Positions 1 to 43,506 of a stretch of DNA of 43,506 nucleotides are shown in pieces. Position numbers and translations under genes: made by a program. Under the pieces are notes generated by a model, which searched no databases, was not told where the DNA came from, and saw only the letters and a program-made list of their open reading frames with translations. The DNA comes from a virus: the IMG/VR virus record IMGVR_UViG_3300036806_000477, positions 1 through 43,506 of that record; one strand, given 5' to 3'. Numbering within the stretch: position 1 is the stretch's first letter; the number at the start of each line of letters is the position of its first letter.

Positions 1-489
1 GATCCGGCGCTGGCCTCGCTTGAGGGCGGCGCGACGAACGCCAGCAACATGTTCTCCTGGGACTGCACGGCACAGGTGCTCCAGCCCTATCAGGCGTCGA
101 CCACGACCGCATCGGTCACCAGCATCGCGGTGTCGGCCGGCGTAGCCACCGTGACCATGGCCGGTGCATTTCCGTGGACGGTGACGGTCGGGGATACGGT
201 GGTCTTCTCGGGCGCCACAAACTCCGGCACCGCGCCTGTCGGGCTGCTGAACACCGCGCAGAAGGTGACCACAGTCACCAGCCAGACGGTGTTCACGTTC
301 AACCTGCCGACCAATCAGGGCACATGGGGCACCATCGCCGGCACGATCGTTGTTGCCTACTTCGGCACATCCCTCGCAGTGAAGCTGCTCGGTCTGAATA
401 TCGGCGGTTCCATGGTCGTGAATTATGACCCGGTGAACAACTATGTGAACTGGGACAGAAGCGGAACGACAGCCGTCATTCTGATCTGA
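1..489 (+). CDS. Capsid decoration/cement-like protein (5' truncated)
   Basis: The frame is open from the first base, so the gene starts left of the window; 162 residues are visible and the first ATG (49) is probably internal. The protein is rich in Thr, Val and Gly and predicted all-beta, with no charged clusters. Residues about 33-107 look like a compact beta domain ([10 protein letters not shown] ... VGDTVVFSG ... TVFTFNLP) of the E1-FCCH-like type that also seems to be inserted in the sheath and J proteins of this window. It lies directly before the major capsid gene, where head decoration or cement proteins usually sit; the role is inferred from position and fold type, not from a recognised family. 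A fibre-like or tail function is less likely given the neighbours. Confidence 0.5.
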
Positions 490-545
490 CCAAATCCCCC
501 GGCGCGGGGTGATGCGCCTTTCCACAAATCTGAAGGAAACCAGTG

Positions 546-1565
546 ATGGCTACTATCAGCCCGTCGTGGACGCAGGTGCATCCCTCGTTCGTCGAGCCAG
601 AGGTCTTGCTACCCTATAACCAGGCCAGCGGTGCCTTTGAGACCCTGGCAGGCGCTGACCCGCGTGTGAAGATCAGCAGCGAAGACCTGTACGTCTACGC
701 CAAGCGCTTTGATGTTCGCACGCGCGTTGCTTCGGGCCAGAACGCCTACAATCAGCTCCCGAGCGTCAACGTGGCAATGAGCATGATGTCGGTGCCCACC
801 TATCTGAACAGGGTGCGCGCTGAGTATGACCATCACGACACGGCGGCCACAGCGGAATGGGGCGCATCGATCGTCGAAGTGCAGCGTCTCGGCATGCGTC
901 AAGGCCACTTCCAGCTTCTGCGCAACATGCTGCTCTATGGCATGCTTCCGGCGAACGGTGAGGGCCTGATCAACGCGGCGGGCGCTGTAACGGTGTCGCT
1001 CCCGGCAGATTCTGGCGGCAATACGACCTTCAGCACCTACGACAATGGTCAGCTCGCCATCTTCTTCCTGACCCAGATTTCGAACCTGAAAACCCGGACC
1101 TTCCAGTTCGGCATGCCGAACCGGTTTGTGATCCTTGGTCCGCAGCGGATTCTCGGTGGTATGGCCACGCAGAACATCGTGCAGCTCACTGCGTTCCAGC
1201 GGCCTGGCTCTGGCACTGCGACCACGGCTGGCGTTCTCCAGATGGTCGAGGCAGAGAACGGCGACCAGATCGTGCTTGCTTACGATGACACGCTCATCGG
1301 CAAGGGATCGGGCGGCACCGACATGATCATCATGGTCATGCCGGAAGTGAAGAAGCCGGTTGGTCGTCCGTTCAATACCAACGAGTTTGCCAACATCGCG
1401 CCGGGCCTCGACGCCTGCACGCTGCAATACCTCGACATGGCGTCTCCTCGTGAGATCCCGACACCGCTCGCGGGTGGCGCTATCGATGTGCTGTCCGAGT
1501 GGCGCGCAACTCCTGGATGGGTGCTCCGTCCAGAGGCCATCACTCTGATTTCGATGGGCTTCTGA
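546..1565 (+). CDS. Major capsid protein (DUF2184-like)
   Basis: 339 residues, the usual size for an HK97-fold major capsid protein without a large scaffold domain. The C-terminus (TPGWVLRPEAITLISMGF) and the central VILGPQRILGG ... MVMPEVKKPVGRPF region resemble the DUF2184 major-capsid family. The ATG at 546 is chosen over the GTG at 543 because AAGGAA lies 8 bases before it. The gene ends in a TGATG overlap with the next gene. No cleavage peptide is obvious. The position between a decoration protein and head-completion genes fits. Capsid assignment is confident; the exact family is by eye. Confidence 0.8.
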   Translation: MATISPSWTQVHPSFVEPEVLLPYNQASGAFETLAGADPRVKISSEDLYVYAKRFDVRTRVASGQNAYNQLPSVNVAMSMMSVPTYLNRVRAEYDHHDTAATAEWGASIVEVQRLGMRQGHFQLLRNMLLYGMLPANGEGLINAAGAVTVSLPADSGGNTTFSTYDNGQLAIFFLTQISNLKTRTFQFGMPNRFVILGPQRILGGMATQNIVQLTAFQRPGSGTATTAGVLQMVEAENGDQIVLAYDDTLIGKGSGGTDMIIMVMPEVKKPVGRPFNTNEFANIAPGLDACTLQYLDMASPREIPTPLAGGAIDVLSEWRATPGWVLRPEAITLISMGF

Positions 1566-2095
1566 TGGCGCGGCTATACATCGCCAACCTCTCGCGGCAG
1601 GACCACGACTTCTGGTACCGTGTTCCTGCCGAAGAAGGCTATGCCCGGCAGGCGCAATTCCGCAAGATCCACAAAGGCACTCAACAGCAGATCCATAACG
1701 AGGCTCCGCTGGCCGTGCTTGAGGCGATCGTCGATCAGCATCGGCAATACGGTCTCATCGAAGCATCTGAGGTCGTTAAGACCAAGGGTTTTGTGGGCCT
1801 CTGCTTCTCATTCGACCAGCCGGTTAATCTGGATCAGATGAACTACGGCGTCGATCACAACTCGGGGGTGCTCTACGACCTCGGGGTGAAGAACCGCGAG
1901 GAGGCTGCTATGGCGGCCGATCAGGCATTCGAGAATACCCTGATCGATGCTCAGCATCGCGGCGAGATACGGGGATCGACCATGGTCAAGAAGCTCCATG
2001 TCGAGACCCTGGAGGAGAGCGACGCGCCAAAGTTCGGCGAGGGCATCACGATCGACCATCTGACGCCAATCGAGGGCGGTCGCAGGCGCGCATGA
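1565..2095 (+). CDS. Head-region protein of unknown function
   Basis: 176 residues starting at the ATG that overlaps the capsid stop codon (TGATG), which implies translational coupling. The sequence is hydrophilic, with an N-terminal beta-type segment (RLYIANLSRQDHDFWYRV) and a helical Ala/Glu-rich middle (NREEAAMAADQAFENTL). It ends in a basic RRR. I do not recognise a family. Its place between capsid and connector genes suggests a head or head-completion role. The upstream in-frame start at 1499 would put 22 unrelated residues inside the capsid gene and is rejected. Confidence 0.6.
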   Translation: MARLYIANLSRQDHDFWYRVPAEEGYARQAQFRKIHKGTQQQIHNEAPLAVLEAIVDQHRQYGLIEASEVVKTKGFVGLCFSFDQPVNLDQMNYGVDHNSGVLYDLGVKNREEAAMAADQAFENTLIDAQHRGEIRGSTMVKKLHVETLEESDAPKFGEGITIDHLTPIEGGRRRA

Positions 2096-2178
2096 TCTCG
2101 CTATTCATCGCCACGGCGGTCTTTGCCGTGGCCGTGCTGCTGTTGCTGGGGCCGCTTGGCGAGGACGATGAGGCGTGA
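2092..2178 (+). CDS. 28-residue single-pass membrane peptide
   Basis: A short gene of 28 residues: a hydrophobic stretch of about 18 residues (LFIATAVFAVAVLLLLG) followed by an acidic tail GEDDEA. Its ATG overlaps the stop of the previous gene (ATGA) and its own TGA overlaps the GTG of the next gene (GTGA), so it fits exactly into a chain of coupled genes. That double coupling and the membrane-type composition are the reasons to call it real. Function unknown. Confidence 0.5.
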   Translation: MISLFIATAVFAVAVLLLLGPLGEDDEA

Positions 2179-2642
2179 GCTTCTCAACGCCCGGAAAGCC
2201 GAACGTTGCCGACTATCTGACGTTCATCCGCCAAGGCCTCGGCATTGGCCCGGCATTCCTGCCGGATGATTCGCTGTGGGTGCAGACCACCTTCGACATG
2301 GCTATCGGCATGGTGAATCTGTCACTCAAGTTCGCCGATACGACCGGCACGATCTACACGCTGGCGGTTTACAACTTCGCTGCCGATCGTCTCATCAACT
2401 TCGCACTTGACCAGTCCGGAGAGAGCTACTTTGCGGACATGCGGGCGAGTCTCAAGATCAACGCATTCTCTGCCGGCCTCGTGAACGCATCATCCGACCA
2501 GGGCACATCTCAGAGCCTGGAGATCATCGAGGCGGCGAAGCGCTTTACACTCACTGACCTTCAGATGATGAAAACGCCATACGGCCGTATATACTTGGAT
2601 TTCGCGCAGTCATACGGTCAAAATATATGGGGTCTTACATAG
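2175..2642 (+). CDS. Probable head-tail connector/adaptor protein
   Basis: 155 residues from a GTG overlapping the previous stop by GTGA. Mostly helical, with a conserved-looking C-terminus (TPYGRIYLDFAQSYGQNIWGL) of the kind found in phage head-completion proteins. Size and location between the capsid gene and the neck proteins support a connector or stopper. I cannot name the family with confidence. It has no transmembrane segment or signal peptide. Confidence 0.5.
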   Translation: MSFSTPGKPNVADYLTFIRQGLGIGPAFLPDDSLWVQTTFDMAIGMVNLSLKFADTTGTIYTLAVYNFAADRLINFALDQSGESYFADMRASLKINAFSAGLVNASSDQGTSQSLEIIEAAKRFTLTDLQMMKTPYGRIYLDFAQSYGQNIWGLT

Positions 2643-2652
2643 GGGATACAGG

Positions 2653-3087
2653 ATGAGTTGGATTCCCCGACGTCCGAACCAGGACGTTATCACTGCCGTG
2701 CACGCTGTTGGCGCTCAGGTCCATGGCATCGCTCAACAAATAGGCGCTTTGCAACCCGGTGTCCTGCTGATTGCAATCCAGAACCTATCGCAGCAGGTCG
2801 CTGCGCTACGCAAGGGGATCCAGACCATGTCCGACACACTCGACGCCGAGATCACCACCCTCACCAACAACGTTGCCCAGTTGACGACAGTCGACCAGAG
2901 CGCCATCGCGCTGCTCAACGGCCTGTCGCAGCAGCTTGCAGCGGCCATCGCGGCAGCAGCAGCCGGCGGCGCTACCGCCGACCAGCTCCAGCAGTTGAAC
3001 AACCTGAACGCCTCGGTCGCGGCACAGAGCGGCGACCTGGCAGCGGCCGTGACCGCCAACACGCCGGCAGCGCCTGCGACCCCCTGA
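2653..3087 (+). CDS. Coiled-coil phage protein
   Basis: 144 residues. From about residue 45 on it is almost entirely amphipathic helix with heptad-like spacing (SDTLDAEITTLTNNVAQL) and a low-complexity Ala/Gly/Pro C-terminus (AAAGG ... PAAPATP). This pattern is common among small phage proteins next to head and tail genes; the role is unknown. It starts 11 bases after the previous stop, with GGGGATACAGG upstream as a weak ribosome site, and overlaps the next gene by TGATG. Confidence 0.6.
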   Translation: MSWIPRRPNQDVITAVHAVGAQVHGIAQQIGALQPGVLLIAIQNLSQQVAALRKGIQTMSDTLDAEITTLTNNVAQLTTVDQSAIALLNGLSQQLAAAIAAAAAGGATADQLQQLNNLNASVAAQSGDLAAAVTANTPAAPATP

Positions 3088-3554
3088 TGCCTACGCTCCA
3101 TCTCGGCGTGGTCGACCAAACGTATGGCCACGCCGGGGCGAAGACGACGGGGGATGTGGCGGAGATCCTACAGGCCAAGTATGGCCTGTTCTCGGTCTTT
3201 GCCGAAATGCACGGCCCCGTCATTGCGCACGAGGTCGAGAACAGCCTCCAAGGCGCGTTGGAGACGATGTTCATGCAGCGGCGGCCTAACCTCGATCGCA
3301 TCCGGGCGAATGCCTTCAACAGCGCTACCGGTGGCATCGAGGAGCTATTCCGCGATGCCATCGATATGCAAAGCTATGACTGGAAGATCCGCGGCGTGCC
3401 GACCCAGGCGGCGCTGAACGGCGTGCGGCATAGCTGGAAGCGGCCACGCAAACGCGGGGGACCGCGCCGCAGCAAGGTTCAGTATGGCGATCCTCGCGCC
3501 AGCTTTTTCGATACGGGCCTCCTGTCCAGCAGCTTCCGGGCGTGGGTCGATTGA
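3087..3554 (+). CDS. Neck/tail-completion protein (HK97 gp10-like by position)
   Basis: 155 residues from the ATG that overlaps the preceding stop; the longer open frame reaching back to 2658 is a shadow of the coiled-coil gene. The N-terminal half is helical (EILQAKYGLFSVFAEMHG). The C-terminal half is basic (KRPRKRGGPRR) and ends in FFDTGLLSSSFRAWVD, an ending typical of minor tail/neck proteins that join head and tail. A role as tail completion or minor capsid protein is inferred from this and from neighbours. Confidence 0.55.
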   Translation: MPTLHLGVVDQTYGHAGAKTTGDVAEILQAKYGLFSVFAEMHGPVIAHEVENSLQGALETMFMQRRPNLDRIRANAFNSATGGIEELFRDAIDMQSYDWKIRGVPTQAALNGVRHSWKRPRKRGGPRRSKVQYGDPRASFFDTGLLSSSFRAWVD

Positions 3555-3558
3555 AGCG

Positions 3559-3822
3559 GTGCACCGCTACTGGAAAAACGACCGGATCACGGCCTATGAG
3601 GCGCCGCGGCAAGCCGTGTCTCCGCGGGAGATGCGCAGCGTATCCCTGATCTTCCAGGGGCAGCCTAGGTCTGGCCGCAGCAGGTTCGCGACCGTGCGCA
3701 TTCCCAGGAACATGAAGGCGCCGGACATCATCAAATACCGCGGCCATACCTTCGTGCGTCGCACCGATGACACCTATTCGGAGGCGTCCATGTGGCCGAT
3801 CGTCGATGGACTTGATAGCTGA
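3559..3822 (+). CDS. Small neck-region protein
   Basis: 87 residues if translation starts at the GTG at 3559, five bases after the preceding stop. An ATG at 3484 in the same frame lies inside the upstream gene and gives an unrelated N-terminus. The protein is basic and beta-rich (FATVRIPRNMKAPDIIKYRGHTFVRR). It overlaps the next gene by TGATG. Function unknown; position suggests head-tail joining. Confidence 0.5.
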   Translation: MHRYWKNDRITAYEAPRQAVSPREMRSVSLIFQGQPRSGRSRFATVRIPRNMKAPDIIKYRGHTFVRRTDDTYSEASMWPIVDGLDS

Positions 3823-4043
3823 TGGGCAACAACCCGAGCTGGGCTTTGGGCTACGTCCCGAGCGCAATCGAGTGGAACAACGAATGGTCCAGTAAGGCGG
3901 ATGACTCTGGTCCACTGGCATCACTCATCGCACTCAGCCCGAGCAGCCCGAGTTACGCGAATGACACCGAAGCGGCCGCCGGCAGCGTGCAGGTTGGAGA
4001 GTTTTATCGGAATGGCAACTTCGTGATGATAAGGCTATCGTAG
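3822..4043 (+). CDS. Small fibre-like protein with a GYVPSAxxWN motif
   Basis: 73 residues. The segment GYVPSAIEWNNEWSSKADD matches the short motif seen at the base of many phage tail fibres (P-T/S-A-x-x-W-N ... K-x-D), which makes its place in the neck region unusual. The rest is Ser/Ala rich and ends in a beta segment (GEFYRNGNFVMIRLS). Coupled to the gene before it. It may be a neck fibre or whisker-like component, or a small structural protein that borrowed a fibre motif. Function not established. Confidence 0.5.
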   Translation: MGNNPSWALGYVPSAIEWNNEWSSKADDSGPLASLIALSPSSPSYANDTEAAAGSVQVGEFYRNGNFVMIRLS

Positions 4044-4067
4044 TGCCAAGCCCACCACGGCGGTAGA

Positions 4068-5132
4068 ATGCCGACACTCGATGAATTGCAAGGCGTATCC
4101 GGCAGTCTGCACGATGCGCTTGCCGCCGGCATCGCTGATATTTCGCAACAGACCACGGTAGCATTCACGACCTATCAGAAGGTCGTCCTTCCTCTGGACG
4201 GGTTCGTGTTCTGGCTTCGCATTGGCGGATTCGAGCAAGCCGGCGCCATCCACTTCATGGCCGAGCGCCAGCAGGAAGAAACCGAGACGCGGGCGCGTAA
4301 CACTGTCATTTTCACGACGCAAGAGCTTGTCCAGCCGCTAGATACCGAGAATACACAAACCATAGCGGTCGGCGAAATCGCCGGCCAACGATACGCTTTC
4401 GGGCGACATGGCTGGTATTTCCCACAGGCTGGTGTCTTCCACTACCAGGGCGACGGCGTGCCGGCGGCGATGGCGCTGCAACTGGTCGATGAGCCGTCGC
4501 AGATCCCTACTGATCCGATCGTCTCGGACAGCCTGCCGGCGTGGCTCCAGCTCGTGTCCTACGATCCGGTGTGGGTGTCTTGGCCGGTCGATCGCAACCC
4601 GCACATCACACTGTATCCGTCCTACCTGGTGCCGGACAATCTGACGCCGCCTTATGGGTCGGTGCACATCGAGGCATCGCGCATCGATGCGATGCAGTCG
4701 ATGCCGTGGCTGTCGTCGACCTATAGCCACTACCAGCTGACGCGAGAGAGCGTGCGGGTGACGCTCTACGGCTGCAACAACAACACCGCGGCCGACTTCC
4801 TGGACCTTGTCGAGCAATATACGCTCGATACCGACGCTTTCGGCATCATGAACATGCCGACGATCCGCGACGGCAAGCGGCCATGGCCCGAGGGCATGGT
4901 TATCGCCCAGCTCAAATACATCGACTTCGATGTCTCCTATGTCCAGACGCGCGTCAACGATATCGCGCGCCAGCTCATCACCGACGCCATCGCCACGGTG
5001 CTACCGGACGACCGCTCACGCACGGTTGGCGTGCTCGGCGGGACAGGGACCCTCACGGGGAATGCCGCGGTGCAGCCGGCAGGCGCGATCGGCCGGTTCG
5101 CAATCGGCATCAGCGGAATAGGCGTCGGCTAA
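4068..5132 (+). CDS. Neck/tail terminator protein (LIC_12616-like)
   Basis: 354 residues. Residues about 215-305 (RESVRVTLYG ... FGIMNMPTIRDGKRPWPEG ... VSYVQTRVNDIARQLI) resemble the neck terminator family found just before sheath genes in contractile-tail phages; such proteins close the top of the tail. The N-terminal part (residues 20-150) is a separate beta-rich region not seen in short family members, so this protein is long for the family. The last 35 residues carry a Gly-rich module (VLGGTGTLTGNAAV) like those in the tail fibres further right. The sheath gene follows after two small ORFs, as expected. Confidence 0.65.
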   Translation: MPTLDELQGVSGSLHDALAAGIADISQQTTVAFTTYQKVVLPLDGFVFWLRIGGFEQAGAIHFMAERQQEETETRARNTVIFTTQELVQPLDTENTQTIAVGEIAGQRYAFGRHGWYFPQAGVFHYQGDGVPAAMALQLVDEPSQIPTDPIVSDSLPAWLQLVSYDPVWVSWPVDRNPHITLYPSYLVPDNLTPPYGSVHIEASRIDAMQSMPWLSSTYSHYQLTRESVRVTLYGCNNNTAADFLDLVEQYTLDTDAFGIMNMPTIRDGKRPWPEGMVIAQLKYIDFDVSYVQTRVNDIARQLITDAIATVLPDDRSRTVGVLGGTGTLTGNAAVQPAGAIGRFAIGISGIGVG

Positions 5133-5176
5133 GCCGCGCCTCGCGTTCCATCAGCCAGACCACAGGAGCAGAGACC

Positions 5177-5482
5177 ATGCCGCAGGGACCTATCGTCACG
5201 CAGGATCGCGCGAACGCGACCGGCTATGTGGCCAATATCACGGCCACTACCGGCACAGCAGTCAGGACCACCAATGCACGGCTGATCCGGATCAACGTCG
5301 TAGCAGCCTCCACCGCGGCTGGTGGCGTCTATGACTGCGCCGCCATCGGATCGACGGCCGCCGGCAACAAGATTTTCAGCATCCCCGCGACGGTCGGCGT
5401 CTACACGCTCGAATGGCCATGCGTGTCTGGTGTGACGGTGTTCCCGGCCGCCGGCATGACACTCGCGGTCTCTCTGGCCTGA
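5177..5482 (+). CDS. Small beta-rich structural protein, paralogue of 20649-20939
   Basis: 101 residues from the ATG at 5177, with AGGAG 8 bases upstream; the longer open frame from 4883 is a shadow. The second half (GGVYDCAAIGSTAAGNK ... IPATVGVYTLEWPC ... LAVSLA) is nearly collinear with the 96-residue product at 20649-20939. Proteins of this sort (short, Gly/Ala/Thr rich, all beta) are usually phage surface or decoration proteins. Function unknown; the paralogy is seen directly in the sequence. Confidence 0.6.
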   Translation: MPQGPIVTQDRANATGYVANITATTGTAVRTTNARLIRINVVAASTAAGGVYDCAAIGSTAAGNKIFSIPATVGVYTLEWPCVSGVTVFPAAGMTLAVSLA

Positions 5483-5540
5483 ACGCTATAACGTAGCGAA
5501 GGCCCGCGCTGTGTCACCAGCAGCGGACCTATCTAAGGCA

Positions 5541-5645
5541 ATGACTGGCAAGCCTAAGTCTGTTGGGCATCGTAGAAATTTGTCAATCGCGCGGCGCGCT
5601 TTCTACCGCAATGTTCCCGGTCAGGGGGACTTGGAAGGAATATAG
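5541..5645 (+). CDS. Possible 34-residue basic peptide
   Basis: ATG at 5541 preceded by AAGG, 34 residues (MTGKPKSVGHRRNLSIARR ...), ending in TAG three bases before the sheath start codon. It fills most of the 166-base space between 5482 and 5649, which has no other recognisable element. Composition is basic and Arg rich. Coding is uncertain: nothing but the ribosome-site match and the tidy stop position supports it. Confidence 0.2.
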   Translation: MTGKPKSVGHRRNLSIARRAFYRNVPGQGDLEGI

Positions 5646-5648
5646 CCC

Positions 5649-7034
5649 ATGTGCCCTGCCATCGTGACCGTGAACGTTTCACTTTTGCAAGCCCCGGCTC
5701 CGTCGCTCCTGCAACAGACCGGCGCGCTGATCAGCCAGGGCGGCACCAACGCGGAGGCCAACAGCCTGACGCTGCTGACCCAGTTCAGCGACCTCACAGC
5801 GATACAGCCGAACACGCTGGCCAAGACCATCTCGACCATTGCGTGGCTATCAAGCGTGGCTACCGTTACGACGTCATCGCCGCACGGGCTGACCACGTCT
5901 GATACACTGATGCTCACCATCGCGGGCGCGTCCCCGAGTGGCTACAACGGCACGTTCCTCTGCACCATCACTGGCGCGTCGACCTTCACATATGCGCTTG
6001 CGGTCAATCCCGGCAGCGAGACGGTGCCCGGAACCTATCAGGGCGCTTCAGTCAACGAACTGACGGCGATGGCCACGACGTATTTCGCGCAGGGCACGAT
6101 GCAGTCGATCTACGTGCTGGAGCTTGGCCTGGGCGGCGCAGACGATGGCGTGACAGCGCTCACGGCATGGATCAATAACAATCCGCAGACGATATACTCG
6201 TTCCTGGTCCCGCGGGCCTGGGACAATAATGCCAACTTCCTGACCATGCTTGCCTCATTCGAGGCGCCGACTGCGATGACCTATTTCTGGGTCACGACCA
6301 CAACGGGCACCTATACGTCGTACACTGACGTGATGAAATGCGTCGTGGCGCTGATCGAGGCGCCCGGTATTCCGGCGCTGGAATTCTCGCTCGCTGGCGC
6401 GCTTTACCAGTCATTGTCCTATCGGCCGGGACCATTGAACCGTGTCTCGCCCTTCCGCTTCCAGGATGTGTTCGGCGTCACTCCCTATCCGACGGTCGGG
6501 AATGGTGCGCTGCTGACCACGCTCAAGGCCAGCAACACGAACATCATCGGGACAGGCGCCGAGGGTGGCCTATCCAACACGATAATCCTGTGGGGCGTGA
6601 CCCAGGACGGGCGTGACTTCTCTTACTGGTATTCGGTCGACTACACGCAGATCAACGCGCATATCGTGCTGGCCAACGAGATCATCAACGGCGCGAACAA
6701 CCGGGTCAATCCGCTCTATTATGACCAGAACGGTGTCAACCGGCTGCAGGCGCGTCTCACGCAACTGATGACGAACGAGATCACGTTCGGTCTTGCGCTC
6801 GGATCGGTGCTGGGCGTCGAGATGGATGCCAACGACTTCCAACAGGCGTTGGACCAGAACGCATTCACCGCACAGGCCGTGGTCAACGCCATTCCGTTCG
6901 TCGCATATGCGAGCGCAAATCCCACTGACTACAAGACGGGACGTTATGCCGGATTGACGATCGTTTACATCCCGCAGCGTGGGTTTACCGCCATCGTCCT
7001 TAACGTCGTGGTCAGTGATTTCATAACGTTCTAG
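5649..7034 (+). CDS. Contractile tail sheath protein (DUF3383-like)
   Basis: 461 residues with AAGGAA 8 bases before the ATG. The N-terminus (VTVNVSLLQAPAPSLLQQTGALISQGGT) and the C-terminal region (GRYAGLTIVYIPQRGFTAIVLNVVVSDF) are of the sheath type: the last strands build the interlocking beta sheet with the tube-facing domain. Residues about 64-134 form an inserted FCCH-like beta domain (VATVTTSSPHGL ... GYNGTFLCTITGASTFTYAL) that should lie on the outside of the sheath. The position directly before a tube gene is the classic pair. Identification is good; the DUF number is by eye. Confidence 0.75.
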   Translation: MCPAIVTVNVSLLQAPAPSLLQQTGALISQGGTNAEANSLTLLTQFSDLTAIQPNTLAKTISTIAWLSSVATVTTSSPHGLTTSDTLMLTIAGASPSGYNGTFLCTITGASTFTYALAVNPGSETVPGTYQGASVNELTAMATTYFAQGTMQSIYVLELGLGGADDGVTALTAWINNNPQTIYSFLVPRAWDNNANFLTMLASFEAPTAMTYFWVTTTTGTYTSYTDVMKCVVALIEAPGIPALEFSLAGALYQSLSYRPGPLNRVSPFRFQDVFGVTPYPTVGNGALLTTLKASNTNIIGTGAEGGLSNTIILWGVTQDGRDFSYWYSVDYTQINAHIVLANEIINGANNRVNPLYYDQNGVNRLQARLTQLMTNEITFGLALGSVLGVEMDANDFQQALDQNAFTAQAVVNAIPFVAYASANPTDYKTGRYAGLTIVYIPQRGFTAIVLNVVVSDFITF

Positions 7035-7066
7035 CAGCGTTACGCGCCTAGTCACAGGAGGCTACA

Positions 7067-7513
7067 ATTCCCAATCCGCTTATCGCTCAGGGAAGCCTCA
7101 ACAGGCTTCGCGCTTCGATCGTATGGCCAAGCAACGCGTCGCTGAACATAACTGCGGCGTTCCTTGGCCGGCGCGGCATCAGCCTTGCGCTCGATGGCGA
7201 GAGCACACTGTTCATCAACACGATGACCGGTGCGGTCGCGTCACCAGAGCCGTATATGATGGTCACGTGCACGATCCACATGCTGCGCACGCAGCAGCTT
7301 TGCTCGCTCTACAAGGCGCAGATGGAGAGCAACGCACTGATCGGTGATGGTGTGATCCGGCCGGACGTGGCACCAGGCGGCGGGCTTGCGGCCTACAACA
7401 TCACCAACGCCGCAATCCAGGCAGTGAACGAGATGAGCTTCGCGGGCGACGATGCGGACTTTTCGGTGCGAATACGCGCTTACTACTTGACGAATAGCTC
7501 GCTCTGGGATTGA
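7067..7513 (+). CDS. Tail tube protein with an ATT start codon
   Basis: 148 residues. The frame opens after a TAG at 7049, and no ATG, GTG or TTG occurs before conserved sequence begins. AGGAGG (7056-7061) sits five bases before an ATT at 7067, which gives (M)PNPLIAQGSLNRLRASIV, the N-terminus expected for this tail-tube-like family. The only ATG (7223) would remove about 52 conserved residues. The gene lies between sheath and tail chaperone, as a tube gene should. Either ATT is the start (rare, known for infC) or there is a single-base error or mutation of an ATG. Confidence 0.7.
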   Translation: MPNPLIAQGSLNRLRASIVWPSNASLNITAAFLGRRGISLALDGESTLFINTMTGAVASPEPYMMVTCTIHMLRTQQLCSLYKAQMESNALIGDGVIRPDVAPGGGLAAYNITNAAIQAVNEMSFAGDDADFSVRIRAYYLTNSSLWD

Positions 7514-7516
7514 GCA

Positions 7517-7741
7517 ATGCCGCAGTGGGCCACTAAGATCGATGATGCGCCATGGGAGCGTGTGATCGAGGCGCAGCATGTCGGCATTGAGTATGGTGCG
7601 CTGGTCTTCCGCGACGCTCCGGGTGGCAACGTGCTGGCGTCCTATGCGCCGGGTCATTGGAAGTCGGTCGACCAGCAGATAACCCGCGAGGCCGTAGTGG
7701 ACCTATTCGGCCAAGCGACAAGGGAGATTGTGCAAAGGTGA
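7517..7741 (+). CDS. Small tail-region protein
   Basis: 74 residues with a Trp-rich N-terminus (MPQWATKIDDAPWERVIEA) and a helical C-terminus. It lies between the tube and tail-chaperone genes, three bases after the tube stop, and its TGA overlaps the GTG of the next gene (GTGA). No family recognised. A role in tail assembly is only positional. Confidence 0.5.
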   Translation: MPQWATKIDDAPWERVIEAQHVGIEYGALVFRDAPGGNVLASYAPGHWKSVDQQITREAVVDLFGQATREIVQR

Positions 7742-8412
7742 GGATCGACGAATCCCTAAACATCGTTGTTCCAGTTGATCGCACTGACGGGACGACCGTC
7801 TATGTGCACGCTGCGCCGATCTCGCGCGAGGTCTTCCAACGCTACTGGCTGCCGCTGTCCAAGGCCTTCGCGCTGATCTATGGCGAGGGACTACATCTTG
7901 CCGGGCCCCGTATCGCGGCCATGAGCTTGCAGAAGGTGTCGGAGGATTTGCGGGTCTGGGACGGGCCGATGGGTGTCCAGCGTGGCCTAATGCCGGAGAT
8001 CCGGCGGCTGGCCAACGTGGTGGCGCCGGGCGCCGGCTCAAATGGCCATGCGACCGGCTGGCAGATGATCCCCTATGACGATGCGCTCAAGGCCGAGCTG
8101 ATCGACCAAGAGGACGGCGACGAGATCGACGGCGTGCTGGTTTTTTTTACGCTCGCCTGGCGGCTCAATCTGAGGAAGGAGCGGAAGGGCCTGATCGATG
8201 GCCTTGTTGCACTGTGGGGTGCGCAGACATCATCCTCGAGCTTATCGGAATACGCCGCTTCTTTGCCGATCTCGACCGAGACCGCCAATACTGGCGCGAC
8301 AGCCCCGGTAGCGTCGTCGCCACAATCCTCGACTGGGCCAGCAATGACGGATTCCACGACTGCATTACTGAGCGGGCCGATGACAGCTTCTTCCCCTGGC
8401 ATTCCCCAGTAG
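7738..8412 (+). CDS. Tail assembly chaperone, zero-frame product (gpG-like)
   Basis: 224 residues from a GTG overlapping the previous stop. Residues 1-137 form the conserved part (SREVFQRYWLPLSKAFALIY ... EDGDEIDGVLVFF). At the run of eight T the frame holds GTT TTT TTT. After that, the zero frame continues for about 87 residues that become Ser/Thr/Ala rich and look unconstrained. The gene sits directly before the tape measure, the standard place for the G/GT chaperones, which make two products through programmed frameshifting and help wrap the tape measure during tail assembly. Confidence 0.65.
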   Translation: MRIDESLNIVVPVDRTDGTTVYVHAAPISREVFQRYWLPLSKAFALIYGEGLHLAGPRIAAMSLQKVSEDLRVWDGPMGVQRGLMPEIRRLANVVAPGAGSNGHATGWQMIPYDDALKAELIDQEDGDEIDGVLVFFTLAWRLNLRKERKGLIDGLVALWGAQTSSSSLSEYAASLPISTETANTGATAPVASSPQSSTGPAMTDSTTALLSGPMTASSPGIPQ

Positions 8413-8459
8413 AGTTCCGGCAGAGGCACGTAATCCGAGCGTCAAGGGTGGGGGTGTAG
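7738..8459 (+). CDS. Tail assembly chaperone, -1 frameshift product (gpGT-like)
   Basis: Read as a join of 7738-8148 and 8148-8459, about 240 residues. Slipping back one base on T TTT TTT (8142-8148) enters a frame with no stop until TAG at 8457-8459, one base before the tape-measure ATG. The added part (ADIILELIGIRRFFADLD ... SVVATILDWASNDGF) looks more protein-like than the zero-frame tail. This matches the well-known -1 frameshift in lambda-type and many contractile-tail phages. Whether a downstream stimulator is present was not determined. Confidence 0.6.
8142..8148 (+). promoter_or_regulatory. Slippery heptamer T TTT TTT for -1 frameshifting
   Basis: Within T8 at 8141-8148, in register X XXY YYZ with the zero frame (codons TTT 8143-8145 and TTT 8146-8148). 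This is a canonical slippery heptamer, placed at codon 136-137 of the tail chaperone. The GC-rich sequence beyond could fold, but no defined pseudoknot was worked out. Confidence 0.7.
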
Positions 8460-8460
8460 C

Positions 8461-10449
8461 ATGGCGCTCCGGTCGGTGCTGGACGTTGACATAAACGTCC
8501 ACGATACAGCGCTCAACCAACTGATAGCCAAACTGGAGAAGTATCGGACCACCGGTTTGAGCATTCAGCCGGGGGGCGGTGGAGGCATCCCCGGTAGATT
8601 GTCGCCACGCCCAGGTGGGCGCGGGGAGGAGACTCCCGAGGAGAAGGCGCTGCCCTGGGCGGAGAAGCTATCCCGCCAGTGGGGCATCATGCGGGACCAT
8701 ACTCGCGACGTTGTCCGCAACATCCGCGAGATGGCCCAGCGGCTCATGTCCATCTCGGGCATTCTGGCGGGGTTGACGGGGCTTGCCACGCTCGGCGGCG
8801 CCTTCGGCTTCGACAAGCTGGCCAAGGACGCCTCGAACCTTCGCAATCAGGCGCTGGGTGCCGGCACCACAGCTGGCGGATTACAGGGCGCCAACATTGC
8901 GCTCGGCCGCTTCGGCAATATGTCGCAGCTTATGTCAGCGCTGAAGTCGGGGGCGCAGGACAAGACCAGCGACGCCTTCAAGGCCATGAGCGCCTTGGGC
9001 ATGAATCCGCAGGCGAGTGACGACTCATTCGATCTGCTCCAGAAGTTTCTTCCTGCCGCGCGCAACGCCTTCATCGGCCAGGAGCGGCGGCAGCCGGGGA
9101 GCGCTGGGTCATTCTGGGAAGCGATACACGGAACCGGCCTGCTCAGCCTGGAGCAGATGCGGCAACTCACCGGACGGCCCGGTCAGGAGCTGACGCAGCA
9201 GATCGGTGAAGCCAACCAGCTACGCGGGCGGCTGGACGTGCCGGACAATACGCTCCGGACGTTCCAGGACTTCATGCAGAAGTTGCAGGCGGCCGGCGCG
9301 ACGATCGAGAAGACGTTCGTTGTCGATCTCGCCGCAGTGGCGAAGCCGCTGGGCGATCTGTCCGAGGCGATCACCAAAGTCCTCGTATCGCTGATCGATA
9401 GCGCGCTGAAGCCAGACAATGTCAGGGCGATGGCCGATGCCATAGAGCGCTTTGCCAAATACATGGACACGCAATTCCTGACCGATTTTGCGGCGTTCAC
9501 CACCAAGGTCGGTGAGGCAGTGACGGCCCTGGAGGGGTTCGTCACCTACATCAAGAACTTCTTCGGATCGGCGAAGAACACTGTAACGGGCACGACAAAC
9601 GATACGCCGGCCTCGGTGGAGGAGCAGAAAGGGACGCCGCCGGCCGTTACCGGATGGGGGCGCGATGCGGATGGCCGCTGGCGGATGTTCCAGGGCACCG
9701 ACGAAGGGAAGCAGGACCCGATACTGCCTGACCTTTTGCCTGACCGGCTGAAGAATGACCCACTGTTCCGGCGGAAGACGCCGTCTGCCCTCCTGCATCC
9801 GTCCGCTTACACCCAGAGTTCAGAGGGCGGCGGGGTTCCAGTCTTCGCCGCACGCCCCCTGCCGGTCGAGATCGTTGGTTTCCGGCTAGGCCAGAGGAGC
9901 AACGACGAGGACAAGCCGCCGCCAGCCAATCCCTATCAGGGGATGGTGCACGACGCGTCCTTCCGCACACCCATCATGGGGGCGAACGATAACTCGGTTC
10001 TAGGACTCGTCCGGAAATACGAATCGGGCGGGCGAAACGTCTTCAACTACCGGCACGCCGATGATCCTAAAGGCTTCACGGCCAGCGGCTATTATCAGAT
10101 GATTGACTCGACGTGGCGGGAGGCAAAAAAGCTAGCCGGCATTCCCGAGGACCAGTTCCCGCGCGCAATCGATGCCCCATACGACGTGCAAACACAGGCA
10201 GCGCAGGCATTATTGCAGAACCGCGGGTTGCAACCGTGGGAGACCAACGAACCGCTAATGAAGGCGCTCCGCGAGATGTATTTCGGGGGCAGTGGGGCGG
10301 GTGGCGAGCCAATGAGATCACCACCGCAGGCGCCCGCATCAGGGCCAAGACGGGACTTCCATCCGGCTCGGCCGCCATCTGTCGGTGTGACTATTCAGAA
10401 CGAGACCGGCGGGAACTTCGTGACACAGTCGCGCCTATTGGCGACCTGA
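8461..10449 (+). CDS. Tail tape measure protein with C-terminal lysozyme-like domain
   Basis: 662 residues, which implies a rather short tail. After a charged N-terminal helix region comes a hydrophobic Gly/Leu-rich stretch at about 95-118 (SISGILAGLTGLATLGG) and a long helical middle, as in tape measures. Residues about 508-605 resemble a lytic transglycosylase/lysozyme fold: LVRKYESGGRNVFNY with likely catalytic E521, then ASGYYQMIDSTWREA. Such domains help the tail cross the cell wall. The gene follows the frameshifting chaperone directly. Confidence 0.75.
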   Translation: MALRSVLDVDINVHDTALNQLIAKLEKYRTTGLSIQPGGGGGIPGRLSPRPGGRGEETPEEKALPWAEKLSRQWGIMRDHTRDVVRNIREMAQRLMSISGILAGLTGLATLGGAFGFDKLAKDASNLRNQALGAGTTAGGLQGANIALGRFGNMSQLMSALKSGAQDKTSDAFKAMSALGMNPQASDDSFDLLQKFLPAARNAFIGQERRQPGSAGSFWEAIHGTGLLSLEQMRQLTGRPGQELTQQIGEANQLRGRLDVPDNTLRTFQDFMQKLQAAGATIEKTFVVDLAAVAKPLGDLSEAITKVLVSLIDSALKPDNVRAMADAIERFAKYMDTQFLTDFAAFTTKVGEAVTALEGFVTYIKNFFGSAKNTVTGTTNDTPASVEEQKGTPPAVTGWGRDADGRWRMFQGTDEGKQDPILPDLLPDRLKNDPLFRRKTPSALLHPSAYTQSSEGGGVPVFAARPLPVEIVGFRLGQRSNDEDKPPPANPYQGMVHDASFRTPIMGANDNSVLGLVRKYESGGRNVFNYRHADDPKGFTASGYYQMIDSTWREAKKLAGIPEDQFPRAIDAPYDVQTQAAQALLQNRGLQPWETNEPLMKALREMYFGGSGAGGEPMRSPPQAPASGPRRDFHPARPPSVGVTIQNETGGNFVTQSRLLAT

Positions 10450-10450
10450 G

Positions 10451-11212
10451 ATGTCCGTTACACCGATCGGCACGGCGTTCAAGCTCGCATACGAACTCTC
10501 CCCCATCTATCTCACGGGGTCGTCTTCCTCGATCATCGGCCAGTTCCCCGGTCAGGTCGTTCCGCTGATCTTCTTCACCGAAGGATTGGGGATCAACTTC
10601 GTTCTGTCGTTGGCCTCCGGCACCGAGAGTGTCACGCTTGACGACTTCTTCGCCCACTTCATCCCGATGCCAGGGACATCGCTGATCGACTATCAGATCG
10701 CGACATATCCCTTCGCCAATCAGGCGATTGCCGCGAACGCCGTCATTCAGCAGCCGCTTAATATCAGCATGCGAATGGTCTGCCCGGTGCGAAACCGGCT
10801 CGGTTATGCGTCGAAGATCGCCACCATGATGCTGATCAAGCAGGCACTTGACCAGCACAATCAGAGTGGCGGAACGTATTCGATCCTGACGCCGAGCTAC
10901 TTCTACACCGACTGCGTCATGGTGCGGATGACGGACATCTCGGGCGGTGAGAGCGCGCAGTCGCAGCACACTTGGCAGATGGACTTCCAACAGCCCCTGA
11001 TCACGTTGGATGCCGCCAAAGCCGCGTCCAAGGGGCTGATGGGCCAACTGACAAACGGCGGACAGGTTACCGGCAATTCGTGGTCGGGCGCCAACGCAGC
11101 GGTCGGAGGCAGTATTCCTGGCACCGTCTCAGGCTTCGGTGTGGTTTCTCCGACCGATGCCCTCGGCGGCCCACTTGGGGCGCTGGGACCGTTCGCTGGC
11201 GCCAGTCCGTGA
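10451..11212 (+). CDS. Baseplate/distal tail protein
   Basis: 253 residues. The first 180 are a mixed alpha/beta domain (VPLIFFTEGLGINFVLSL ... NISMRMVCPVRNRLGYASK) and the last 70 are Gly/Ser rich and probably flexible. It starts one base after the tape-measure stop and overlaps the baseplate plug gene by GTGA. Position between tape measure and plug points to a baseplate or distal-tail component. The family is not recognised with certainty. Confidence 0.55.
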   Translation: MSVTPIGTAFKLAYELSPIYLTGSSSSIIGQFPGQVVPLIFFTEGLGINFVLSLASGTESVTLDDFFAHFIPMPGTSLIDYQIATYPFANQAIAANAVIQQPLNISMRMVCPVRNRLGYASKIATMMLIKQALDQHNQSGGTYSILTPSYFYTDCVMVRMTDISGGESAQSQHTWQMDFQQPLITLDAAKAASKGLMGQLTNGGQVTGNSWSGANAAVGGSIPGTVSGFGVVSPTDALGGPLGALGPFAGASP

Positions 11213-11481
11213 CGACCTACATCCCGTTCTCTCCCCCCACAGGTCAAGGTTTCAGCTTCTCGGCTACGCTCGATGGCACATCCTACCAGATGCTGGTGCG
11301 GTGGAACGTCTTCGGCCAGCGCTGGTATCTGACCTGCTTGACCACCAACGGTGGACTGGTCTTCTGCCAGCCGCTCATCTCGTCGCCGCAGGATGGTGAT
11401 ATCAACCTGCTGGCCGGCTACTTCCTCACGTCAACAATGGTGTTCCGGGAACTTGGTAAGACGTTCGAGATTAGTCCATGA
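11209..11481 (+). CDS. Baseplate plug protein (DUF6983-like)
   Basis: 90 residues from the GTG at 11209 that overlaps the previous stop; the open frame back to 10972 is a shadow. The pattern SATLDGTSYQMLVRWNVFGQRW ... PLISSPQDGDINLL ... MVFRELGKTFEI is that of the small plug family of contractile-tail phages: a beta sheet with LDG, a WN-x-FGQRW strand and a C-terminal F-E-I. It couples to the hub gene by ATGA. Plug proteins lie at the tail-tube/hub interface. Confidence 0.65.
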   Translation: MTTYIPFSPPTGQGFSFSATLDGTSYQMLVRWNVFGQRWYLTCLTTNGGLVFCQPLISSPQDGDINLLAGYFLTSTMVFRELGKTFEISP

Positions 11482-12533
11482 GCCGATACTATCGGATCGA
11501 GGTCACGGATACTGACGGCAATCCGGTTCAGTTCAGTTCCTTCGGCAACATGCTGCCGATAGGTTTGGGGCCAGCAGGACAGCAGCTGGAGCCGGGTGTC
11601 ATTACATCGCTGCTAGCGGATGGCACCACGAATCCGGCGGCACTCAATGTCGAGATCGATGTCACCCAGCAGGCAGAACATATCGGTGATACGCGGTCCT
11701 ATGTGCGGATCTACGGACTCGGGCTGAAGGACATCTTCAGCAAAGACTTCAACAATCAGAACATTGCTGTGAGCGTTGGTATGGCCAAGGGCCTGCCACT
11801 AGCTGACCCGTCACAGCAAGGCCTAGTCGTAAAGGGCGGCATCTGGCAGGCGTTCGGCAATTGGCTAGGCACCGACATGACGTTGGACTTGGTCATCGGA
11901 TCAGGCGGCCTTACGGGAACACCCGAGGCCAATCAGCGGCAACCTTATACTTTCACGTGGAAGAAGGGCCAGACGCTCCAGGACGCGATCGATCAGACTA
12001 TCAAGACGGTTCCGCCGCTCGCAAAGCTAAAGCAGAACTTCAGCGTATCGGATGACCGCACGGCGCGGGACGATATAAGCGGTTACTATTTCACTCTGAC
12101 CGAGTTCGCCCAGCTGGTCCAGCATATGACCGCCGGCCAGCGTGGCACAAACGACGATGGAGTCTATATCGCGACTGACGGACAAACGGTGTCGATAAAA
12201 GACACCAGCGTTCAGGAAGACAGCGGCAACATCAAGCAGATCCGGTTCCAGGACATGATCGGCCAGGTAACATGGTTTGCGCCGTTCCAATTAACGTGCA
12301 AGCTCGTGATGCGCGGCGACCTCCAGCTGTTCGATAAGGTGAAGTTTCCGCAAGGCGCGACCATTCAGACCACCGCCGCTGCCATGCCAGGCACTATTCC
12401 TAGCAGGGATCGCGACACGCTCGGCATCGCGCAGGGCGAGTTCCAGGTTCAGAGCATCCATCACTGGGGCAACTATCGGCAACCGGATGCAATGGCGTGG
12501 AACACCACGCTACAGCTGTTGCAGACCAAATAG
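11478..12533 (+). CDS. Baseplate hub protein (gpD/gp27-like)
   Basis: 351 residues, mostly beta. The opening RYYRIEVTDTDG, the NVEIDVTQQAEHIGDTRSYVRIYG segment and the later region LTCKLVMRGDLQLFDKVKFP are typical for hub proteins that form the ring at the base of the tube and bind the spike. The order plug, hub, spike is the usual one. No lysozyme domain is included. The gene ends directly at the spike start with no gap. Confidence 0.65.
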   Translation: MSRYYRIEVTDTDGNPVQFSSFGNMLPIGLGPAGQQLEPGVITSLLADGTTNPAALNVEIDVTQQAEHIGDTRSYVRIYGLGLKDIFSKDFNNQNIAVSVGMAKGLPLADPSQQGLVVKGGIWQAFGNWLGTDMTLDLVIGSGGLTGTPEANQRQPYTFTWKKGQTLQDAIDQTIKTVPPLAKLKQNFSVSDDRTARDDISGYYFTLTEFAQLVQHMTAGQRGTNDDGVYIATDGQTVSIKDTSVQEDSGNIKQIRFQDMIGQVTWFAPFQLTCKLVMRGDLQLFDKVKFPQGATIQTTAAAMPGTIPSRDRDTLGIAQGEFQVQSIHHWGNYRQPDAMAWNTTLQLLQTK

Positions 12534-13244
12534 ATGCCGTCCAATTCCCAGAAGGTCCCTCTTGTCCTATCGCTCAACCAGGCGATGTCGCGCGCCTCCG
12601 AAAGCCGCGTGCAGCAAATAGGCAAGTGCCTACCGTGCTCGGTCGTCTCCGTCGACGGGGCGATGATCACGGTCAAGTTCGAGATCAATGCGGACCCGCT
12701 CTCCCTGCCGCAAGTCAAGATGCCCCTATTCGGGCCTGAATATGTCCGTTACCCAATCCAGGCTGGAGACAAGGGATTCGCTATCAGCGCCGATGCCTAC
12801 CTTGGCCAGATGTCAGGCCTTGGCTCTGGGACGGCCGACTTCTCGCAGCAGCCCAACCTCTCAACGCTCGCCTTCATGCCGTGCGGGAATACCGGATGGC
12901 GCAGCGTCGACAGCAACGCAGTGGTCATCTACGGGCCAAACGGTGTCGTGCTCCAGGATGCCGATCAGACCTGCACGATAACACTCACACCGACCGGACT
13001 GACGATCGACCTCGGCAGCCAGACGTTCTCCGTGACTTCTGGTGCGATCACCGTCAACACGGCCGGGCAGCCGGTGACCTTCAACATGGGCGGCGCAACT
13101 TTCACGATCGACGGTAATTTGCGGGTGACTGGTTCGACGATTGGAGGCTTTGGCGGCGCCGACGCGATCAACATCCAGACGCACCATCACTCTGGCATTC
13201 AGGCCGGTGCTGCTCAATCAGGACCGCCGGTCGCCGGGACATAG
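12534..13244 (+). CDS. Baseplate spike protein (Gp138/gpV-like)
   Basis: 236 residues. The N-terminal 100 residues resemble an OB-fold Gp138-type domain (LPCSVVSVDGAMITVKFEI). A short beta-helix follows (CTITLTPTGLTIDLGSQTF). The C-terminus carries T216-H217-H218-H219-S-G, matching the H-x-H iron-binding tip of membrane-piercing spikes, then a Gly/Pro-rich end. The role is the needle that first pierces the outer membrane. Start and stop abut the hub gene and a small protein gene. Confidence 0.7.
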   Translation: MPSNSQKVPLVLSLNQAMSRASESRVQQIGKCLPCSVVSVDGAMITVKFEINADPLSLPQVKMPLFGPEYVRYPIQAGDKGFAISADAYLGQMSGLGSGTADFSQQPNLSTLAFMPCGNTGWRSVDSNAVVIYGPNGVVLQDADQTCTITLTPTGLTIDLGSQTFSVTSGAITVNTAGQPVTFNMGGATFTIDGNLRVTGSTIGGFGGADAINIQTHHHSGIQAGAAQSGPPVAGT

Positions 13245-13256
13245 CGGGAGGCCGAG

Positions 13257-13475
13257 ATGCCGCTCAAGTCTGGCTCGTCGCGCGAGGTCGTTAGCGCCAA
13301 CATCAAAACCGAGATCGCGGCTGGAAAGCCACAAAAGCAGGCGGTGGCCATCGCCCTTAGCAAATCGCGGGGTGACTGTCCGCAGCGCGATTACCACGAC
13401 GCCTGCCACCGCGGCGATGCAATCGGCATGAAGAGGGCGACTGACCGCATGATGAGGGGCCGCGTGGTCCGGTGA
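13257..13475 (+). CDS. Small conserved phage protein (PQKQAVAIAL motif)
   Basis: 72 residues with GGGAGG upstream. The start PLKSGSSREVVSANIKTEI followed by AAGKPQKQAVAIALSK is a pattern repeated in small phage proteins of unknown role. The C-terminal third has Cys and His residues (CPQRDYHDACHRGD) that could bind metal. It lies between spike and J genes but need not be structural. Confidence 0.55.
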   Translation: MPLKSGSSREVVSANIKTEIAAGKPQKQAVAIALSKSRGDCPQRDYHDACHRGDAIGMKRATDRMMRGRVVR

Positions 13476-13490
13476 CACACAGGATGAACG

Positions 13491-14963
13491 ATGCCCCAGA
13501 CCGTAGACGAGCTGTTCTATCCGATTGTGCTGACGCAGGCAGGGGCGCAACCACAATCGCCGCTGGACCTGCGCAGTCAGCTCATCAACCTTGTCACCTA
13601 CGGGACTGACAAGAACGGCGCCCCGGTCATTGCGCCAGTCCCAGGCTACACCGCCAATCTGCCAGGCTCGCTCATTGAGGACATCAGCAGCACCGACACA
13701 GCGGCGCTGATTATCTGCGATCAGGCCCGCGTTGAGCTGCTGAACTCACTGACGCCCTATGGGGCCAATGCGTTCATCTTGAACCAACTCGGGCAACTGC
13801 TGGGGATCCCGATCGGCACGCAGGAGAACGTGACCGTTGGCCTGCTATTCACCGGGCCGGCAGGCTTCCTGATCCAAAAGGGCTTTCTCGTCGGCGACGG
13901 CACGCACAGCTACAGCGTCCAGCAGGCGGTGGCGATCGGCTCCACAGGCTTTGCCCCTATCGTCAATGCCATTGCCACCGTCGCCGGCCAGTGGGCCGTG
14001 CCATCGGCCACCGTGACCACAGTCCAATCCTCTGTGCCTTCGCCTGTCAGCCTCACCGTCACCAACCCCGACCCAGGGACGGGTGGGACTACCCCAGAGA
14101 CTGAACAGCAATACCGGCTGCGAGTGATGCAGGCAGAGCGGGTGACCTGCCAGGGCACACCCGACTTCCTCAAGACGTTGCTCATGGCGGTGTCCGGCGT
14201 CCTGCCGCAACAGGTCGCCATTCAGGCGGTCAGCGGGGGCTTGTGGAAGGTGATTGTCGGCGGCGCGACGCCTGACCAGTTCGCCATCGCCAATGCGATC
14301 TATCAGGGCGTGCCGATCCTGTCGTCGCTGACCGGGTCGGTGATGACGGTCGCGAGCGTGACCAAGGCTAATCCGGGCGTCGTGGTCACGGTGTTGAACC
14401 ATGGATACGCGACGGGGCAGGTCGTGACGTTTTCCGGCTGCCTGGGTATGACCGAACTGAATACCGGCAGCTACACGATCACCGTCACCGACGAGAAGAC
14501 ATTCTCTATCGGCGTCGATACGTCGTCCTTCGGCGTCTATTCGGGCGGCGGACAGGTGCTGCCGAACCTGCGCAACAACAGCGTGACGATCAGCGACTTC
14601 CCCGATACCTACACCATCCCATGGGTTACGCCTCCAAAGCAGACCGTAGAAGTGGACCTGACCTGGAACGCCACCAGCACGCTGGCTTCCGAGCCGGCGA
14701 TCAGCCAGTTGGCGCAGACCACGATCATCAATTTCGTCAATGCCGTTCCGGTTGGCGCGCCGATCAATCAGTATGCGCTTGAGGAGAGTGTCTTCAACGC
14801 CATCGAGGCCGTGGTCGATACCCGGCTGATCAGCGTTATGACGTGGGTCTATAAGATCAATGGCGTGGTTACCGTGCCGAATGTTGGCACAGGCATCGTT
14901 CAGGGCGACAGCGAAAGTTACTTTTCAACGGACCAGGCACACGTCACGGTTACCGGCCCCTGA
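13491..14963 (+). CDS. Baseplate J-like protein with inserted beta domain
   Basis: 490 residues. Features of the Baseplate_J family: TAALIICDQARVELLNSL, TPETEQQYRLRVMQAERVTCQGT, and a C-terminal GAPINQYALEESVFNAIEAV. Wedge proteins of this type link hub and fibres and trigger sheath contraction. Residues about 284-356 are an extra FCCH-like domain (VTVLNHGYATGQVVTFSG ... DEKTFSIGVDTSSFG), absent from short J proteins. The stop overlaps the next start by TGATG. Confidence 0.75.
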   Translation: MPQTVDELFYPIVLTQAGAQPQSPLDLRSQLINLVTYGTDKNGAPVIAPVPGYTANLPGSLIEDISSTDTAALIICDQARVELLNSLTPYGANAFILNQLGQLLGIPIGTQENVTVGLLFTGPAGFLIQKGFLVGDGTHSYSVQQAVAIGSTGFAPIVNAIATVAGQWAVPSATVTTVQSSVPSPVSLTVTNPDPGTGGTTPETEQQYRLRVMQAERVTCQGTPDFLKTLLMAVSGVLPQQVAIQAVSGGLWKVIVGGATPDQFAIANAIYQGVPILSSLTGSVMTVASVTKANPGVVVTVLNHGYATGQVVTFSGCLGMTELNTGSYTITVTDEKTFSIGVDTSSFGVYSGGGQVLPNLRNNSVTISDFPDTYTIPWVTPPKQTVEVDLTWNATSTLASEPAISQLAQTTIINFVNAVPVGAPINQYALEESVFNAIEAVVDTRLISVMTWVYKINGVVTVPNVGTGIVQGDSESYFSTDQAHVTVTGP

Positions 14964-15940
14964 TGAGTGACACGACGCTATTCCCGCCATCGGGTCCGGT
15001 AACCTTTCAGACGGTCATAGCCTCGTATTTATACAAACAATACGAGGACGACGACGACCTACAGACGTTCGTTGCATCGCAGAACTATCTCGCGCAGAAA
15101 TGGCTCGATGACTTCAACAACCTGAACCTGCCGATTTGGTCGGCGTTATCGGGTAACCTGCTCGACTGGGTTGGCGCCGGTCTCTACGGCATCCAGAGGC
15201 CGATCCTGTCCTATCAGCAGCCGGCACCAGCCGGTGCTGGGTCTGGTCCATACAACACGATGCCATGGAATACGTCGGTCTATAACGGCGGCCGGCTGCA
15301 TCCGGCGAATACCAACCCGGTCAGCTACCTGCCGGTTACGGATGACATCTACCAGCGCATCCTGACCTGGCACCTCTATCTCGGCGACGGCTTTCAGTTC
15401 TCGACAAAATGGCTAAAGCGCCGAGTGCATCGGTTCATAAACGGTTCGAACGGTTATCTGCCGATCGAGGACAACACCTACGACGTTTCAATCAGTGCCA
15501 CCGGCACTGCCGTGACCATCGAGGTCACAGAGAACTCGATCGGCACCGTCTTCCAGTATGCCGTCACCGATGGCGTGCTGGCGCTGCCCTTCCAGTTTAC
15601 CTACACGGTCAGCCCGACCATCGTCACCATCCCCAACACGGGCGGTGGAGCGCTCCAGGGCGCCGCGGCGATCCGCGGCTACTACCGGGTGCGGGGGCTT
15701 TCCTCTGCCACCGTGGCGGGCGCGGGCGGCATCAGCGGCAGCATCAGCGTGCTGGCCGGGACACGGCTCCTGGTGGCCACTGCAGCCGCCGTAGGTAGCC
15801 TCTCGGGTGATGCGGCCGTGCTGCACAACGGGGCCGTCACGTGGCCGCTCACGGGCCGTGTGGACGGGTCGGGCAGCGTCACCGGCAGAAGCAACACGCG
15901 AGGTGCAATGGGCGGCATCCTACCAGGGACGGCGGGCTGA
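14963..15940 (+). CDS. DUF2612-like baseplate protein with C-terminal repeats
   Basis: 325 residues. The first 200 contain helical segments and FNNLNLPIWSALSGNLLDWVG ... ILTWHLYLGDGFQFSTKWLKRR, typical of the DUF2612 family that follows J in contractile-tail phages and probably connects baseplate and fibres. From residue about 245 the sequence changes to repeats such as AGAGGISGSISV and GRVDGSGSVTG, also found in four other tail genes here. It ends in an ATGA overlap, and the repeat pattern resumes in the next protein. Confidence 0.7.
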   Translation: MSDTTLFPPSGPVTFQTVIASYLYKQYEDDDDLQTFVASQNYLAQKWLDDFNNLNLPIWSALSGNLLDWVGAGLYGIQRPILSYQQPAPAGAGSGPYNTMPWNTSVYNGGRLHPANTNPVSYLPVTDDIYQRILTWHLYLGDGFQFSTKWLKRRVHRFINGSNGYLPIEDNTYDVSISATGTAVTIEVTENSIGTVFQYAVTDGVLALPFQFTYTVSPTIVTIPNTGGGALQGAAAIRGYYRVRGLSSATVAGAGGISGSISVLAGTRLLVATAAAVGSLSGDAAVLHNGAVTWPLTGRVDGSGSVTGRSNTRGAMGGILPGTAG

Positions 15941-18900
15941 TGCGCGGCGTGGTCAACGTCATTGCCGCAGCGCGCGGTGAAATTGACGGCACCGCCCGCG
16001 ACAGCGCCGACATTGGGCAGACCGCATCCGTCCGGCCGATCCCGGTTTTCCTCGGTTCGTCGACTATCACCGTCGCGGGTGGGTCGACGCCGACCAATGC
16101 AGTGATCACGCTGGGCCAGGCTGTGCCGGGCGTAGGCACGTCTGCCACGATCTTCGACGACGAATTCACCACCGCGCCCTGGCAGGCGCACAGGACATTC
16201 CAGGCCGGCGACAAGTGGGCCTTCGGCGTGCCACAGGCCGGCGCCACCGATGGCGCATCGGATGGCGTTAATACCTGGTGGGCCAATCCGCTGGCTACGC
16301 CACAGGCCGTGACTGTCTACCCGCCACCCGCGAACGGAGAACTGCCGCTCGGGCTGATGACCACCCCGTCCGGTATTGGGATCAGCCAGCCATTCATCGG
16401 CACCATCATCAACGATCTGAACTCAACCGGCGGTCGGTTGTTCGGGTATCATGAGTTCCGAGTGAAGGCGTCGAATACGCGCGGCCTCCTATTCCAGTGG
16501 GATATTGAAGACTACCTGATCAGCGCGACTTGGAACGTCGAGATTGACTTCAGGATCTGGATTAATGGTTCCGGAACGCCGCACGTCATAGTGCAATTAT
16601 CTGGGTCCACCATATCGCCGATCATCGTCTACCAGAGCACGAACATCGATATTACCCAATTCCATACCTACGGGATCAACTGGCAAAGCGACCACATCAC
16701 CGTCTATCTCGACGGCATTCAGGTCGGGCAGGTGGCCAATCCCGGTGGACCCTGGCTGACGAATGCCTGCTTCGCCTACTTTTTGACCACCGGCGGGTCG
16801 TATATCGGGCAGAATGATCCGGCAGCCGGATCGCTGCCGGCCTTCGCGCAGATCGACTATTATCGGCTGTTCGCAAATCTACCGACGACGGCTGGCGCCG
16901 TCCTGGTGCATGCCTACAATGCCGGCGGAAGCAACAACACCATTGCTGATAGTGTCGGTCAGTCGTGGGTGCGTCATCCAGATGCACGCCTCGGTTCCCC
17001 GCCGCTCCTCACTGCAATCTCCAACAACACATTGCCGATGGCAGCGGGTAGCACCATCACTGTCGGCTTCACCAATTCCGGCACCAATACCGCCGCCAGC
17101 GCTGCGGCATGGTATGTGCCCTACATCAACGGCTCGGCGTTCGGCTCGCTGGCAAACGTAGGCTCCACGGGAGCTACACCCAGCGCGCCCACGATCACCG
17201 CTGCCACGCCCTCCGCCACCGGCACTGTGGTCTTCGTCACTCTGCCGACCAGCGGCCCGGCGCTCGATGACGGCGTCGTCCAGGTACAATACCGCATTAC
17301 CGGCGGCACCACATGGACCAGCGTTGCATCGCCGCCGCCCTACATCACACCGACCTTTGGCTCGATCCTCGATAGCTTCGGCAATACGTGGGCGCTAGCA
17401 GCGAACGGCAACCCGACCGTCAACACAACCGTCGTCGATACAGTGTCGCATGCCCAGGAGCTGTTCCTAATCACGGGGACGTTCTGGCAGTTTGACGGTT
17501 CGGGCTGGTACAGCTTCGCTCCGACAGGCACGATCACCAGTGCCGGACAGCTCTCCTGGACCAGCCAGGGTGCGACCTCGCCGCTGCTGACGAACGGTAT
17601 CGCAGTCACGGGGCTGTCCACGGGCACGCGCTACGATCTCACCGCATATGTCAGTAATGCAGCGGGGGTCGGTGCTCAGGCGCCAATCGTGCAGATCACC
17701 ACAACCGGCGTTGGCAGTCCGACACTGTTCGACGACTTCAACACGCTCAACCTGTACGACAATACCAATCCGGCACCCGGCGCGCTATGGGAACCGGCCT
17801 ATGACTACTCGCCGGCCGGGGCGGCGCTGAACAACACGTGGCTGCTCAATCCGTTCAATCCAGCGACGCCTATCACCAACATCTATACCATCTCCGGCGG
17901 TTTGCTTTCTTTGGGTATCGATAACACTCCGGCGCAATACAAGGCAGCGTGCGGCAATCAGCCACTCGTCGGTTCCAATCTACAAACTCAGCTAACCTTC
18001 GCGCAGCAATATGGCTATTTCGAAGTCAAGGTCGCGGTGCAGCCGATCGACGGGACCGAGTTCGGCTTCACGCTGTATGCGCAAGGCGCTGGGCTTAGCA
18101 ATCAGATCGACATCATCGAGATCAACAAGGTCGCCGGGCAAGATCAATATGGCGCGTTCGCGCTGTTCGATTCCACCGGGACGACCGTCCTCGGCAATTT
18201 CTACACCTACAATGCGGTTGGCGTCGGCACGATCGATCCGTCGCAAATGCACACCTATGGCGTGTATATCACGGCAACCACTACGACGTTCTATATCGAC
18301 CGCGTCGCACAGACATCGTTTCCGACGCCAAGCGGCTACGCGACTCCTCTGACCCTACACATGGGCATGTTCGACGGCGGGTCCGGGTTCCTTGGCACAG
18401 TCACCGATACGGCCTCTTTGCCGAAGTTTGCCCAGGTCGACTATGTCGGCGTTTGGAACAGTCCGCCGTTCGATATCACGACGATCACTGGAATCAGCCT
18501 GTCCAATACGAACCTGACATTGCCGGTGGCTGGCGGAACGACGGTAGGCACGTTCAGCGCCGCGATGAGCAGTGGGTCATTCACGGGCGCGTTTGGCGCA
18601 CCAGGCGGGGCAGATGGCGCGTCTTTTGCCGTCTCGGGCAACACGCTGAGCACCTCCATCGCGCTGGCGAATGCGCGACCCTACGCGATCACCGAGACCG
18701 CGACACAAGCCGGCGTTAGCAATTCGCCATTTAGCGCATCGTTCAATATCAATGTTTCGGCAGGAGCCGCGACCGGACCCGCCGCTTCCAGTGCATTCCT
18801 GACGGCCGACTTTACGTCGACCTATTTCTATCCGACGCCGGGCACCACGACACAAAACTCTGGTCGTGGTCAGATGATTATCTCGCCCCGGCTTTGGGGC

Positions 18901-20193
18901 GTAATGGACGGGGCGTTTGCGAACGATGGGAGCCTGTCAGGCTCTTTCAGCGTTGCGAACGGCAATCCCTTCTGTCTTCTGACCTCGGACGACTACGTGA
19001 CGAAGATGGCTACGGTCAGCCCAGGCCTGTGGATGGAGCTTACGCCACCCAATCCCGGCATCTGGAACCTTCCGCTCCCGACGTTTCCCACGACGCCAAC
19101 GCTTGCTCCAAACGCATTCACCAATCTGATCAACAATTTCTACAAGGTCGATCCGCTAGGCATCAGCGGGATCGTTCTCAATCAGAATTGGCAGCGAGAG
19201 GCAAATCAGCCGGCCAGTCAGGCGCAATATGGCCAGATGATGCATGTGCTGGCGCTTTTCTTCCAAAACCAGATCATGCCGAACGGAAACCGCCTGCCGG
19301 TGATCGGGTTCACTGGACAGAATGAGCCGGATAACGGACAGGACATTAGTGGCTACTACAACCAGATCGTGACCAATGTGAAGAACGTGACGTTGCCGGG
19401 TGGCGGCACGTATATCGTCGTTGGGCCGGTGCCCGATAGCGTCAACAACCTCAATGGCGGGTGGAGCGGATTTAGCGGCAGCACGTCTGGCATGGATGTA
19501 TTTCAATGGGACAACTTCCCGGCACCCAACGGAAGCAATGATTACCCGATGTCATATTTGCAGGCGCCGCAATCTCAGGGCGGAATATCCGATTGGTTCT
19601 CGGACGGCCTGCTTCACAGTGTTGCACCAAACGTAGCATATCAACCACAAGCGTATGCGCCGTCAGGCAACCTATCGACCAGCGGCACATACGCGGCCCT
19701 GGCCGACTACCGCAGTGCGGTGTGGGATGCGTTGCAACACATCCAGAGTGCGAACTGCTCGCCGGTATCTGCCTACAACATGAAGTGGAGTTCAGCGCTC
19801 CAGTCCAATTGGGGATTTCTGCTCAGTCCTGGGCCGAGTACCGACAATCAAATATCCCCGGCCGGCTACTTTAATGGCAAGGGCGTCCGCACGATCACCG
19901 GGCCTAGGTGGAACGTGCCGACGAATGCGGCTGGCTTGTTGCATATGGCAGTTATCCCATCTGCTGGGCACTTTGGCCTGATGATTGTTGTTGCCGGGCA
20001 GGGTGCGCAGAACAATAAGACGGTGGCGCTCTCCCATTGGCCGGTGAATGGGACCGGGAACGGCACAGCGAACACGTGGCAGATGACTAGCGCCACCACT
20101 GGGGATGGTACGTCCGGCACGGTTGCGGTTACCAACGGGATTACCGCCGCAATGAGCTTCCCCGACCCGTCGATCACGATCATCTCACTCTGA
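15940..20193 (+). CDS. Giant tail fibre with two GH16-like and one GH-A-like domain
   Basis: 1417 residues from the ATG that overlaps the previous stop (the open frame extends back to 15841 as a shadow). Domains: residues 1-25 a GEIDG repeat; about 70-312 a GH16-like jelly roll with E201-I-D-F-R; about 330-590 Ig/Fn3-like and fibre-type linker domains; about 592-838 a second GH16-like domain with Q722-I-D-I-I-E727; about 951-1417 a TIM-barrel-like glycosidase of GH-A type with Q-N1128-E1129-P1130. The protein most likely binds or cuts host surface polysaccharide. Each of the three enzyme-like domains lacks one of its two expected catalytic carboxylates; no Glu exists after E1129. Binding rather than cleavage is therefore possible. 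Confidence 0.7.
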   Translation: MRGVVNVIAAARGEIDGTARDSADIGQTASVRPIPVFLGSSTITVAGGSTPTNAVITLGQAVPGVGTSATIFDDEFTTAPWQAHRTFQAGDKWAFGVPQAGATDGASDGVNTWWANPLATPQAVTVYPPPANGELPLGLMTTPSGIGISQPFIGTIINDLNSTGGRLFGYHEFRVKASNTRGLLFQWDIEDYLISATWNVEIDFRIWINGSGTPHVIVQLSGSTISPIIVYQSTNIDITQFHTYGINWQSDHITVYLDGIQVGQVANPGGPWLTNACFAYFLTTGGSYIGQNDPAAGSLPAFAQIDYYRLFANLPTTAGAVLVHAYNAGGSNNTIADSVGQSWVRHPDARLGSPPLLTAISNNTLPMAAGSTITVGFTNSGTNTAASAAAWYVPYINGSAFGSLANVGSTGATPSAPTITAATPSATGTVVFVTLPTSGPALDDGVVQVQYRITGGTTWTSVASPPPYITPTFGSILDSFGNTWALAANGNPTVNTTVVDTVSHAQELFLITGTFWQFDGSGWYSFAPTGTITSAGQLSWTSQGATSPLLTNGIAVTGLSTGTRYDLTAYVSNAAGVGAQAPIVQITTTGVGSPTLFDDFNTLNLYDNTNPAPGALWEPAYDYSPAGAALNNTWLLNPFNPATPITNIYTISGGLLSLGIDNTPAQYKAACGNQPLVGSNLQTQLTFAQQYGYFEVKVAVQPIDGTEFGFTLYAQGAGLSNQIDIIEINKVAGQDQYGAFALFDSTGTTVLGNFYTYNAVGVGTIDPSQMHTYGVYITATTTTFYIDRVAQTSFPTPSGYATPLTLHMGMFDGGSGFLGTVTDTASLPKFAQVDYVGVWNSPPFDITTITGISLSNTNLTLPVAGGTTVGTFSAAMSSGSFTGAFGAPGGADGASFAVSGNTLSTSIALANARPYAITETATQAGVSNSPFSASFNINVSAGAATGPAASSAFLTADFTSTYFYPTPGTTTQNSGRGQMIISPRLWGVMDGAFANDGSLSGSFSVANGNPFCLLTSDDYVTKMATVSPGLWMELTPPNPGIWNLPLPTFPTTPTLAPNAFTNLINNFYKVDPLGISGIVLNQNWQREANQPASQAQYGQMMHVLALFFQNQIMPNGNRLPVIGFTGQNEPDNGQDISGYYNQIVTNVKNVTLPGGGTYIVVGPVPDSVNNLNGGWSGFSGSTSGMDVFQWDNFPAPNGSNDYPMSYLQAPQSQGGISDWFSDGLLHSVAPNVAYQPQAYAPSGNLSTSGTYAALADYRSAVWDALQHIQSANCSPVSAYNMKWSSALQSNWGFLLSPGPSTDNQISPAGYFNGKGVRTITGPRWNVPTNAAGLLHMAVIPSAGHFGLMIVVAGQGAQNNKTVALSHWPVNGTGNGTANTWQMTSATTGDGTSGTVAVTNGITAAMSFPDPSITIISL

Positions 20194-20645
20194 TGCACAT
20201 CCGCACATACGGCAGGGTAACGGACCCGAAGTCTGGAGCGAGGTGGTGGGTCGATGTCGAGTGCGACATGAACGATCAGCCGGATAGCGTCTATCTGACT
20301 GCCCTCATTCAGACGCTCAAGCTGAACTGGGGCGAAAGTCCGTTCTTCGGAGACTGGGGCATCCCGGCGCATCAGTCTGTCGTGCAGCAGGTCTTCCCGG
20401 ACTATTACGTGCTGCTGACGCAGAAGCGCTATGCGCCCTACTTCATGAGCCTGGGGATCGTAAAGCAGCCGCTCGATACGCCGACGTATAGCGTCTCGGT
20501 GCAATTCAAGTCGGGTGCCGTCATCTCCACGACGGTGATCCCACAGGCGGTGGTCAACCAGTTCGGGCAGGCTATCCTCGATAGCCACGGTTATCCGACG
20601 CAGGACGACAGCCTATTCATTCACGGTAAATACGTCGGAGTGTGA
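20193..20645 (+). CDS. Baseplate/fibre-associated protein
   Basis: 150 residues, coupled to the giant fibre by TGATG. The core LTALIQTLKLNWGESPFFGDWGI followed by HQSVVQQVFPDYYVLLTQKRYAPYF is a pattern I associate with small proteins of the contractile-tail baseplate cassette. It may belong next to J and DUF2612 and have been separated from them by insertion of the giant fibre. Function unknown. Confidence 0.5.
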   Translation: MHIRTYGRVTDPKSGARWWVDVECDMNDQPDSVYLTALIQTLKLNWGESPFFGDWGIPAHQSVVQQVFPDYYVLLTQKRYAPYFMSLGIVKQPLDTPTYSVSVQFKSGAVISTTVIPQAVVNQFGQAILDSHGYPTQDDSLFIHGKYVGV

Positions 20646-20648
20646 AGC

Positions 20649-20939
20649 ATGCCGCAGCTCCCAGCTATGGGCGTTCCTGGCGCCGCGTCGGCCGTAGTCG
20701 CTGTGACAGCCGCCACGGCGCTCAAGACTTCACCGGCTTGGCTGATCTCAGTCTCGGTCGTCAGTGCCGGGACGGCTGGCGGCGTATTCGACGCTGCCGC
20801 TACAGGCACCGCCACCACCGGCAAGCAGATTGCCGTCATCCCAGCGACGGTCGGTGTCTATACATTCAACTGGCCTTGCGCCACGGGCATCGTGGTGGCG
20901 CCGGGTGGTTCGCAGAACCTGGCGGTCAGCCTGGCATGA
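20649..20939 (+). CDS. Small beta-rich structural protein, paralogue of 5177-5482
   Basis: 96 residues, three bases after the previous stop. The stretch GGVFDAAATGTATTGKQ ... IPATVGVYTFNWPC ... LAVSLA matches the protein at 5177-5482 without gaps, while the first 40 residues differ. It overlaps the next gene by ATGA. Probable surface or decoration role; unknown. Confidence 0.6.
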   Translation: MPQLPAMGVPGAASAVVAVTAATALKTSPAWLISVSVVSAGTAGGVFDAAATGTATTGKQIAVIPATVGVYTFNWPCATGIVVAPGGSQNLAVSLA

Positions 20940-22327
20940 CGACAGTCACTGTCGGGACCAACGATACCGCGGACAACACAGGAGATCTGATCGTCACTTT
21001 CGTTGACGCCTCCCCGCAGGGCGTTACCACAGACGGAACGCGTCCGCCGCTCCCTGGTGCGCCGTGGGGCTGCTATCTGATTGCGCCCAGCATCTCGCCC
21101 CAGACCGGCTGCGTCGTGACCCTGACTCCGACCTCAGCGCAGTGGGAGTCCTGCTCGCTGATCTGGCAGCCGCCACCGCACGCCGCAATCCTTTGGACCT
21201 CGGGCGGATTGGCCTCTGGGTCGGGGGGTGTTGTCAGCAACCCGAAATGGCCACCGCAGACCTTGCCCGCCGCTGGGGAGATGGATGCCGCTGGCGGCAT
21301 GTCCGGCAGGATCAGTGTCAGGCGGGCGCTGGCCACGACCGCTCCGGGTGCCGGTAATCTATCGGGCGCCACGCGCGGGCGCCTGGTGGCCATGGCTGCC
21401 GCGTCTGGATCGGGTGGTGTCATAGGCGCCCCCACCGGCCCCGGCACCACAGCATGGCCTGTGGCGGGCTTGGTGGCGCCTTCTGCTGGTATCGCCGGCA
21501 GGGCATTTATGGCTGCCGCCATCGGCGCCGCCGTGGCGGCCTCTGCTGGCGTCTCTGGAAATGCGGCGCGGTCACCCAAACAATGGCCAGTTGCCGGCGA
21601 GATTGATGGCGGCGGCAGCATCTCGGGCAGCCCCGCCCTTGGGCATCAGTATTTCGTTGCCGGGCGTCCCGCGGCTGCGACAGCCATAACCTTCAGCCCG
21701 ACGACACCTTTGCGAGTGATCAACTACGTGCGCAATCCGCGGCCGGAGATGAACCAGGGAGCATCGACGCTGCCGGCCGAATGGTTCTGTTTCGACAATT
21801 CAGGCGAAGCCTCGACCCAGGCGGTCATCGGCACCGGAACAGAGTCACAAATCCCCTACATAGACTTTCAGATTGCCGGCACCGGCAGTGCTGGCGGATA
21901 TACCTTTTTCCAGACCGAGACCGAGGTATTCACCTCGGCTGGAACGACGTGGTCCTATAGCCAGTTCCTGCGCCTTGTCGGTGGCAGCCTTACCAATATC
22001 TCGCAAATTGCGCTGATCATGTTCACCGCAAATAGCAGCACAGGCAGTGGCATCGCCGCTCACATCGGCGCGTCGATTACGCCCACCTCGGCGGGGCTGG
22101 TGACGCAGAACTTCGCCTATAACGGGCAGTTATTGAATGATGCCGGCATGGATTCGTTCGGCTGCGGCCTCTACATCGTGCATGGCGTCGGCGCCTTCAG
22201 TCTGACGCTCCGCACGGGTGGCCCCAAGGCCGAGAATATCTCGGCATCGAGTCCTGCGTCATGTCTCGTGGTGCCGCAGACCGGCCTCGTCCCGCCGGTC
22301 TTTGGCTCGACCTCATTCGTTTACTGA
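20936..22327 (+). CDS. Tail fibre with GEIDG repeats and a jelly-roll C-terminus
   Basis: 463 residues from the ATG overlapping the previous stop. Residues about 1-105 are a beta domain with Trp-rich patches (SLIWQPPPHAAILW). Residues about 110-235 are the shared repeat module (AGEMDAAGGMSG, AGLVAPSAGIAG, AGEIDGGGSISG). Residues about 260-463 (YVRNPRPEMNQ ... AEWFCFDNSGEAS ... FLRLVGG) resemble a carbohydrate-binding jelly roll. Probably a second receptor-binding fibre or an accessory of the giant fibre. Confidence 0.6.
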   Translation: MTTVTVGTNDTADNTGDLIVTFVDASPQGVTTDGTRPPLPGAPWGCYLIAPSISPQTGCVVTLTPTSAQWESCSLIWQPPPHAAILWTSGGLASGSGGVVSNPKWPPQTLPAAGEMDAAGGMSGRISVRRALATTAPGAGNLSGATRGRLVAMAAASGSGGVIGAPTGPGTTAWPVAGLVAPSAGIAGRAFMAAAIGAAVAASAGVSGNAARSPKQWPVAGEIDGGGSISGSPALGHQYFVAGRPAAATAITFSPTTPLRVINYVRNPRPEMNQGASTLPAEWFCFDNSGEASTQAVIGTGTESQIPYIDFQIAGTGSAGGYTFFQTETEVFTSAGTTWSYSQFLRLVGGSLTNISQIALIMFTANSSTGSGIAAHIGASITPTSAGLVTQNFAYNGQLLNDAGMDSFGCGLYIVHGVGAFSLTLRTGGPKAENISASSPASCLVVPQTGLVPPVFGSTSFVY

Positions 22328-22356
22328 GGGAGCCTGATGGTCTAGTATTGTCTCAA

Positions 22357-22989
22357 ATGAAAGCAACTCGTTTCAGCACGGGTAGACCTTGTAAAAGAGG
22401 TCATATAACAGAGCGGGCCTCAAGCAATGGCGGGTGCCTTGAATGCATAAGGCTTCGTCGGCAGACGCCAGAATATAAAGCCGGCGCGAAGCGTCGGTTC
22501 GATCGCTACATTGAGCGTAGCGGCGATGAGAATAGGGCTTACAAGGCGGCATGGGGTCAGGGGAACAAGGCGCGCCTATCGGCAGAAGCAGCAACACGCT
22601 ACGCGGCAAATCCTGGTCCAGTCATAGAGCGATCTCATCGGCGATATTGGGCTAATCGCGACCAACTGATGGAATATGGTCGTGCTAGATATCTCCTGAA
22701 CCCGGAGCCATACAAGGCGCGAGCGCGGGCAAGGGAAACGGCAACAGTAGGCAGGTTATCTCGGGGATTGACACTATTGCTAATGCAAGAACAAGGCTAT
22801 CAATGCCCTTATTGTTGGACCAGACTTGATGGGAAGAATGTTCATATGGACCATTACCTCCCATTATGGCTTGGTGGTCTTCATAAGGACAGCAACATCC
22901 AGCTTACGTGCGGACCTTGTAACCTCAGGAAAGGTCATAAGCACCCGGCTGTTTTCTTTAAGACCATATGGCAAGCTGAGACAGCCTGA
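22357..22989 (+). CDS. HNH endonuclease (probably homing)
   Basis: 210 residues from the ATG at 22357. C-terminal HNH/zinc domain: C150-P-Y-C153, D165-H166 in MDHYLPLWLGG, N in SNIQL, C185-G-P-C188 and NLRKGH. An N-terminal C12/H16/C27/C30 set may bind a second zinc. The middle is a basic helical DNA-binding stretch rich in Arg, Tyr and Asn. Base use is more AT rich than its neighbours and it sits alone between two fibre genes, as free-standing phage homing endonucleases do. The next gene starts within its stop codon. Confidence 0.8.
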   Translation: MKATRFSTGRPCKRGHITERASSNGGCLECIRLRRQTPEYKAGAKRRFDRYIERSGDENRAYKAAWGQGNKARLSAEAATRYAANPGPVIERSHRRYWANRDQLMEYGRARYLLNPEPYKARARARETATVGRLSRGLTLLLMQEQGYQCPYCWTRLDGKNVHMDHYLPLWLGGLHKDSNIQLTCGPCNLRKGHKHPAVFFKTIWQAETA

Positions 22990-24416
22990 TGCCAATCTTT
23001 CTGTACTCAGACAACGCTCGCTCGACGCTAGGCGCGTCGCTATCTGTCGGCGGATCGACGATCACGCTCGCATCCGGTGGTGGCGCGCTATTCCCCAACC
23101 CAGCGCCAGGCCAGCAATTCGCCCTGACACTGAACGACCTAGCGACACAGACGGTGTTCGAGACCGTCTGGTGCACGGCACGGGCCGGTGATGTGCTGAC
23201 CGTGCTGCGCGCTCAGGAGGGCACTGCGGCACTCGCCTGGAGCACTGGCGACTACGTCTGGAACGGGCCGACCGCCGGCCAGATGCAGAACATGGTGCAG
23301 ACGCCGCACATGACCGACGCGTCTATCTCGCCAGTCTTCGGGCCGACGCAGGTCCAAGGCACGTTCTCGGCGACCGGCGCGGCCACCTTCTCGACGACTG
23401 GTCAGTTTGGCTCGACGGTCAGCGCGGTCGATCCGAGCACCGGGACATTGAGCGGCGTCACAATCGCCTCGACCGGCAGCGGAACGCAGGGTGCTCGCCT
23501 TGCCCTACAGGGAAGCCCCGGCAGCACCGGAACGCCGAACAAATGGCTGCGGGCGCAGGGCGGCATCTTCGACATCCTCAATTCCAACTATTCGGCGCAG
23601 ATCCTTACATTGAGCGATCTTGGCGACCTTGGCGCCATCCGCAATATCACGGCATCTGGCAGCGCGGCGTTCACGGGGTCTGTTACGTCGTCATCATTCG
23701 GCAGCTTCACCGATACCGGGACGAATAACGGGCTTTTCGTCAACGGCTCCGGCAGCAATGGCGCGAATGTCCATCTGCACACCTCCAACGGTGACAAATA
23801 CCTCCGCACGCTGAACAACTCGTTCAACATCGTCAACGCCGCATACACGCAGTCCATCTTCACGCTGGACGATGCGGGTAATTTCGGGGTCACTGGCGGC
23901 GGTAACGTCAACGGGCAACTAAATGCCAGCGTCCTCGCTGCGGTTGGGGCTGTCACGGGACAGACTGTATCGTCGAACAACGGCAATATCACTGCCAACA
24001 ATGGCCGGCTTCGCGCGGGCTTCGGGGCGCGGGGGTCAGGCGACCCGAATGCGGGCGTCATCTTATCGGACTTCGTCCAGGGCAATGTCGGGTTCAATCC
24101 GAACTTCGTCATTCTGCCGGACGGCTTCATTATCCAATTCGGCCAGGCCACCTCAAGTGCAGCGCTAACCGCCTATGCGCTCCCGATTGCCTTTCCGAAC
24201 TTCTTCGCATCGGTAGTTGCATGCGAGGGGGGTGTAAATGGCTGGTCGACGTTCAATCCTCCCAACCAGACCATGACAGTAATCGGAACGCAGATCATCG
24301 GTGGGGGCAATAATACCTTCTTCGTGACTGCTGGCCGCATCTTCTTCAACAACGGCGTCCTTCTTCTCGAATGGGAGGCTGGCATCACTTTCAATTGGAT
24401 AGCGATGGGCTGGTGA
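22989..24416 (+). CDS. Tail fibre with Gp53-like C-terminal domain
   Basis: 475 residues. The N-terminus (YSDNARSTLGASLSVGGSTITLASG) is a tail-attachment beta region. The shaft is Gly/Ser/Thr/Asn rich with repeats around GSAAFTGSVTSSSFGSF. The last 100 residues (FVILPDGFIIQFGQAT ... LPIAFPNFFASVVACEGG ... FNWIAMGW) match the C-terminal receptor-binding domain of Gp53-like fibres. Followed at once by a tail fibre assembly gene, which supports its being the main receptor-binding fibre. Confidence 0.75.
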   Translation: MPIFLYSDNARSTLGASLSVGGSTITLASGGGALFPNPAPGQQFALTLNDLATQTVFETVWCTARAGDVLTVLRAQEGTAALAWSTGDYVWNGPTAGQMQNMVQTPHMTDASISPVFGPTQVQGTFSATGAATFSTTGQFGSTVSAVDPSTGTLSGVTIASTGSGTQGARLALQGSPGSTGTPNKWLRAQGGIFDILNSNYSAQILTLSDLGDLGAIRNITASGSAAFTGSVTSSSFGSFTDTGTNNGLFVNGSGSNGANVHLHTSNGDKYLRTLNNSFNIVNAAYTQSIFTLDDAGNFGVTGGGNVNGQLNASVLAAVGAVTGQTVSSNNGNITANNGRLRAGFGARGSGDPNAGVILSDFVQGNVGFNPNFVILPDGFIIQFGQATSSAALTAYALPIAFPNFFASVVACEGGVNGWSTFNPPNQTMTVIGTQIIGGGNNTFFVTAGRIFFNNGVLLLEWEAGITFNWIAMGW

Positions 24417-24417
24417 T

Positions 24418-24957
24418 ATGGGAGCTTATGTCTTCTCGCCATCGCGCCTTGCGTTCTATGCCTATATCCTAGAGGCCGCCTATCAAGCGGCCGGCAACTG
24501 GCCAGGCGACGGCGTCGATATCACTGACCAGACATGGTCCACGTTCGCTGGCGCTTCACCGCCCGCCGGCAAGATACTCGGCGTAGGGGCCGCCGGCCAG
24601 CCGGCGTGGGTCGCACTTCCAGCGCCGCCGCCACCGACGCTGGTGCAACAGGCAGCGACGATGCTCGCGACTGGCATGCAGATTGTCTCGACCAGCAACC
24701 CTATGCTGAATGGAACCTATCCGTGCGACGCACGCTCCAACTCGGACGACGGTAACCTACTCTCGGCGATAACGGCGGGCTTGGAGCTGCCCGGCGGCTT
24801 CGCAGTGCGCATCGATACGTCCGGCAATCCGCATCCATTCGCCGTGCCGGACTTCAAGAACTACTGCCAGGCCAAGTTGATATTTCAACAGCAACTAAAC
24901 ACCGTCATTGGCACAGGCCAAGGCGGCCTTCCGCAACAACCAACGGTGATACCGTAG
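24418..24957 (+). CDS. Tail fibre assembly chaperone
   Basis: 179 residues, one base after the fibre stop. The N-terminus YVFSPSRLAFYAYILEAAYQ and VDITDQTWSTFAG ... PPAGKILGVGAAGQPAWV fits the Tfa/gpU-type family whose members help fibres trimerise. The C-terminal half (ISTSNPMLNGTYPCDA ... ITAGLELPGGF) resembles the DUF4376-like part of some of them. It ends where the methyltransferase begins. A typical fibre/chaperone pair. Confidence 0.7.
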   Translation: MGAYVFSPSRLAFYAYILEAAYQAAGNWPGDGVDITDQTWSTFAGASPPAGKILGVGAAGQPAWVALPAPPPPTLVQQAATMLATGMQIVSTSNPMLNGTYPCDARSNSDDGNLLSAITAGLELPGGFAVRIDTSGNPHPFAVPDFKNYCQAKLIFQQQLNTVIGTGQGGLPQQPTVIP

Positions 24958-25599
24958 ATGGGAGACCCCGTAACCTATGAGCCGCGCATCTTCACCTGCC
25001 GTACGACAGAGGAGGCGCGGGCGGTCATTCTGAACGATGAGGCTGGTCTCAACACCAACGAGCGGTGGAAGCGCGAGACGCCATATCTGGCTGAGTTGAT
25101 GGAATGGCCGGAGAATACACGGGTCGTCATCGACTACGGCTGCGGTATCGGCCGCATGATGAATGCCGTGCACCCCGCGGTGCTGGGGGTGGACTTCTCG
25201 CCGAGCATGAGGGCGCAGGGCGAGGCATACCTTATGCACGAGGAGCGGCGTAGCTGCGGCTTCGTATCGCCTGAACTGTTAGACCTGATCGTCGAGCGTG
25301 GTTTCAGGGCGCAGGGTGCCATGGCGGTGTGGTCATTGCAGCACGTCCTGCTTCCGCATGAGGCCGTCCGGCAGATATTCAATGCCCTGCCGCCGGGGGC
25401 GCCGTTCTATGTCGTCAACCGCGACAATCGGGCCGTGCCGGCGCTGCGTGACGGGCACTTCTCCTGGATCAATGACGGGGTCGTTATCAAGGACGTTGTG
25501 GAGTCTGGTGGCTTTGTGCTCGCGCACGAGGAGCCTATGCCAGACACGCTCTGCATGCCTGGGGCATGGTTCCGCCGCTATGAGCGCGCGCATGTTTGA
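24958..25599 (+). CDS. Class I SAM-dependent methyltransferase
   Basis: 213 residues. Motif I is VVIDYGCGIGRMM with D59, G61, G63 and G65; the acidic residue of motif II lies in LGVDFSPSMRAQG. A later helix-strand pattern (MAVWSLQHVLLPHEAV) is typical of small-molecule or sugar methyltransferases. No DNA-methylase catalytic motif is present. It sits between the fibre genes and a glycosyltransferase, so it may modify a surface glycan. Substrate unknown. Confidence 0.7.
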   Translation: MGDPVTYEPRIFTCRTTEEARAVILNDEAGLNTNERWKRETPYLAELMEWPENTRVVIDYGCGIGRMMNAVHPAVLGVDFSPSMRAQGEAYLMHEERRSCGFVSPELLDLIVERGFRAQGAMAVWSLQHVLLPHEAVRQIFNALPPGAPFYVVNRDNRAVPALRDGHFSWINDGVVIKDVVESGGFVLAHEEPMPDTLCMPGAWFRRYERAHV

Positions 25600-25609
25600 G
25601 AGGAGAGAT

Positions 25610-25834
25610 ATGATCGACGTGATCAACCGGGTTGCTGATGAGCCTGATCCGACCTCGCGAGTGCGGATGCTGATCAAGCTGCTGCGCACCAGCGTGCCTG
25701 ATGTGACGTACCAGCAGGATGCGTTCCTGGCTGAGATGGACGAGAAAGCAGCCTTCATCGCATCGGCGATCGTATCCGGTGGCCACGTGCACGAGATGTC
25801 GATGACCTTTCATGGGGTGGCGTCCGGCGGATGA
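25610..25834 (+). CDS. Small helical protein of unknown function
   Basis: 74 residues from the ATG at 25610 with AGGAGAG just upstream; the long open frame from 25298 is a shadow. Helical (SRVRMLIKLLRTSVPDV ... AFLAEMDEKAAFIASAIV). It overlaps the glycosyltransferase start by ATGA, which suggests a linked job. No family recognised. Confidence 0.55.
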   Translation: MIDVINRVADEPDPTSRVRMLIKLLRTSVPDVTYQQDAFLAEMDEKAAFIASAIVSGGHVHEMSMTFHGVASGG

Positions 25835-26991
25835 AGAGCAAGCCATGGATGGGCCTCTCGCGTTGTGGAGGTATCGGCGACAACCTGATGGCAGCGGCGC
25901 TGCTGCCGGCGCTGGCTGATAAATACCAGGTCGATCTCCTGACCAACGATGTTGATGCCACGGCGGTATTCGAGAACAATCCCTTCATCAGCAAGCTGAC
26001 AAAGGTCAAGGACGACGACATTCCCAAGGACAGCATGCCGGCCTGGCAGGGATGGTTCGCCAAGCGGGCGCGCGAATACGAGAAGTTCGTCAATCTCTCG
26101 CATAGCTGCGAAACGCTGGTAGCGCTGCCGCAGAGTCAGACCGCTTTCTACTGGCCGGATGAGTGGCGGCGGAAGCATTGCGCGGCGAACTACCTTGACG
26201 CCATTGCGGAGATTTGCGGCGTAGAGCCGGACTTCGGCGAGCCGCTGTTCTATCCGACCGAGGAGGAGTGGAAGAAGGCTGCGGAGACCAAGGCCAAGGT
26301 CGGGCATCGTGTCATAGGATGGTCTGTCGCTGGCTCACGGCTCGACAAATACCATCCACGATCTCCGATGATCGTTGGCCGGTTGATCCATGAGCTTGGC
26401 CTGCCGGTGATCATGTTCGGTGCAGGCGGACGTGAGGCCAGCGTCGTCAAGGCTACGCAGGAGCACCTTGAGAAGACCTACGGCACGCTTAATGGACTTC
26501 ACGAGGCGCGGACTTGCTATGAGGCTGACGAAAAGACGGTTGCCAACGATAAGGACGGGAAGTCGATACACTGGCCGGTGCGGCGTTCCCTGACACAACT
26601 CCTGACGTGCGACCTCGTCATCACCCCGGATACCGGGCTGCTATGGGCCGCTGGCTTCGAGGACATGCCGAAGATTGCGCTGCTGTCACATGCGACGCCG
26701 GAGAACATCACCAAATACTTCAAGAACACCGTCGCGCTTCATGCTGCCCGAGAGCGAGTGTCTTGCTTCCCATGCCATCGCCTCCACGACACGATCGAGT
26801 TCTGCCACGCCAACAAGGCTGGCGACGGCGCGGCATGCATCGCCGATATCTCGGTTGAGATGGTCCTGGATACGGCGCGCACGTTGCTGGAAATGCCATC
26901 GGGGCTTGAGGCTCTGGAGCAGAGACTGAAGGGCAACATAACCATCCATCCGGGCAGCTTCGCGGCTCCGGCACTGAGGAATGTTGCCTAG
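25831..26991 (+). CDS. GT9-type glycosyltransferase (heptosyltransferase-like)
   Basis: 386 residues. The N-terminal GGIGDNLMAAALLPALADKY (residues 13-32) matches the nucleotide-sugar side of GT-B heptosyltransferases. The C-terminal domain has a SW/AGSRLD-type segment and CDLVITPDTGLLWAAG with D267, T268 and G269 of the donor site. Known members add heptose to lipopolysaccharide. In a phage it may alter the host surface after infection (superinfection exclusion) or glycosylate virion parts. Together with the methyltransferase it forms a sugar-modification cassette behind the fibres. Confidence 0.7.
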   Translation: MKSKPWMGLSRCGGIGDNLMAAALLPALADKYQVDLLTNDVDATAVFENNPFISKLTKVKDDDIPKDSMPAWQGWFAKRAREYEKFVNLSHSCETLVALPQSQTAFYWPDEWRRKHCAANYLDAIAEICGVEPDFGEPLFYPTEEEWKKAAETKAKVGHRVIGWSVAGSRLDKYHPRSPMIVGRLIHELGLPVIMFGAGGREASVVKATQEHLEKTYGTLNGLHEARTCYEADEKTVANDKDGKSIHWPVRRSLTQLLTCDLVITPDTGLLWAAGFEDMPKIALLSHATPENITKYFKNTVALHAARERVSCFPCHRLHDTIEFCHANKAGDGAACIADISVEMVLDTARTLLEMPSGLEALEQRLKGNITIHPGSFAAPALRNVA

Positions 26992-27065
26992 CGGCTATGC
27001 CGCTCAACCCGTAGCCGGAACGTAGCTACACCCCCAACAACCCACGACTGAAGGAGACCGCCTAA

Positions 27066-27473
27066 ATGGCCGGTATCAACACTGCTGGCGCCACGTTCGG
27101 AGCCAACCTGCTGCTTAACTATGAACTCGGCGGTGCGGTGGTGACCGCGTCATCTCCGGCCCAGCGTGCGCTCGGTCTGGCCACTGGCACGCCTGTCGTC
27201 GGCACCTATGTCGAGATCGGCACCGGAAGTGGCTATTCGCGCGTTATCGCCACCTTCAGCGCAGCTTCCGGCGGGACGACGTTCAACCTCAATAACATGA
27301 CGTTCGGTCCCTTCAGCGCAGCATGCACCATCCAGGGCATGCACGTGTGGGATACCACGGCGGCGACCGCAGGCAACAATCTGCGCTTCGGCACCGTCAC
27401 GGCGGCACGGGCCATTTCGTCGGGGGATAGCGTTATTTTCAATTCTGGCAGCTTGATATGCACTTTGTCATAG
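27066..27473 (+). CDS. Phage fibre/decoration-type beta protein
   Basis: 135 residues, AAGGAG before the start. Pattern VGTYVEIGTGSGYSRVIATFS ... NNMTFGPFSA ... GMHVWDTTAATAGNNLRFGTVTAARAISSGDSVIF is that of a widespread small phage protein often labelled tail fibre protein. All-beta, no signal peptide. It may decorate the fibre or head. It lies between the glycosyltransferase and a secreted peptide gene. Confidence 0.6.
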   Translation: MAGINTAGATFGANLLLNYELGGAVVTASSPAQRALGLATGTPVVGTYVEIGTGSGYSRVIATFSAASGGTTFNLNNMTFGPFSAACTIQGMHVWDTTAATAGNNLRFGTVTAARAISSGDSVIFNSGSLICTLS

Positions 27474-27485
27474 GGGAATACAGCA

Positions 27486-27758
27486 ATGCTTAGAACAGTA
27501 ATGGTAGTTGCCTTTGTGCTTACCATAGCTGCACCTGCCTTTGCGCAGTCAGTAGGCAGCGGCAACGGAAACGGCAATGGCAACTTTGGGAACGGGAACG
27601 GAAACGGAAACGGAAATTTCAACACCGGCTCGTTCCTGGGTAATGGCTTTGGGAATGGCGGCGTCGGGAACGGGATCGGCAATGGTGGTGGGAATGGGAC
27701 GCCACCTGCCAACATCTGCAATACGTTCTACGGTCAGTTTCTCCCCGAGTGTCATTAA
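27486..27758 (+). CDS. Secreted Gly/Asn-rich protein
   Basis: 90 residues with a clear signal peptide: basic start MLRTV, hydrophobic core VVAFVLTIA and a cleavage site near APAFA-Q. The mature part is a GNGNGN-type low-complexity tract of about 45 residues, then a short C-terminus with two Cys residues (ANICNTFYGQFLPECH). Proteins of this style are common in alphaproteobacterial chromosomes but unusual in a tail gene cluster; it may be a moron altering the host envelope. The tract is encoded by near-repeats (gggaacgggaacgg) and may be length-variable. Confidence 0.6.
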   Translation: MLRTVMVVAFVLTIAAPAFAQSVGSGNGNGNGNFGNGNGNGNGNFNTGSFLGNGFGNGGVGNGIGNGGGNGTPPANICNTFYGQFLPECH

Positions 27759-30325
27759 GCCGTCGCCTTGGGCATAATTTATATGCCCGGATACCTTCTT
27801 ATAGGCCTGTTCGGCTACCAGACCATCGCACGCTAAGGCGACTGCGCACAGAGGGTCAATGTCCTCAGCCGGTCCCTGGCGGGAACTCTACTTACACTGT
27901 CATCTGCACGGTCACTGGAGATGGGGAACTTGGTAACACCATTTGTGGTTGGTCAGGCCGGATAGCTGATGCTCCATCGCGGCTTTGGTTCTGGGATGGA
28001 ATAGTCCCGTGGACTGCGTTAACCACTGATTTCATCACGACCACTGGATCTGGGCAGTCATGGTCTGTTCCTTCGGATTGGGATAGCTCCAGCAATCAGA
28101 TCGAGGGCATTGGTGAAGGCGGGGCCGGCGCGACCAATACGAATACTGCTGGCAACGGTGGCGGTGGTGGTGCTTATGCTATTGCGCTGAATGTCTCGCT
28201 CACACCCGGCGGAACCGCATCATATAATCTCGGTGCGGGCGGCACTGGCACCGATACTCTTTTTGTCGATGGCAGCACCTTCGTTGCGAAGGCTGGGGCC
28301 AATGGCCCGGGAACTGGCAATATCGGTGGCGCGGGTGGTGTTGCAGCTTCTTGCATTCCGTCTACAGGCGCTTTCAGTGGTGGTAGTGGTGGTGGAGGTG
28401 GAAACACCCGAGCTGCTGGAGGCGGCGGCGGGGCTGCTGGTCCCGGTGGTGCTGGGAAAGCCGGCGGGGCATCGGGCGGCGCACAAGGTGGCGCCGGAAG
28501 TGGTGGCGGATCGGACGGTGGATCATCTACTGCCGGCACAAGCGGCACCAGCAATACGGGAAAGGTCGGTGGGGCAGGGAATGGTGGCACTGGCGGTGGA
28601 ACCGCTGGGACTGGCGCAAATGGTGGAGATGGAACCGCAGGAACAGGAGCGGGCGGCGGGAGTAGCGGGACTAGCGTTGCTTCCGGGTTTCATGGGGGCG
28701 CAGGCGCAACTGGTATATCCAGTTGGACACAAACAGTAGGAGGTCAGACAGCCGGAGCCGGCGGGGGAGGCGGTGGCTCGGCTAACAGTAACGCCGCTGG
28801 TGTATCGACTGGCGGCGCGGGCGGTCTGTATGGAGGAGGGGGTGGATCTGCCGCCTCTGTAAGCACGAAGACAAATGGTGCTGGCGCGCAAGGGATACTT
28901 GTCGCGACTTACACACCATCAGGTGGCGGTGGCACTGCATATACAGTAGCGGGCGAGATCGACGGCGCGGGCACTATTCCCGCTGCGGATGTCATCCTGG
29001 CCGCAGTCAGGGCCGCGGTATTCGGCATTGCCAGCATTTCCGCAGCCGGGAACATCAGCGGCGTCGTTGCTGGCAAGATCGATGCTGCTGCGTCCATTTT
29101 CTCCTATGCGAACGTCAAGGGCGTTGTCTCGGGGGAAATAGACGGGCAGGCAGGAATAGCCGCGAACGCGACCCGCGTTCGATATGCTGGGGCACGGGCG
29201 GATGCCGCAGGATCGATCAGCTCCTCAGCAAATCTCTGGGGTCTCTCCGCGGCTAGGGGTGATGGTTCCGGCTCTGCGGCAGCGGCGGCCAACCTCTGGG
29301 CGGTACTGCGCGGAGAGATTGACGCGGCCGGCGCTATTGCCGGGGACGCTTCGCGCCTGCCTGCACCAGCCGGCGTCTCAGGAGAGACCGACGCTACAGG
29401 CAGCATCTCCGGCTCGCTGGTGCTACGAGCAGCCGCTGGCGCAACACTCCCCGGTGCTGGAGGGAATGCCTCCAGGACGACGCTGTGGGCGGTTGTGGGT
29501 GGCCTGGAGGCAGGCTCCGCTAATGCAGCGGCCAATCCCATGCGGGTGGCCTATGCGGGCGCCCAGGTGGACGGGGCGGCCGGATCCTCTGGCACAGCCA
29601 ACCTGCGGATGGCCGCCACAGGCATCCTGGCCGGGGCTGCGGCCTTCAGCAGCCAGGTCGTCCTGCGGTTGGTTCTTGCGGGCGAGATCGACGGCGCAGG
29701 GTCGCTCGCGGGGCGCCTTTCGGGTGTCGTGGCCTGGCAGACCTCGGGCGTGCTGGCCGGCAGCGCGGCGGTCACATCAACCACCACCGTGCGGATGGCC
29801 GCTGGTGGCGTCTTCCCCGGCCTCGCCTCCGTGGCCGGCACGCCCGTCTACCTGTTCCGGCTCTCTGCCGCTGCGGCTGCCACTGGCGGCGTCACAGGGG
29901 CACCCTATCGCGTCACCTACGCCGGCAGCCAATTGGATGCGGCCGCCGACACCTCAGGGCGTATCGCGCTGCTGGCGCCGTTCGCTGCCGAAGTCGATGC
30001 CACCGCCGCCGCGCTGGGTGGGATTGCGCTGCTGGTCGATGCGGCCGGCGAGATCGATGGTGTCGCAGTCATCTCGGCGGGCGGCTCGGTCGTGGCCGCG
30101 CTTGCCGGCGAGTTCGATACCGAAGCTGATGTCTTTGGCGCCCTCGCGCAACGCGGCGAGGTCTTCATGGGCGGCGAGTTCGATGGCGCTGGCGGCTTCT
30201 CTGCCGGTTGGCAGCAATTCGTCGACGAGGGCGCAAGGCTGCCGCCACGAGCTCGGGGCGCGAGCGCTGGTCTCATGGGACGCGGGGCGGGACTGCCGCC
30301 ACACGACAGAGGACGGGCAGCATGA
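27749..30325 (+). CDS. Glycine-rich repeat tail fibre (start uncertain)
   Basis: Up to 858 residues if the GTG at 27749 is used. The first 45 or so residues are Arg-rich and unlike a fibre, so the true start probably lies further on; no ATG, GTG or TTG with a good ribosome site is visible in frame before the conserved part. From residue about 90 there is TTGSGQSWSVPSDWDSSSNQIEGIGEGG, the entry of glycine-rich fibre domains, then about 270 residues of poly-Gly sequence. Residues about 397-820 are roughly 20 copies of a module of about 20 residues (GEIDGAGSLAG type). The product is probably a long, extended fibre or adhesin. Confidence 0.55.
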   Translation: MSLSRRLGHNLYARIPSYRPVRLPDHRTLRRLRTEGQCPQPVPGGNSTYTVICTVTGDGELGNTICGWSGRIADAPSRLWFWDGIVPWTALTTDFITTTGSGQSWSVPSDWDSSSNQIEGIGEGGAGATNTNTAGNGGGGGAYAIALNVSLTPGGTASYNLGAGGTGTDTLFVDGSTFVAKAGANGPGTGNIGGAGGVAASCIPSTGAFSGGSGGGGGNTRAAGGGGGAAGPGGAGKAGGASGGAQGGAGSGGGSDGGSSTAGTSGTSNTGKVGGAGNGGTGGGTAGTGANGGDGTAGTGAGGGSSGTSVASGFHGGAGATGISSWTQTVGGQTAGAGGGGGGSANSNAAGVSTGGAGGLYGGGGGSAASVSTKTNGAGAQGILVATYTPSGGGGTAYTVAGEIDGAGTIPAADVILAAVRAAVFGIASISAAGNISGVVAGKIDAAASIFSYANVKGVVSGEIDGQAGIAANATRVRYAGARADAAGSISSSANLWGLSAARGDGSGSAAAAANLWAVLRGEIDAAGAIAGDASRLPAPAGVSGETDATGSISGSLVLRAAAGATLPGAGGNASRTTLWAVVGGLEAGSANAAANPMRVAYAGAQVDGAAGSSGTANLRMAATGILAGAAAFSSQVVLRLVLAGEIDGAGSLAGRLSGVVAWQTSGVLAGSAAVTSTTTVRMAAGGVFPGLASVAGTPVYLFRLSAAAAATGGVTGAPYRVTYAGSQLDAAADTSGRIALLAPFAAEVDATAAALGGIALLVDAAGEIDGVAVISAGGSVVAALAGEFDTEADVFGALAQRGEVFMGGEFDGAGGFSAGWQQFVDEGARLPPRARGASAGLMGRGAGLPPHDRGRAA
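27770..27788. repeat. Inverted repeat GGGCATA-N5-TATGCCC
   Basis: A perfect 7-base inverted repeat with an ATTTA loop just after the secreted-protein gene. There is no T-run after it, so it is more like an operator than a terminator. Its arms overlap the uncertain start region of the following fibre gene. Confidence 0.4.
28939..30204 (+). repeat. Tandem coding repeat, about 20 GEIDGAGSISG-type modules
   Basis: A degenerate unit of about 60-66 bases coding [VLA]-x-G-E/K-I-D-G/A-A-G/A-S-I-x-G plus a strand of about 9 residues. Best copies: AGEIDGAGTIP, SGEIDGQAGIA, RGEIDAAGAIAG, AGEIDGAGSLAG, AGEIDGVAVIS, GGEFDGAGGFSAG. Related copies occur at 5026-5130, 15700-16010 and 21265-21640. Confidence 0.65.
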
Positions 30326-30693
30326 GGTTCTGGCAGCGGCAGTACATGCCGGTCACGTTGCCCGCGATCAGGGCCGGCGAAATCGACGGACGATATATCG
30401 ACCTCACTTCCGACCTGGGCGCGGTCGGCGATTACATCCCATCGCTAAGCAACGTGTCGATCGCCATCATCCGCCGCGATGGCTTTCCGATGACCTCCGA
30501 CGACCTGGCACTGGCCGGGTCGGATTGGCCCAACACACTCGATGCGACGGGCCTGATCGTCACGATCGGCCTTGCGCCTCCAGCGGCGGCGGCTGGGGTT
30601 GGCTATCAACTCACGCTCACGGTCAACAAGACACTGCAATCGCGTCTCTTCATTCGAGACCTGGATATCAACGTATTGGCGGCCATGGGATGA
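30322..30693 (+). CDS. Fibre-tail adaptor-like protein
   Basis: 123 residues from the ATG at 30322 overlapping the fibre stop. MPVTLPAIRAGEIDGRYIDLTSDLG and NTLDATGLIVTIG ... YQLTLTVNKTLQSRLFIRDLDINVL match a small phage family often described as fibre-tail adaptor. All-beta. Placed right after the repeat fibre, consistent with joining it to the tail. Confidence 0.6.
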   Translation: MRFWQRQYMPVTLPAIRAGEIDGRYIDLTSDLGAVGDYIPSLSNVSIAIIRRDGFPMTSDDLALAGSDWPNTLDATGLIVTIGLAPPAAAAGVGYQLTLTVNKTLQSRLFIRDLDINVLAAMG

Positions 30694-30711
30694 CGATGGT
30701 GAGGACGCGGG

Positions 30712-31461
30712 ATGACGGAGCCGAATAGTGCCGAACCTAACGACCTCCCGTCTGAGTTTGAGACCACGCCGGACTTGGTTTTGATCACAGACCCGTTCGG
30801 GCTGTTCCTCCGGGTTTCTCCATCTATCAAAAACCTGCTCGGTTACGAGCGGGACGAGATAGAGGGACGGCTAGCGATAGACTTCATTCATCCCCTCGAT
30901 CTCGCCGAGACGCGAGACGAAATGAGGGCTTCACGGCAGACTGGCAGAGTACGGCACTTCTACTGCCGATACATTCACAAGAGCCATTATTCCGTAGAGC
31001 TGGTCTGGTCCGGCATGTGGCTGGAGGACAAGGGAGAGTATGTGTTCATTGGACGCAAACCTCCGGCGCGCGAACGCCTGCCATTCGTGCATCGCGTAGA
31101 TGCGCTCGACGGTTTCCAGGTTGCCAAGGGTTTGTTCGCTCTGTCGCTGGTCTTGGCCTGGGTGTTTGACCTAGGTAATAACGCGACGTTTGAGGTTAGG
31201 CGCTTGGTTGAACATTTCGACGGGAATGCGGTCAACTGGGTCGTGATCATGGGTGTTTACGCCGTCGCCTGTTTAATATGCTTGGCGTGGAAACATCGGC
31301 TGATACAATTCATTGTCTCTATCATAAGCATCCTTATTTGGGTGTGGATGGGTTTTGTGACTCTGGCCGCTCCACACTATGTCGCTGCGGCAGGTGTTTA
31401 CGAGATGATGCTCGGTCTCGCGTCTGTCTATGTACTGTACTTCCGCGGCAGACAGCTATAG
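30712..31461 (+). CDS. PAS-domain membrane protein
   Basis: 249 residues. Residues about 14-118 are a PAS domain: ETTPDLVLITDPFGLFLRVSPS, LLGYERDEIEG, FIHPLDLAETRDEM, and a C-terminal strand pair ending EYVFIGRKP. It is followed by four hydrophobic helices at about 139-160, 176-196, 202-225 and 227-246. There is no kinase, cyclase or other output domain. A sensor fused to a membrane module is rare in phages; candidates are a signal-gated holin-like protein, an exclusion protein or a regulator of lysis. It precedes a membrane-anchored coiled-coil gene, in a place where lysis genes often sit. Confidence 0.65.
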   Translation: MTEPNSAEPNDLPSEFETTPDLVLITDPFGLFLRVSPSIKNLLGYERDEIEGRLAIDFIHPLDLAETRDEMRASRQTGRVRHFYCRYIHKSHYSVELVWSGMWLEDKGEYVFIGRKPPARERLPFVHRVDALDGFQVAKGLFALSLVLAWVFDLGNNATFEVRRLVEHFDGNAVNWVVIMGVYAVACLICLAWKHRLIQFIVSIISILIWVWMGFVTLAAPHYVAAAGVYEMMLGLASVYVLYFRGRQL

Positions 31462-31463
31462 TC

Positions 31464-31850
31464 ATGGACGCCACAATGGTATCGTTGCTGGGTCTTGTCC
31501 TTGGACTAATCGTGGCGGTCGTCGGTTCTTTTGCCTGGCTGATGGGAGAAATTCGTAAGGTTGCGGCGAGGGCGGATCAGCATATCGACACTGCGCGGGA
31601 CTATCTGAATGGTAGGATAGAGGGGCTTTCTCGCAGCGAAGCTAACGAGAGGGCGTCGCTTAGGAGTGAATTAGTCAACTCGACGGGACGGGTCGAGACC
31701 GATCTGCGGCGGCTTTCCGAGGTCGTGGTCCGGCGGCAGGACGTAGATGCGCTGGAGACGCGCCTGTCGCGCTACATCGAACGAATAGAGGTCAAAGTCG
31801 AGAGCCGGGGGACGACCACTAGAGGGTTTCCAAGTGGTGGGAGCAGCTAG
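31464..31850 (+). CDS. Membrane-anchored coiled-coil protein (spanin-like)
   Basis: 128 residues from the ATG at 31464. One N-terminal transmembrane helix (VSLLGLVLGLIVAVVGSFAWL) then a long charged coiled coil (RLSEVVVRRQDVDALETRL) and a short Ser/Gly tail. Topology matches an inner-membrane spanin, but no partner lipoprotein is visible, so the lysis role is only inferred. The TAG of the PAS gene lies two bases before. Confidence 0.5.
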   Translation: MDATMVSLLGLVLGLIVAVVGSFAWLMGEIRKVAARADQHIDTARDYLNGRIEGLSRSEANERASLRSELVNSTGRVETDLRRLSEVVVRRQDVDALETRLSRYIERIEVKVESRGTTTRGFPSGGSS

Positions 31851-31865
31851 AAACAGGAGTATGCC

Positions 31866-32210
31866 ATGTCCATGTCGCCTGCCGTTATCGGATCGATGAT
31901 CGCCCAACTCGCCGGCACGTTCGAGGCGATGGTGCCCGAGCTGAGTATGATCCCCAACATTCCGCCGCAGACACTGACCAACGTCACCACCGCCATCGAC
32001 GATCTCAAACAGACCGCGATGGCGTTCTCCGCTGCCGATGCGCCCGGCGATCTGCTCTCCCGCATCGAGGCCGATGCCGAGGCTGTCCTCGGGGTGCTGG
32101 CGACCTTGCCGTTACCGCCGCCCTTGGCGATGGCCTTCCGGGTCGCGCAATTCGTGCTGCCGGTGTTACTTGCCGCGGCGCAGATGGTGGTAAAAGCGCC
32201 GACTGCATGA
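31866..32210 (+). CDS. Hypothetical protein with hydrophobic C-terminus
   Basis: 114 residues with CAGGAG upstream. The N-terminal two thirds are amphipathic helix; the last 35 (PPPLAMAFRVAQFVLPVLLAAAQMVV) form one or two membrane helices. It is the last gene before a strong terminator. Could be a holin-like or tail-tube-associated protein; not recognised. Confidence 0.5.
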   Translation: MSMSPAVIGSMIAQLAGTFEAMVPELSMIPNIPPQTLTNVTTAIDDLKQTAMAFSAADAPGDLLSRIEADAEAVLGVLATLPLPPPLAMAFRVAQFVLPVLLAAAQMVVKAPTA

Positions 32211-32237
32211 TATAGAGTCCGCTAATCCCCCCTTACG

Positions 32238-32269
32238 GCCCTCTGAGCTTCGGCTCAGGGGGCTTTTTT
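32238..32269 (+). terminator. Rho-independent terminator
   Basis: An 11-base-pair stem (GCCCTCTGAGC / GCTCAGGGGGC, one G-T pair) closed by the very stable TTCG tetraloop and followed by six T. It ends the long rightward structural operon and separates it from the two genes to its right. Confidence 0.9.
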
Positions 32270-32286
32270 CATTTCTGGAGCGCAGG

Positions 32287-32874
32287 ATGGGAACGGTAAC
32301 GCACTTCGATATCGGCCAACTGACGGAGCTATACGACCTGCACTATTTCGTCGAGACAGGCGTTGGTCAGGCGGTATCACTCGCCGAAGTCGTAGAGAAC
32401 CACTTCTTCCGCGCCTACTACTCGTGCGACTGGGACGAGATCATGGTCAGGGCCAGTCGCCACCGCATGGCGGATAATCCGTGTGTCCACATCGAGCACG
32501 CACGCTCCGCAGATTTTCTATCGTCGCTGCTAGAGCACCTGCCGCGCTCATCGCCGATCCTATTCTGGCTCGATGCACATTTCCCGATGACCAACAAGGC
32601 GGACGATGGGCTTGTCCTTCCGTTGGCCTCCGAATTGGACATCATTGCTCGCCTTCGCCCTGAGGGGCGTGACGTGATCGCTATCGACGATCTTGCGATC
32701 TATACCGATGGGCCGTTCCAGACCCCGCTGATCGAAGGATTGCGGCCATGGTGCCCTGAGGAGCGCGGCATCAGGTTTGTGCACGAGGCAATTGGTAAGA
32801 CGCATCACATTGAGCTGTCGTATGATGATGGTGGTTACATCCTGGCAACGCCGTCAGAAAGTTACCTGCCTTAA
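32287..32874 (+). CDS. Methyltransferase-like protein
   Basis: 195 residues, GGAGCGCAGG before the ATG. The opening DLHYFVETGVGQAVSLAEVV, the strand FRAYYSCDWDEIMV and ILFWLDAHFPM belong to a Rossmann-like family related to FkbM/class I methyltransferases (the FWLDAH signature). The classic glycine-rich SAM loop is weak, so activity is uncertain. It follows the terminator and so needs its own promoter or read-through. Confidence 0.5.
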   Translation: MGTVTHFDIGQLTELYDLHYFVETGVGQAVSLAEVVENHFFRAYYSCDWDEIMVRASRHRMADNPCVHIEHARSADFLSSLLEHLPRSSPILFWLDAHFPMTNKADDGLVLPLASELDIIARLRPEGRDVIAIDDLAIYTDGPFQTPLIEGLRPWCPEERGIRFVHEAIGKTHHIELSYDDGGYILATPSESYLP

Positions 32875-32896
32875 TTCCCTATGCCAATTCTTCCCG

Positions 32897-32917
32897 TGTG
32901 TGACTATTTGTCACACA
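32897..32917. promoter_or_regulatory. Inverted repeat TGTGTGAC-N5-GTCACACA
   Basis: A perfect 8-base inverted repeat with a TATTT loop, 17 bases before the likely start of the HAF-repeat gene. It resembles a CRP-like palindrome but with one base too many in the spacer. Likely operator or 5'-UTR hairpin controlling that gene. Confidence 0.55.
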
Positions 32918-32934
32918 AATGGAGGAACGCCGCG

Positions 32935-34095
32935 ATGACCATAGGCTCTTACACATTCCAGACCGTCTCAGTCGCTGGCGCTACGGATGGCACTTGGCTC
33001 GGTGGGATTAACAACGCCGGGGAGGCGACCGGCTATGATGCCGGGTTCGGCGCCGACCATTACCCGCACGCCTTTACCTACGCGAATAGTGTGATATCGC
33101 CCATCACGGTCAATGACTCCAGTCCCAATCAGGCCACCGCCGCTGGCATAAACAATGGGGGGCAGCTTGTAGGAACGGAGGGCAGCTCCCCAGTCGGGGT
33201 ATTTGGCTACCTTCGGTCACCAGATGGTTCTGTGCAGCGAATAAGCGGCATCACACCCAGCAGTCAGTTTGGACTATTCGACCAAGCATATGGCATCAAC
33301 GATATGAGCCAAGTTGTTGGAGCTGACTTCGCCTTTTCCCAACACCACGAAGGCTTCCTTTGGCAAAACGGAACTATGTCGCTCTTCCAGGTGACCGGCG
33401 CGGCGGCTACCGAAGGCCACGGCATCAACAACGCTGGCGTCATCGTCGGCACGGCGGACAGTTATGGCTTCATCGACTTCGGCGGCCAGATGTTCCTGAT
33501 GGCTATGCCGGGCGCTACCATCACGGACCCGATGGCCGTCAATAATGCTGACACGGTAGCTGGTAGCTACTTCGATGGTACACACTGGCACGGCTGGATC
33601 GATCAGGCCGGTAGCTTGACCTTCATCGACGCTCCAGGAGCCGCCGATACACGGATCACAGGGATAAACGACTCCAACCAACTGTCCGGCTCTTTCACGC
33701 CGGCATCGGGTGGTCCTGTCCAGGGCTTCATCGCCACCGATCCGCCAGATCCGTCGTCGATCATGGTTCGCGAGGATTACATTGCGTCGCTCGGGCGGGA
33801 TGCCGACGCAGGCGGCTTGGGCTTCTGGGTCAATCAACTGAATAGCGGATTGGCAGCGTCGGCATTTGTCGCGGACCTAACAGGATCGGCAGAATTCCAA
33901 GCGCTGCACGGCCAGCAATCGGACGCGCAATACGTCGATAGCCTGTATGTCAACGCACTGGGCCGTCCCGCCGAGGCCGGTGGGCAAGCTGGGTGGGTCG
34001 GGGTTCTTCAGTCTGGCGCTACTCGGGGTGATGTAATGGCAGCGATTGCTGGATCATCCGAGGGACAGCAGCACTTCGCGCTGGGGCATGGATAG
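32935..34095 (+). CDS. HAF-repeat and DUF4214 extracellular protein
   Basis: 386 residues from the ATG at 32935, which has GGAGG 9 bases upstream; the earlier in-frame ATG (32881) would translate through the inverted repeat. Residues about 5-270 contain HAF-type repeats (GINNAGEATGYD, GINNGGQLVGTE, GINDMSQVVGAD, GINNAGVIVGTA, GINDSNQLSGSF), probably a beta propeller. Residues about 280-380 are a DUF4214 domain (YIASLGRDADAGGLGFWVNQL, YVNALGRPAEAGGQAGWV). Both are known from secreted or S-layer-like bacterial proteins. No signal peptide is visible. Probably a host-derived accessory gene (moron) or an unusual adhesin. Confidence 0.7.
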   Translation: MTIGSYTFQTVSVAGATDGTWLGGINNAGEATGYDAGFGADHYPHAFTYANSVISPITVNDSSPNQATAAGINNGGQLVGTEGSSPVGVFGYLRSPDGSVQRISGITPSSQFGLFDQAYGINDMSQVVGADFAFSQHHEGFLWQNGTMSLFQVTGAAATEGHGINNAGVIVGTADSYGFIDFGGQMFLMAMPGATITDPMAVNNADTVAGSYFDGTHWHGWIDQAGSLTFIDAPGAADTRITGINDSNQLSGSFTPASGGPVQGFIATDPPDPSSIMVREDYIASLGRDADAGGLGFWVNQLNSGLAASAFVADLTGSAEFQALHGQQSDAQYVDSLYVNALGRPAEAGGQAGWVGVLQSGATRGDVMAAIAGSSEGQQHFALGHG

Positions 34096-34109
34096 GGTCG
34101 TAGGGTTGC

Positions 34110-34259
34110 TCATGGGTGATCTTCCAAAGAGTCATACATGGCCTTTCCCAACCTCTGCACGCATTGAGGGCACCTAAGGCGCCACAGAGGCGTAAAGAAC
34201 CTCTCGCCGCATTCATGACAGCGCAGCAAGGTGGGCGTCTGGTTATTCGGTTTGTCCAC
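34110..34259 (-). CDS. 49-residue zinc-ribbon protein
   Basis: GTG at 34259, 49 residues: TLLRCHECGERFFTPLW then RCPQCVQR, two C-x2-C knuckles spaced for one zinc site. It overlaps the end of the gene before it by 17 bases and ends 14 bases from the HAF-repeat gene, so it is the last gene of the leftward operon. The zinc motif and tight packing make it convincing despite its size. The N-terminus (MDKPNNQTPT) faintly recalls the N-S-T-T tag of its operon partners. Confidence 0.6.
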   Translation of the reverse strand: MDKPNNQTPTLLRCHECGERFFTPLWRLRCPQCVQRLGKAMYDSLEDHP

Positions 34260-34686
34260 GCAAATTCTCCTGCGCTCGTTTCACTGCCTTATTGAAACCT
34301 GGCACACTCATCTTAGCTGCCTTCGCCCCCCGCTTCGTGCCGAGGGTGTTGAACCACTCCAATATGGTCGTCTGGGAACGGTCGGTTCTGTCGTTCATCT
34401 CCAGCGATGCCATCTGCATCGCAAAGCCGTCGATCATTTCCATGATGCCGAGACGCATTTCCTTAGCAATGTCAGTTTGGCTGCCACCGATGCTCTGGCC
34501 GAGGAGTTGGGCGCAGGCCACGATAACGTCCGCGTGCTTTGCCCTGCATTCCGCCGTCTCGTCATTGATCGCAGCAATGATACTACGGACCCCGACCATG
34601 CTCGCATTGTTACGGATGATCCTTGACCATTCCCTGGCATAAGCCGTGGTGGAGTTCTGCGGCTCCTGATCTGCATTCATGGCCAT
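34243..34686 (-). CDS. Hypothetical helical protein with N-S-T-T tag
   Basis: 147 residues from the ATG at 34686 (AAGGAT upstream); a second ATG two codons on is equally usable. N-terminus MAMNADQEPQNSTTAYAREW carries the tag shared in this operon. The body is helical (MASLEMNDRTDRSQTTILEW) with a basic C-terminus (KRAQENLRG). Upstream in-frame sequence back to 34836 overlaps the previous gene and is not used. Function unknown. Confidence 0.6.
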   Translation of the reverse strand: MAMNADQEPQNSTTAYAREWSRIIRNNASMVGVRSIIAAINDETAECRAKHADVIVACAQLLGQSIGGSQTDIAKEMRLGIMEMIDGFAMQMASLEMNDRTDRSQTTILEWFNTLGTKRGAKAAKMSVPGFNKAVKRAQENLRGQTE

Positions 34687-34865
34687 TCTACATATCCTTT
34701 CCCATCGCATTGGCCGCATGAGATACGCGTCCCTCCGTTCGGATTGTTCCTCTCGAATGGCGCGATGAACCAGCACACGACGTTGAACAGGGCGGGGCCG
34801 AACAACACGTGTCCCTTCCCGCCGCACGAGGGGCATCGGACGACTGTCGATGAGTTATCGGTCAT
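34677..34865 (-). CDS. DnaJ-type zinc-knuckle protein with N-S-S-T tag
   Basis: 62 residues from the ATG at 34865, overlapping the previous stop by ATGA. MTDNSSTVV is followed by CPSCGGKGHV and, after a hydrophobic stretch, CGQCDGKGYV: two C-x2-C-x-G-x-G knuckles as in the DnaJ central domain. Other starts further up overlap the neighbour and are rejected. Probable RNA, DNA or protein binding; unknown. Confidence 0.6.
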   Translation of the reverse strand: MTDNSSTVVRCPSCGGKGHVLFGPALFNVVCWFIAPFERNNPNGGTRISCGQCDGKGYVEWP

Positions 34866-35278
34866 GCTGATTTTCCACATTCCAATAAGCGAACCGTTCG
34901 TCTGGCGCGCTGGCGGCAATAAGTGATCAGAGTAATACAAGCCGACTGTTCCTCAGCCGACATTTCCCCAGGATCAAAAATATCAAGAATGACACGCGCA
35001 GCGTCACGGAACGGCCAGTCCTTAGTAATGACCTTTTCCATAGAGGACAATAAAGCCTCCAAGTTCGCGTTCTTTTCTCGGAGCGCAATATCTTCGTCCG
35101 TTACGCGGTCCGCTCCGCAAGCCGAGGGTGTCGTCTGGAAATTGGCCGGCTGATTTTCAATTGGCAAGTGTCCGGTTCCATGACACCCATTGCAGCGCCA
35201 CGGCGATCCATTCTGCCAGAATTGGCCAGTGCCATTGCATGACGGACATTCGACTGTGGTGGAGTTCTGCTCAACCAT
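34862..35278 (-). CDS. DnaJ-type zinc-knuckle protein with N-S-T-T tag
   Basis: 138 residues from the ATG at 35278. MVEQNSTTVE leads into CPSCNGTGQF and CNGCHGTGHL, a paired DnaJ-like zinc site. The C-terminal half is helical (EKNANLEALLSSMEKVI ... WPFRDAARVILDIFDPGEM). It is similar in plan to the neighbour at 34677-34865 but longer. Function unknown. Confidence 0.6.
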   Translation of the reverse strand: MVEQNSTTVECPSCNGTGQFWQNGSPWRCNGCHGTGHLPIENQPANFQTTPSACGADRVTDEDIALREKNANLEALLSSMEKVITKDWPFRDAARVILDIFDPGEMSAEEQSACITLITYCRQRARRTVRLLECGKSA

Positions 35279-35393
35279 GATTTGCAAGCTCCGCTGCCGC
35301 CGCACTATTTATGATGGCCTGCGCTATCTCCCTAGCCAGCCCCATCCCCACTGCTGCACTTGAAGCGCGTTTGTTGGGTGGTAGAGTTCTCAC
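35271..35393 (-). CDS. Small helical protein, possibly frameshifted
   Basis: 40 residues from a GTG at 35393 that overlaps the previous stop (GTGA): NKRASSAAVGMGLAREIAQ followed by AIINSAAAAELANHG. An ATG at 35400 in another frame starts MTSENSTT, the operon's tag, then runs into a stop after 22 residues. Losing one C in ACCACCC (about 35376-35378) would join tag and body into MTSENSTT-NKRASSAAV. So it may be a frameshifted member of the tagged set, or the GTG may be the real start. Confidence 0.45.
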   Translation of the reverse strand: MRTLPPNKRASSAAVGMGLAREIAQAIINSAAAAELANHG

Positions 35394-35611
35394 TGGTCAT
35401 GATTTGCGCGCCCCTGTAGCTGCTTGGTCATCTCGCGGAGATCCGCCCGACGATGGCGCGCTGTGATCCAGTTCCCGAATCTGTGGCGCCACACGAACCA
35501 CCCGCGCTCATACTGCGGCAGCGCGTCTGGCTTCCGTCCATTTGCCGCCACGAATGCGTCCAGCCAGGCTTCCACATCAGGATCAAGAGCCGAAGTCTCC
35601 CGGTCAGGCAT
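35390..35611 (-). CDS. Small Trp-rich phage protein
   Basis: 73 residues. Pattern DPDVEAWLDAFVAANGRKPDALPQY followed by ERGWFVWRHRFGNWI; basic C-terminus. Overlaps both neighbours by a few bases as throughout this operon. No family recognised. Confidence 0.55.
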   Translation of the reverse strand: MPDRETSALDPDVEAWLDAFVAANGRKPDALPQYERGWFVWRHRFGNWITARHRRADLREMTKQLQGRANHDQ

Positions 35612-35792
35612 TTAAAGTCTCCACTGTACGCACGGCTCGCCCAGCAACCCATCCAGCAAGAACATAGGCCAGGACGTTGTTGCCCAATCCATAGGCTTCC
35701 TCCCACTTGTCCGCTTGATGTGGCTGCTTTCCGGAATATCCCGCCTCGTAACCGCTCCGCTCGTAAGCGTCTTCGATCGTCTCGTTGGTCAT
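35604..35792 (-). CDS. Small hypothetical protein
   Basis: 62 residues: MTNETIEDAYERSGYEAGY then a mixed helix ending VAGRAVRTVETLNA. Its start overlaps the stop of the Dam-like gene (ATGA) and its end overlaps the next gene. Unknown. Confidence 0.5.
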   Translation of the reverse strand: MTNETIEDAYERSGYEAGYSGKQPHQADKWEEAYGLGNNVLAYVLAGWVAGRAVRTVETLNA

Positions 35793-36334
35793 AGATGCAA
35801 AAACCTCCCCGCAAGTCCGCTATCCTGAAGTCGGCGAGCGTCATGGTCGCCGTAGGCTACGAGCACTGACGGGGCTCCCGCATTACCGCCTCCTGTATCT
35901 GCTCGTGGCAGCGTTCCGTCTGGGCGATAAAAACAAAGCCTGCCCTTGAAGAACATGACGGCAGCAGCCCGGTCCCATACCGTTTCGAAGAAGATCTCCG
36001 TCTCGGTGCGGGCAAAGATTAGGGCAGTTCCGCGGCCATGATCTGCCATCCGGCGCATCCATGGTGCTATCTGCGCTTTCGGCCCATAAGGCGGATTTAG
36101 CCAAACGCGACCGAACCACTTCCTGTTAAGAGAATTATCGCCGTGAAGCCAGTGAGTGGTTGCCGTATTCCAGGGCCGCGGCATGGGGGCCGCGCAGGGA
36201 TCTAGGTCAAATGGCCCAAGGGCTTCAATAATATAGGGCGGCGTTAGCCACGTGTGGGTATTGGCTCCGCTCGACTGGTGAGAACCAATCCCACCAACCT
36301 TTGCGATCACATCTGGGAAAAGAACGCTAGTCAT
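35789..36334 (-). CDS. DNA N6-adenine methyltransferase (phage Dam type)
   Basis: 181 residues from the ATG at 36334; a start at 36370 adds 12 residues and cannot be excluded. Motifs: SHQSSGANTHTWLTPPYIIEALGPF, DLDPC (43-47), and the catalytic NPPYG at N80-P81-P82-Y83 within VWLNPPYGP. This is the compact phage family that methylates adenine, either to protect phage DNA from restriction or to regulate. The target site cannot be read from the sequence. Confidence 0.75.
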   Translation of the reverse strand: MTSVLFPDVIAKVGGIGSHQSSGANTHTWLTPPYIIEALGPFDLDPCAAPMPRPWNTATTHWLHGDNSLNRKWFGRVWLNPPYGPKAQIAPWMRRMADHGRGTALIFARTETEIFFETVWDRAAAVMFFKGRLCFYRPDGTLPRADTGGGNAGAPSVLVAYGDHDARRLQDSGLAGRFLHL

Positions 36335-36377
36335 CACCAGCAGTTTTATCCTTGGCTGTCGTCTGTTCATTTGCCAC
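36327..36377 (-). CDS. 16-residue leader peptide before the Dam gene
   Basis: GTG at 36377 with AAGGAG 8 bases upstream, the best ribosome site in this area. It codes MANEQTTAKDKTAGDD and ends in TAG overlapping the Dam ATG (ATGACTAG). This would couple Dam translation to the leader. Its start again has an N-x-Q-T-T sequence. Translation is not proven. Confidence 0.35.
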   Translation of the reverse strand: MANEQTTAKDKTAGDD

Positions 36378-36448
36378 GTGATTTTCTCCTTTCGATCGCC
36401 GGTCGCGGATGCAGCCGGTTATAAAGGGTGGGCGGGTATCCGGCGCGG

Positions 36449-36712
36449 TCATGACAGTATTCTTCCTGGCGCTTTCAATGGCCCGCCGCCCCAAACGAAG
36501 TTCTCCGGGCTCTCGGGGCGCTCCACACCGCAGACAGATACCTTCATGTATTCTCTATCGCTCGGATCGCCGCCGTTAATGTGCAGGTCAACGACCTCCC
36601 ATATGCCGACTGGCGGCAGTTCGTGATCGTGGTCAGAAATTCGCCACTGCGCCCAGTAGAAGCCTGGTCTTCTCGGTATTCGTCGTCTGGTTCTGATCGG
36701 CGCTTCACTCAT
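36449..36712 (-). CDS. Small hypothetical protein (PGFYWAQW)
   Basis: 87 residues. RRPGFYWAQWRISDHDHELPPVG followed by GIWEVVDLHINGG is a pattern seen in small phage proteins; basic N-terminus, beta-rich centre. Coupled to the gene before it by ATGA. The 71 bases after it hold only the leader peptide's ribosome site. Confidence 0.55.
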   Translation of the reverse strand: MSEAPIRTRRRIPRRPGFYWAQWRISDHDHELPPVGIWEVVDLHINGGDPSDREYMKVSVCGVERPESPENFVWGGGPLKAPGRILS

Positions 36713-36945
36713 GGCCGCAGCTCCGGTCGTAACTGCATGTAAAGCTCTAACGTCTTCTCGCGCTCGTTGGCTAAGTTCTCGAACGCCTCCGCCTTATTTT
36801 GTAGCGCCGCAATGAGAGCCTCCTGTGATTCGATTTTACGTCCCATTGATATGACAACAGGCGGCTCGGCGGGGTTAGTGACCGCCACCATCACGAGACC
36901 GCCAATTCCGATAGCCGCCATCGCGGCATAAAGCGCTACCATCAT
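36709..36945 (-). CDS. Membrane-anchored coiled-coil protein
   Basis: 78 residues: an N-terminal transmembrane helix (VALYAAMAAIGIGGLVMVAV), then a coiled coil (ESQEALIAALQNKAEAFENL). Topology like an i-spanin or a phage membrane scaffold. It lies in an early-type operon, which argues against lysis. Unknown. Confidence 0.5.
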   Translation of the reverse strand: MMVALYAAMAAIGIGGLVMVAVTNPAEPPVVISMGRKIESQEALIAALQNKAEAFENLANEREKTLELYMQLRPELRP

Positions 36946-36969
36946 CTGTCTGGTCCGGTGGTCTGAGAA

Positions 36970-37194
36970 TCAGCGGCCATGATTTACAACCTCGATAGCA
37001 GCGCGTGCTTCAGCCAGGGCCGTTGCACGAATGACAGCGGGAGCGCGGCCTGGATACTTCGCCGCGAGCGATGACAGGTCGTCCCATGTAAGGCCGGCGC
37101 TGCCGTCTGTGACGATTGGGCTGGCGACATAGACGCGCCAGATCGCCGCCGCCACAGCTTCCTCAAGTGTCGTTTCGGTTTTACCGTCGCTCAC
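36970..37194 (-). CDS. Small hypothetical protein
   Basis: 74 residues beginning MSDGKTETTLEEAVAAAIW; helical with a C-terminal RAAIEVVNHGR. Start overlaps the previous stop by ATGA. The TETTLE near the start is a weak echo of the operon tag. Confidence 0.5.
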   Translation of the reverse strand: MSDGKTETTLEEAVAAAIWRVYVASPIVTDGSAGLTWDDLSSLAAKYPGRAPAVIRATALAEARAAIEVVNHGR

Positions 37195-37427
37195 TGCAAT
37201 GCCCTCTCGATCTCGGTCATGATCGATTCACGCCACAGCTTCGCTTGGTCCTCTGTGCAAGGACCGCCGAGGATGATATAGCTATCGTTGGAGCCGTGGA
37301 GATACACACCAAAGCGATCGTCGCCACACGGAGTTACCAGTAATCTCCCGGCTATCCTGCGTATCGCGGCATCGAACGCAGCGCGCCAGTTGTCGGTGGT
37401 AGAGTTCTGATCGGGTTTGACGTTCAT
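37191..37427 (-). CDS. Hypothetical protein with N-S-T-T tag
   Basis: 78 residues from the ATG at 37427 (the longer frame up to 37679 is a shadow of the neighbour). MNVKPDQNSTTDNWRAAF, then RRIAGRLLVTPCGDDRFGVYL and a C-terminal helix. The tag DNA is almost identical to that at 35377-35391. Function unknown. Confidence 0.55.
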   Translation of the reverse strand: MNVKPDQNSTTDNWRAAFDAAIRRIAGRLLVTPCGDDRFGVYLHGSNDSYIILGGPCTEDQAKLWRESIMTEIERALQ

Positions 37428-37651
37428 AGTGGCGGCTCCGGCAGTGGCATCCAATGTGTCGGCACGACATCCCACGGCTGGACCATGTGACCGCCCCACA
37501 GCCAGCCCCGGTGATCCGCCGACCCGGTTGCCATCTTCCAGTTCCTCACCTCTCCGTTCTCGCTGATATCTGTGACAGCAAAGAGGAGTAGGATTTTCTG
37601 GAGTGGCGCCGTCTCGATCGGCTGCCAGCCTGTCGTTGAGTTCTGGTTCAT
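37424..37651 (-). CDS. DUF551-like protein with N-S-T-T tag
   Basis: 75 residues. After MNQNSTTG comes WQPIETAPLQK and, at the C-terminus, THWMPLPEPPL: the start and end signatures of the DUF551 family of small phage proteins of unknown role. ATGA overlaps on both sides. Confidence 0.65.
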   Translation of the reverse strand: MNQNSTTGWQPIETAPLQKILLLFAVTDISENGEVRNWKMATGSADHRGWLWGGHMVQPWDVVPTHWMPLPEPPL

Positions 37652-37968
37652 GCGTTCTTGACCTCCATGTGGTCGGCAATTCGGATTGCTTCGTCGAAGG
37701 CTGCCAGCATGGCCTTGCGGCTAGCCTTGAAGGTTTCCCAGCCGGTCGCGGCCAGATCTACGTGGGGCCGCATTATGCGCTTTACCAACTGCTCGACCCT
37801 GTAGGCATCCCGCCTCTGCCAGACCCTCACAATCTCGAACTTGATGCCAGGGTTGGCGCTACGCAGCCCTTTTGGGCGCTCTAGAGGATTGTCGGTAAAT
37901 CCGATCTTCCAGGACCCGTCTGACCGCTTCGCCAGATAGGTAAATGGATGAGGAGAGGCATCCATCAT
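37648..37968 (-). CDS. GIY-YIG/T5orf172-like nuclease
   Basis: 106 residues from the ATG at 37968, overlapping the previous stop by ATGA and preceded by GAGGGG. The core FTYLAKRSDGSWKIGFTDNPLER ... LRSANPG has the beta hairpin, K-I-G-F-T and R of the T5orf172 branch of GIY-YIG domains, then helix RVEQLVKRIMRPH. The upstream in-frame extension to 38139 lies inside another gene. It may be a small nuclease or DNA-binding protein. Confidence 0.55.
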   Translation of the reverse strand: MMDASPHPFTYLAKRSDGSWKIGFTDNPLERPKGLRSANPGIKFEIVRVWQRRDAYRVEQLVKRIMRPHVDLAATGWETFKASRKAMLAAFDEAIRIADHMEVKNA

Positions 37969-38633
37969 AGCGAGTATTTTCCCCTCTTTGCGAAGGCGCT
38001 GCTCTTTCGCTTTTGCCCGGCCTGATATTGGTTTTGGGCGACCTTTCTTTTGCCGAGATACAGGATTGCTGTGTTTCGGCTGATCCCGGCCGCCCTGAGT
38101 AAGTCCAGTGTGGGATACTCCTCGGACGGCAGGGACCACTCACGTCTGATGCTCTCGGCGGCGGCCTTCGCCATATTGGCCCTGCGCTGACCGCTGATTG
38201 CCCCAGCAGTCTTCCCAGCTTCTGCCGCCGCTCTGCGGCGCCGCCCATCGGCGAACGCCTTGGCAGCCCCGTGAAGCGTCGCGGCATCCGACTTCGGAGT
38301 GATTATCAGACCAGCGTCGAGGACGTGGATTGTCGCTCCGCGAGCCATCGCCTGCGTGATGGCCTCCATCATGTCCTCTGCCGTCCAAGCCAGGACGGCT
38401 AGGGAAGCTACATAGACGGCTTCATCTCCTCTGCGCCGGCCCGTAGGACGAAGCATGGCATCCCGCTGATCTAGGTCGCCCGGCTTGTGGGAGCGCCGCG
38501 ACCGTGCCGAGAGTTCGTCCTGGTAGAGGGTCGCGCCCTTCGGCCACCCAGGAACCGCTTGCGCCAACAGCGCCTCCTGCTTGGCGAAGGGCCAGACAGG
38601 AGACAGGTTGGACATATAGACCTTGTTCACCAT
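37965..38633 (-). CDS. Serine-recombinase-fold protein with HTH, possibly regulatory
   Basis: 222 residues from the ATG at 38633. The N-terminal 120 residues follow the resolvase plan (VYMSNLSPVWPFAKQEALL ... GATLYQDELSA ... DEAVYVASLAVLAWTAEDMMEAI ... GATIHVLDAGLIITP), but the usual catalytic R-L-x-R region is missing. Near the C-terminus, LDLLRAAGISRNTAILYLG is a helix-turn-helix, followed by a basic tail. It is the first gene of the leftward operon, next to a paired operator, so it is more likely a regulator than a recombinase. The in-frame start at 38705 would lie inside the promoter region. Confidence 0.55.
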   Translation of the reverse strand: MVNKVYMSNLSPVWPFAKQEALLAQAVPGWPKGATLYQDELSARSRRSHKPGDLDQRDAMLRPTGRRRGDEAVYVASLAVLAWTAEDMMEAITQAMARGATIHVLDAGLIITPKSDAATLHGAAKAFADGRRRRAAAEAGKTAGAISGQRRANMAKAAAESIRREWSLPSEEYPTLDLLRAAGISRNTAILYLGKRKVAQNQYQAGQKRKSSAFAKRGKYSL

Positions 38634-38639
38634 GCCCAG

Positions 38640-38668
38640 ACTATAGCAGTTAAAAACGTCATTGACAA
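38640..38668 (-). promoter_or_regulatory. Leftward sigma70-type promoter, leaderless
   Basis: On the minus strand: -35 TTGTCA (38668-38663), 17-base spacer, -10 TATAGT (38645-38640). Each hexamer matches consensus in five of six places. Only six bases separate the -10 box from the ATG at 38633, so the transcript should start at or next to the start codon. Confidence 0.75.
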
Positions 38669-38705
38669 GCATATTCGGTGCTTGACACCGCCCGAAAAAC
38701 GTCAT
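38652..38705. promoter_or_regulatory. Paired 11-base direct repeats in the divergent control region
   Basis: AAAAACGTCAT at 38652-38662 and again at 38695-38705, 43 bases (about four helical turns) apart, one in each promoter. Between them TGACAAGC and GCTTGACA form an imperfect inverted repeat centred near 38674. This looks like an operator for one regulator acting on both promoters. Confidence 0.6.
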
Positions 38706-38710
38706 ACATA
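38682..38710 (+). promoter_or_regulatory. Rightward sigma70-type promoter
   Basis: -35 TTGACA (perfect, 38682-38687), 17-base spacer, -10 TACATA (38705-38710), weak in its last bases. It would drive the rightward operon from about 38717. The first gene starts at 38743. Confidence 0.55.
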
Positions 38711-38724
38711 GGGGTCACAGAACA

Positions 38725-38742
38725 ACACCCCGGAGCGAGACA
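38725..38742 (+). promoter_or_regulatory. Recurring start cassette (copy 1 of 5)
   Basis: ACACCCCGGAGCGAGACA directly before an ATG. Related copies precede the genes at 38984 (CTAACCCGGAGCGGAAC) and 40716 (CAACCCCGGGAGCAGAAC). Looser copies at 39912 and 41546 share AACCCC plus GGATCGA. GGAG is the ribosome site; the conserved flanks exceed what ribosome binding needs. Confidence 0.6.
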
Positions 38743-38970
38743 ATGCCCTACCAGCCACAAACCTACGCCGAAGCGCTCTACGATTACCGCGAAGCCCGCT
38801 ACTTTGCTCAGAAGCATGCGAATAACCCTGAGTTGGCACAGCTTTACGCAGACATAGAGACGCGGCGTATGGTGGATCTGATTACCTTTGCCAGTGACGC
38901 GGCACAGAAAGCAGGATGCGGCAGCGATTTTGCCAGCATCAGCAAATTTGTGGACGGCCTGAAACACTAA
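38743..38970 (+). CDS. Small hypothetical protein
   Basis: 75 residues, helical: QTYAEALYDYREARYFAQKH ... VDLITFASDAAQKAG. First gene of the rightward operon, with the start cassette ACCCCGGAGCGAGACA in front. Function unknown. Confidence 0.6.
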   Translation: MPYQPQTYAEALYDYREARYFAQKHANNPELAQLYADIETRRMVDLITFASDAAQKAGCGSDFASISKFVDGLKH

Positions 38971-38983
38971 CCCGGAGCGGAAC

Positions 38984-39886
38984 ATGAGCAAAACACTTTG
39001 CATCTACCACGGGAATTGCCAAGACGGCTTTGGAGCGGCTTGGGTGGTGCGCAAGCGCCTTGGCGATAGCGCCGAGTTCCACCCCGGCATCTATCAAGAT
39101 GCGCCACCGGACGTGACTGGACGCGACGTGCTGCTGGTCGATTTCAGCTACAAGCGCCCAGTTCTGGAGGAGCTGGCTAGGACAGCGCGATCGGTGCTGG
39201 TGCTCGATCACCATAAGTCGGCAGCAGAGGATTTGACTGGCTTCTTCTCGCCACCAAGCTGGGATATTTGGACCGGCATTGCCGGCACATACCCGCCGAT
39301 GAGCATGCGCCAGCGCATCACAGCGCTGTTCGACATGGAGCGATCCGGAACAGGCATCACCTGGGATTACTTCTATCCGGACGAGCCGCGCCCCAGGCTG
39401 ATTGACCACATTGAGGACCGAGACCTCTGGCGGTTCAAGCTACCCAACACACGCATGATCACCGCCGCGCTGTTATCGCATCCTTACGACTTCGACCTGT
39501 GGGACCACTACATGTCGAGCGATCTAAAGACGTTGACGCTCGAAGGCGCCGCGATCGAGCGGAAGCATCATCAGGACATCGATAATCTGTTGCCCGTGGT
39601 GCAGCGCGGGATGGTAATCGGTGGCGCGTACATGCCAGTTGCCTGCCTACCGCTGACATTGACCAGCGACGCCGGCCACAAGATGGCATCCGCCGCCAAT
39701 GGCGTGGCTGCATGCTACTGGGACACGAAAGAGGGGCGTGTATTCTCTCTGCGCTCGACCGAGAATGGACCGGATGTCTCTGCGATCGCCAAGCAGTACG
39801 GCGGCGGTGGTCATCCGCACGCTGCTGGCTTCCGTGCCCCCCTCGGCTGGGAGGGCGACGCTGCTACCGCAACGACTGAGACCTAA
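38984..39886 (+). CDS. DHH/DHHA1-family phosphoesterase
   Basis: 300 residues. DHH domain: IYHGNCQDGFGAAW with H9 and D14, LLVDFSY, and the D75-H76-H77-K motif; a metal-binding HIEDRDLW follows. The DHHA1 domain ends with GGGGHPHAAGF (G273-H277). Known members cut nano-RNAs, pAp or cyclic dinucleotides. In a phage it could recycle short RNAs or degrade a defence signal; the substrate cannot be read from the sequence. Start cassette AACCCGGAGCGGAAC upstream. Confidence 0.75.
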   Translation: MSKTLCIYHGNCQDGFGAAWVVRKRLGDSAEFHPGIYQDAPPDVTGRDVLLVDFSYKRPVLEELARTARSVLVLDHHKSAAEDLTGFFSPPSWDIWTGIAGTYPPMSMRQRITALFDMERSGTGITWDYFYPDEPRPRLIDHIEDRDLWRFKLPNTRMITAALLSHPYDFDLWDHYMSSDLKTLTLEGAAIERKHHQDIDNLLPVVQRGMVIGGAYMPVACLPLTLTSDAGHKMASAANGVAACYWDTKEGRVFSLRSTENGPDVSAIAKQYGGGGHPHAAGFRAPLGWEGDAATATTET

Positions 39887-39911
39887 CCAAACCCCAGTTG
39901 AGGATCGAAAG

Positions 39912-40694
39912 ATGAGTGGAGTAATTGAGCGGATGGCGCTTGTTGGAGTCCTTCAAGTAGGCGCACATAAAGACCACAGAGCAATGTGCGTTATGGAGGC
40001 GGTAGCATTCGTCGCCGGAGAGCCGTGGTCGGACCATCCAGAGTGTGCATGTCCAGTCGTCGGCGCTTTTCTTCGTTCCTGGAATGATGGACTGCCGGAT
40101 GAGGAACGCGATGCACTGTTGCGCCCATTGATCCTGCGTGTGGTTGGAACGCGCCGTGACGCAGAGGTTGAGCGGCGGCGAGCATTGATGGCTGCTGACT
40201 GGCTCGTGCGCGTGCATACTCCTGCATGGCTACGGCTGGCGAGGCTGGATAAGCAGGCTGACACTTTGGCGTCCCTGCCGGAGATCACCGACGTGGCGCA
40301 GTGTCCCTCGTTGAGGCCCGCGCTCGCGGCCGCGCGTGATGATGCTCACGCCGCCAGGGCCGCTGCCGGGGACGCTGCCGGGGACGCCGCCGGGGCCGCT
40401 GCCGGGGCCGCCAGGGCCGCCGCCAGGGCCGCTGCCGGGGACGCTGCCGGGGACGCCGCCGGGGCCGCCGCCGGGGCCGCCGCCGGGGCCGCCGCCGGGG
40501 TCGCTGCCTGGGCCGCTGCCGGGGTCGCTGCCTGGGCCGCTGCCGGGGCCGCCGCCGGGGCCGCCGCCGGGGTCGCTGCCTGGGCCGCTGCCGGGGTCGC
40601 TGCCGGGGACGCCGCCGGGGACGCACTAAAGGTTACCCGGTTGGATCTTCAGCAATCGGCGCTTCGGCTCGTTGATCGCATGATTGCAGCCTAA
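39912..40694 (+). CDS. Hypothetical protein with Ala-rich 4-residue repeats
   Basis: 260 residues from the ATG at 39912. The N-terminal 135 residues (MEAVAFVAGEPWSDHPECAC ... ALLRPLILRVVGTRR ... ADWLVRVHTPAWLRLARL) belong to a family seen in phages and actinobacteria, function unknown. Residues about 147-238 are A-A-G/W-x repeats encoded by a 12-base tandem repeat. A short non-repeat tail (LQQSALRLVDRMIAA) closes it. The repeats probably form one long helix. Confidence 0.6.
   Translation: MSGVIERMALVGVLQVGAHKDHRAMCVMEAVAFVAGEPWSDHPECACPVVGAFLRSWNDGLPDEERDALLRPLILRVVGTRRDAEVERRRALMAADWLVRVHTPAWLRLARLDKQADTLASLPEITDVAQCPSLRPALAAARDDAHAARAAAGDAAGDAAGAAAGAARAAARAAAGDAAGDAAGAAAGAAAGAAAGVAAWAAAGVAAWAAAGAAAGAAAGVAAWAAAGVAAGDAAGDALKVTRLDLQQSALRLVDRMIAA
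40351..40623 (+). repeat. 12-base tandem repeat, about 23 copies
   Basis: Unit GCCGCTGCCGGG and variants (GACGCTGCCGGG, GCCGCCGCCGGG, GTCGCTGCCTGG), all in frame, coding A-A-G-D/A/V or A-A-W-A. One 3-base register slip occurs after the fourth to fifth unit. Extremely GC rich; reading frames on both strands remain open, which gives shadow ORFs. Confidence 0.85.
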
Positions 40695-40715
40695 TACCAA
40701 CCCCGGGAGCAGAAC

Positions 40716-41516
40716 ATGCACACTTCCACATTTGAATATCTGAACCCGACAGACGCGCAGAAAGAGCAGATGGCGAAGGTGCGGACGGCATTTGCGTGGA
40801 GAAGACCGAGTTCTGGAATGCGAGTGCTTGATCTATTCAGTGGCATTGGTGGCTGGAGCCTTGGCCTCGAAAGGGCGGGAGGATTCAAAACTATTGCTTT
40901 CTGCGAGGTCGCTCCCTTTCAACGAGAAATATTGTCAAAGCATTGGCCTGGAGTGCCTCTCCTTGGAGATGTCGAAACCGCAGACTTCCCAGCCGCAGAT
41001 GTCATCACTGCCGGATGGCCATGTCAGGATATCTCGCTTGCCGGCTCAGGCGCCGGACTTACCGGCTCCCGTTCAGGACTCTGGTGGTCGGTGGTGCGAG
41101 CCGTTCGCTTGGTTCGACCAAGATGGGTCCTGCTGGAGAACGTGGCAGAGCTGCTTGGAAGGGGGATGGGCGGAGTGGTCGGAGCGCTGGCCTCGTGCGG
41201 CTATGACGCGGAATATGATTGCATACCGGCTCTCTCCATCGGCGCCAATCACGAACGAGACCGGGCGTGGATTGTTGCCTACGATCGGAGCATCGGACTG
41301 GCGATCGGGGAAAGGATATTCTCACGGCAGCAAATCACAGACGCCGCAGCTAAGGCATCTGGTCGATGGGATGATCTGTCCGAGGTGGGCCGAGCGGTTC
41401 ATGGGCTTCCCGATAGGGTTCACAGAATTGAGGCCATTGGGAACTCGCTCCTCCCGCAGATCCCGGAAATGATCGGGCGCAGGATCATGGCTATCGAAGC
41501 CGAAAAGAACGACTGA
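40716..41516 (+). CDS. DNA C5-cytosine methyltransferase
   Basis: 266 residues. Motif I LFSGIGG (40-46), motif IV G-W-P-C103-Q-D with the catalytic Cys, motif VI E141-N-V, motif VIII HERDRAWIVA, and motif X IEAIGNSLLPQIPE (N243). The stretch between VIII and X, where target recognition sits, is short at about 50 residues. Likely protects phage DNA from restriction. Start cassette CAACCCCGGGAGCAGAAC upstream. About 500 bases of this gene are also open and conserved in the +1 frame. Confidence 0.85.
   Translation: MHTSTFEYLNPTDAQKEQMAKVRTAFAWRRPSSGMRVLDLFSGIGGWSLGLERAGGFKTIAFCEVAPFQREILSKHWPGVPLLGDVETADFPAADVITAGWPCQDISLAGSGAGLTGSRSGLWWSVVRAVRLVRPRWVLLENVAELLGRGMGGVVGALASCGYDAEYDCIPALSIGANHERDRAWIVAYDRSIGLAIGERIFSRQQITDAAAKASGRWDDLSEVGRAVHGLPDRVHRIEAIGNSLLPQIPEMIGRRIMAIEAEKND
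40969..41472 (+). CDS. Overlapping +1-frame protein inside the methyltransferase gene
   Basis: 167 residues from the ATG at 40969 (frame open back to 40792). The sequence is protein-like: EPFAWFDQDGSCWRTWQSCL, ERWPRAAMTRNMIAYRLSPSAP, LLPTIGASDW, WAERFMGFPIGFTEL. From memory this matches a recurrent phage family that also occurs as a separate gene beside C5 methyltransferases. It could therefore be a true second product. Alternatively it may persist because the methylase frame is conserved. GGAG lies immediately before the ATG, too close for a good ribosome site. Confidence 0.4.
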   Translation: MSKPQTSQPQMSSLPDGHVRISRLPAQAPDLPAPVQDSGGRWCEPFAWFDQDGSCWRTWQSCLEGGWAEWSERWPRAAMTRNMIAYRLSPSAPITNETGRGLLPTIGASDWRSGKGYSHGSKSQTPQLRHLVDGMICPRWAERFMGFPIGFTELRPLGTRSSRRSRK

Positions 41517-41545
41517 AACTCAACCCCGGAATAAGGGATCGAGCC

Positions 41546-41779
41546 ATGCCATATGAAGACCGTGCAATCAATGAACTAGAGCGCGTTGGATTGGAGGGAA
41601 CCAGTGAGATCGCCTATGCGATTTTACGCCTCGCGCACGCGACTGAGGACTTGGCCGTTCACCTGAAGTATCTCGGCAATGGTAACGCGGCGACCCAGAT
41701 GGGAGCTATTGAGGCGTTCGGTAAGCACATGGGCGAAAAGCTGGATGCAATCGCTGATGCTCTGTCATCGCGCGACTGA
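41546..41779 (+). CDS. Small helical protein
   Basis: 77 residues: INELERVGLEGTSEIAYAIL ... AIEAFGKHMGEKLDAIADAL. Helical, acidic. AACCCCGGA and GGGATCGAGCC precede the ATG, a loose copy of the operon's start cassette. Unknown. Confidence 0.55.
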   Translation: MPYEDRAINELERVGLEGTSEIAYAILRLAHATEDLAVHLKYLGNGNAATQMGAIEAFGKHMGEKLDAIADALSSRD

Positions 41780-41792
41780 GGAGTTTTCTAAA

Positions 41793-41987
41793 ATGGCAAC
41801 CATGACCTGTGGTCGTAGCGCGCAAATTGCGAATGAGGCATGCAACGTCTGTGGTGCCCGTGTCGGTGAGGACTGCCCACTACTGGATCAGAGCACTCTG
41901 GAGCTATTGGACCGCCAGCGGTCGGTGACGGCTGGTCAGGCCGCAGCGTGCAACCCGGACGATGGAGTGTGCGAGTCCTGCCAGTGA
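41793..41987 (+). CDS. 64-residue Cys-rich, probably zinc-binding protein
   Basis: ATG at 41793 with GAGGAG upstream; the longer frame from 41679 is a shadow. MTCGRSAQIANEACNVCGARVG then EDCP, and a C-terminal GVCESCQ: several Cys in C-x2-C arrangement. Last gene of the rightward operon, ending four bases from the convergent gene. Confidence 0.5.
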   Translation: MATMTCGRSAQIANEACNVCGARVGEDCPLLDQSTLELLDRQRSVTAGQAAACNPDDGVCESCQ

Positions 41988-41991
41988 CCCG

Positions 41992-42189
41992 TCAGGGGGG
42001 GCCGGCTTCTCCGTCGATGCGCCCTTCCAGCGTATGCGCCGTGCCGGCGCCGACGACCGCACTGACGGCAGCCCATGCAGCGTCGAAGGTCGTCGCCGTG
42101 CCATGGCTGGACGGCGAGCCGATCGGATACACCTGCCAGTTCCATTCGTTGCCTGCTCGGATGATCGTTAGGACTGACGCGGGTTTCAT
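41992..42189 (-). CDS. Small hypothetical protein
   Basis: 65 residues: MKPASVLTIIRAGNEWNWQVYPIGS ... TATTFDAAWAAVSAV. GGAG lies just before the ATG. The look is that of short phage or plasmid proteins. Forward ORFs over the same bases are less protein-like. Confidence 0.5.
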   Translation of the reverse strand: MKPASVLTIIRAGNEWNWQVYPIGSPSSHGTATTFDAAWAAVSAVVGAGTAHTLEGRIDGEAGPP

Positions 42190-42235
42190 GGCTCCATAAT
42201 CGCATCTCTCCTATGACCCTGACCATCATCATTCC

Positions 42236-42252
42236 GTTGGCATAGTGCCAAC
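42236..42252. promoter_or_regulatory. Palindrome GTTGGCA-TAG-TGCCAAC
   Basis: A perfect 7-base inverted repeat with a 3-base centre, about 47 bases upstream of the leftward gene at 41992-42189. Likely operator. Confidence 0.55.
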
Positions 42253-42339
42253 CTATTGATTTATTTGGCGGGGCCGCATTGTTCATCGCCGATATATGAA
42301 TGATCGGTTCGTCACTCGGGGGGGTTTCCTGAGCGCAAG

Positions 42340-42369
42340 TTATCAACAGCTTGATAATGGGAATTATCA
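42340..42369. promoter_or_regulatory. Three alternating TTATCA half-sites, with a near DnaA box
   Basis: TTATCAA-CAGC-TTGATAAT-GGGA-ATTATCA: two overlapping perfect inverted repeats. TTATCAACA (42340-42348) differs from the DnaA box TTATCCACA in one base. It lies between two leftward genes in the 184-base non-coding stretch 42190-42373. May be an operator, a partition site or part of a replication origin. Confidence 0.5.
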
Positions 42370-42373
42370 CGCC

Positions 42374-42664
42374 CTATCCTATGACCGCAGCGACGGCCAG
42401 GCAGAAGCCGACCACCACGGCCGCCAGGAGCACCGCCGCGACGCGCGGCCATTGCCGCCTGACCTCGATCTCCACCAGCTTCCTCACCTCAGTGCGCGCG
42501 CCAGCGGCTGCCTCGTATGACAGCCGGTGGAGCGTCTCCTCCGTCACCCCATCACGCCGCGCTTCCAGCAACACCCGCAGGACCGGCGCCATCGGATCAC
42601 CGAGGACTTCCGCCTTGCGAACCTCGTGCTCGATCTGCGTCCAGTCGGTCTTCACGGCAGCCAT
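42374..42664 (-). CDS. Small tail-anchored membrane protein (plasmid-type)
   Basis: 96 residues: helical cytoplasmic part (KTDWTQIEHEVRKAEVLG ... EVRKLVEIEVRRQWPR) and one C-terminal transmembrane helix (VAAVLLAAVVVGFCLAVAAVI). It overlaps the P-loop ATPase gene by 13 bases. The pair resembles ATPase/membrane-protein pairs in plasmid mobilisation or stability loci. Confidence 0.5.
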   Translation of the reverse strand: MAAVKTDWTQIEHEVRKAEVLGDPMAPVLRVLLEARRDGVTEETLHRLSYEAAAGARTEVRKLVEIEVRRQWPRVAAVLLAAVVVGFCLAVAAVIG

Positions 42665-43506
42665 GAGCGGATCGGCGCGAAGACCATGTCCATCTGCTGG
42701 AGCCAGCGGTGCACGCGCGCCCGGTCGAGCACCGCCAACGGACCATCGTCGGCCGCGGCCGCGGCAAAGCTGATCCGGCGCTGCTCGATCGCCGGCCCGG
42801 CACCGAACAAGCGCGGCATGTAGACAATAGCAGCGCCCCTGGCCACCGCCTCCCGGAACACCGAATGGCCAATGACCGGCCGATATGCGTCCATGCCCTC
42901 GGCGCGACCCAGGTTGAGCACCAGCGCCGTGGCCCGCGGCCGGAAGCCTGCATCGTCCAGCGCCTTGAGCGCCGTCAGGTCGCTCACACGCGGCGACAGG
43001 AAGGCCAGCAGCACCGGATGCAGATCGGCAGCCTCCATGATCCGGGCCAAGTCAGGAAGCTCCCTGGCCAGCCCTGGAAGCGCCGTATCGCCACCGCCAA
43101 AGTCAATCGCTGCCGAGTGGCTCGTGTCCTTCAGGAACGCCTCCAGCGCCCTCCCCAGCCACTCCTGCGCCGATGCGCCGGCAGGTGGCGTTGCTACGTT
43201 CGGGAAGTAGTGCACCAGCTCGCGGTTCACCGTGTCGACCGTGAGCAGCGCCCAAGGCGTCCGCGGCGCCTGGCAGGCCCAGCGCAGAAACACGGTCTTG
43301 CCGGTGTTCCCTGCCCCGACCACGAACAGCACCTTGCGCTTATCGTCCAGGTTCAAGAGGTCAGATGCGGGGCGCCCGGTATTTTCCACCTGATTACCGG
43401 GTGGTACTAGGTGTGACACGTCAAGCGCCGGTTCCGGCATCTTCTCCAGGCCGAACAGGTTCGACAGGTCGAAGGCCCGCGCCGGGGCCTTGGGCTTCTC
43501 GGTCAT
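42652..43506 (-). CDS. Plasmid-type P-loop ATPase
   Basis: 284 residues; the ATG is the last three bases of the window. Walker A lies in VLFVVGAGNTGKTVFLRW (about residues 59-76), followed by a strand-helix pattern typical of small ParA/StbB/TraL-like ATPases (WALLTVDTVNRELVHYF ... SAAIDFGGGDTAL). The N-terminal 55 residues are Pro rich and probably unstructured. Family members occur on mobilisable or conjugative plasmids. Its presence beside phage genes suggests a phage-plasmid or a plasmid junction. Confidence 0.55.
   Translation of the reverse strand: MTEKPKAPARAFDLSNLFGLEKMPEPALDVSHLVPPGNQVENTGRPASDLLNLDDKRKVLFVVGAGNTGKTVFLRWACQAPRTPWALLTVDTVNRELVHYFPNVATPPAGASAQEWLGRALEAFLKDTSHSAAIDFGGGDTALPGLARELPDLARIMEAADLHPVLLAFLSPRVSDLTALKALDDAGFRPRATALVLNLGRAEGMDAYRPVIGHSVFREAVARGAAIVYMPRLFGAGPAIEQRRISFAAAAADDGPLAVLDRARVHRWLQQMDMVFAPIRSWLP

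Follow-up and report, generated by a model that had tools for sequence, protein, structure and literature searches.

Integron gene cassettes are tandem units that are exchanged at a repeated short core. For the swapping of phage accessory genes one by one, with expression and reading frame kept, there are two standing models, conserved boundaries and blind illegitimate joining followed by selection, which are hard to distinguish. In work on mosaic (lambdoid) phages, recombination at short conserved intergenic sequences is one model of module swapping (PMC3233612; PMC2327257). Cluster K mycobacteriophages possess start-associated sequences (SAS/ESAS), which recur at gene starts across different families and are probably linked to translation; SAS, 13 bp long (GGGATAGGAGCCC), directly precedes the start codon (PMC3203893). 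The lambda nin region is a mosaic of tightly packed small accessory genes with ATGA overlaps (PMC8022706).

Here we describe a dense accessory operon on the minus strand of a viral DNA (IMG/VR record IMGVR_UViG_3300036806_000477; the whole stretch of 43,506 nucleotides analyzed is referred to as the window). The boundary model can be tested here at base resolution, because the boundary recurs many times within the operon, a near-identical sister phage has a different arrangement and junctions outside the operon serve as an internal control.

Tagged gene starts in the operon

According to the original prediction, six unrelated proteins of one operon share a short N-terminal tag, and all six minus-strand starts translate as claimed: 37651 (MNQNSTTGWQ), 37427 (MNVKPDQNSTTD), 35400 (MTSENSTTQQ), 35278 (MVEQNSTTVE), 34865 (MTDNSSTVV) and 34686 (MAMNADQEPQNSTTAY). 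The bodies it assigned to them fared less well, as the matches to DUF551 (17.9 bits, Pfam cut-off 22) and to a DnaJ-type zinc knuckle (21.9 bits, cut-off 32.7) are below the cut-offs, and the ORF begun at 35400 is only 22 aa long. Further tagged genes start at 37194 (KTETT), 36980 (DSQTT), 36377 (NEQTT) and 34113 (SNPTT), and additional internal copies of the tag are located at 35138-35130 and 34398-34366 (Table 1). Four near-identical DNA copies had also been claimed; CAGAACTCYACCAC is present in three exact copies and one with a single mismatch, every one on the minus strand of the operon, and a copy at 37632 has two mismatches, while the 12 matches found in total with up to three mismatches (mean of shuffled sequences, 4.68) were equalled or exceeded in 1 of 100 shuffles. 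The 3' core of the tag DNA, [A/T]C-S-A-C, lies a few to 13 codons inside ORFs, not between genes; three of the tags are borne by mini-ORFs of 12-19 aa.

Table 1. Tagged starts, associated features and block junctions (window positions, unless L127 is indicated).
Feature	Position	Strand	Remarks
QNSTT tag of DUF551-like gene 37651-37424 (CAGAACTCAACGACA)	37631..37645	-	
QNSTT tag of gene 37427-37191	37395..37409	-	
KTETT tag of gene 37194-36970	37168..37182	-	block junction with sister at 37170; sister joins NNPTT to the body that has KTETT in the window
Tag-only mini-ORF MAADSQTTGPDR	36942..36980	-	stop overlaps next ATG (36945); junction 36961, where sister extends the 36980 start into VDTAQMRR...
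Out-of-frame tag DNA CAGAACCAGACGACG within gene 36712-36449	36681..36695	-	QNQTT not read in the frame used
Tag-only mini-ORF, GTG start, 16 aa, ANEQTT	36327..36377	-	overlaps start of Dam-type methyltransferase (ATG 36334)
22-aa ORF, ENSTT tag	35332..35400	-	possibly a frame-disrupted gene
Zinc-knuckle gene, QNSTT tag	34862..35278	-	junction 35257, used twice in sister, behind other tags; internal seam CCAGACGAC at 35138-35130
Gene with DNSST tag	34677..34865	-	junction 34846; different body behind the DNSST start in sister
Gene with QNSTT tag	34243..34686	-	internal start and tag MNDRTDRSQTT (34398-34366); block edge 34375
Small zinc-type ORF, degenerate tag NNQTPT	34110..34259	-	left out of tagged count
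19-aa ORF MSNPTTLSMPQREVLLSLG, SNPTT tag	34054..34113	-	junctions 34097 and 34100; sister runs MSNPTT on into DRTPQDYA...
Gene near operon head, weak likeness to serine resolvase N-terminal domain	37965..38705	-	PF00239, E 0.0068, below cut-off
Eight operon junctions in sister	L127 7403, 7522-7530, 7800, 8022, 8433, 8818, 9027, 9931		

Because of its internal start and tag and the block edge inside it, the gene 34243..34686 may be an in-frame fusion of two tagged genes.

A Ser-Thr or Thr-Thr pair ([ST]T) in residues 2-15 was found in 43 of 60 operon genes of four phage records, with starts curated by hand with the tag known (automatic calling picked wrong starts for several genes). Among ORFs of 150 aa or more on other viral contigs, the control rate was 121 of 1032; these ORFs are longer than the operon genes, begin at the first ATG/GTG and come from contigs collected, among the matches listed, via a tag-like DNA string. 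Elsewhere in the same phage (window 1-34,000), the figure is 3 of 41. The motif is thus above chance, as the original prediction implied; the tags are kin by descent, the counts are not independent and a binomial tail is no true probability. Tagged genes account for 10/18 of the curated operon genes in the window, 11/17 in the sister phage, 5/6 in L128 and 17/19 in L074 (17 of the 60 being untagged); these counts omit each phage's upstream gene, resolvase-like or a recombinase, and one more tagged gene of L074 (MSPNDTT).

Related phages and their rearrangement junctions

The tag operon is present in at least four phage records, all of them metagenomic: the window, the sister phage (L127), L128 and L074. 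The sister and L128 were found by protein scans; L074 was found, among the matches listed, by a pattern scan that gave at least 119 stretches, of which L005-L123 were processed by script and the ten with three or more matches inspected closely. In total, the scans of viral sequences (proteins, alignments, patterns) yielded as tagged relatives the sister, L128 with L129 (the latter identical to L128 across all 4143 bases under another IMG accession, and possibly derived from related reads) and at least one by pattern, L074, besides two distant matches to the bodies, in L125 and L130. L074 and the window have no common ORF of at least 60 aa at 1e-5 (36.2 of the 36.7 kb of L074 compared), and yet they have start and tag DNA in common (38 bp at 87%; 22 bp at 100%). 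The start module is found before unrelated bodies, and in phages that do not share proteins.

Two alignment scans of genome contigs gave no relative, and blastn against phages and plasmids and tblastn against phages gave no tagged operon; all matches concerned methylases, resolvase-family proteins or DUF551, apart from a few that were hypothetical or unannotated. Short start-module queries produced matches at chance level only, and an additional pattern search and a family search revealed nothing further. Synechococcus phage MinM2 was rejected as a further case, as [ST]T starts occur there at about the control rate (two RETT and one MTTS among 33 genes); its DUF551 gene starts with SDRETT and a neighbour with PIRETT. 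Two further records, H18 and H19, gave the same match as MinM2. Literature searches on shared N-termini, start modules and gene shuffling listed no paper whose title or opening abstract lines describe this arrangement.

The sister phage is more than 99% identical to the window over long structural stretches, and its operon order is reshuffled. All eight window/sister block junctions inside the operon, which are partly dependent since one body edge occurs twice, hold the 3' core of the tag, compared with none of seven junctions outside the operon (six assessed by script and one, near 22976/22339, by eye). In a position test, seven of the eight window block edges were within reach of a core, a reach that covers 5.2% of the positions on the operon strand; the eighth, 34375, is the far end of a 9-bp CCAGACGAC overlap. 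Several junctions have only ~5 bp in common (ACSAC), and most yield open in-frame genes.

Among these phages, the same body follows different starts and the same start precedes different bodies. The zinc-knuckle body (VECPSC) is found behind QNSTT, KTETT, ENKTT and SESQTT, and the body LEEAVAAAIW behind KTETT and NNPTT. Conversely, DNSST, SNPTT and ADSQTT have two bodies when window and sister are compared, as have SKSDTT and SESQTT between the sister and L128. One block common to L128 and the sister (L128 1914-2037) has neither edge at a seam. Taken together, the junctions in the sister support the proposal, already part of the original prediction, that the tag is a recombination seam by which genes are swapped.

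The start module and its possible origins

A GGA precedes 32 of 39 distinct tagged starts, compared with 9 of 23 structural ones, and an ATC stands just before 17 of 39, compared with 0 of 23. In a start-anchored profile, the upstream part shows no more than a G peak (-11/-10) and a loosely defined ATC; in a core-anchored profile, which blurs the ribosome site and favours core-fitting positions, the body side has little conservation save G at +6 (25/40). Start regions are similar to one another, body regions mostly not: pairs of start regions scoring at least 15 amounted to 8/153 in the window, 7/136 in the sister and 13/171 in L074 (1, 0 and 1 after shuffling), and pairs of body regions to 0/78, 1/120 and 0/153, respectively. 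The predicted mean folding energy is -7.45 kcal/mol for tagged starts (n=43), compared with -9.36 kcal/mol for untagged operon starts (n=17) and -10.94 kcal/mol for structural starts (n=23).

Probably, therefore, the tag belongs to a portable translation-start module that ends, in frame, in a recombination seam. The module spans ~30-50 bp and has a GGA-type ribosome site, in many cases an ATC spacer, the ATG or GTG, 2-12 mostly A/C-rich codons and the core [A/T]C-S-A-C, the tag being its coding end; it stands before many small unrelated genes of one dense accessory operon and would have been copied there. The unit of exchange would run from tag to tag, taking in a gene body together with the next gene's start module, and recombination between modules, in several cases over only ~5 bp in common, would join an incoming body in frame to a start already present. 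We infer that the pattern arises from annealing over short homologous stretches, with selection retaining products that have intact reading frames and good starts of translation.

It is possible, but rather unlikely, that the tag is a translation leader and nothing else, i.e., that A/C-rich early codons and a ribosome site ensure strong coupled translation and recombination is incidental. A translation-enhancing leader, one of the roles originally suggested, is compatible with the data: the conserved unit is the translation-start region, less structure is predicted around tagged starts, and two tag-only mini-ORFs overlap the following start. However, a leader alone leaves unexplained both the coincidence of all eight junctions with the 3' core and the restriction of third bases in the core, where the first Thr codon is never ACA or ACT (0/35, compared with 63/170 Thr codons in the bodies) and the second never ACT (0/39, compared with 31/170). 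As ACSACM in frame always encodes Thr-Thr, and selection of tags by [ST]T forces much of the core, DNA and peptide constraint are not fully separable in these figures. The differing codons had been taken to point to constraint on the peptide. On such a reading, a polar N-terminal motif ending in Thr-Thr or Ser-Thr would be a handle for one partner, a protease or a location and would be required for gene retention. We consider this improbable, although the motif occurs across four phages on numerous small, unrelated proteins, its copies differ synonymously and the swaps preserve its frame. The residues before the last two are highly variable (QNSTT, DNSST, SQTT, SETT, NPTT, KTT and DTT among distinct tags), one copy is out of frame and three are on mini-ORFs; with the third-base restriction added, the argument from synonymous codons is not supported. 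Of the three DUF551-type homologues inspected, L146 has no Thr-Thr near its start, but L145 (MSDRETT) and L125 (MSEEATT, ACT ACA codons, if read from an internal ATG) each have one close to a potential start, and for this reason the homologues were not counted against a peptide role. No evidence was found for a targeting, packaging or protease tag; the peptide may nevertheless have a function.

A recombinase could also be involved more directly. In a true cassette array, which appears quite improbable, the repeated site would serve as in-frame start and crossover site, and a recombinase, either the upstream invertase-family protein of L074 and L128 or an annealing protein, would swap bodies behind fixed starts. 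Still less probable is a dedicated, integron-like system with the core as the crossover site of a phage serine recombinase. The gene directly upstream of the tagged genes in L074 and L128 belongs to the invertase/resolvase family (PHROG 125, E 6e-50 and 2e-53), and a window gene near the operon head has the weak resolvase match listed in Table 1. In contrast, the head-of-operon proteins of the window and the sister lack the catalytic DRLxR motif and are only 23% and 18% identical to the L074 protein, that of the sister has no resolvase match, and profile comparison with the window protein was poor (probability 8%, E 0.0041, 60 columns). Moreover, other genes separate the candidate from the first tagged gene in the window (a single gene, 37968-37648) and in the sister, and the profile shows no paired half-sites, conservation being low on the body side of the core. 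By alignment, Pfam, PHROGs and profile comparison, only L074 and L128 have a canonical serine recombinase, and such an enzyme is therefore a less likely driver. No tyrosine integrase was identified among the proteins scanned, no annealing recombinase in the part of the window ORFs scanned, and no recombinase responsible for the swaps. In line with annealing at short homology, L128 encodes a protein that matches Sak4-like annealing proteins (E 2e-15) and, with an equal score, an unnamed family, as well as an SSB-like protein (E 5e-8). RecET is reported to recombine stretches of 5-13 bp at ~1e-8 (PMC2327257). Finally, strain variants might have been joined at repeats during metagenome assembly, given that all four records are metagenomic and that 128 bp of the zinc-knuckle gene occur twice in the sister; this is highly improbable, since the ~5 bp in common at several junctions would be far under usual assembler word sizes, L129 agrees with L128 throughout (with the reservation made above) and most junctions leave open in-frame genes.

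Comparison with described systems

Like integron cassettes, the operon has tandem units and a repeated short core; here, however, the units run from tag to tag within an operon and the core is in the coding start. A true cassette array would be a phage counterpart of the integron, with an attachment site doubling as the N-terminus of the cassette proteins. Should the core turn out to be recognised by a recombinase, the module would also provide a tool for exchanging genes in frame. With the lambda nin region the operon shares tightly packed small accessory genes in a mosaic region, but the eleven lambda starts from P to Q have no shared start sequence (0/55 pairs scoring at least 15 in the same test). 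SAS, likewise, is repeated within a single phage genome at gene starts from several families; the present module does not have the 13-bp GGGATAGGAGCCC upstream, and the tag is located downstream of the start and is coding, has rearrangement junctions at its end and is accompanied by the GGA/ATC upstream part. As at the lambdoid boundary sequences, junctions fall on a short conserved sequence (one L128-sister block excepted). Unlike those boundaries, the present one is situated within the ORF, downstream of the start codon, and encodes residues. It also recurs in many genes of a single operon, which allows the same body to be combined with several starts and the same start with several bodies.

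Tagged operons in the window and its relatives

The window, a 43,506-base IMG/VR virus record, carries genes of contractile-tail phage type, among them those for a baseplate hub and for a wedge/J protein of the baseplate; by tblastn, its major capsid protein is 55-57% identical to counterparts in phages of Pantoea, Klebsiella and Yersinia. On the minus strand (~38,700 to 34,050) lies an operon of small genes, in which unrelated proteins share a short N-terminal motif (e.g., QNSTT, DNSST), the tag. All six tagged starts of the original prediction proved correct on translation and its near-identical tag DNA copies are present; the tag is real, and its range is broader than first stated, with further tags found by reading the operon by hand.

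Tags read by hand in the window operon, and records of the relatives carrying tagged operons
Feature	Record or loci	Position	Strand
Tag KTETT	window	37194	-
Tag DSQTT, 12-aa ORF	window	36980	-
Tag NEQTT, 16-aa ORF overlapping Dam-type methyltransferase start	window	36377	-
Tag SNPTT, 19-aa ORF	window	34113	-
Degenerate tag NNQTPT	window	34259	-
Tag copy out of frame with its containing gene	window	36695-36681	-
Sister	IMGVR_UViG_3300036781_000822 (loci L124/L126/L127/L141)		
L128	IMGVR_UViG_3300005563_000004		
L074	IMGVR_UViG_3300025941_000657		

At least four phage records possess the tagged operon: the window, its close relative with a reshuffled operon (the sister) and the metagenomic phages L128 and L074. 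The sister is 99.7-99.9% identical to the window across three long structural stretches, L128 (whose first 4143 bases are repeated exactly in locus L129) has a few proteins in common with it, and between L074 and the window no common protein of ≥60 aa was detected at 1e-5 (36.2 of L074's 36.7 kb compared). L074 contains a run of ~20 small genes, mostly tagged. Its record also holds a tail-collar gene and, at 10522-14299 (-), genes resembling VirD4, VirB11 and VirB10 by eye, of which the two compared with PHROGs gave no named match; L074 reads like a phage-plasmid or hybrid element.

In the window and L128, the operon's 3' end is adjoined by a repeat protein (32881-34095 (+) and 2395-3804 (-), respectively; 64% identical over 269 residues), the window copy ending with DUF4214. 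At 35400-35271 (-), a 22-aa tagged ORF is followed by GLAREIAQAIINSAAAAELANHG in another frame, which suggests a frame-disrupted gene. Elsewhere in the window, three predicted tail-region proteins (14963-15940, 20642-22327, 27749-30325 (+)) contain irregularly spaced A-G-E-I-D-G-A-G-S-I-S-G-like motifs and possibly form a common repeat family; ORF 39699-40694 (+) includes an extended tract of Ala/Gly/Asp repeats (AAGDAAGDAAGAAAG...) and aligns to the sister at many offsets (blastn); and a P-loop protein at the record end (42652-43506 (-); unmatched in Pfam and PHROGs at 0.001) is possibly a plasmid or mobilisation gene.

The start module

With a loose criterion ([ST]T in residues 2-15; the resolvase-like/recombinase gene near each operon head excluded), tags were present in 10/18 curated operon genes of the window, 11/17 of the sister, 5/6 of L128 and 17/19 of L074 (43/60 pooled), versus 121/1032 ORFs from other viral contigs (minimum length 150 aa) and 3/41 within window positions 1-34,000; as the operon starts were curated by hand and the tags share descent, a formal p-value is unreliable, but the contrast itself holds. 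When start regions (-22 to +42) were aligned locally, 8/153 pairs in the window, 7/136 in the sister and 13/171 in L074 scored ≥15, compared with 1, 0 and 1 after shuffling and with 0/78, 1/120 and 0/153 for the bodies (the gene parts after the tag). Start units common to L074 and the window comprise 38 bp at 87% and 22 bp at 100%.

The 3' end of the tag DNA is a core, [A/T]C-S-A-C. A core-anchored profile of 40 distinct tags, favouring core-fitting positions, peaked at A-C-S-A-C behind an A/C-rich stretch, and on the body side only G at +6 stood out (25/40). Much of this core already follows from selecting tags by [ST]T; the third bases are the informative part. In a recount of 39 distinct tags without position preference, the first core Thr was never ACA or ACT (0/35 versus 63/170 body Thr codons), and the second was ACA in 17/39 (body, 32/170) and ACT in 0/39 (body, 31/170). 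Anchoring on the start codon revealed a G peak at -11/-10: GGA precedes 32/39 tagged starts versus 9/23 structural starts drawn from the ORF list, and ATC 17/39 versus 0/23. The start regions of tagged genes had the weakest predicted folding, at -7.45 kcal/mol (n=43), against -9.36 for untagged genes of the operon (n=17) and -10.94 for structural genes (n=23).

Starts, bodies and rearrangement junctions at the module's end

Identical starts lead into different bodies: ATGACCGATAACTCATCGAC is followed by VVRCPSC (window) or DCMWGLD (sister), MSNPTT by LSMPQ or DRTPQDYA, and MAADSQTT by GPDR-stop or VDTAQMRR. Conversely, the body VECPSC.GTGQFW stands behind QNSTT in the window, behind KTETT and ENKTT in the sister and behind SESQTT in L128; LEEAVAAAIWR stands behind KTETT or NNPTT. 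In the sister, CCAGACGAC is also the point at which the front of the 35278 gene and the rear of the 34686 gene are fused. The two internal seams (apparent sites of joining) both resemble starts of earlier genes: window 34398-34366 (MNDRTDRSQTT) aligns to the L074 start MNNRPDRSETT (82%, E 0.003), and the stretch preceding the internal QTT of the zinc gene (35278 in the window) aligns to the L074 start MPDEDHPDRSQTT (L128 copy, 82%, E 6e-5; sister copy, weakly, 74%, E 0.07). In Synechococcus phage MinM2, a DUF551 gene (L147, 9535-9870 (-)) starts with MSDRETT and includes ...HPTTGWQPIETAP; its Thr-Thr/Gly-Trp join matches QNSTT/GWQPIETAP of the window.

Mapping by blastn (window strand versus sister) showed operon blocks of 98-100% identity in changed order, some of them duplicated, which run from one tag's end to the next tag's end or an internal seam; the last extends beyond the operon. 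[A/T]C-[C/G]-A-C is present in all eight sister operon junctions (L127 positions 7403, 7522-7530, 7800, 8022, 8433, 8818, 9027, 9931). Two of these junctions use window edge 35257, and another is formed by edges 35130 and 34375 together; by position, 7/8 window edges count as on core, and the remaining one, 34375, marks where the 9-bp CCAGACGAC overlap ends on its far side. None of seven window-sister junctions outside the operon is on core (six by script, one, near 22976/22339 with a 16-bp overlap, by eye). A counter-example is the block shared by L128 (1914-2037) and the sister, both edges of which are off seam. Separately, the ~640 bp at 22976-22339 (-), absent from the sister and flanked by the 16-bp overlap, contain most of an HNH-like ORF (22261-22989, identified by eye), which suggests that a homing endonuclease was inserted or lost here.

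Readings and known systems

The start-plus-tag module recurs on unrelated genes, and rearrangement junctions lie at its 3' end. Among the options of the original prediction, a seam for gene swapping is the best reading, and a peptide tag is a possible but weaker one. As a seam, the module would supply each captured body with a functional start, its final bases would provide the little shared sequence needed for joining, always in one frame, and in-frame products would be retained by selection. An annealing recombinase is a plausible joining agent: L128 encodes a protein matching Sak4-like proteins and an SSB-like protein, and RecET is reported to join stretches of 5-13 bp at a rate of ~1e-8 (excerpt of PMC2327257). 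None was found among the part of the window ORFs scanned.

A dedicated recombination system is a minority reading. In L074 and L128, the gene immediately preceding the tagged ones encodes an invertase-family serine recombinase; near the operon head, the window has a weakly resolvase-like gene and the sister a gene with no resolvase match, in both cases separated by other genes from the tagged ones, and the catalytic motif DRLxR is absent from both proteins.

Our search of titles and abstract beginnings found no description of a comparable in-frame N-terminal seam. The nearest repeated start feature found, the start-associated sequences of cluster K, sits upstream of the start codon, unlike the present tag (excerpt of PMC3203893). 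Genes of the lambda nin region are linked by ATGA (excerpt of PMC8022706), but share no common start sequence in the pair test used for the operon starts (0/55 pairs). Phage mosaicism has been explained by boundary sequences or, alternatively, by illegitimate joining (excerpt of PMC3233612), and the seam is best read as a new form of phage boundary sequences.

Follow-up and report, generated by a model that had tools for sequence, protein, structure and literature searches.

Does a viral C5-methyltransferase gene encode a second conserved protein in its +1 frame? The question was raised by positions 40716-41516 of the window, by which we mean the whole stretch of DNA analysed, which is in itself an entire virus record (43,506 bases). 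A preliminary description of this locus had reported a +1 frame open for about 680 bases, and had proposed that two constrained frames on the same strand amount to real dual coding. The two frames and their motifs, as described here, all lie on the plus strand.

The methylase frame

The frame-0 gene (40716-41516), here called alpha, encodes the 266-amino-acid catalytic subunit of a C5-cytosine methyltransferase, with motifs I-VIII, a variable linker and motif X. It matched Pfam family PF00145 (E = 5.9e-35), covering only positions 1-167 of 324, and the PHROGs family phrog_363 (E = 6.5e-69). The AlphaFold2 model had a pLDDT of 84.5, and its top PDB match was M.HhaI, over 169 columns.

Motif I (VLDLFSGIGG, AdoMet binding) was located at 40824-40853 from the sequence and from the conserved columns among relatives. 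Motif IV (PCQ, with the catalytic Cys103) followed at 41019-41027, motif VI (ENV) at 41136-41144, motif VIII (HERDR) at 41250-41264, and the motif X region (RIEAIGNSLLPQIPEMIGR) at 41424-41480. Among 90 relatives, P102 and C103 of motif IV, E141 and N142 of motif VI, R181 and R183 of motif VIII, and N243 and P247 of motif X were invariant, and Q104 nearly so. Motifs I, IV (PCQ), VI (ENV), VIII (RxR) and X, by which PF00145 members are recognised, are thus all present. Conventional C5-methyltransferases aligned with alpha over motifs I-VIII only (E = 5.5e-41). Neither a target-recognition domain nor motif IX was found in the alpha chain. The earlier view that the methylase frame is intact in all motifs therefore holds for I, IV, VI, VIII and X, but not for motif IX, which sits in the +1 frame.

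The +1 frame

The +1 open reading frame runs from a TTG to a TGA at 40792-41472, over 226 codons or 681 bases, in agreement with the length first reported. The three segments quoted from it (CWRTWQSCL, WPRAAMTRNMIAYRL and WAERFMGFPIGFTEL) were all recovered, and reading from the ATG at 40969 gave the 167 residues expected. This probable product, here called beta, occupies 40969-41472; the next in-frame ATG is at 41011.

Three parts can be distinguished in beta. The N-terminal conserved block (FAWFD..SCWRTWQ..WPRAAMTRNMIAYRLSP; 41098-41232), delimited by consensus and stop counts, overprints alpha motifs VI-VIII. Strands were predicted at beta residues 45-87, and the block was modelled with a pLDDT of about 81-90. 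The variable region (LLPT..ASDW; 41233-41376), a putative target-recognition domain, is marked in relatives by substitutions that fall on the wobble base of beta, and is a linker in alpha. The last part is a motif IX-like block (CPRWAERFMGFPIGFTEL; 41377-41430), which is linked by profiles, via actinophage proteins, to the conventional motifs IX-X.

Against PHROGs, the product of the +1 frame matched phrog_1008 (E = 7.5e-13) and phrog_26627 (E = 5.7e-5), and beta matched phrog_1008 with E = 3.4e-13. Searches of Pfam and NCBIfam with beta gave no meaningful family, and none of 117 beta members had a Pfam match. AlphaFold2 modelled beta alone with low confidence (pLDDT 68, pTM 0.38). This model matched no PDB structure, and in a viral structure library it matched only phage proteins of the same family. 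PDB sequence searches with beta profiles gave non-significant matches or none, and no RNA family of Rfam was found over the locus.

A phage methylase gene with an ORF hidden out of frame has been described before, in an element of the mycobacteriophage ShiLan that encodes an HNH homing endonuclease (PMC11855218). That element is a mobile insertion; it uses the third frame and carries HNH and zinc-finger motifs. Beta, in contrast, is read in the +1 frame, overlaps conserved methylase motifs instead of an insertion, and had no Pfam match in any of the 117 members. An insertion of the ShiLan type was rejected on this anatomy, and we give it practically no chance of explaining the +1 frame.

Constraint on the two frames among relatives

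Since alpha is conserved, its +1 translation will also look conserved, and the main tests therefore kept the alpha protein fixed. For the stop test, only the alpha profile was used to retrieve loci, and the shuffling exchanged alpha codons between synonymous positions. The +1 frame of 79 such loci had a mean of 0.61 stops per locus, compared with 4.06 expected after shuffling; 54 of these loci had no +1 stop, and 66 were significant at p <= 0.05. The four control frames, i.e. the +2 frame (9.2 stops vs 8.6 expected) and the three antisense frames, showed no depletion in the same loci. None of 18 conventional C5-methyltransferases from bacterial genomes was stop-free in the +1 frame, with 13.2 stops observed and 12.5 expected. 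Relatives whose methylase is intact thus have few stops in the +1 frame; frequent stops there would have spoken against a second protein. Along the alignment, +1 stops were concentrated upstream, with 371 in 9383 codons at columns 21-79 and 28 in ~22,000 at columns 80-224.

Codon choice pointed in the same direction. Across ~165 loci, the choice among synonymous codons for conserved residues of alpha was close to background both in motifs I-III (mean G/n 0.08-0.14) and beyond motif X (0.12). Inside the overlap it was frozen, with G/n up to 1.54 in the stretch before motif X. At the most strongly frozen columns, the fixed codon was the one that yields the conserved +1 residue. For example, the glycine of GYDAEW was encoded by GGG in 153 of 161 loci (24 expected). 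Over motif IX, an aspartate was GAT in 72 of 72 loci, and a glycine GGG in 150 of 155 (23 expected).

The same boundaries were seen in the 4-fold synonymous difference, as calculated on conserved codons in independent pairs. Before the overlap it was 0.51 in motifs I-III, and it was 0.50 just after PCQ. Inside the overlap it was 0.29 as far as motif VIII, 0.35 across the variable region and 0.15 at IX/X, and after the overlap it was 0.55. Synonymous sites of the methylase are thus constrained in the overlap only, and do not evolve freely there.

Changes at alpha codon positions 1, 2 and 3 numbered 695, 546 and 1727 in motifs I-III, and 868, 534 and 1610 in motifs IV-VIII (51 independent pairs). 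Between motifs VIII and IX they numbered 156, 66 and 83, in the few pairs with at least 60% alpha identity there. The free position in this stretch is the first of alpha, which is the third of beta, so that the main constraint there is on the +1 frame and alpha passes through. Of the 12 pairs in which beta identity across the variable and IX region was 50% or more, 9 had beta more alike than alpha. Both frames are under constraint at once over motifs VI-VIII and again at IX/X.

Evidence for the +1 frame was also present in the window itself, as scored with a beta profile built without the window's own sequence. The whole +1 frame scored 186 bits, whereas 1000 synonymous shuffles gave 70 on average and never more than 108. 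The longest opening of the frame was 242 codons, compared with a shuffle mean of 101 (P = 0.0014); the stop-free core alone gave a weaker signal (P = 0.031).

The simplest alternative is that there is no second protein, and that the +1 frame is a shadow of methylase conservation and GC-rich codon usage. About 70 of the 186 bits do outlast synonymous shuffling, as such a shadow would predict. However, stops, codon choice and codon-position rates, with alpha fixed or with matched controls, all showed constraint specific to the +1 frame. A shadow of alpha conservation was ruled out by the synonymous permutation, the four other frames and the 18 conventional enzymes, and we regard this alternative as extremely improbable. 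Dual coding, as supposed in the preliminary description, is strongly supported by stops, synonymous sites and codon-position rates: in this family, each of the two frames is conserved and subject to selection.

Probable translation of beta

Beta is probably translated from an internal start near 40969. In 154 of 160 loci, an ATG or GTG was available downstream of the last +1 stop and ahead of the conserved block, and ATG was in modest excess in this stretch (168 vs 132 expected). In the window, no Shine-Dalgarno sequence was found at a sensible spacing upstream of the ATG at 40969 or at 41011.

Alternatively, a +1 ribosomal frameshift could produce a fusion of the alpha N-terminus with beta, with no internal start. 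Two of the 160 loci had no usable +1 start before the beta block (L163 and L165) and four had only weak ones, which would fit this route. Six loci with a single-indel frame swap (L021, L069, L081, L090, L182 and L223) would fit it as well. Given the start codons available in nearly all loci and the modest enrichment of ATG, we consider frameshifting improbable.

Motif partition and the probable function of beta

The actinophage forms of the family bear on what beta may be. Alpha terminates after motif VIII in phages Vash, Samy and Eesa, and the +1 protein extends across PTP repeats, the motif IX block and motif X. Actinomyces phage xhp1 has motifs I-VIII, the repeats, the IX block and motif X in one frame, and the beta N-terminal block in the +1 frame. 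Motif IX is thus followed by motif X in single-chain relatives of beta, both in the actinophage proteins and in xhp1. The C-terminal end of beta relatives reads NPxWVEWLMGFPxGWT, and the window version is CPRWAERFMGFPIGFT.

In profile comparisons, the actinophage proteins matched beta at the IX block (probability 97.8%, E = 1e-12) and conventional enzymes at IX-X (probability 81%, E = 1.2e-5). Compared directly with conventional enzymes, beta also landed on motif IX, weakly (probability 1%, E = 0.054). Because alpha lacks motif IX and the actinophage profiles link to IX-X, the most reasonable reading of beta is that it combines a recognition region with motif IX. By this motif content, it is most likely the target-recognition and motif IX subunit of a two-polypeptide methyltransferase, like M.EcoHK31I.

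Beta could also be a real protein with another job, such as a methylase regulator, a restriction inhibitor or an unrelated DNA-binding protein. Its N-terminal block, which has no recognised fold or Pfam family, leaves room for such a role. We nevertheless consider it quite unlikely, as motif IX and a recognition domain are missing from alpha, and the motif is present in beta. In addition, the block is elsewhere joined to motif X or to motifs I-VIII in a single chain, and alpha and beta occurred together at every locus scored.

Taken as a whole, the locus very likely encodes a dual-coded, two-subunit DNA (cytosine-5) methyltransferase, with alpha as the catalytic and beta as the nested +1 recognition and motif IX subunit, and with a probable orphan anti-restriction role. 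In such an enzyme, alpha would bind AdoMet and supply the catalytic Cys103, with motifs I-VIII and X. Beta, made from its internal start, would provide base recognition and motif IX, and the two would assemble into one heterodimer that methylates phage DNA. Between motifs VIII and IX, alpha would read the DNA of beta's recognition region merely as a linker. The viral setting suggests that this methylation serves as orphan protection against host restriction.

Relation to known enzymes

A two-part methyltransferase related to that of the window has been known since 1995. The small chain of M.EcoHK31I has 176 amino acids, compared with 167 for the beta of the window; it is encoded in another frame inside the large gene, and both chains are required for activity. 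In M.EcoHK31I (YGGCCR), the large chain carries motifs I-VIII and X, and motif IX is on the small chain (PMC3404938). In motif layout, this partition is the same as in the window. The M.EcoHK31I recognition domain, however, was predicted in the large chain, whereas codon-position rates place the constraint on the variable region of the window family in the +1 frame. A further difference is that the window is a virus record, with no restriction gene identified.

In M.AquI (CYCGRG), motifs I-VIII are on one chain, and the distal recognition region and motifs IX-X are on the other (PMC3404938). Its split resembles the actinophage forms of Vash, Samy and Eesa. In the window, by contrast, motif X is still part of the catalytic chain, and the gene for the second chain lies inside that of the first.

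Parts of the family are already catalogued. PHROG 1008 ("DNA methyltransferase", 329 positions) matched 116 of 117 beta proteins, including that of the window; in the material consulted, this entry and PHROG 26627 state no mechanism and mention no overlap. In Paenibacillus phage Likha, which is distant in sequence, the depositors annotated a nested +1 gene (gp51/gp52), with both products named "DNA cytosine methyltransferase". We know of no analysis of this nesting.

Distribution and architectures

In a first pass with both profiles, 260 of 260 loci had beta in the +1 frame of alpha; they came from viruses, plasmids, bacteria and one archaeon. All these loci were found with profiles of the alpha/beta family itself, so the count shows only that these scans yielded no standalone copy. 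Viral contigs searched by the beta profile and bacterial genomes gave no standalone beta gene, every candidate overlapping an alpha frame. The family had earlier been thought to occur also as separate genes. It is indeed annotated so (PHROG 1008, Likha gp52, Samy gp50), but the overlap with the methylase was present throughout. Even in the "separate" genes of actinophages, the N-terminal part overlaps alpha in the +1 frame, as judged by profile.

The main class, with the beta N-terminal block and motif IX in the +1 frame and motif X in frame 0, comprised 238 loci. Five loci (L163, L165, L179, L264 and L271) had motif IX in frame 0 and the beta N-terminal block in the +1 frame. Variants in which one indel or stop breaks both frames together were found in phage Llama (L182) and in a prophage of E. 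coli PCP07014 (L190). In Llama-type phages, the halves are annotated as two methylase genes.

In pairs such as L106/L157 and L167/L170, motifs I-VIII were very similar, and the alignment stopped before the variable region or failed in it, which suggests a swapped recognition region. In L012 (2049-4508) and L041 (3010-6156), the +1 frame was open far past the methyltransferase, in L012 continuing into an apparent primase/helicase-like ORF. L017 had a second methyltransferase-like ORF directly 3' of the dual-coded one (about 3648-4341).

The copy in the window and its neighbourhood

The 167-residue beta of the window scored 185 bits, ranking 19th from the bottom of 103. It carries G78A, G83M and P106I, at three sites where 92-98% of relatives have Gly, Gly and Pro, and alpha carries W167Y. 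With three near-invariant beta residues lost, the activity of this copy is less certain than that of the family. The substitutions in both chains could mean that the beta of the window is decaying and its methyltransferase inactive in an otherwise dual-coded family. Both frames are open, however, beta still reaches the score given above, and 46 of the 50 near-invariant positions of alpha are intact; we find decay unlikely.

Two further features were observed upstream. A GC-rich tandem array of a 12-base unit, with about 23 copies at 40349-40624, is situated close to the 3' end of ORF 39699-40694, upstream of the methyltransferase gene, and encodes an Ala/Gly/Asp repeat tract. Differences in its length could make it phase- or size-variable. 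A DHH phosphoesterase gene (38984-39886; phrog_4771, E = 4.4e-103) lies two genes upstream of the methyltransferase.

Significance

The kind of enzyme described here is already known from M.EcoHK31I, its nesting has been annotated in Likha, and beta is listed in PHROGs. Apart from the split enzymes, a literature search on the overlap found nothing; no description of its scale, of the evidence at codon level, of the +1-coded recognition region or of the architecture series was found in the literature searched. To our knowledge, prokaryotes have few long same-strand overlaps in which conservation of both frames extends over great distances, and such cases are difficult to prove. In the present case, a stretch of about 420 bases codes for two conserved proteins, and does so in hundreds of genomes that are unrelated. 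As the codon-level effects are large and both frames are conserved, the locus can be used as a reference for overlap detection, and for studies of how overlaps originate and are resolved.

The +1 constraint on the recognition region revisits the older placing of this domain in the large chain of M.EcoHK31I. Databases usually name one chain only, and such enzymes may therefore be cloned without a part needed for activity. On balance, we favour the view that these loci represent a class of cytosine methyltransferases that is very widespread in phages and prokaryotes, with the DNA-specificity module in the +1 frame of the catalytic gene. In this class, specificity would diversify while the other frame serves as a passive linker, and the nested, half-split and single-frame forms would be a natural series of an overlap being made or undone.
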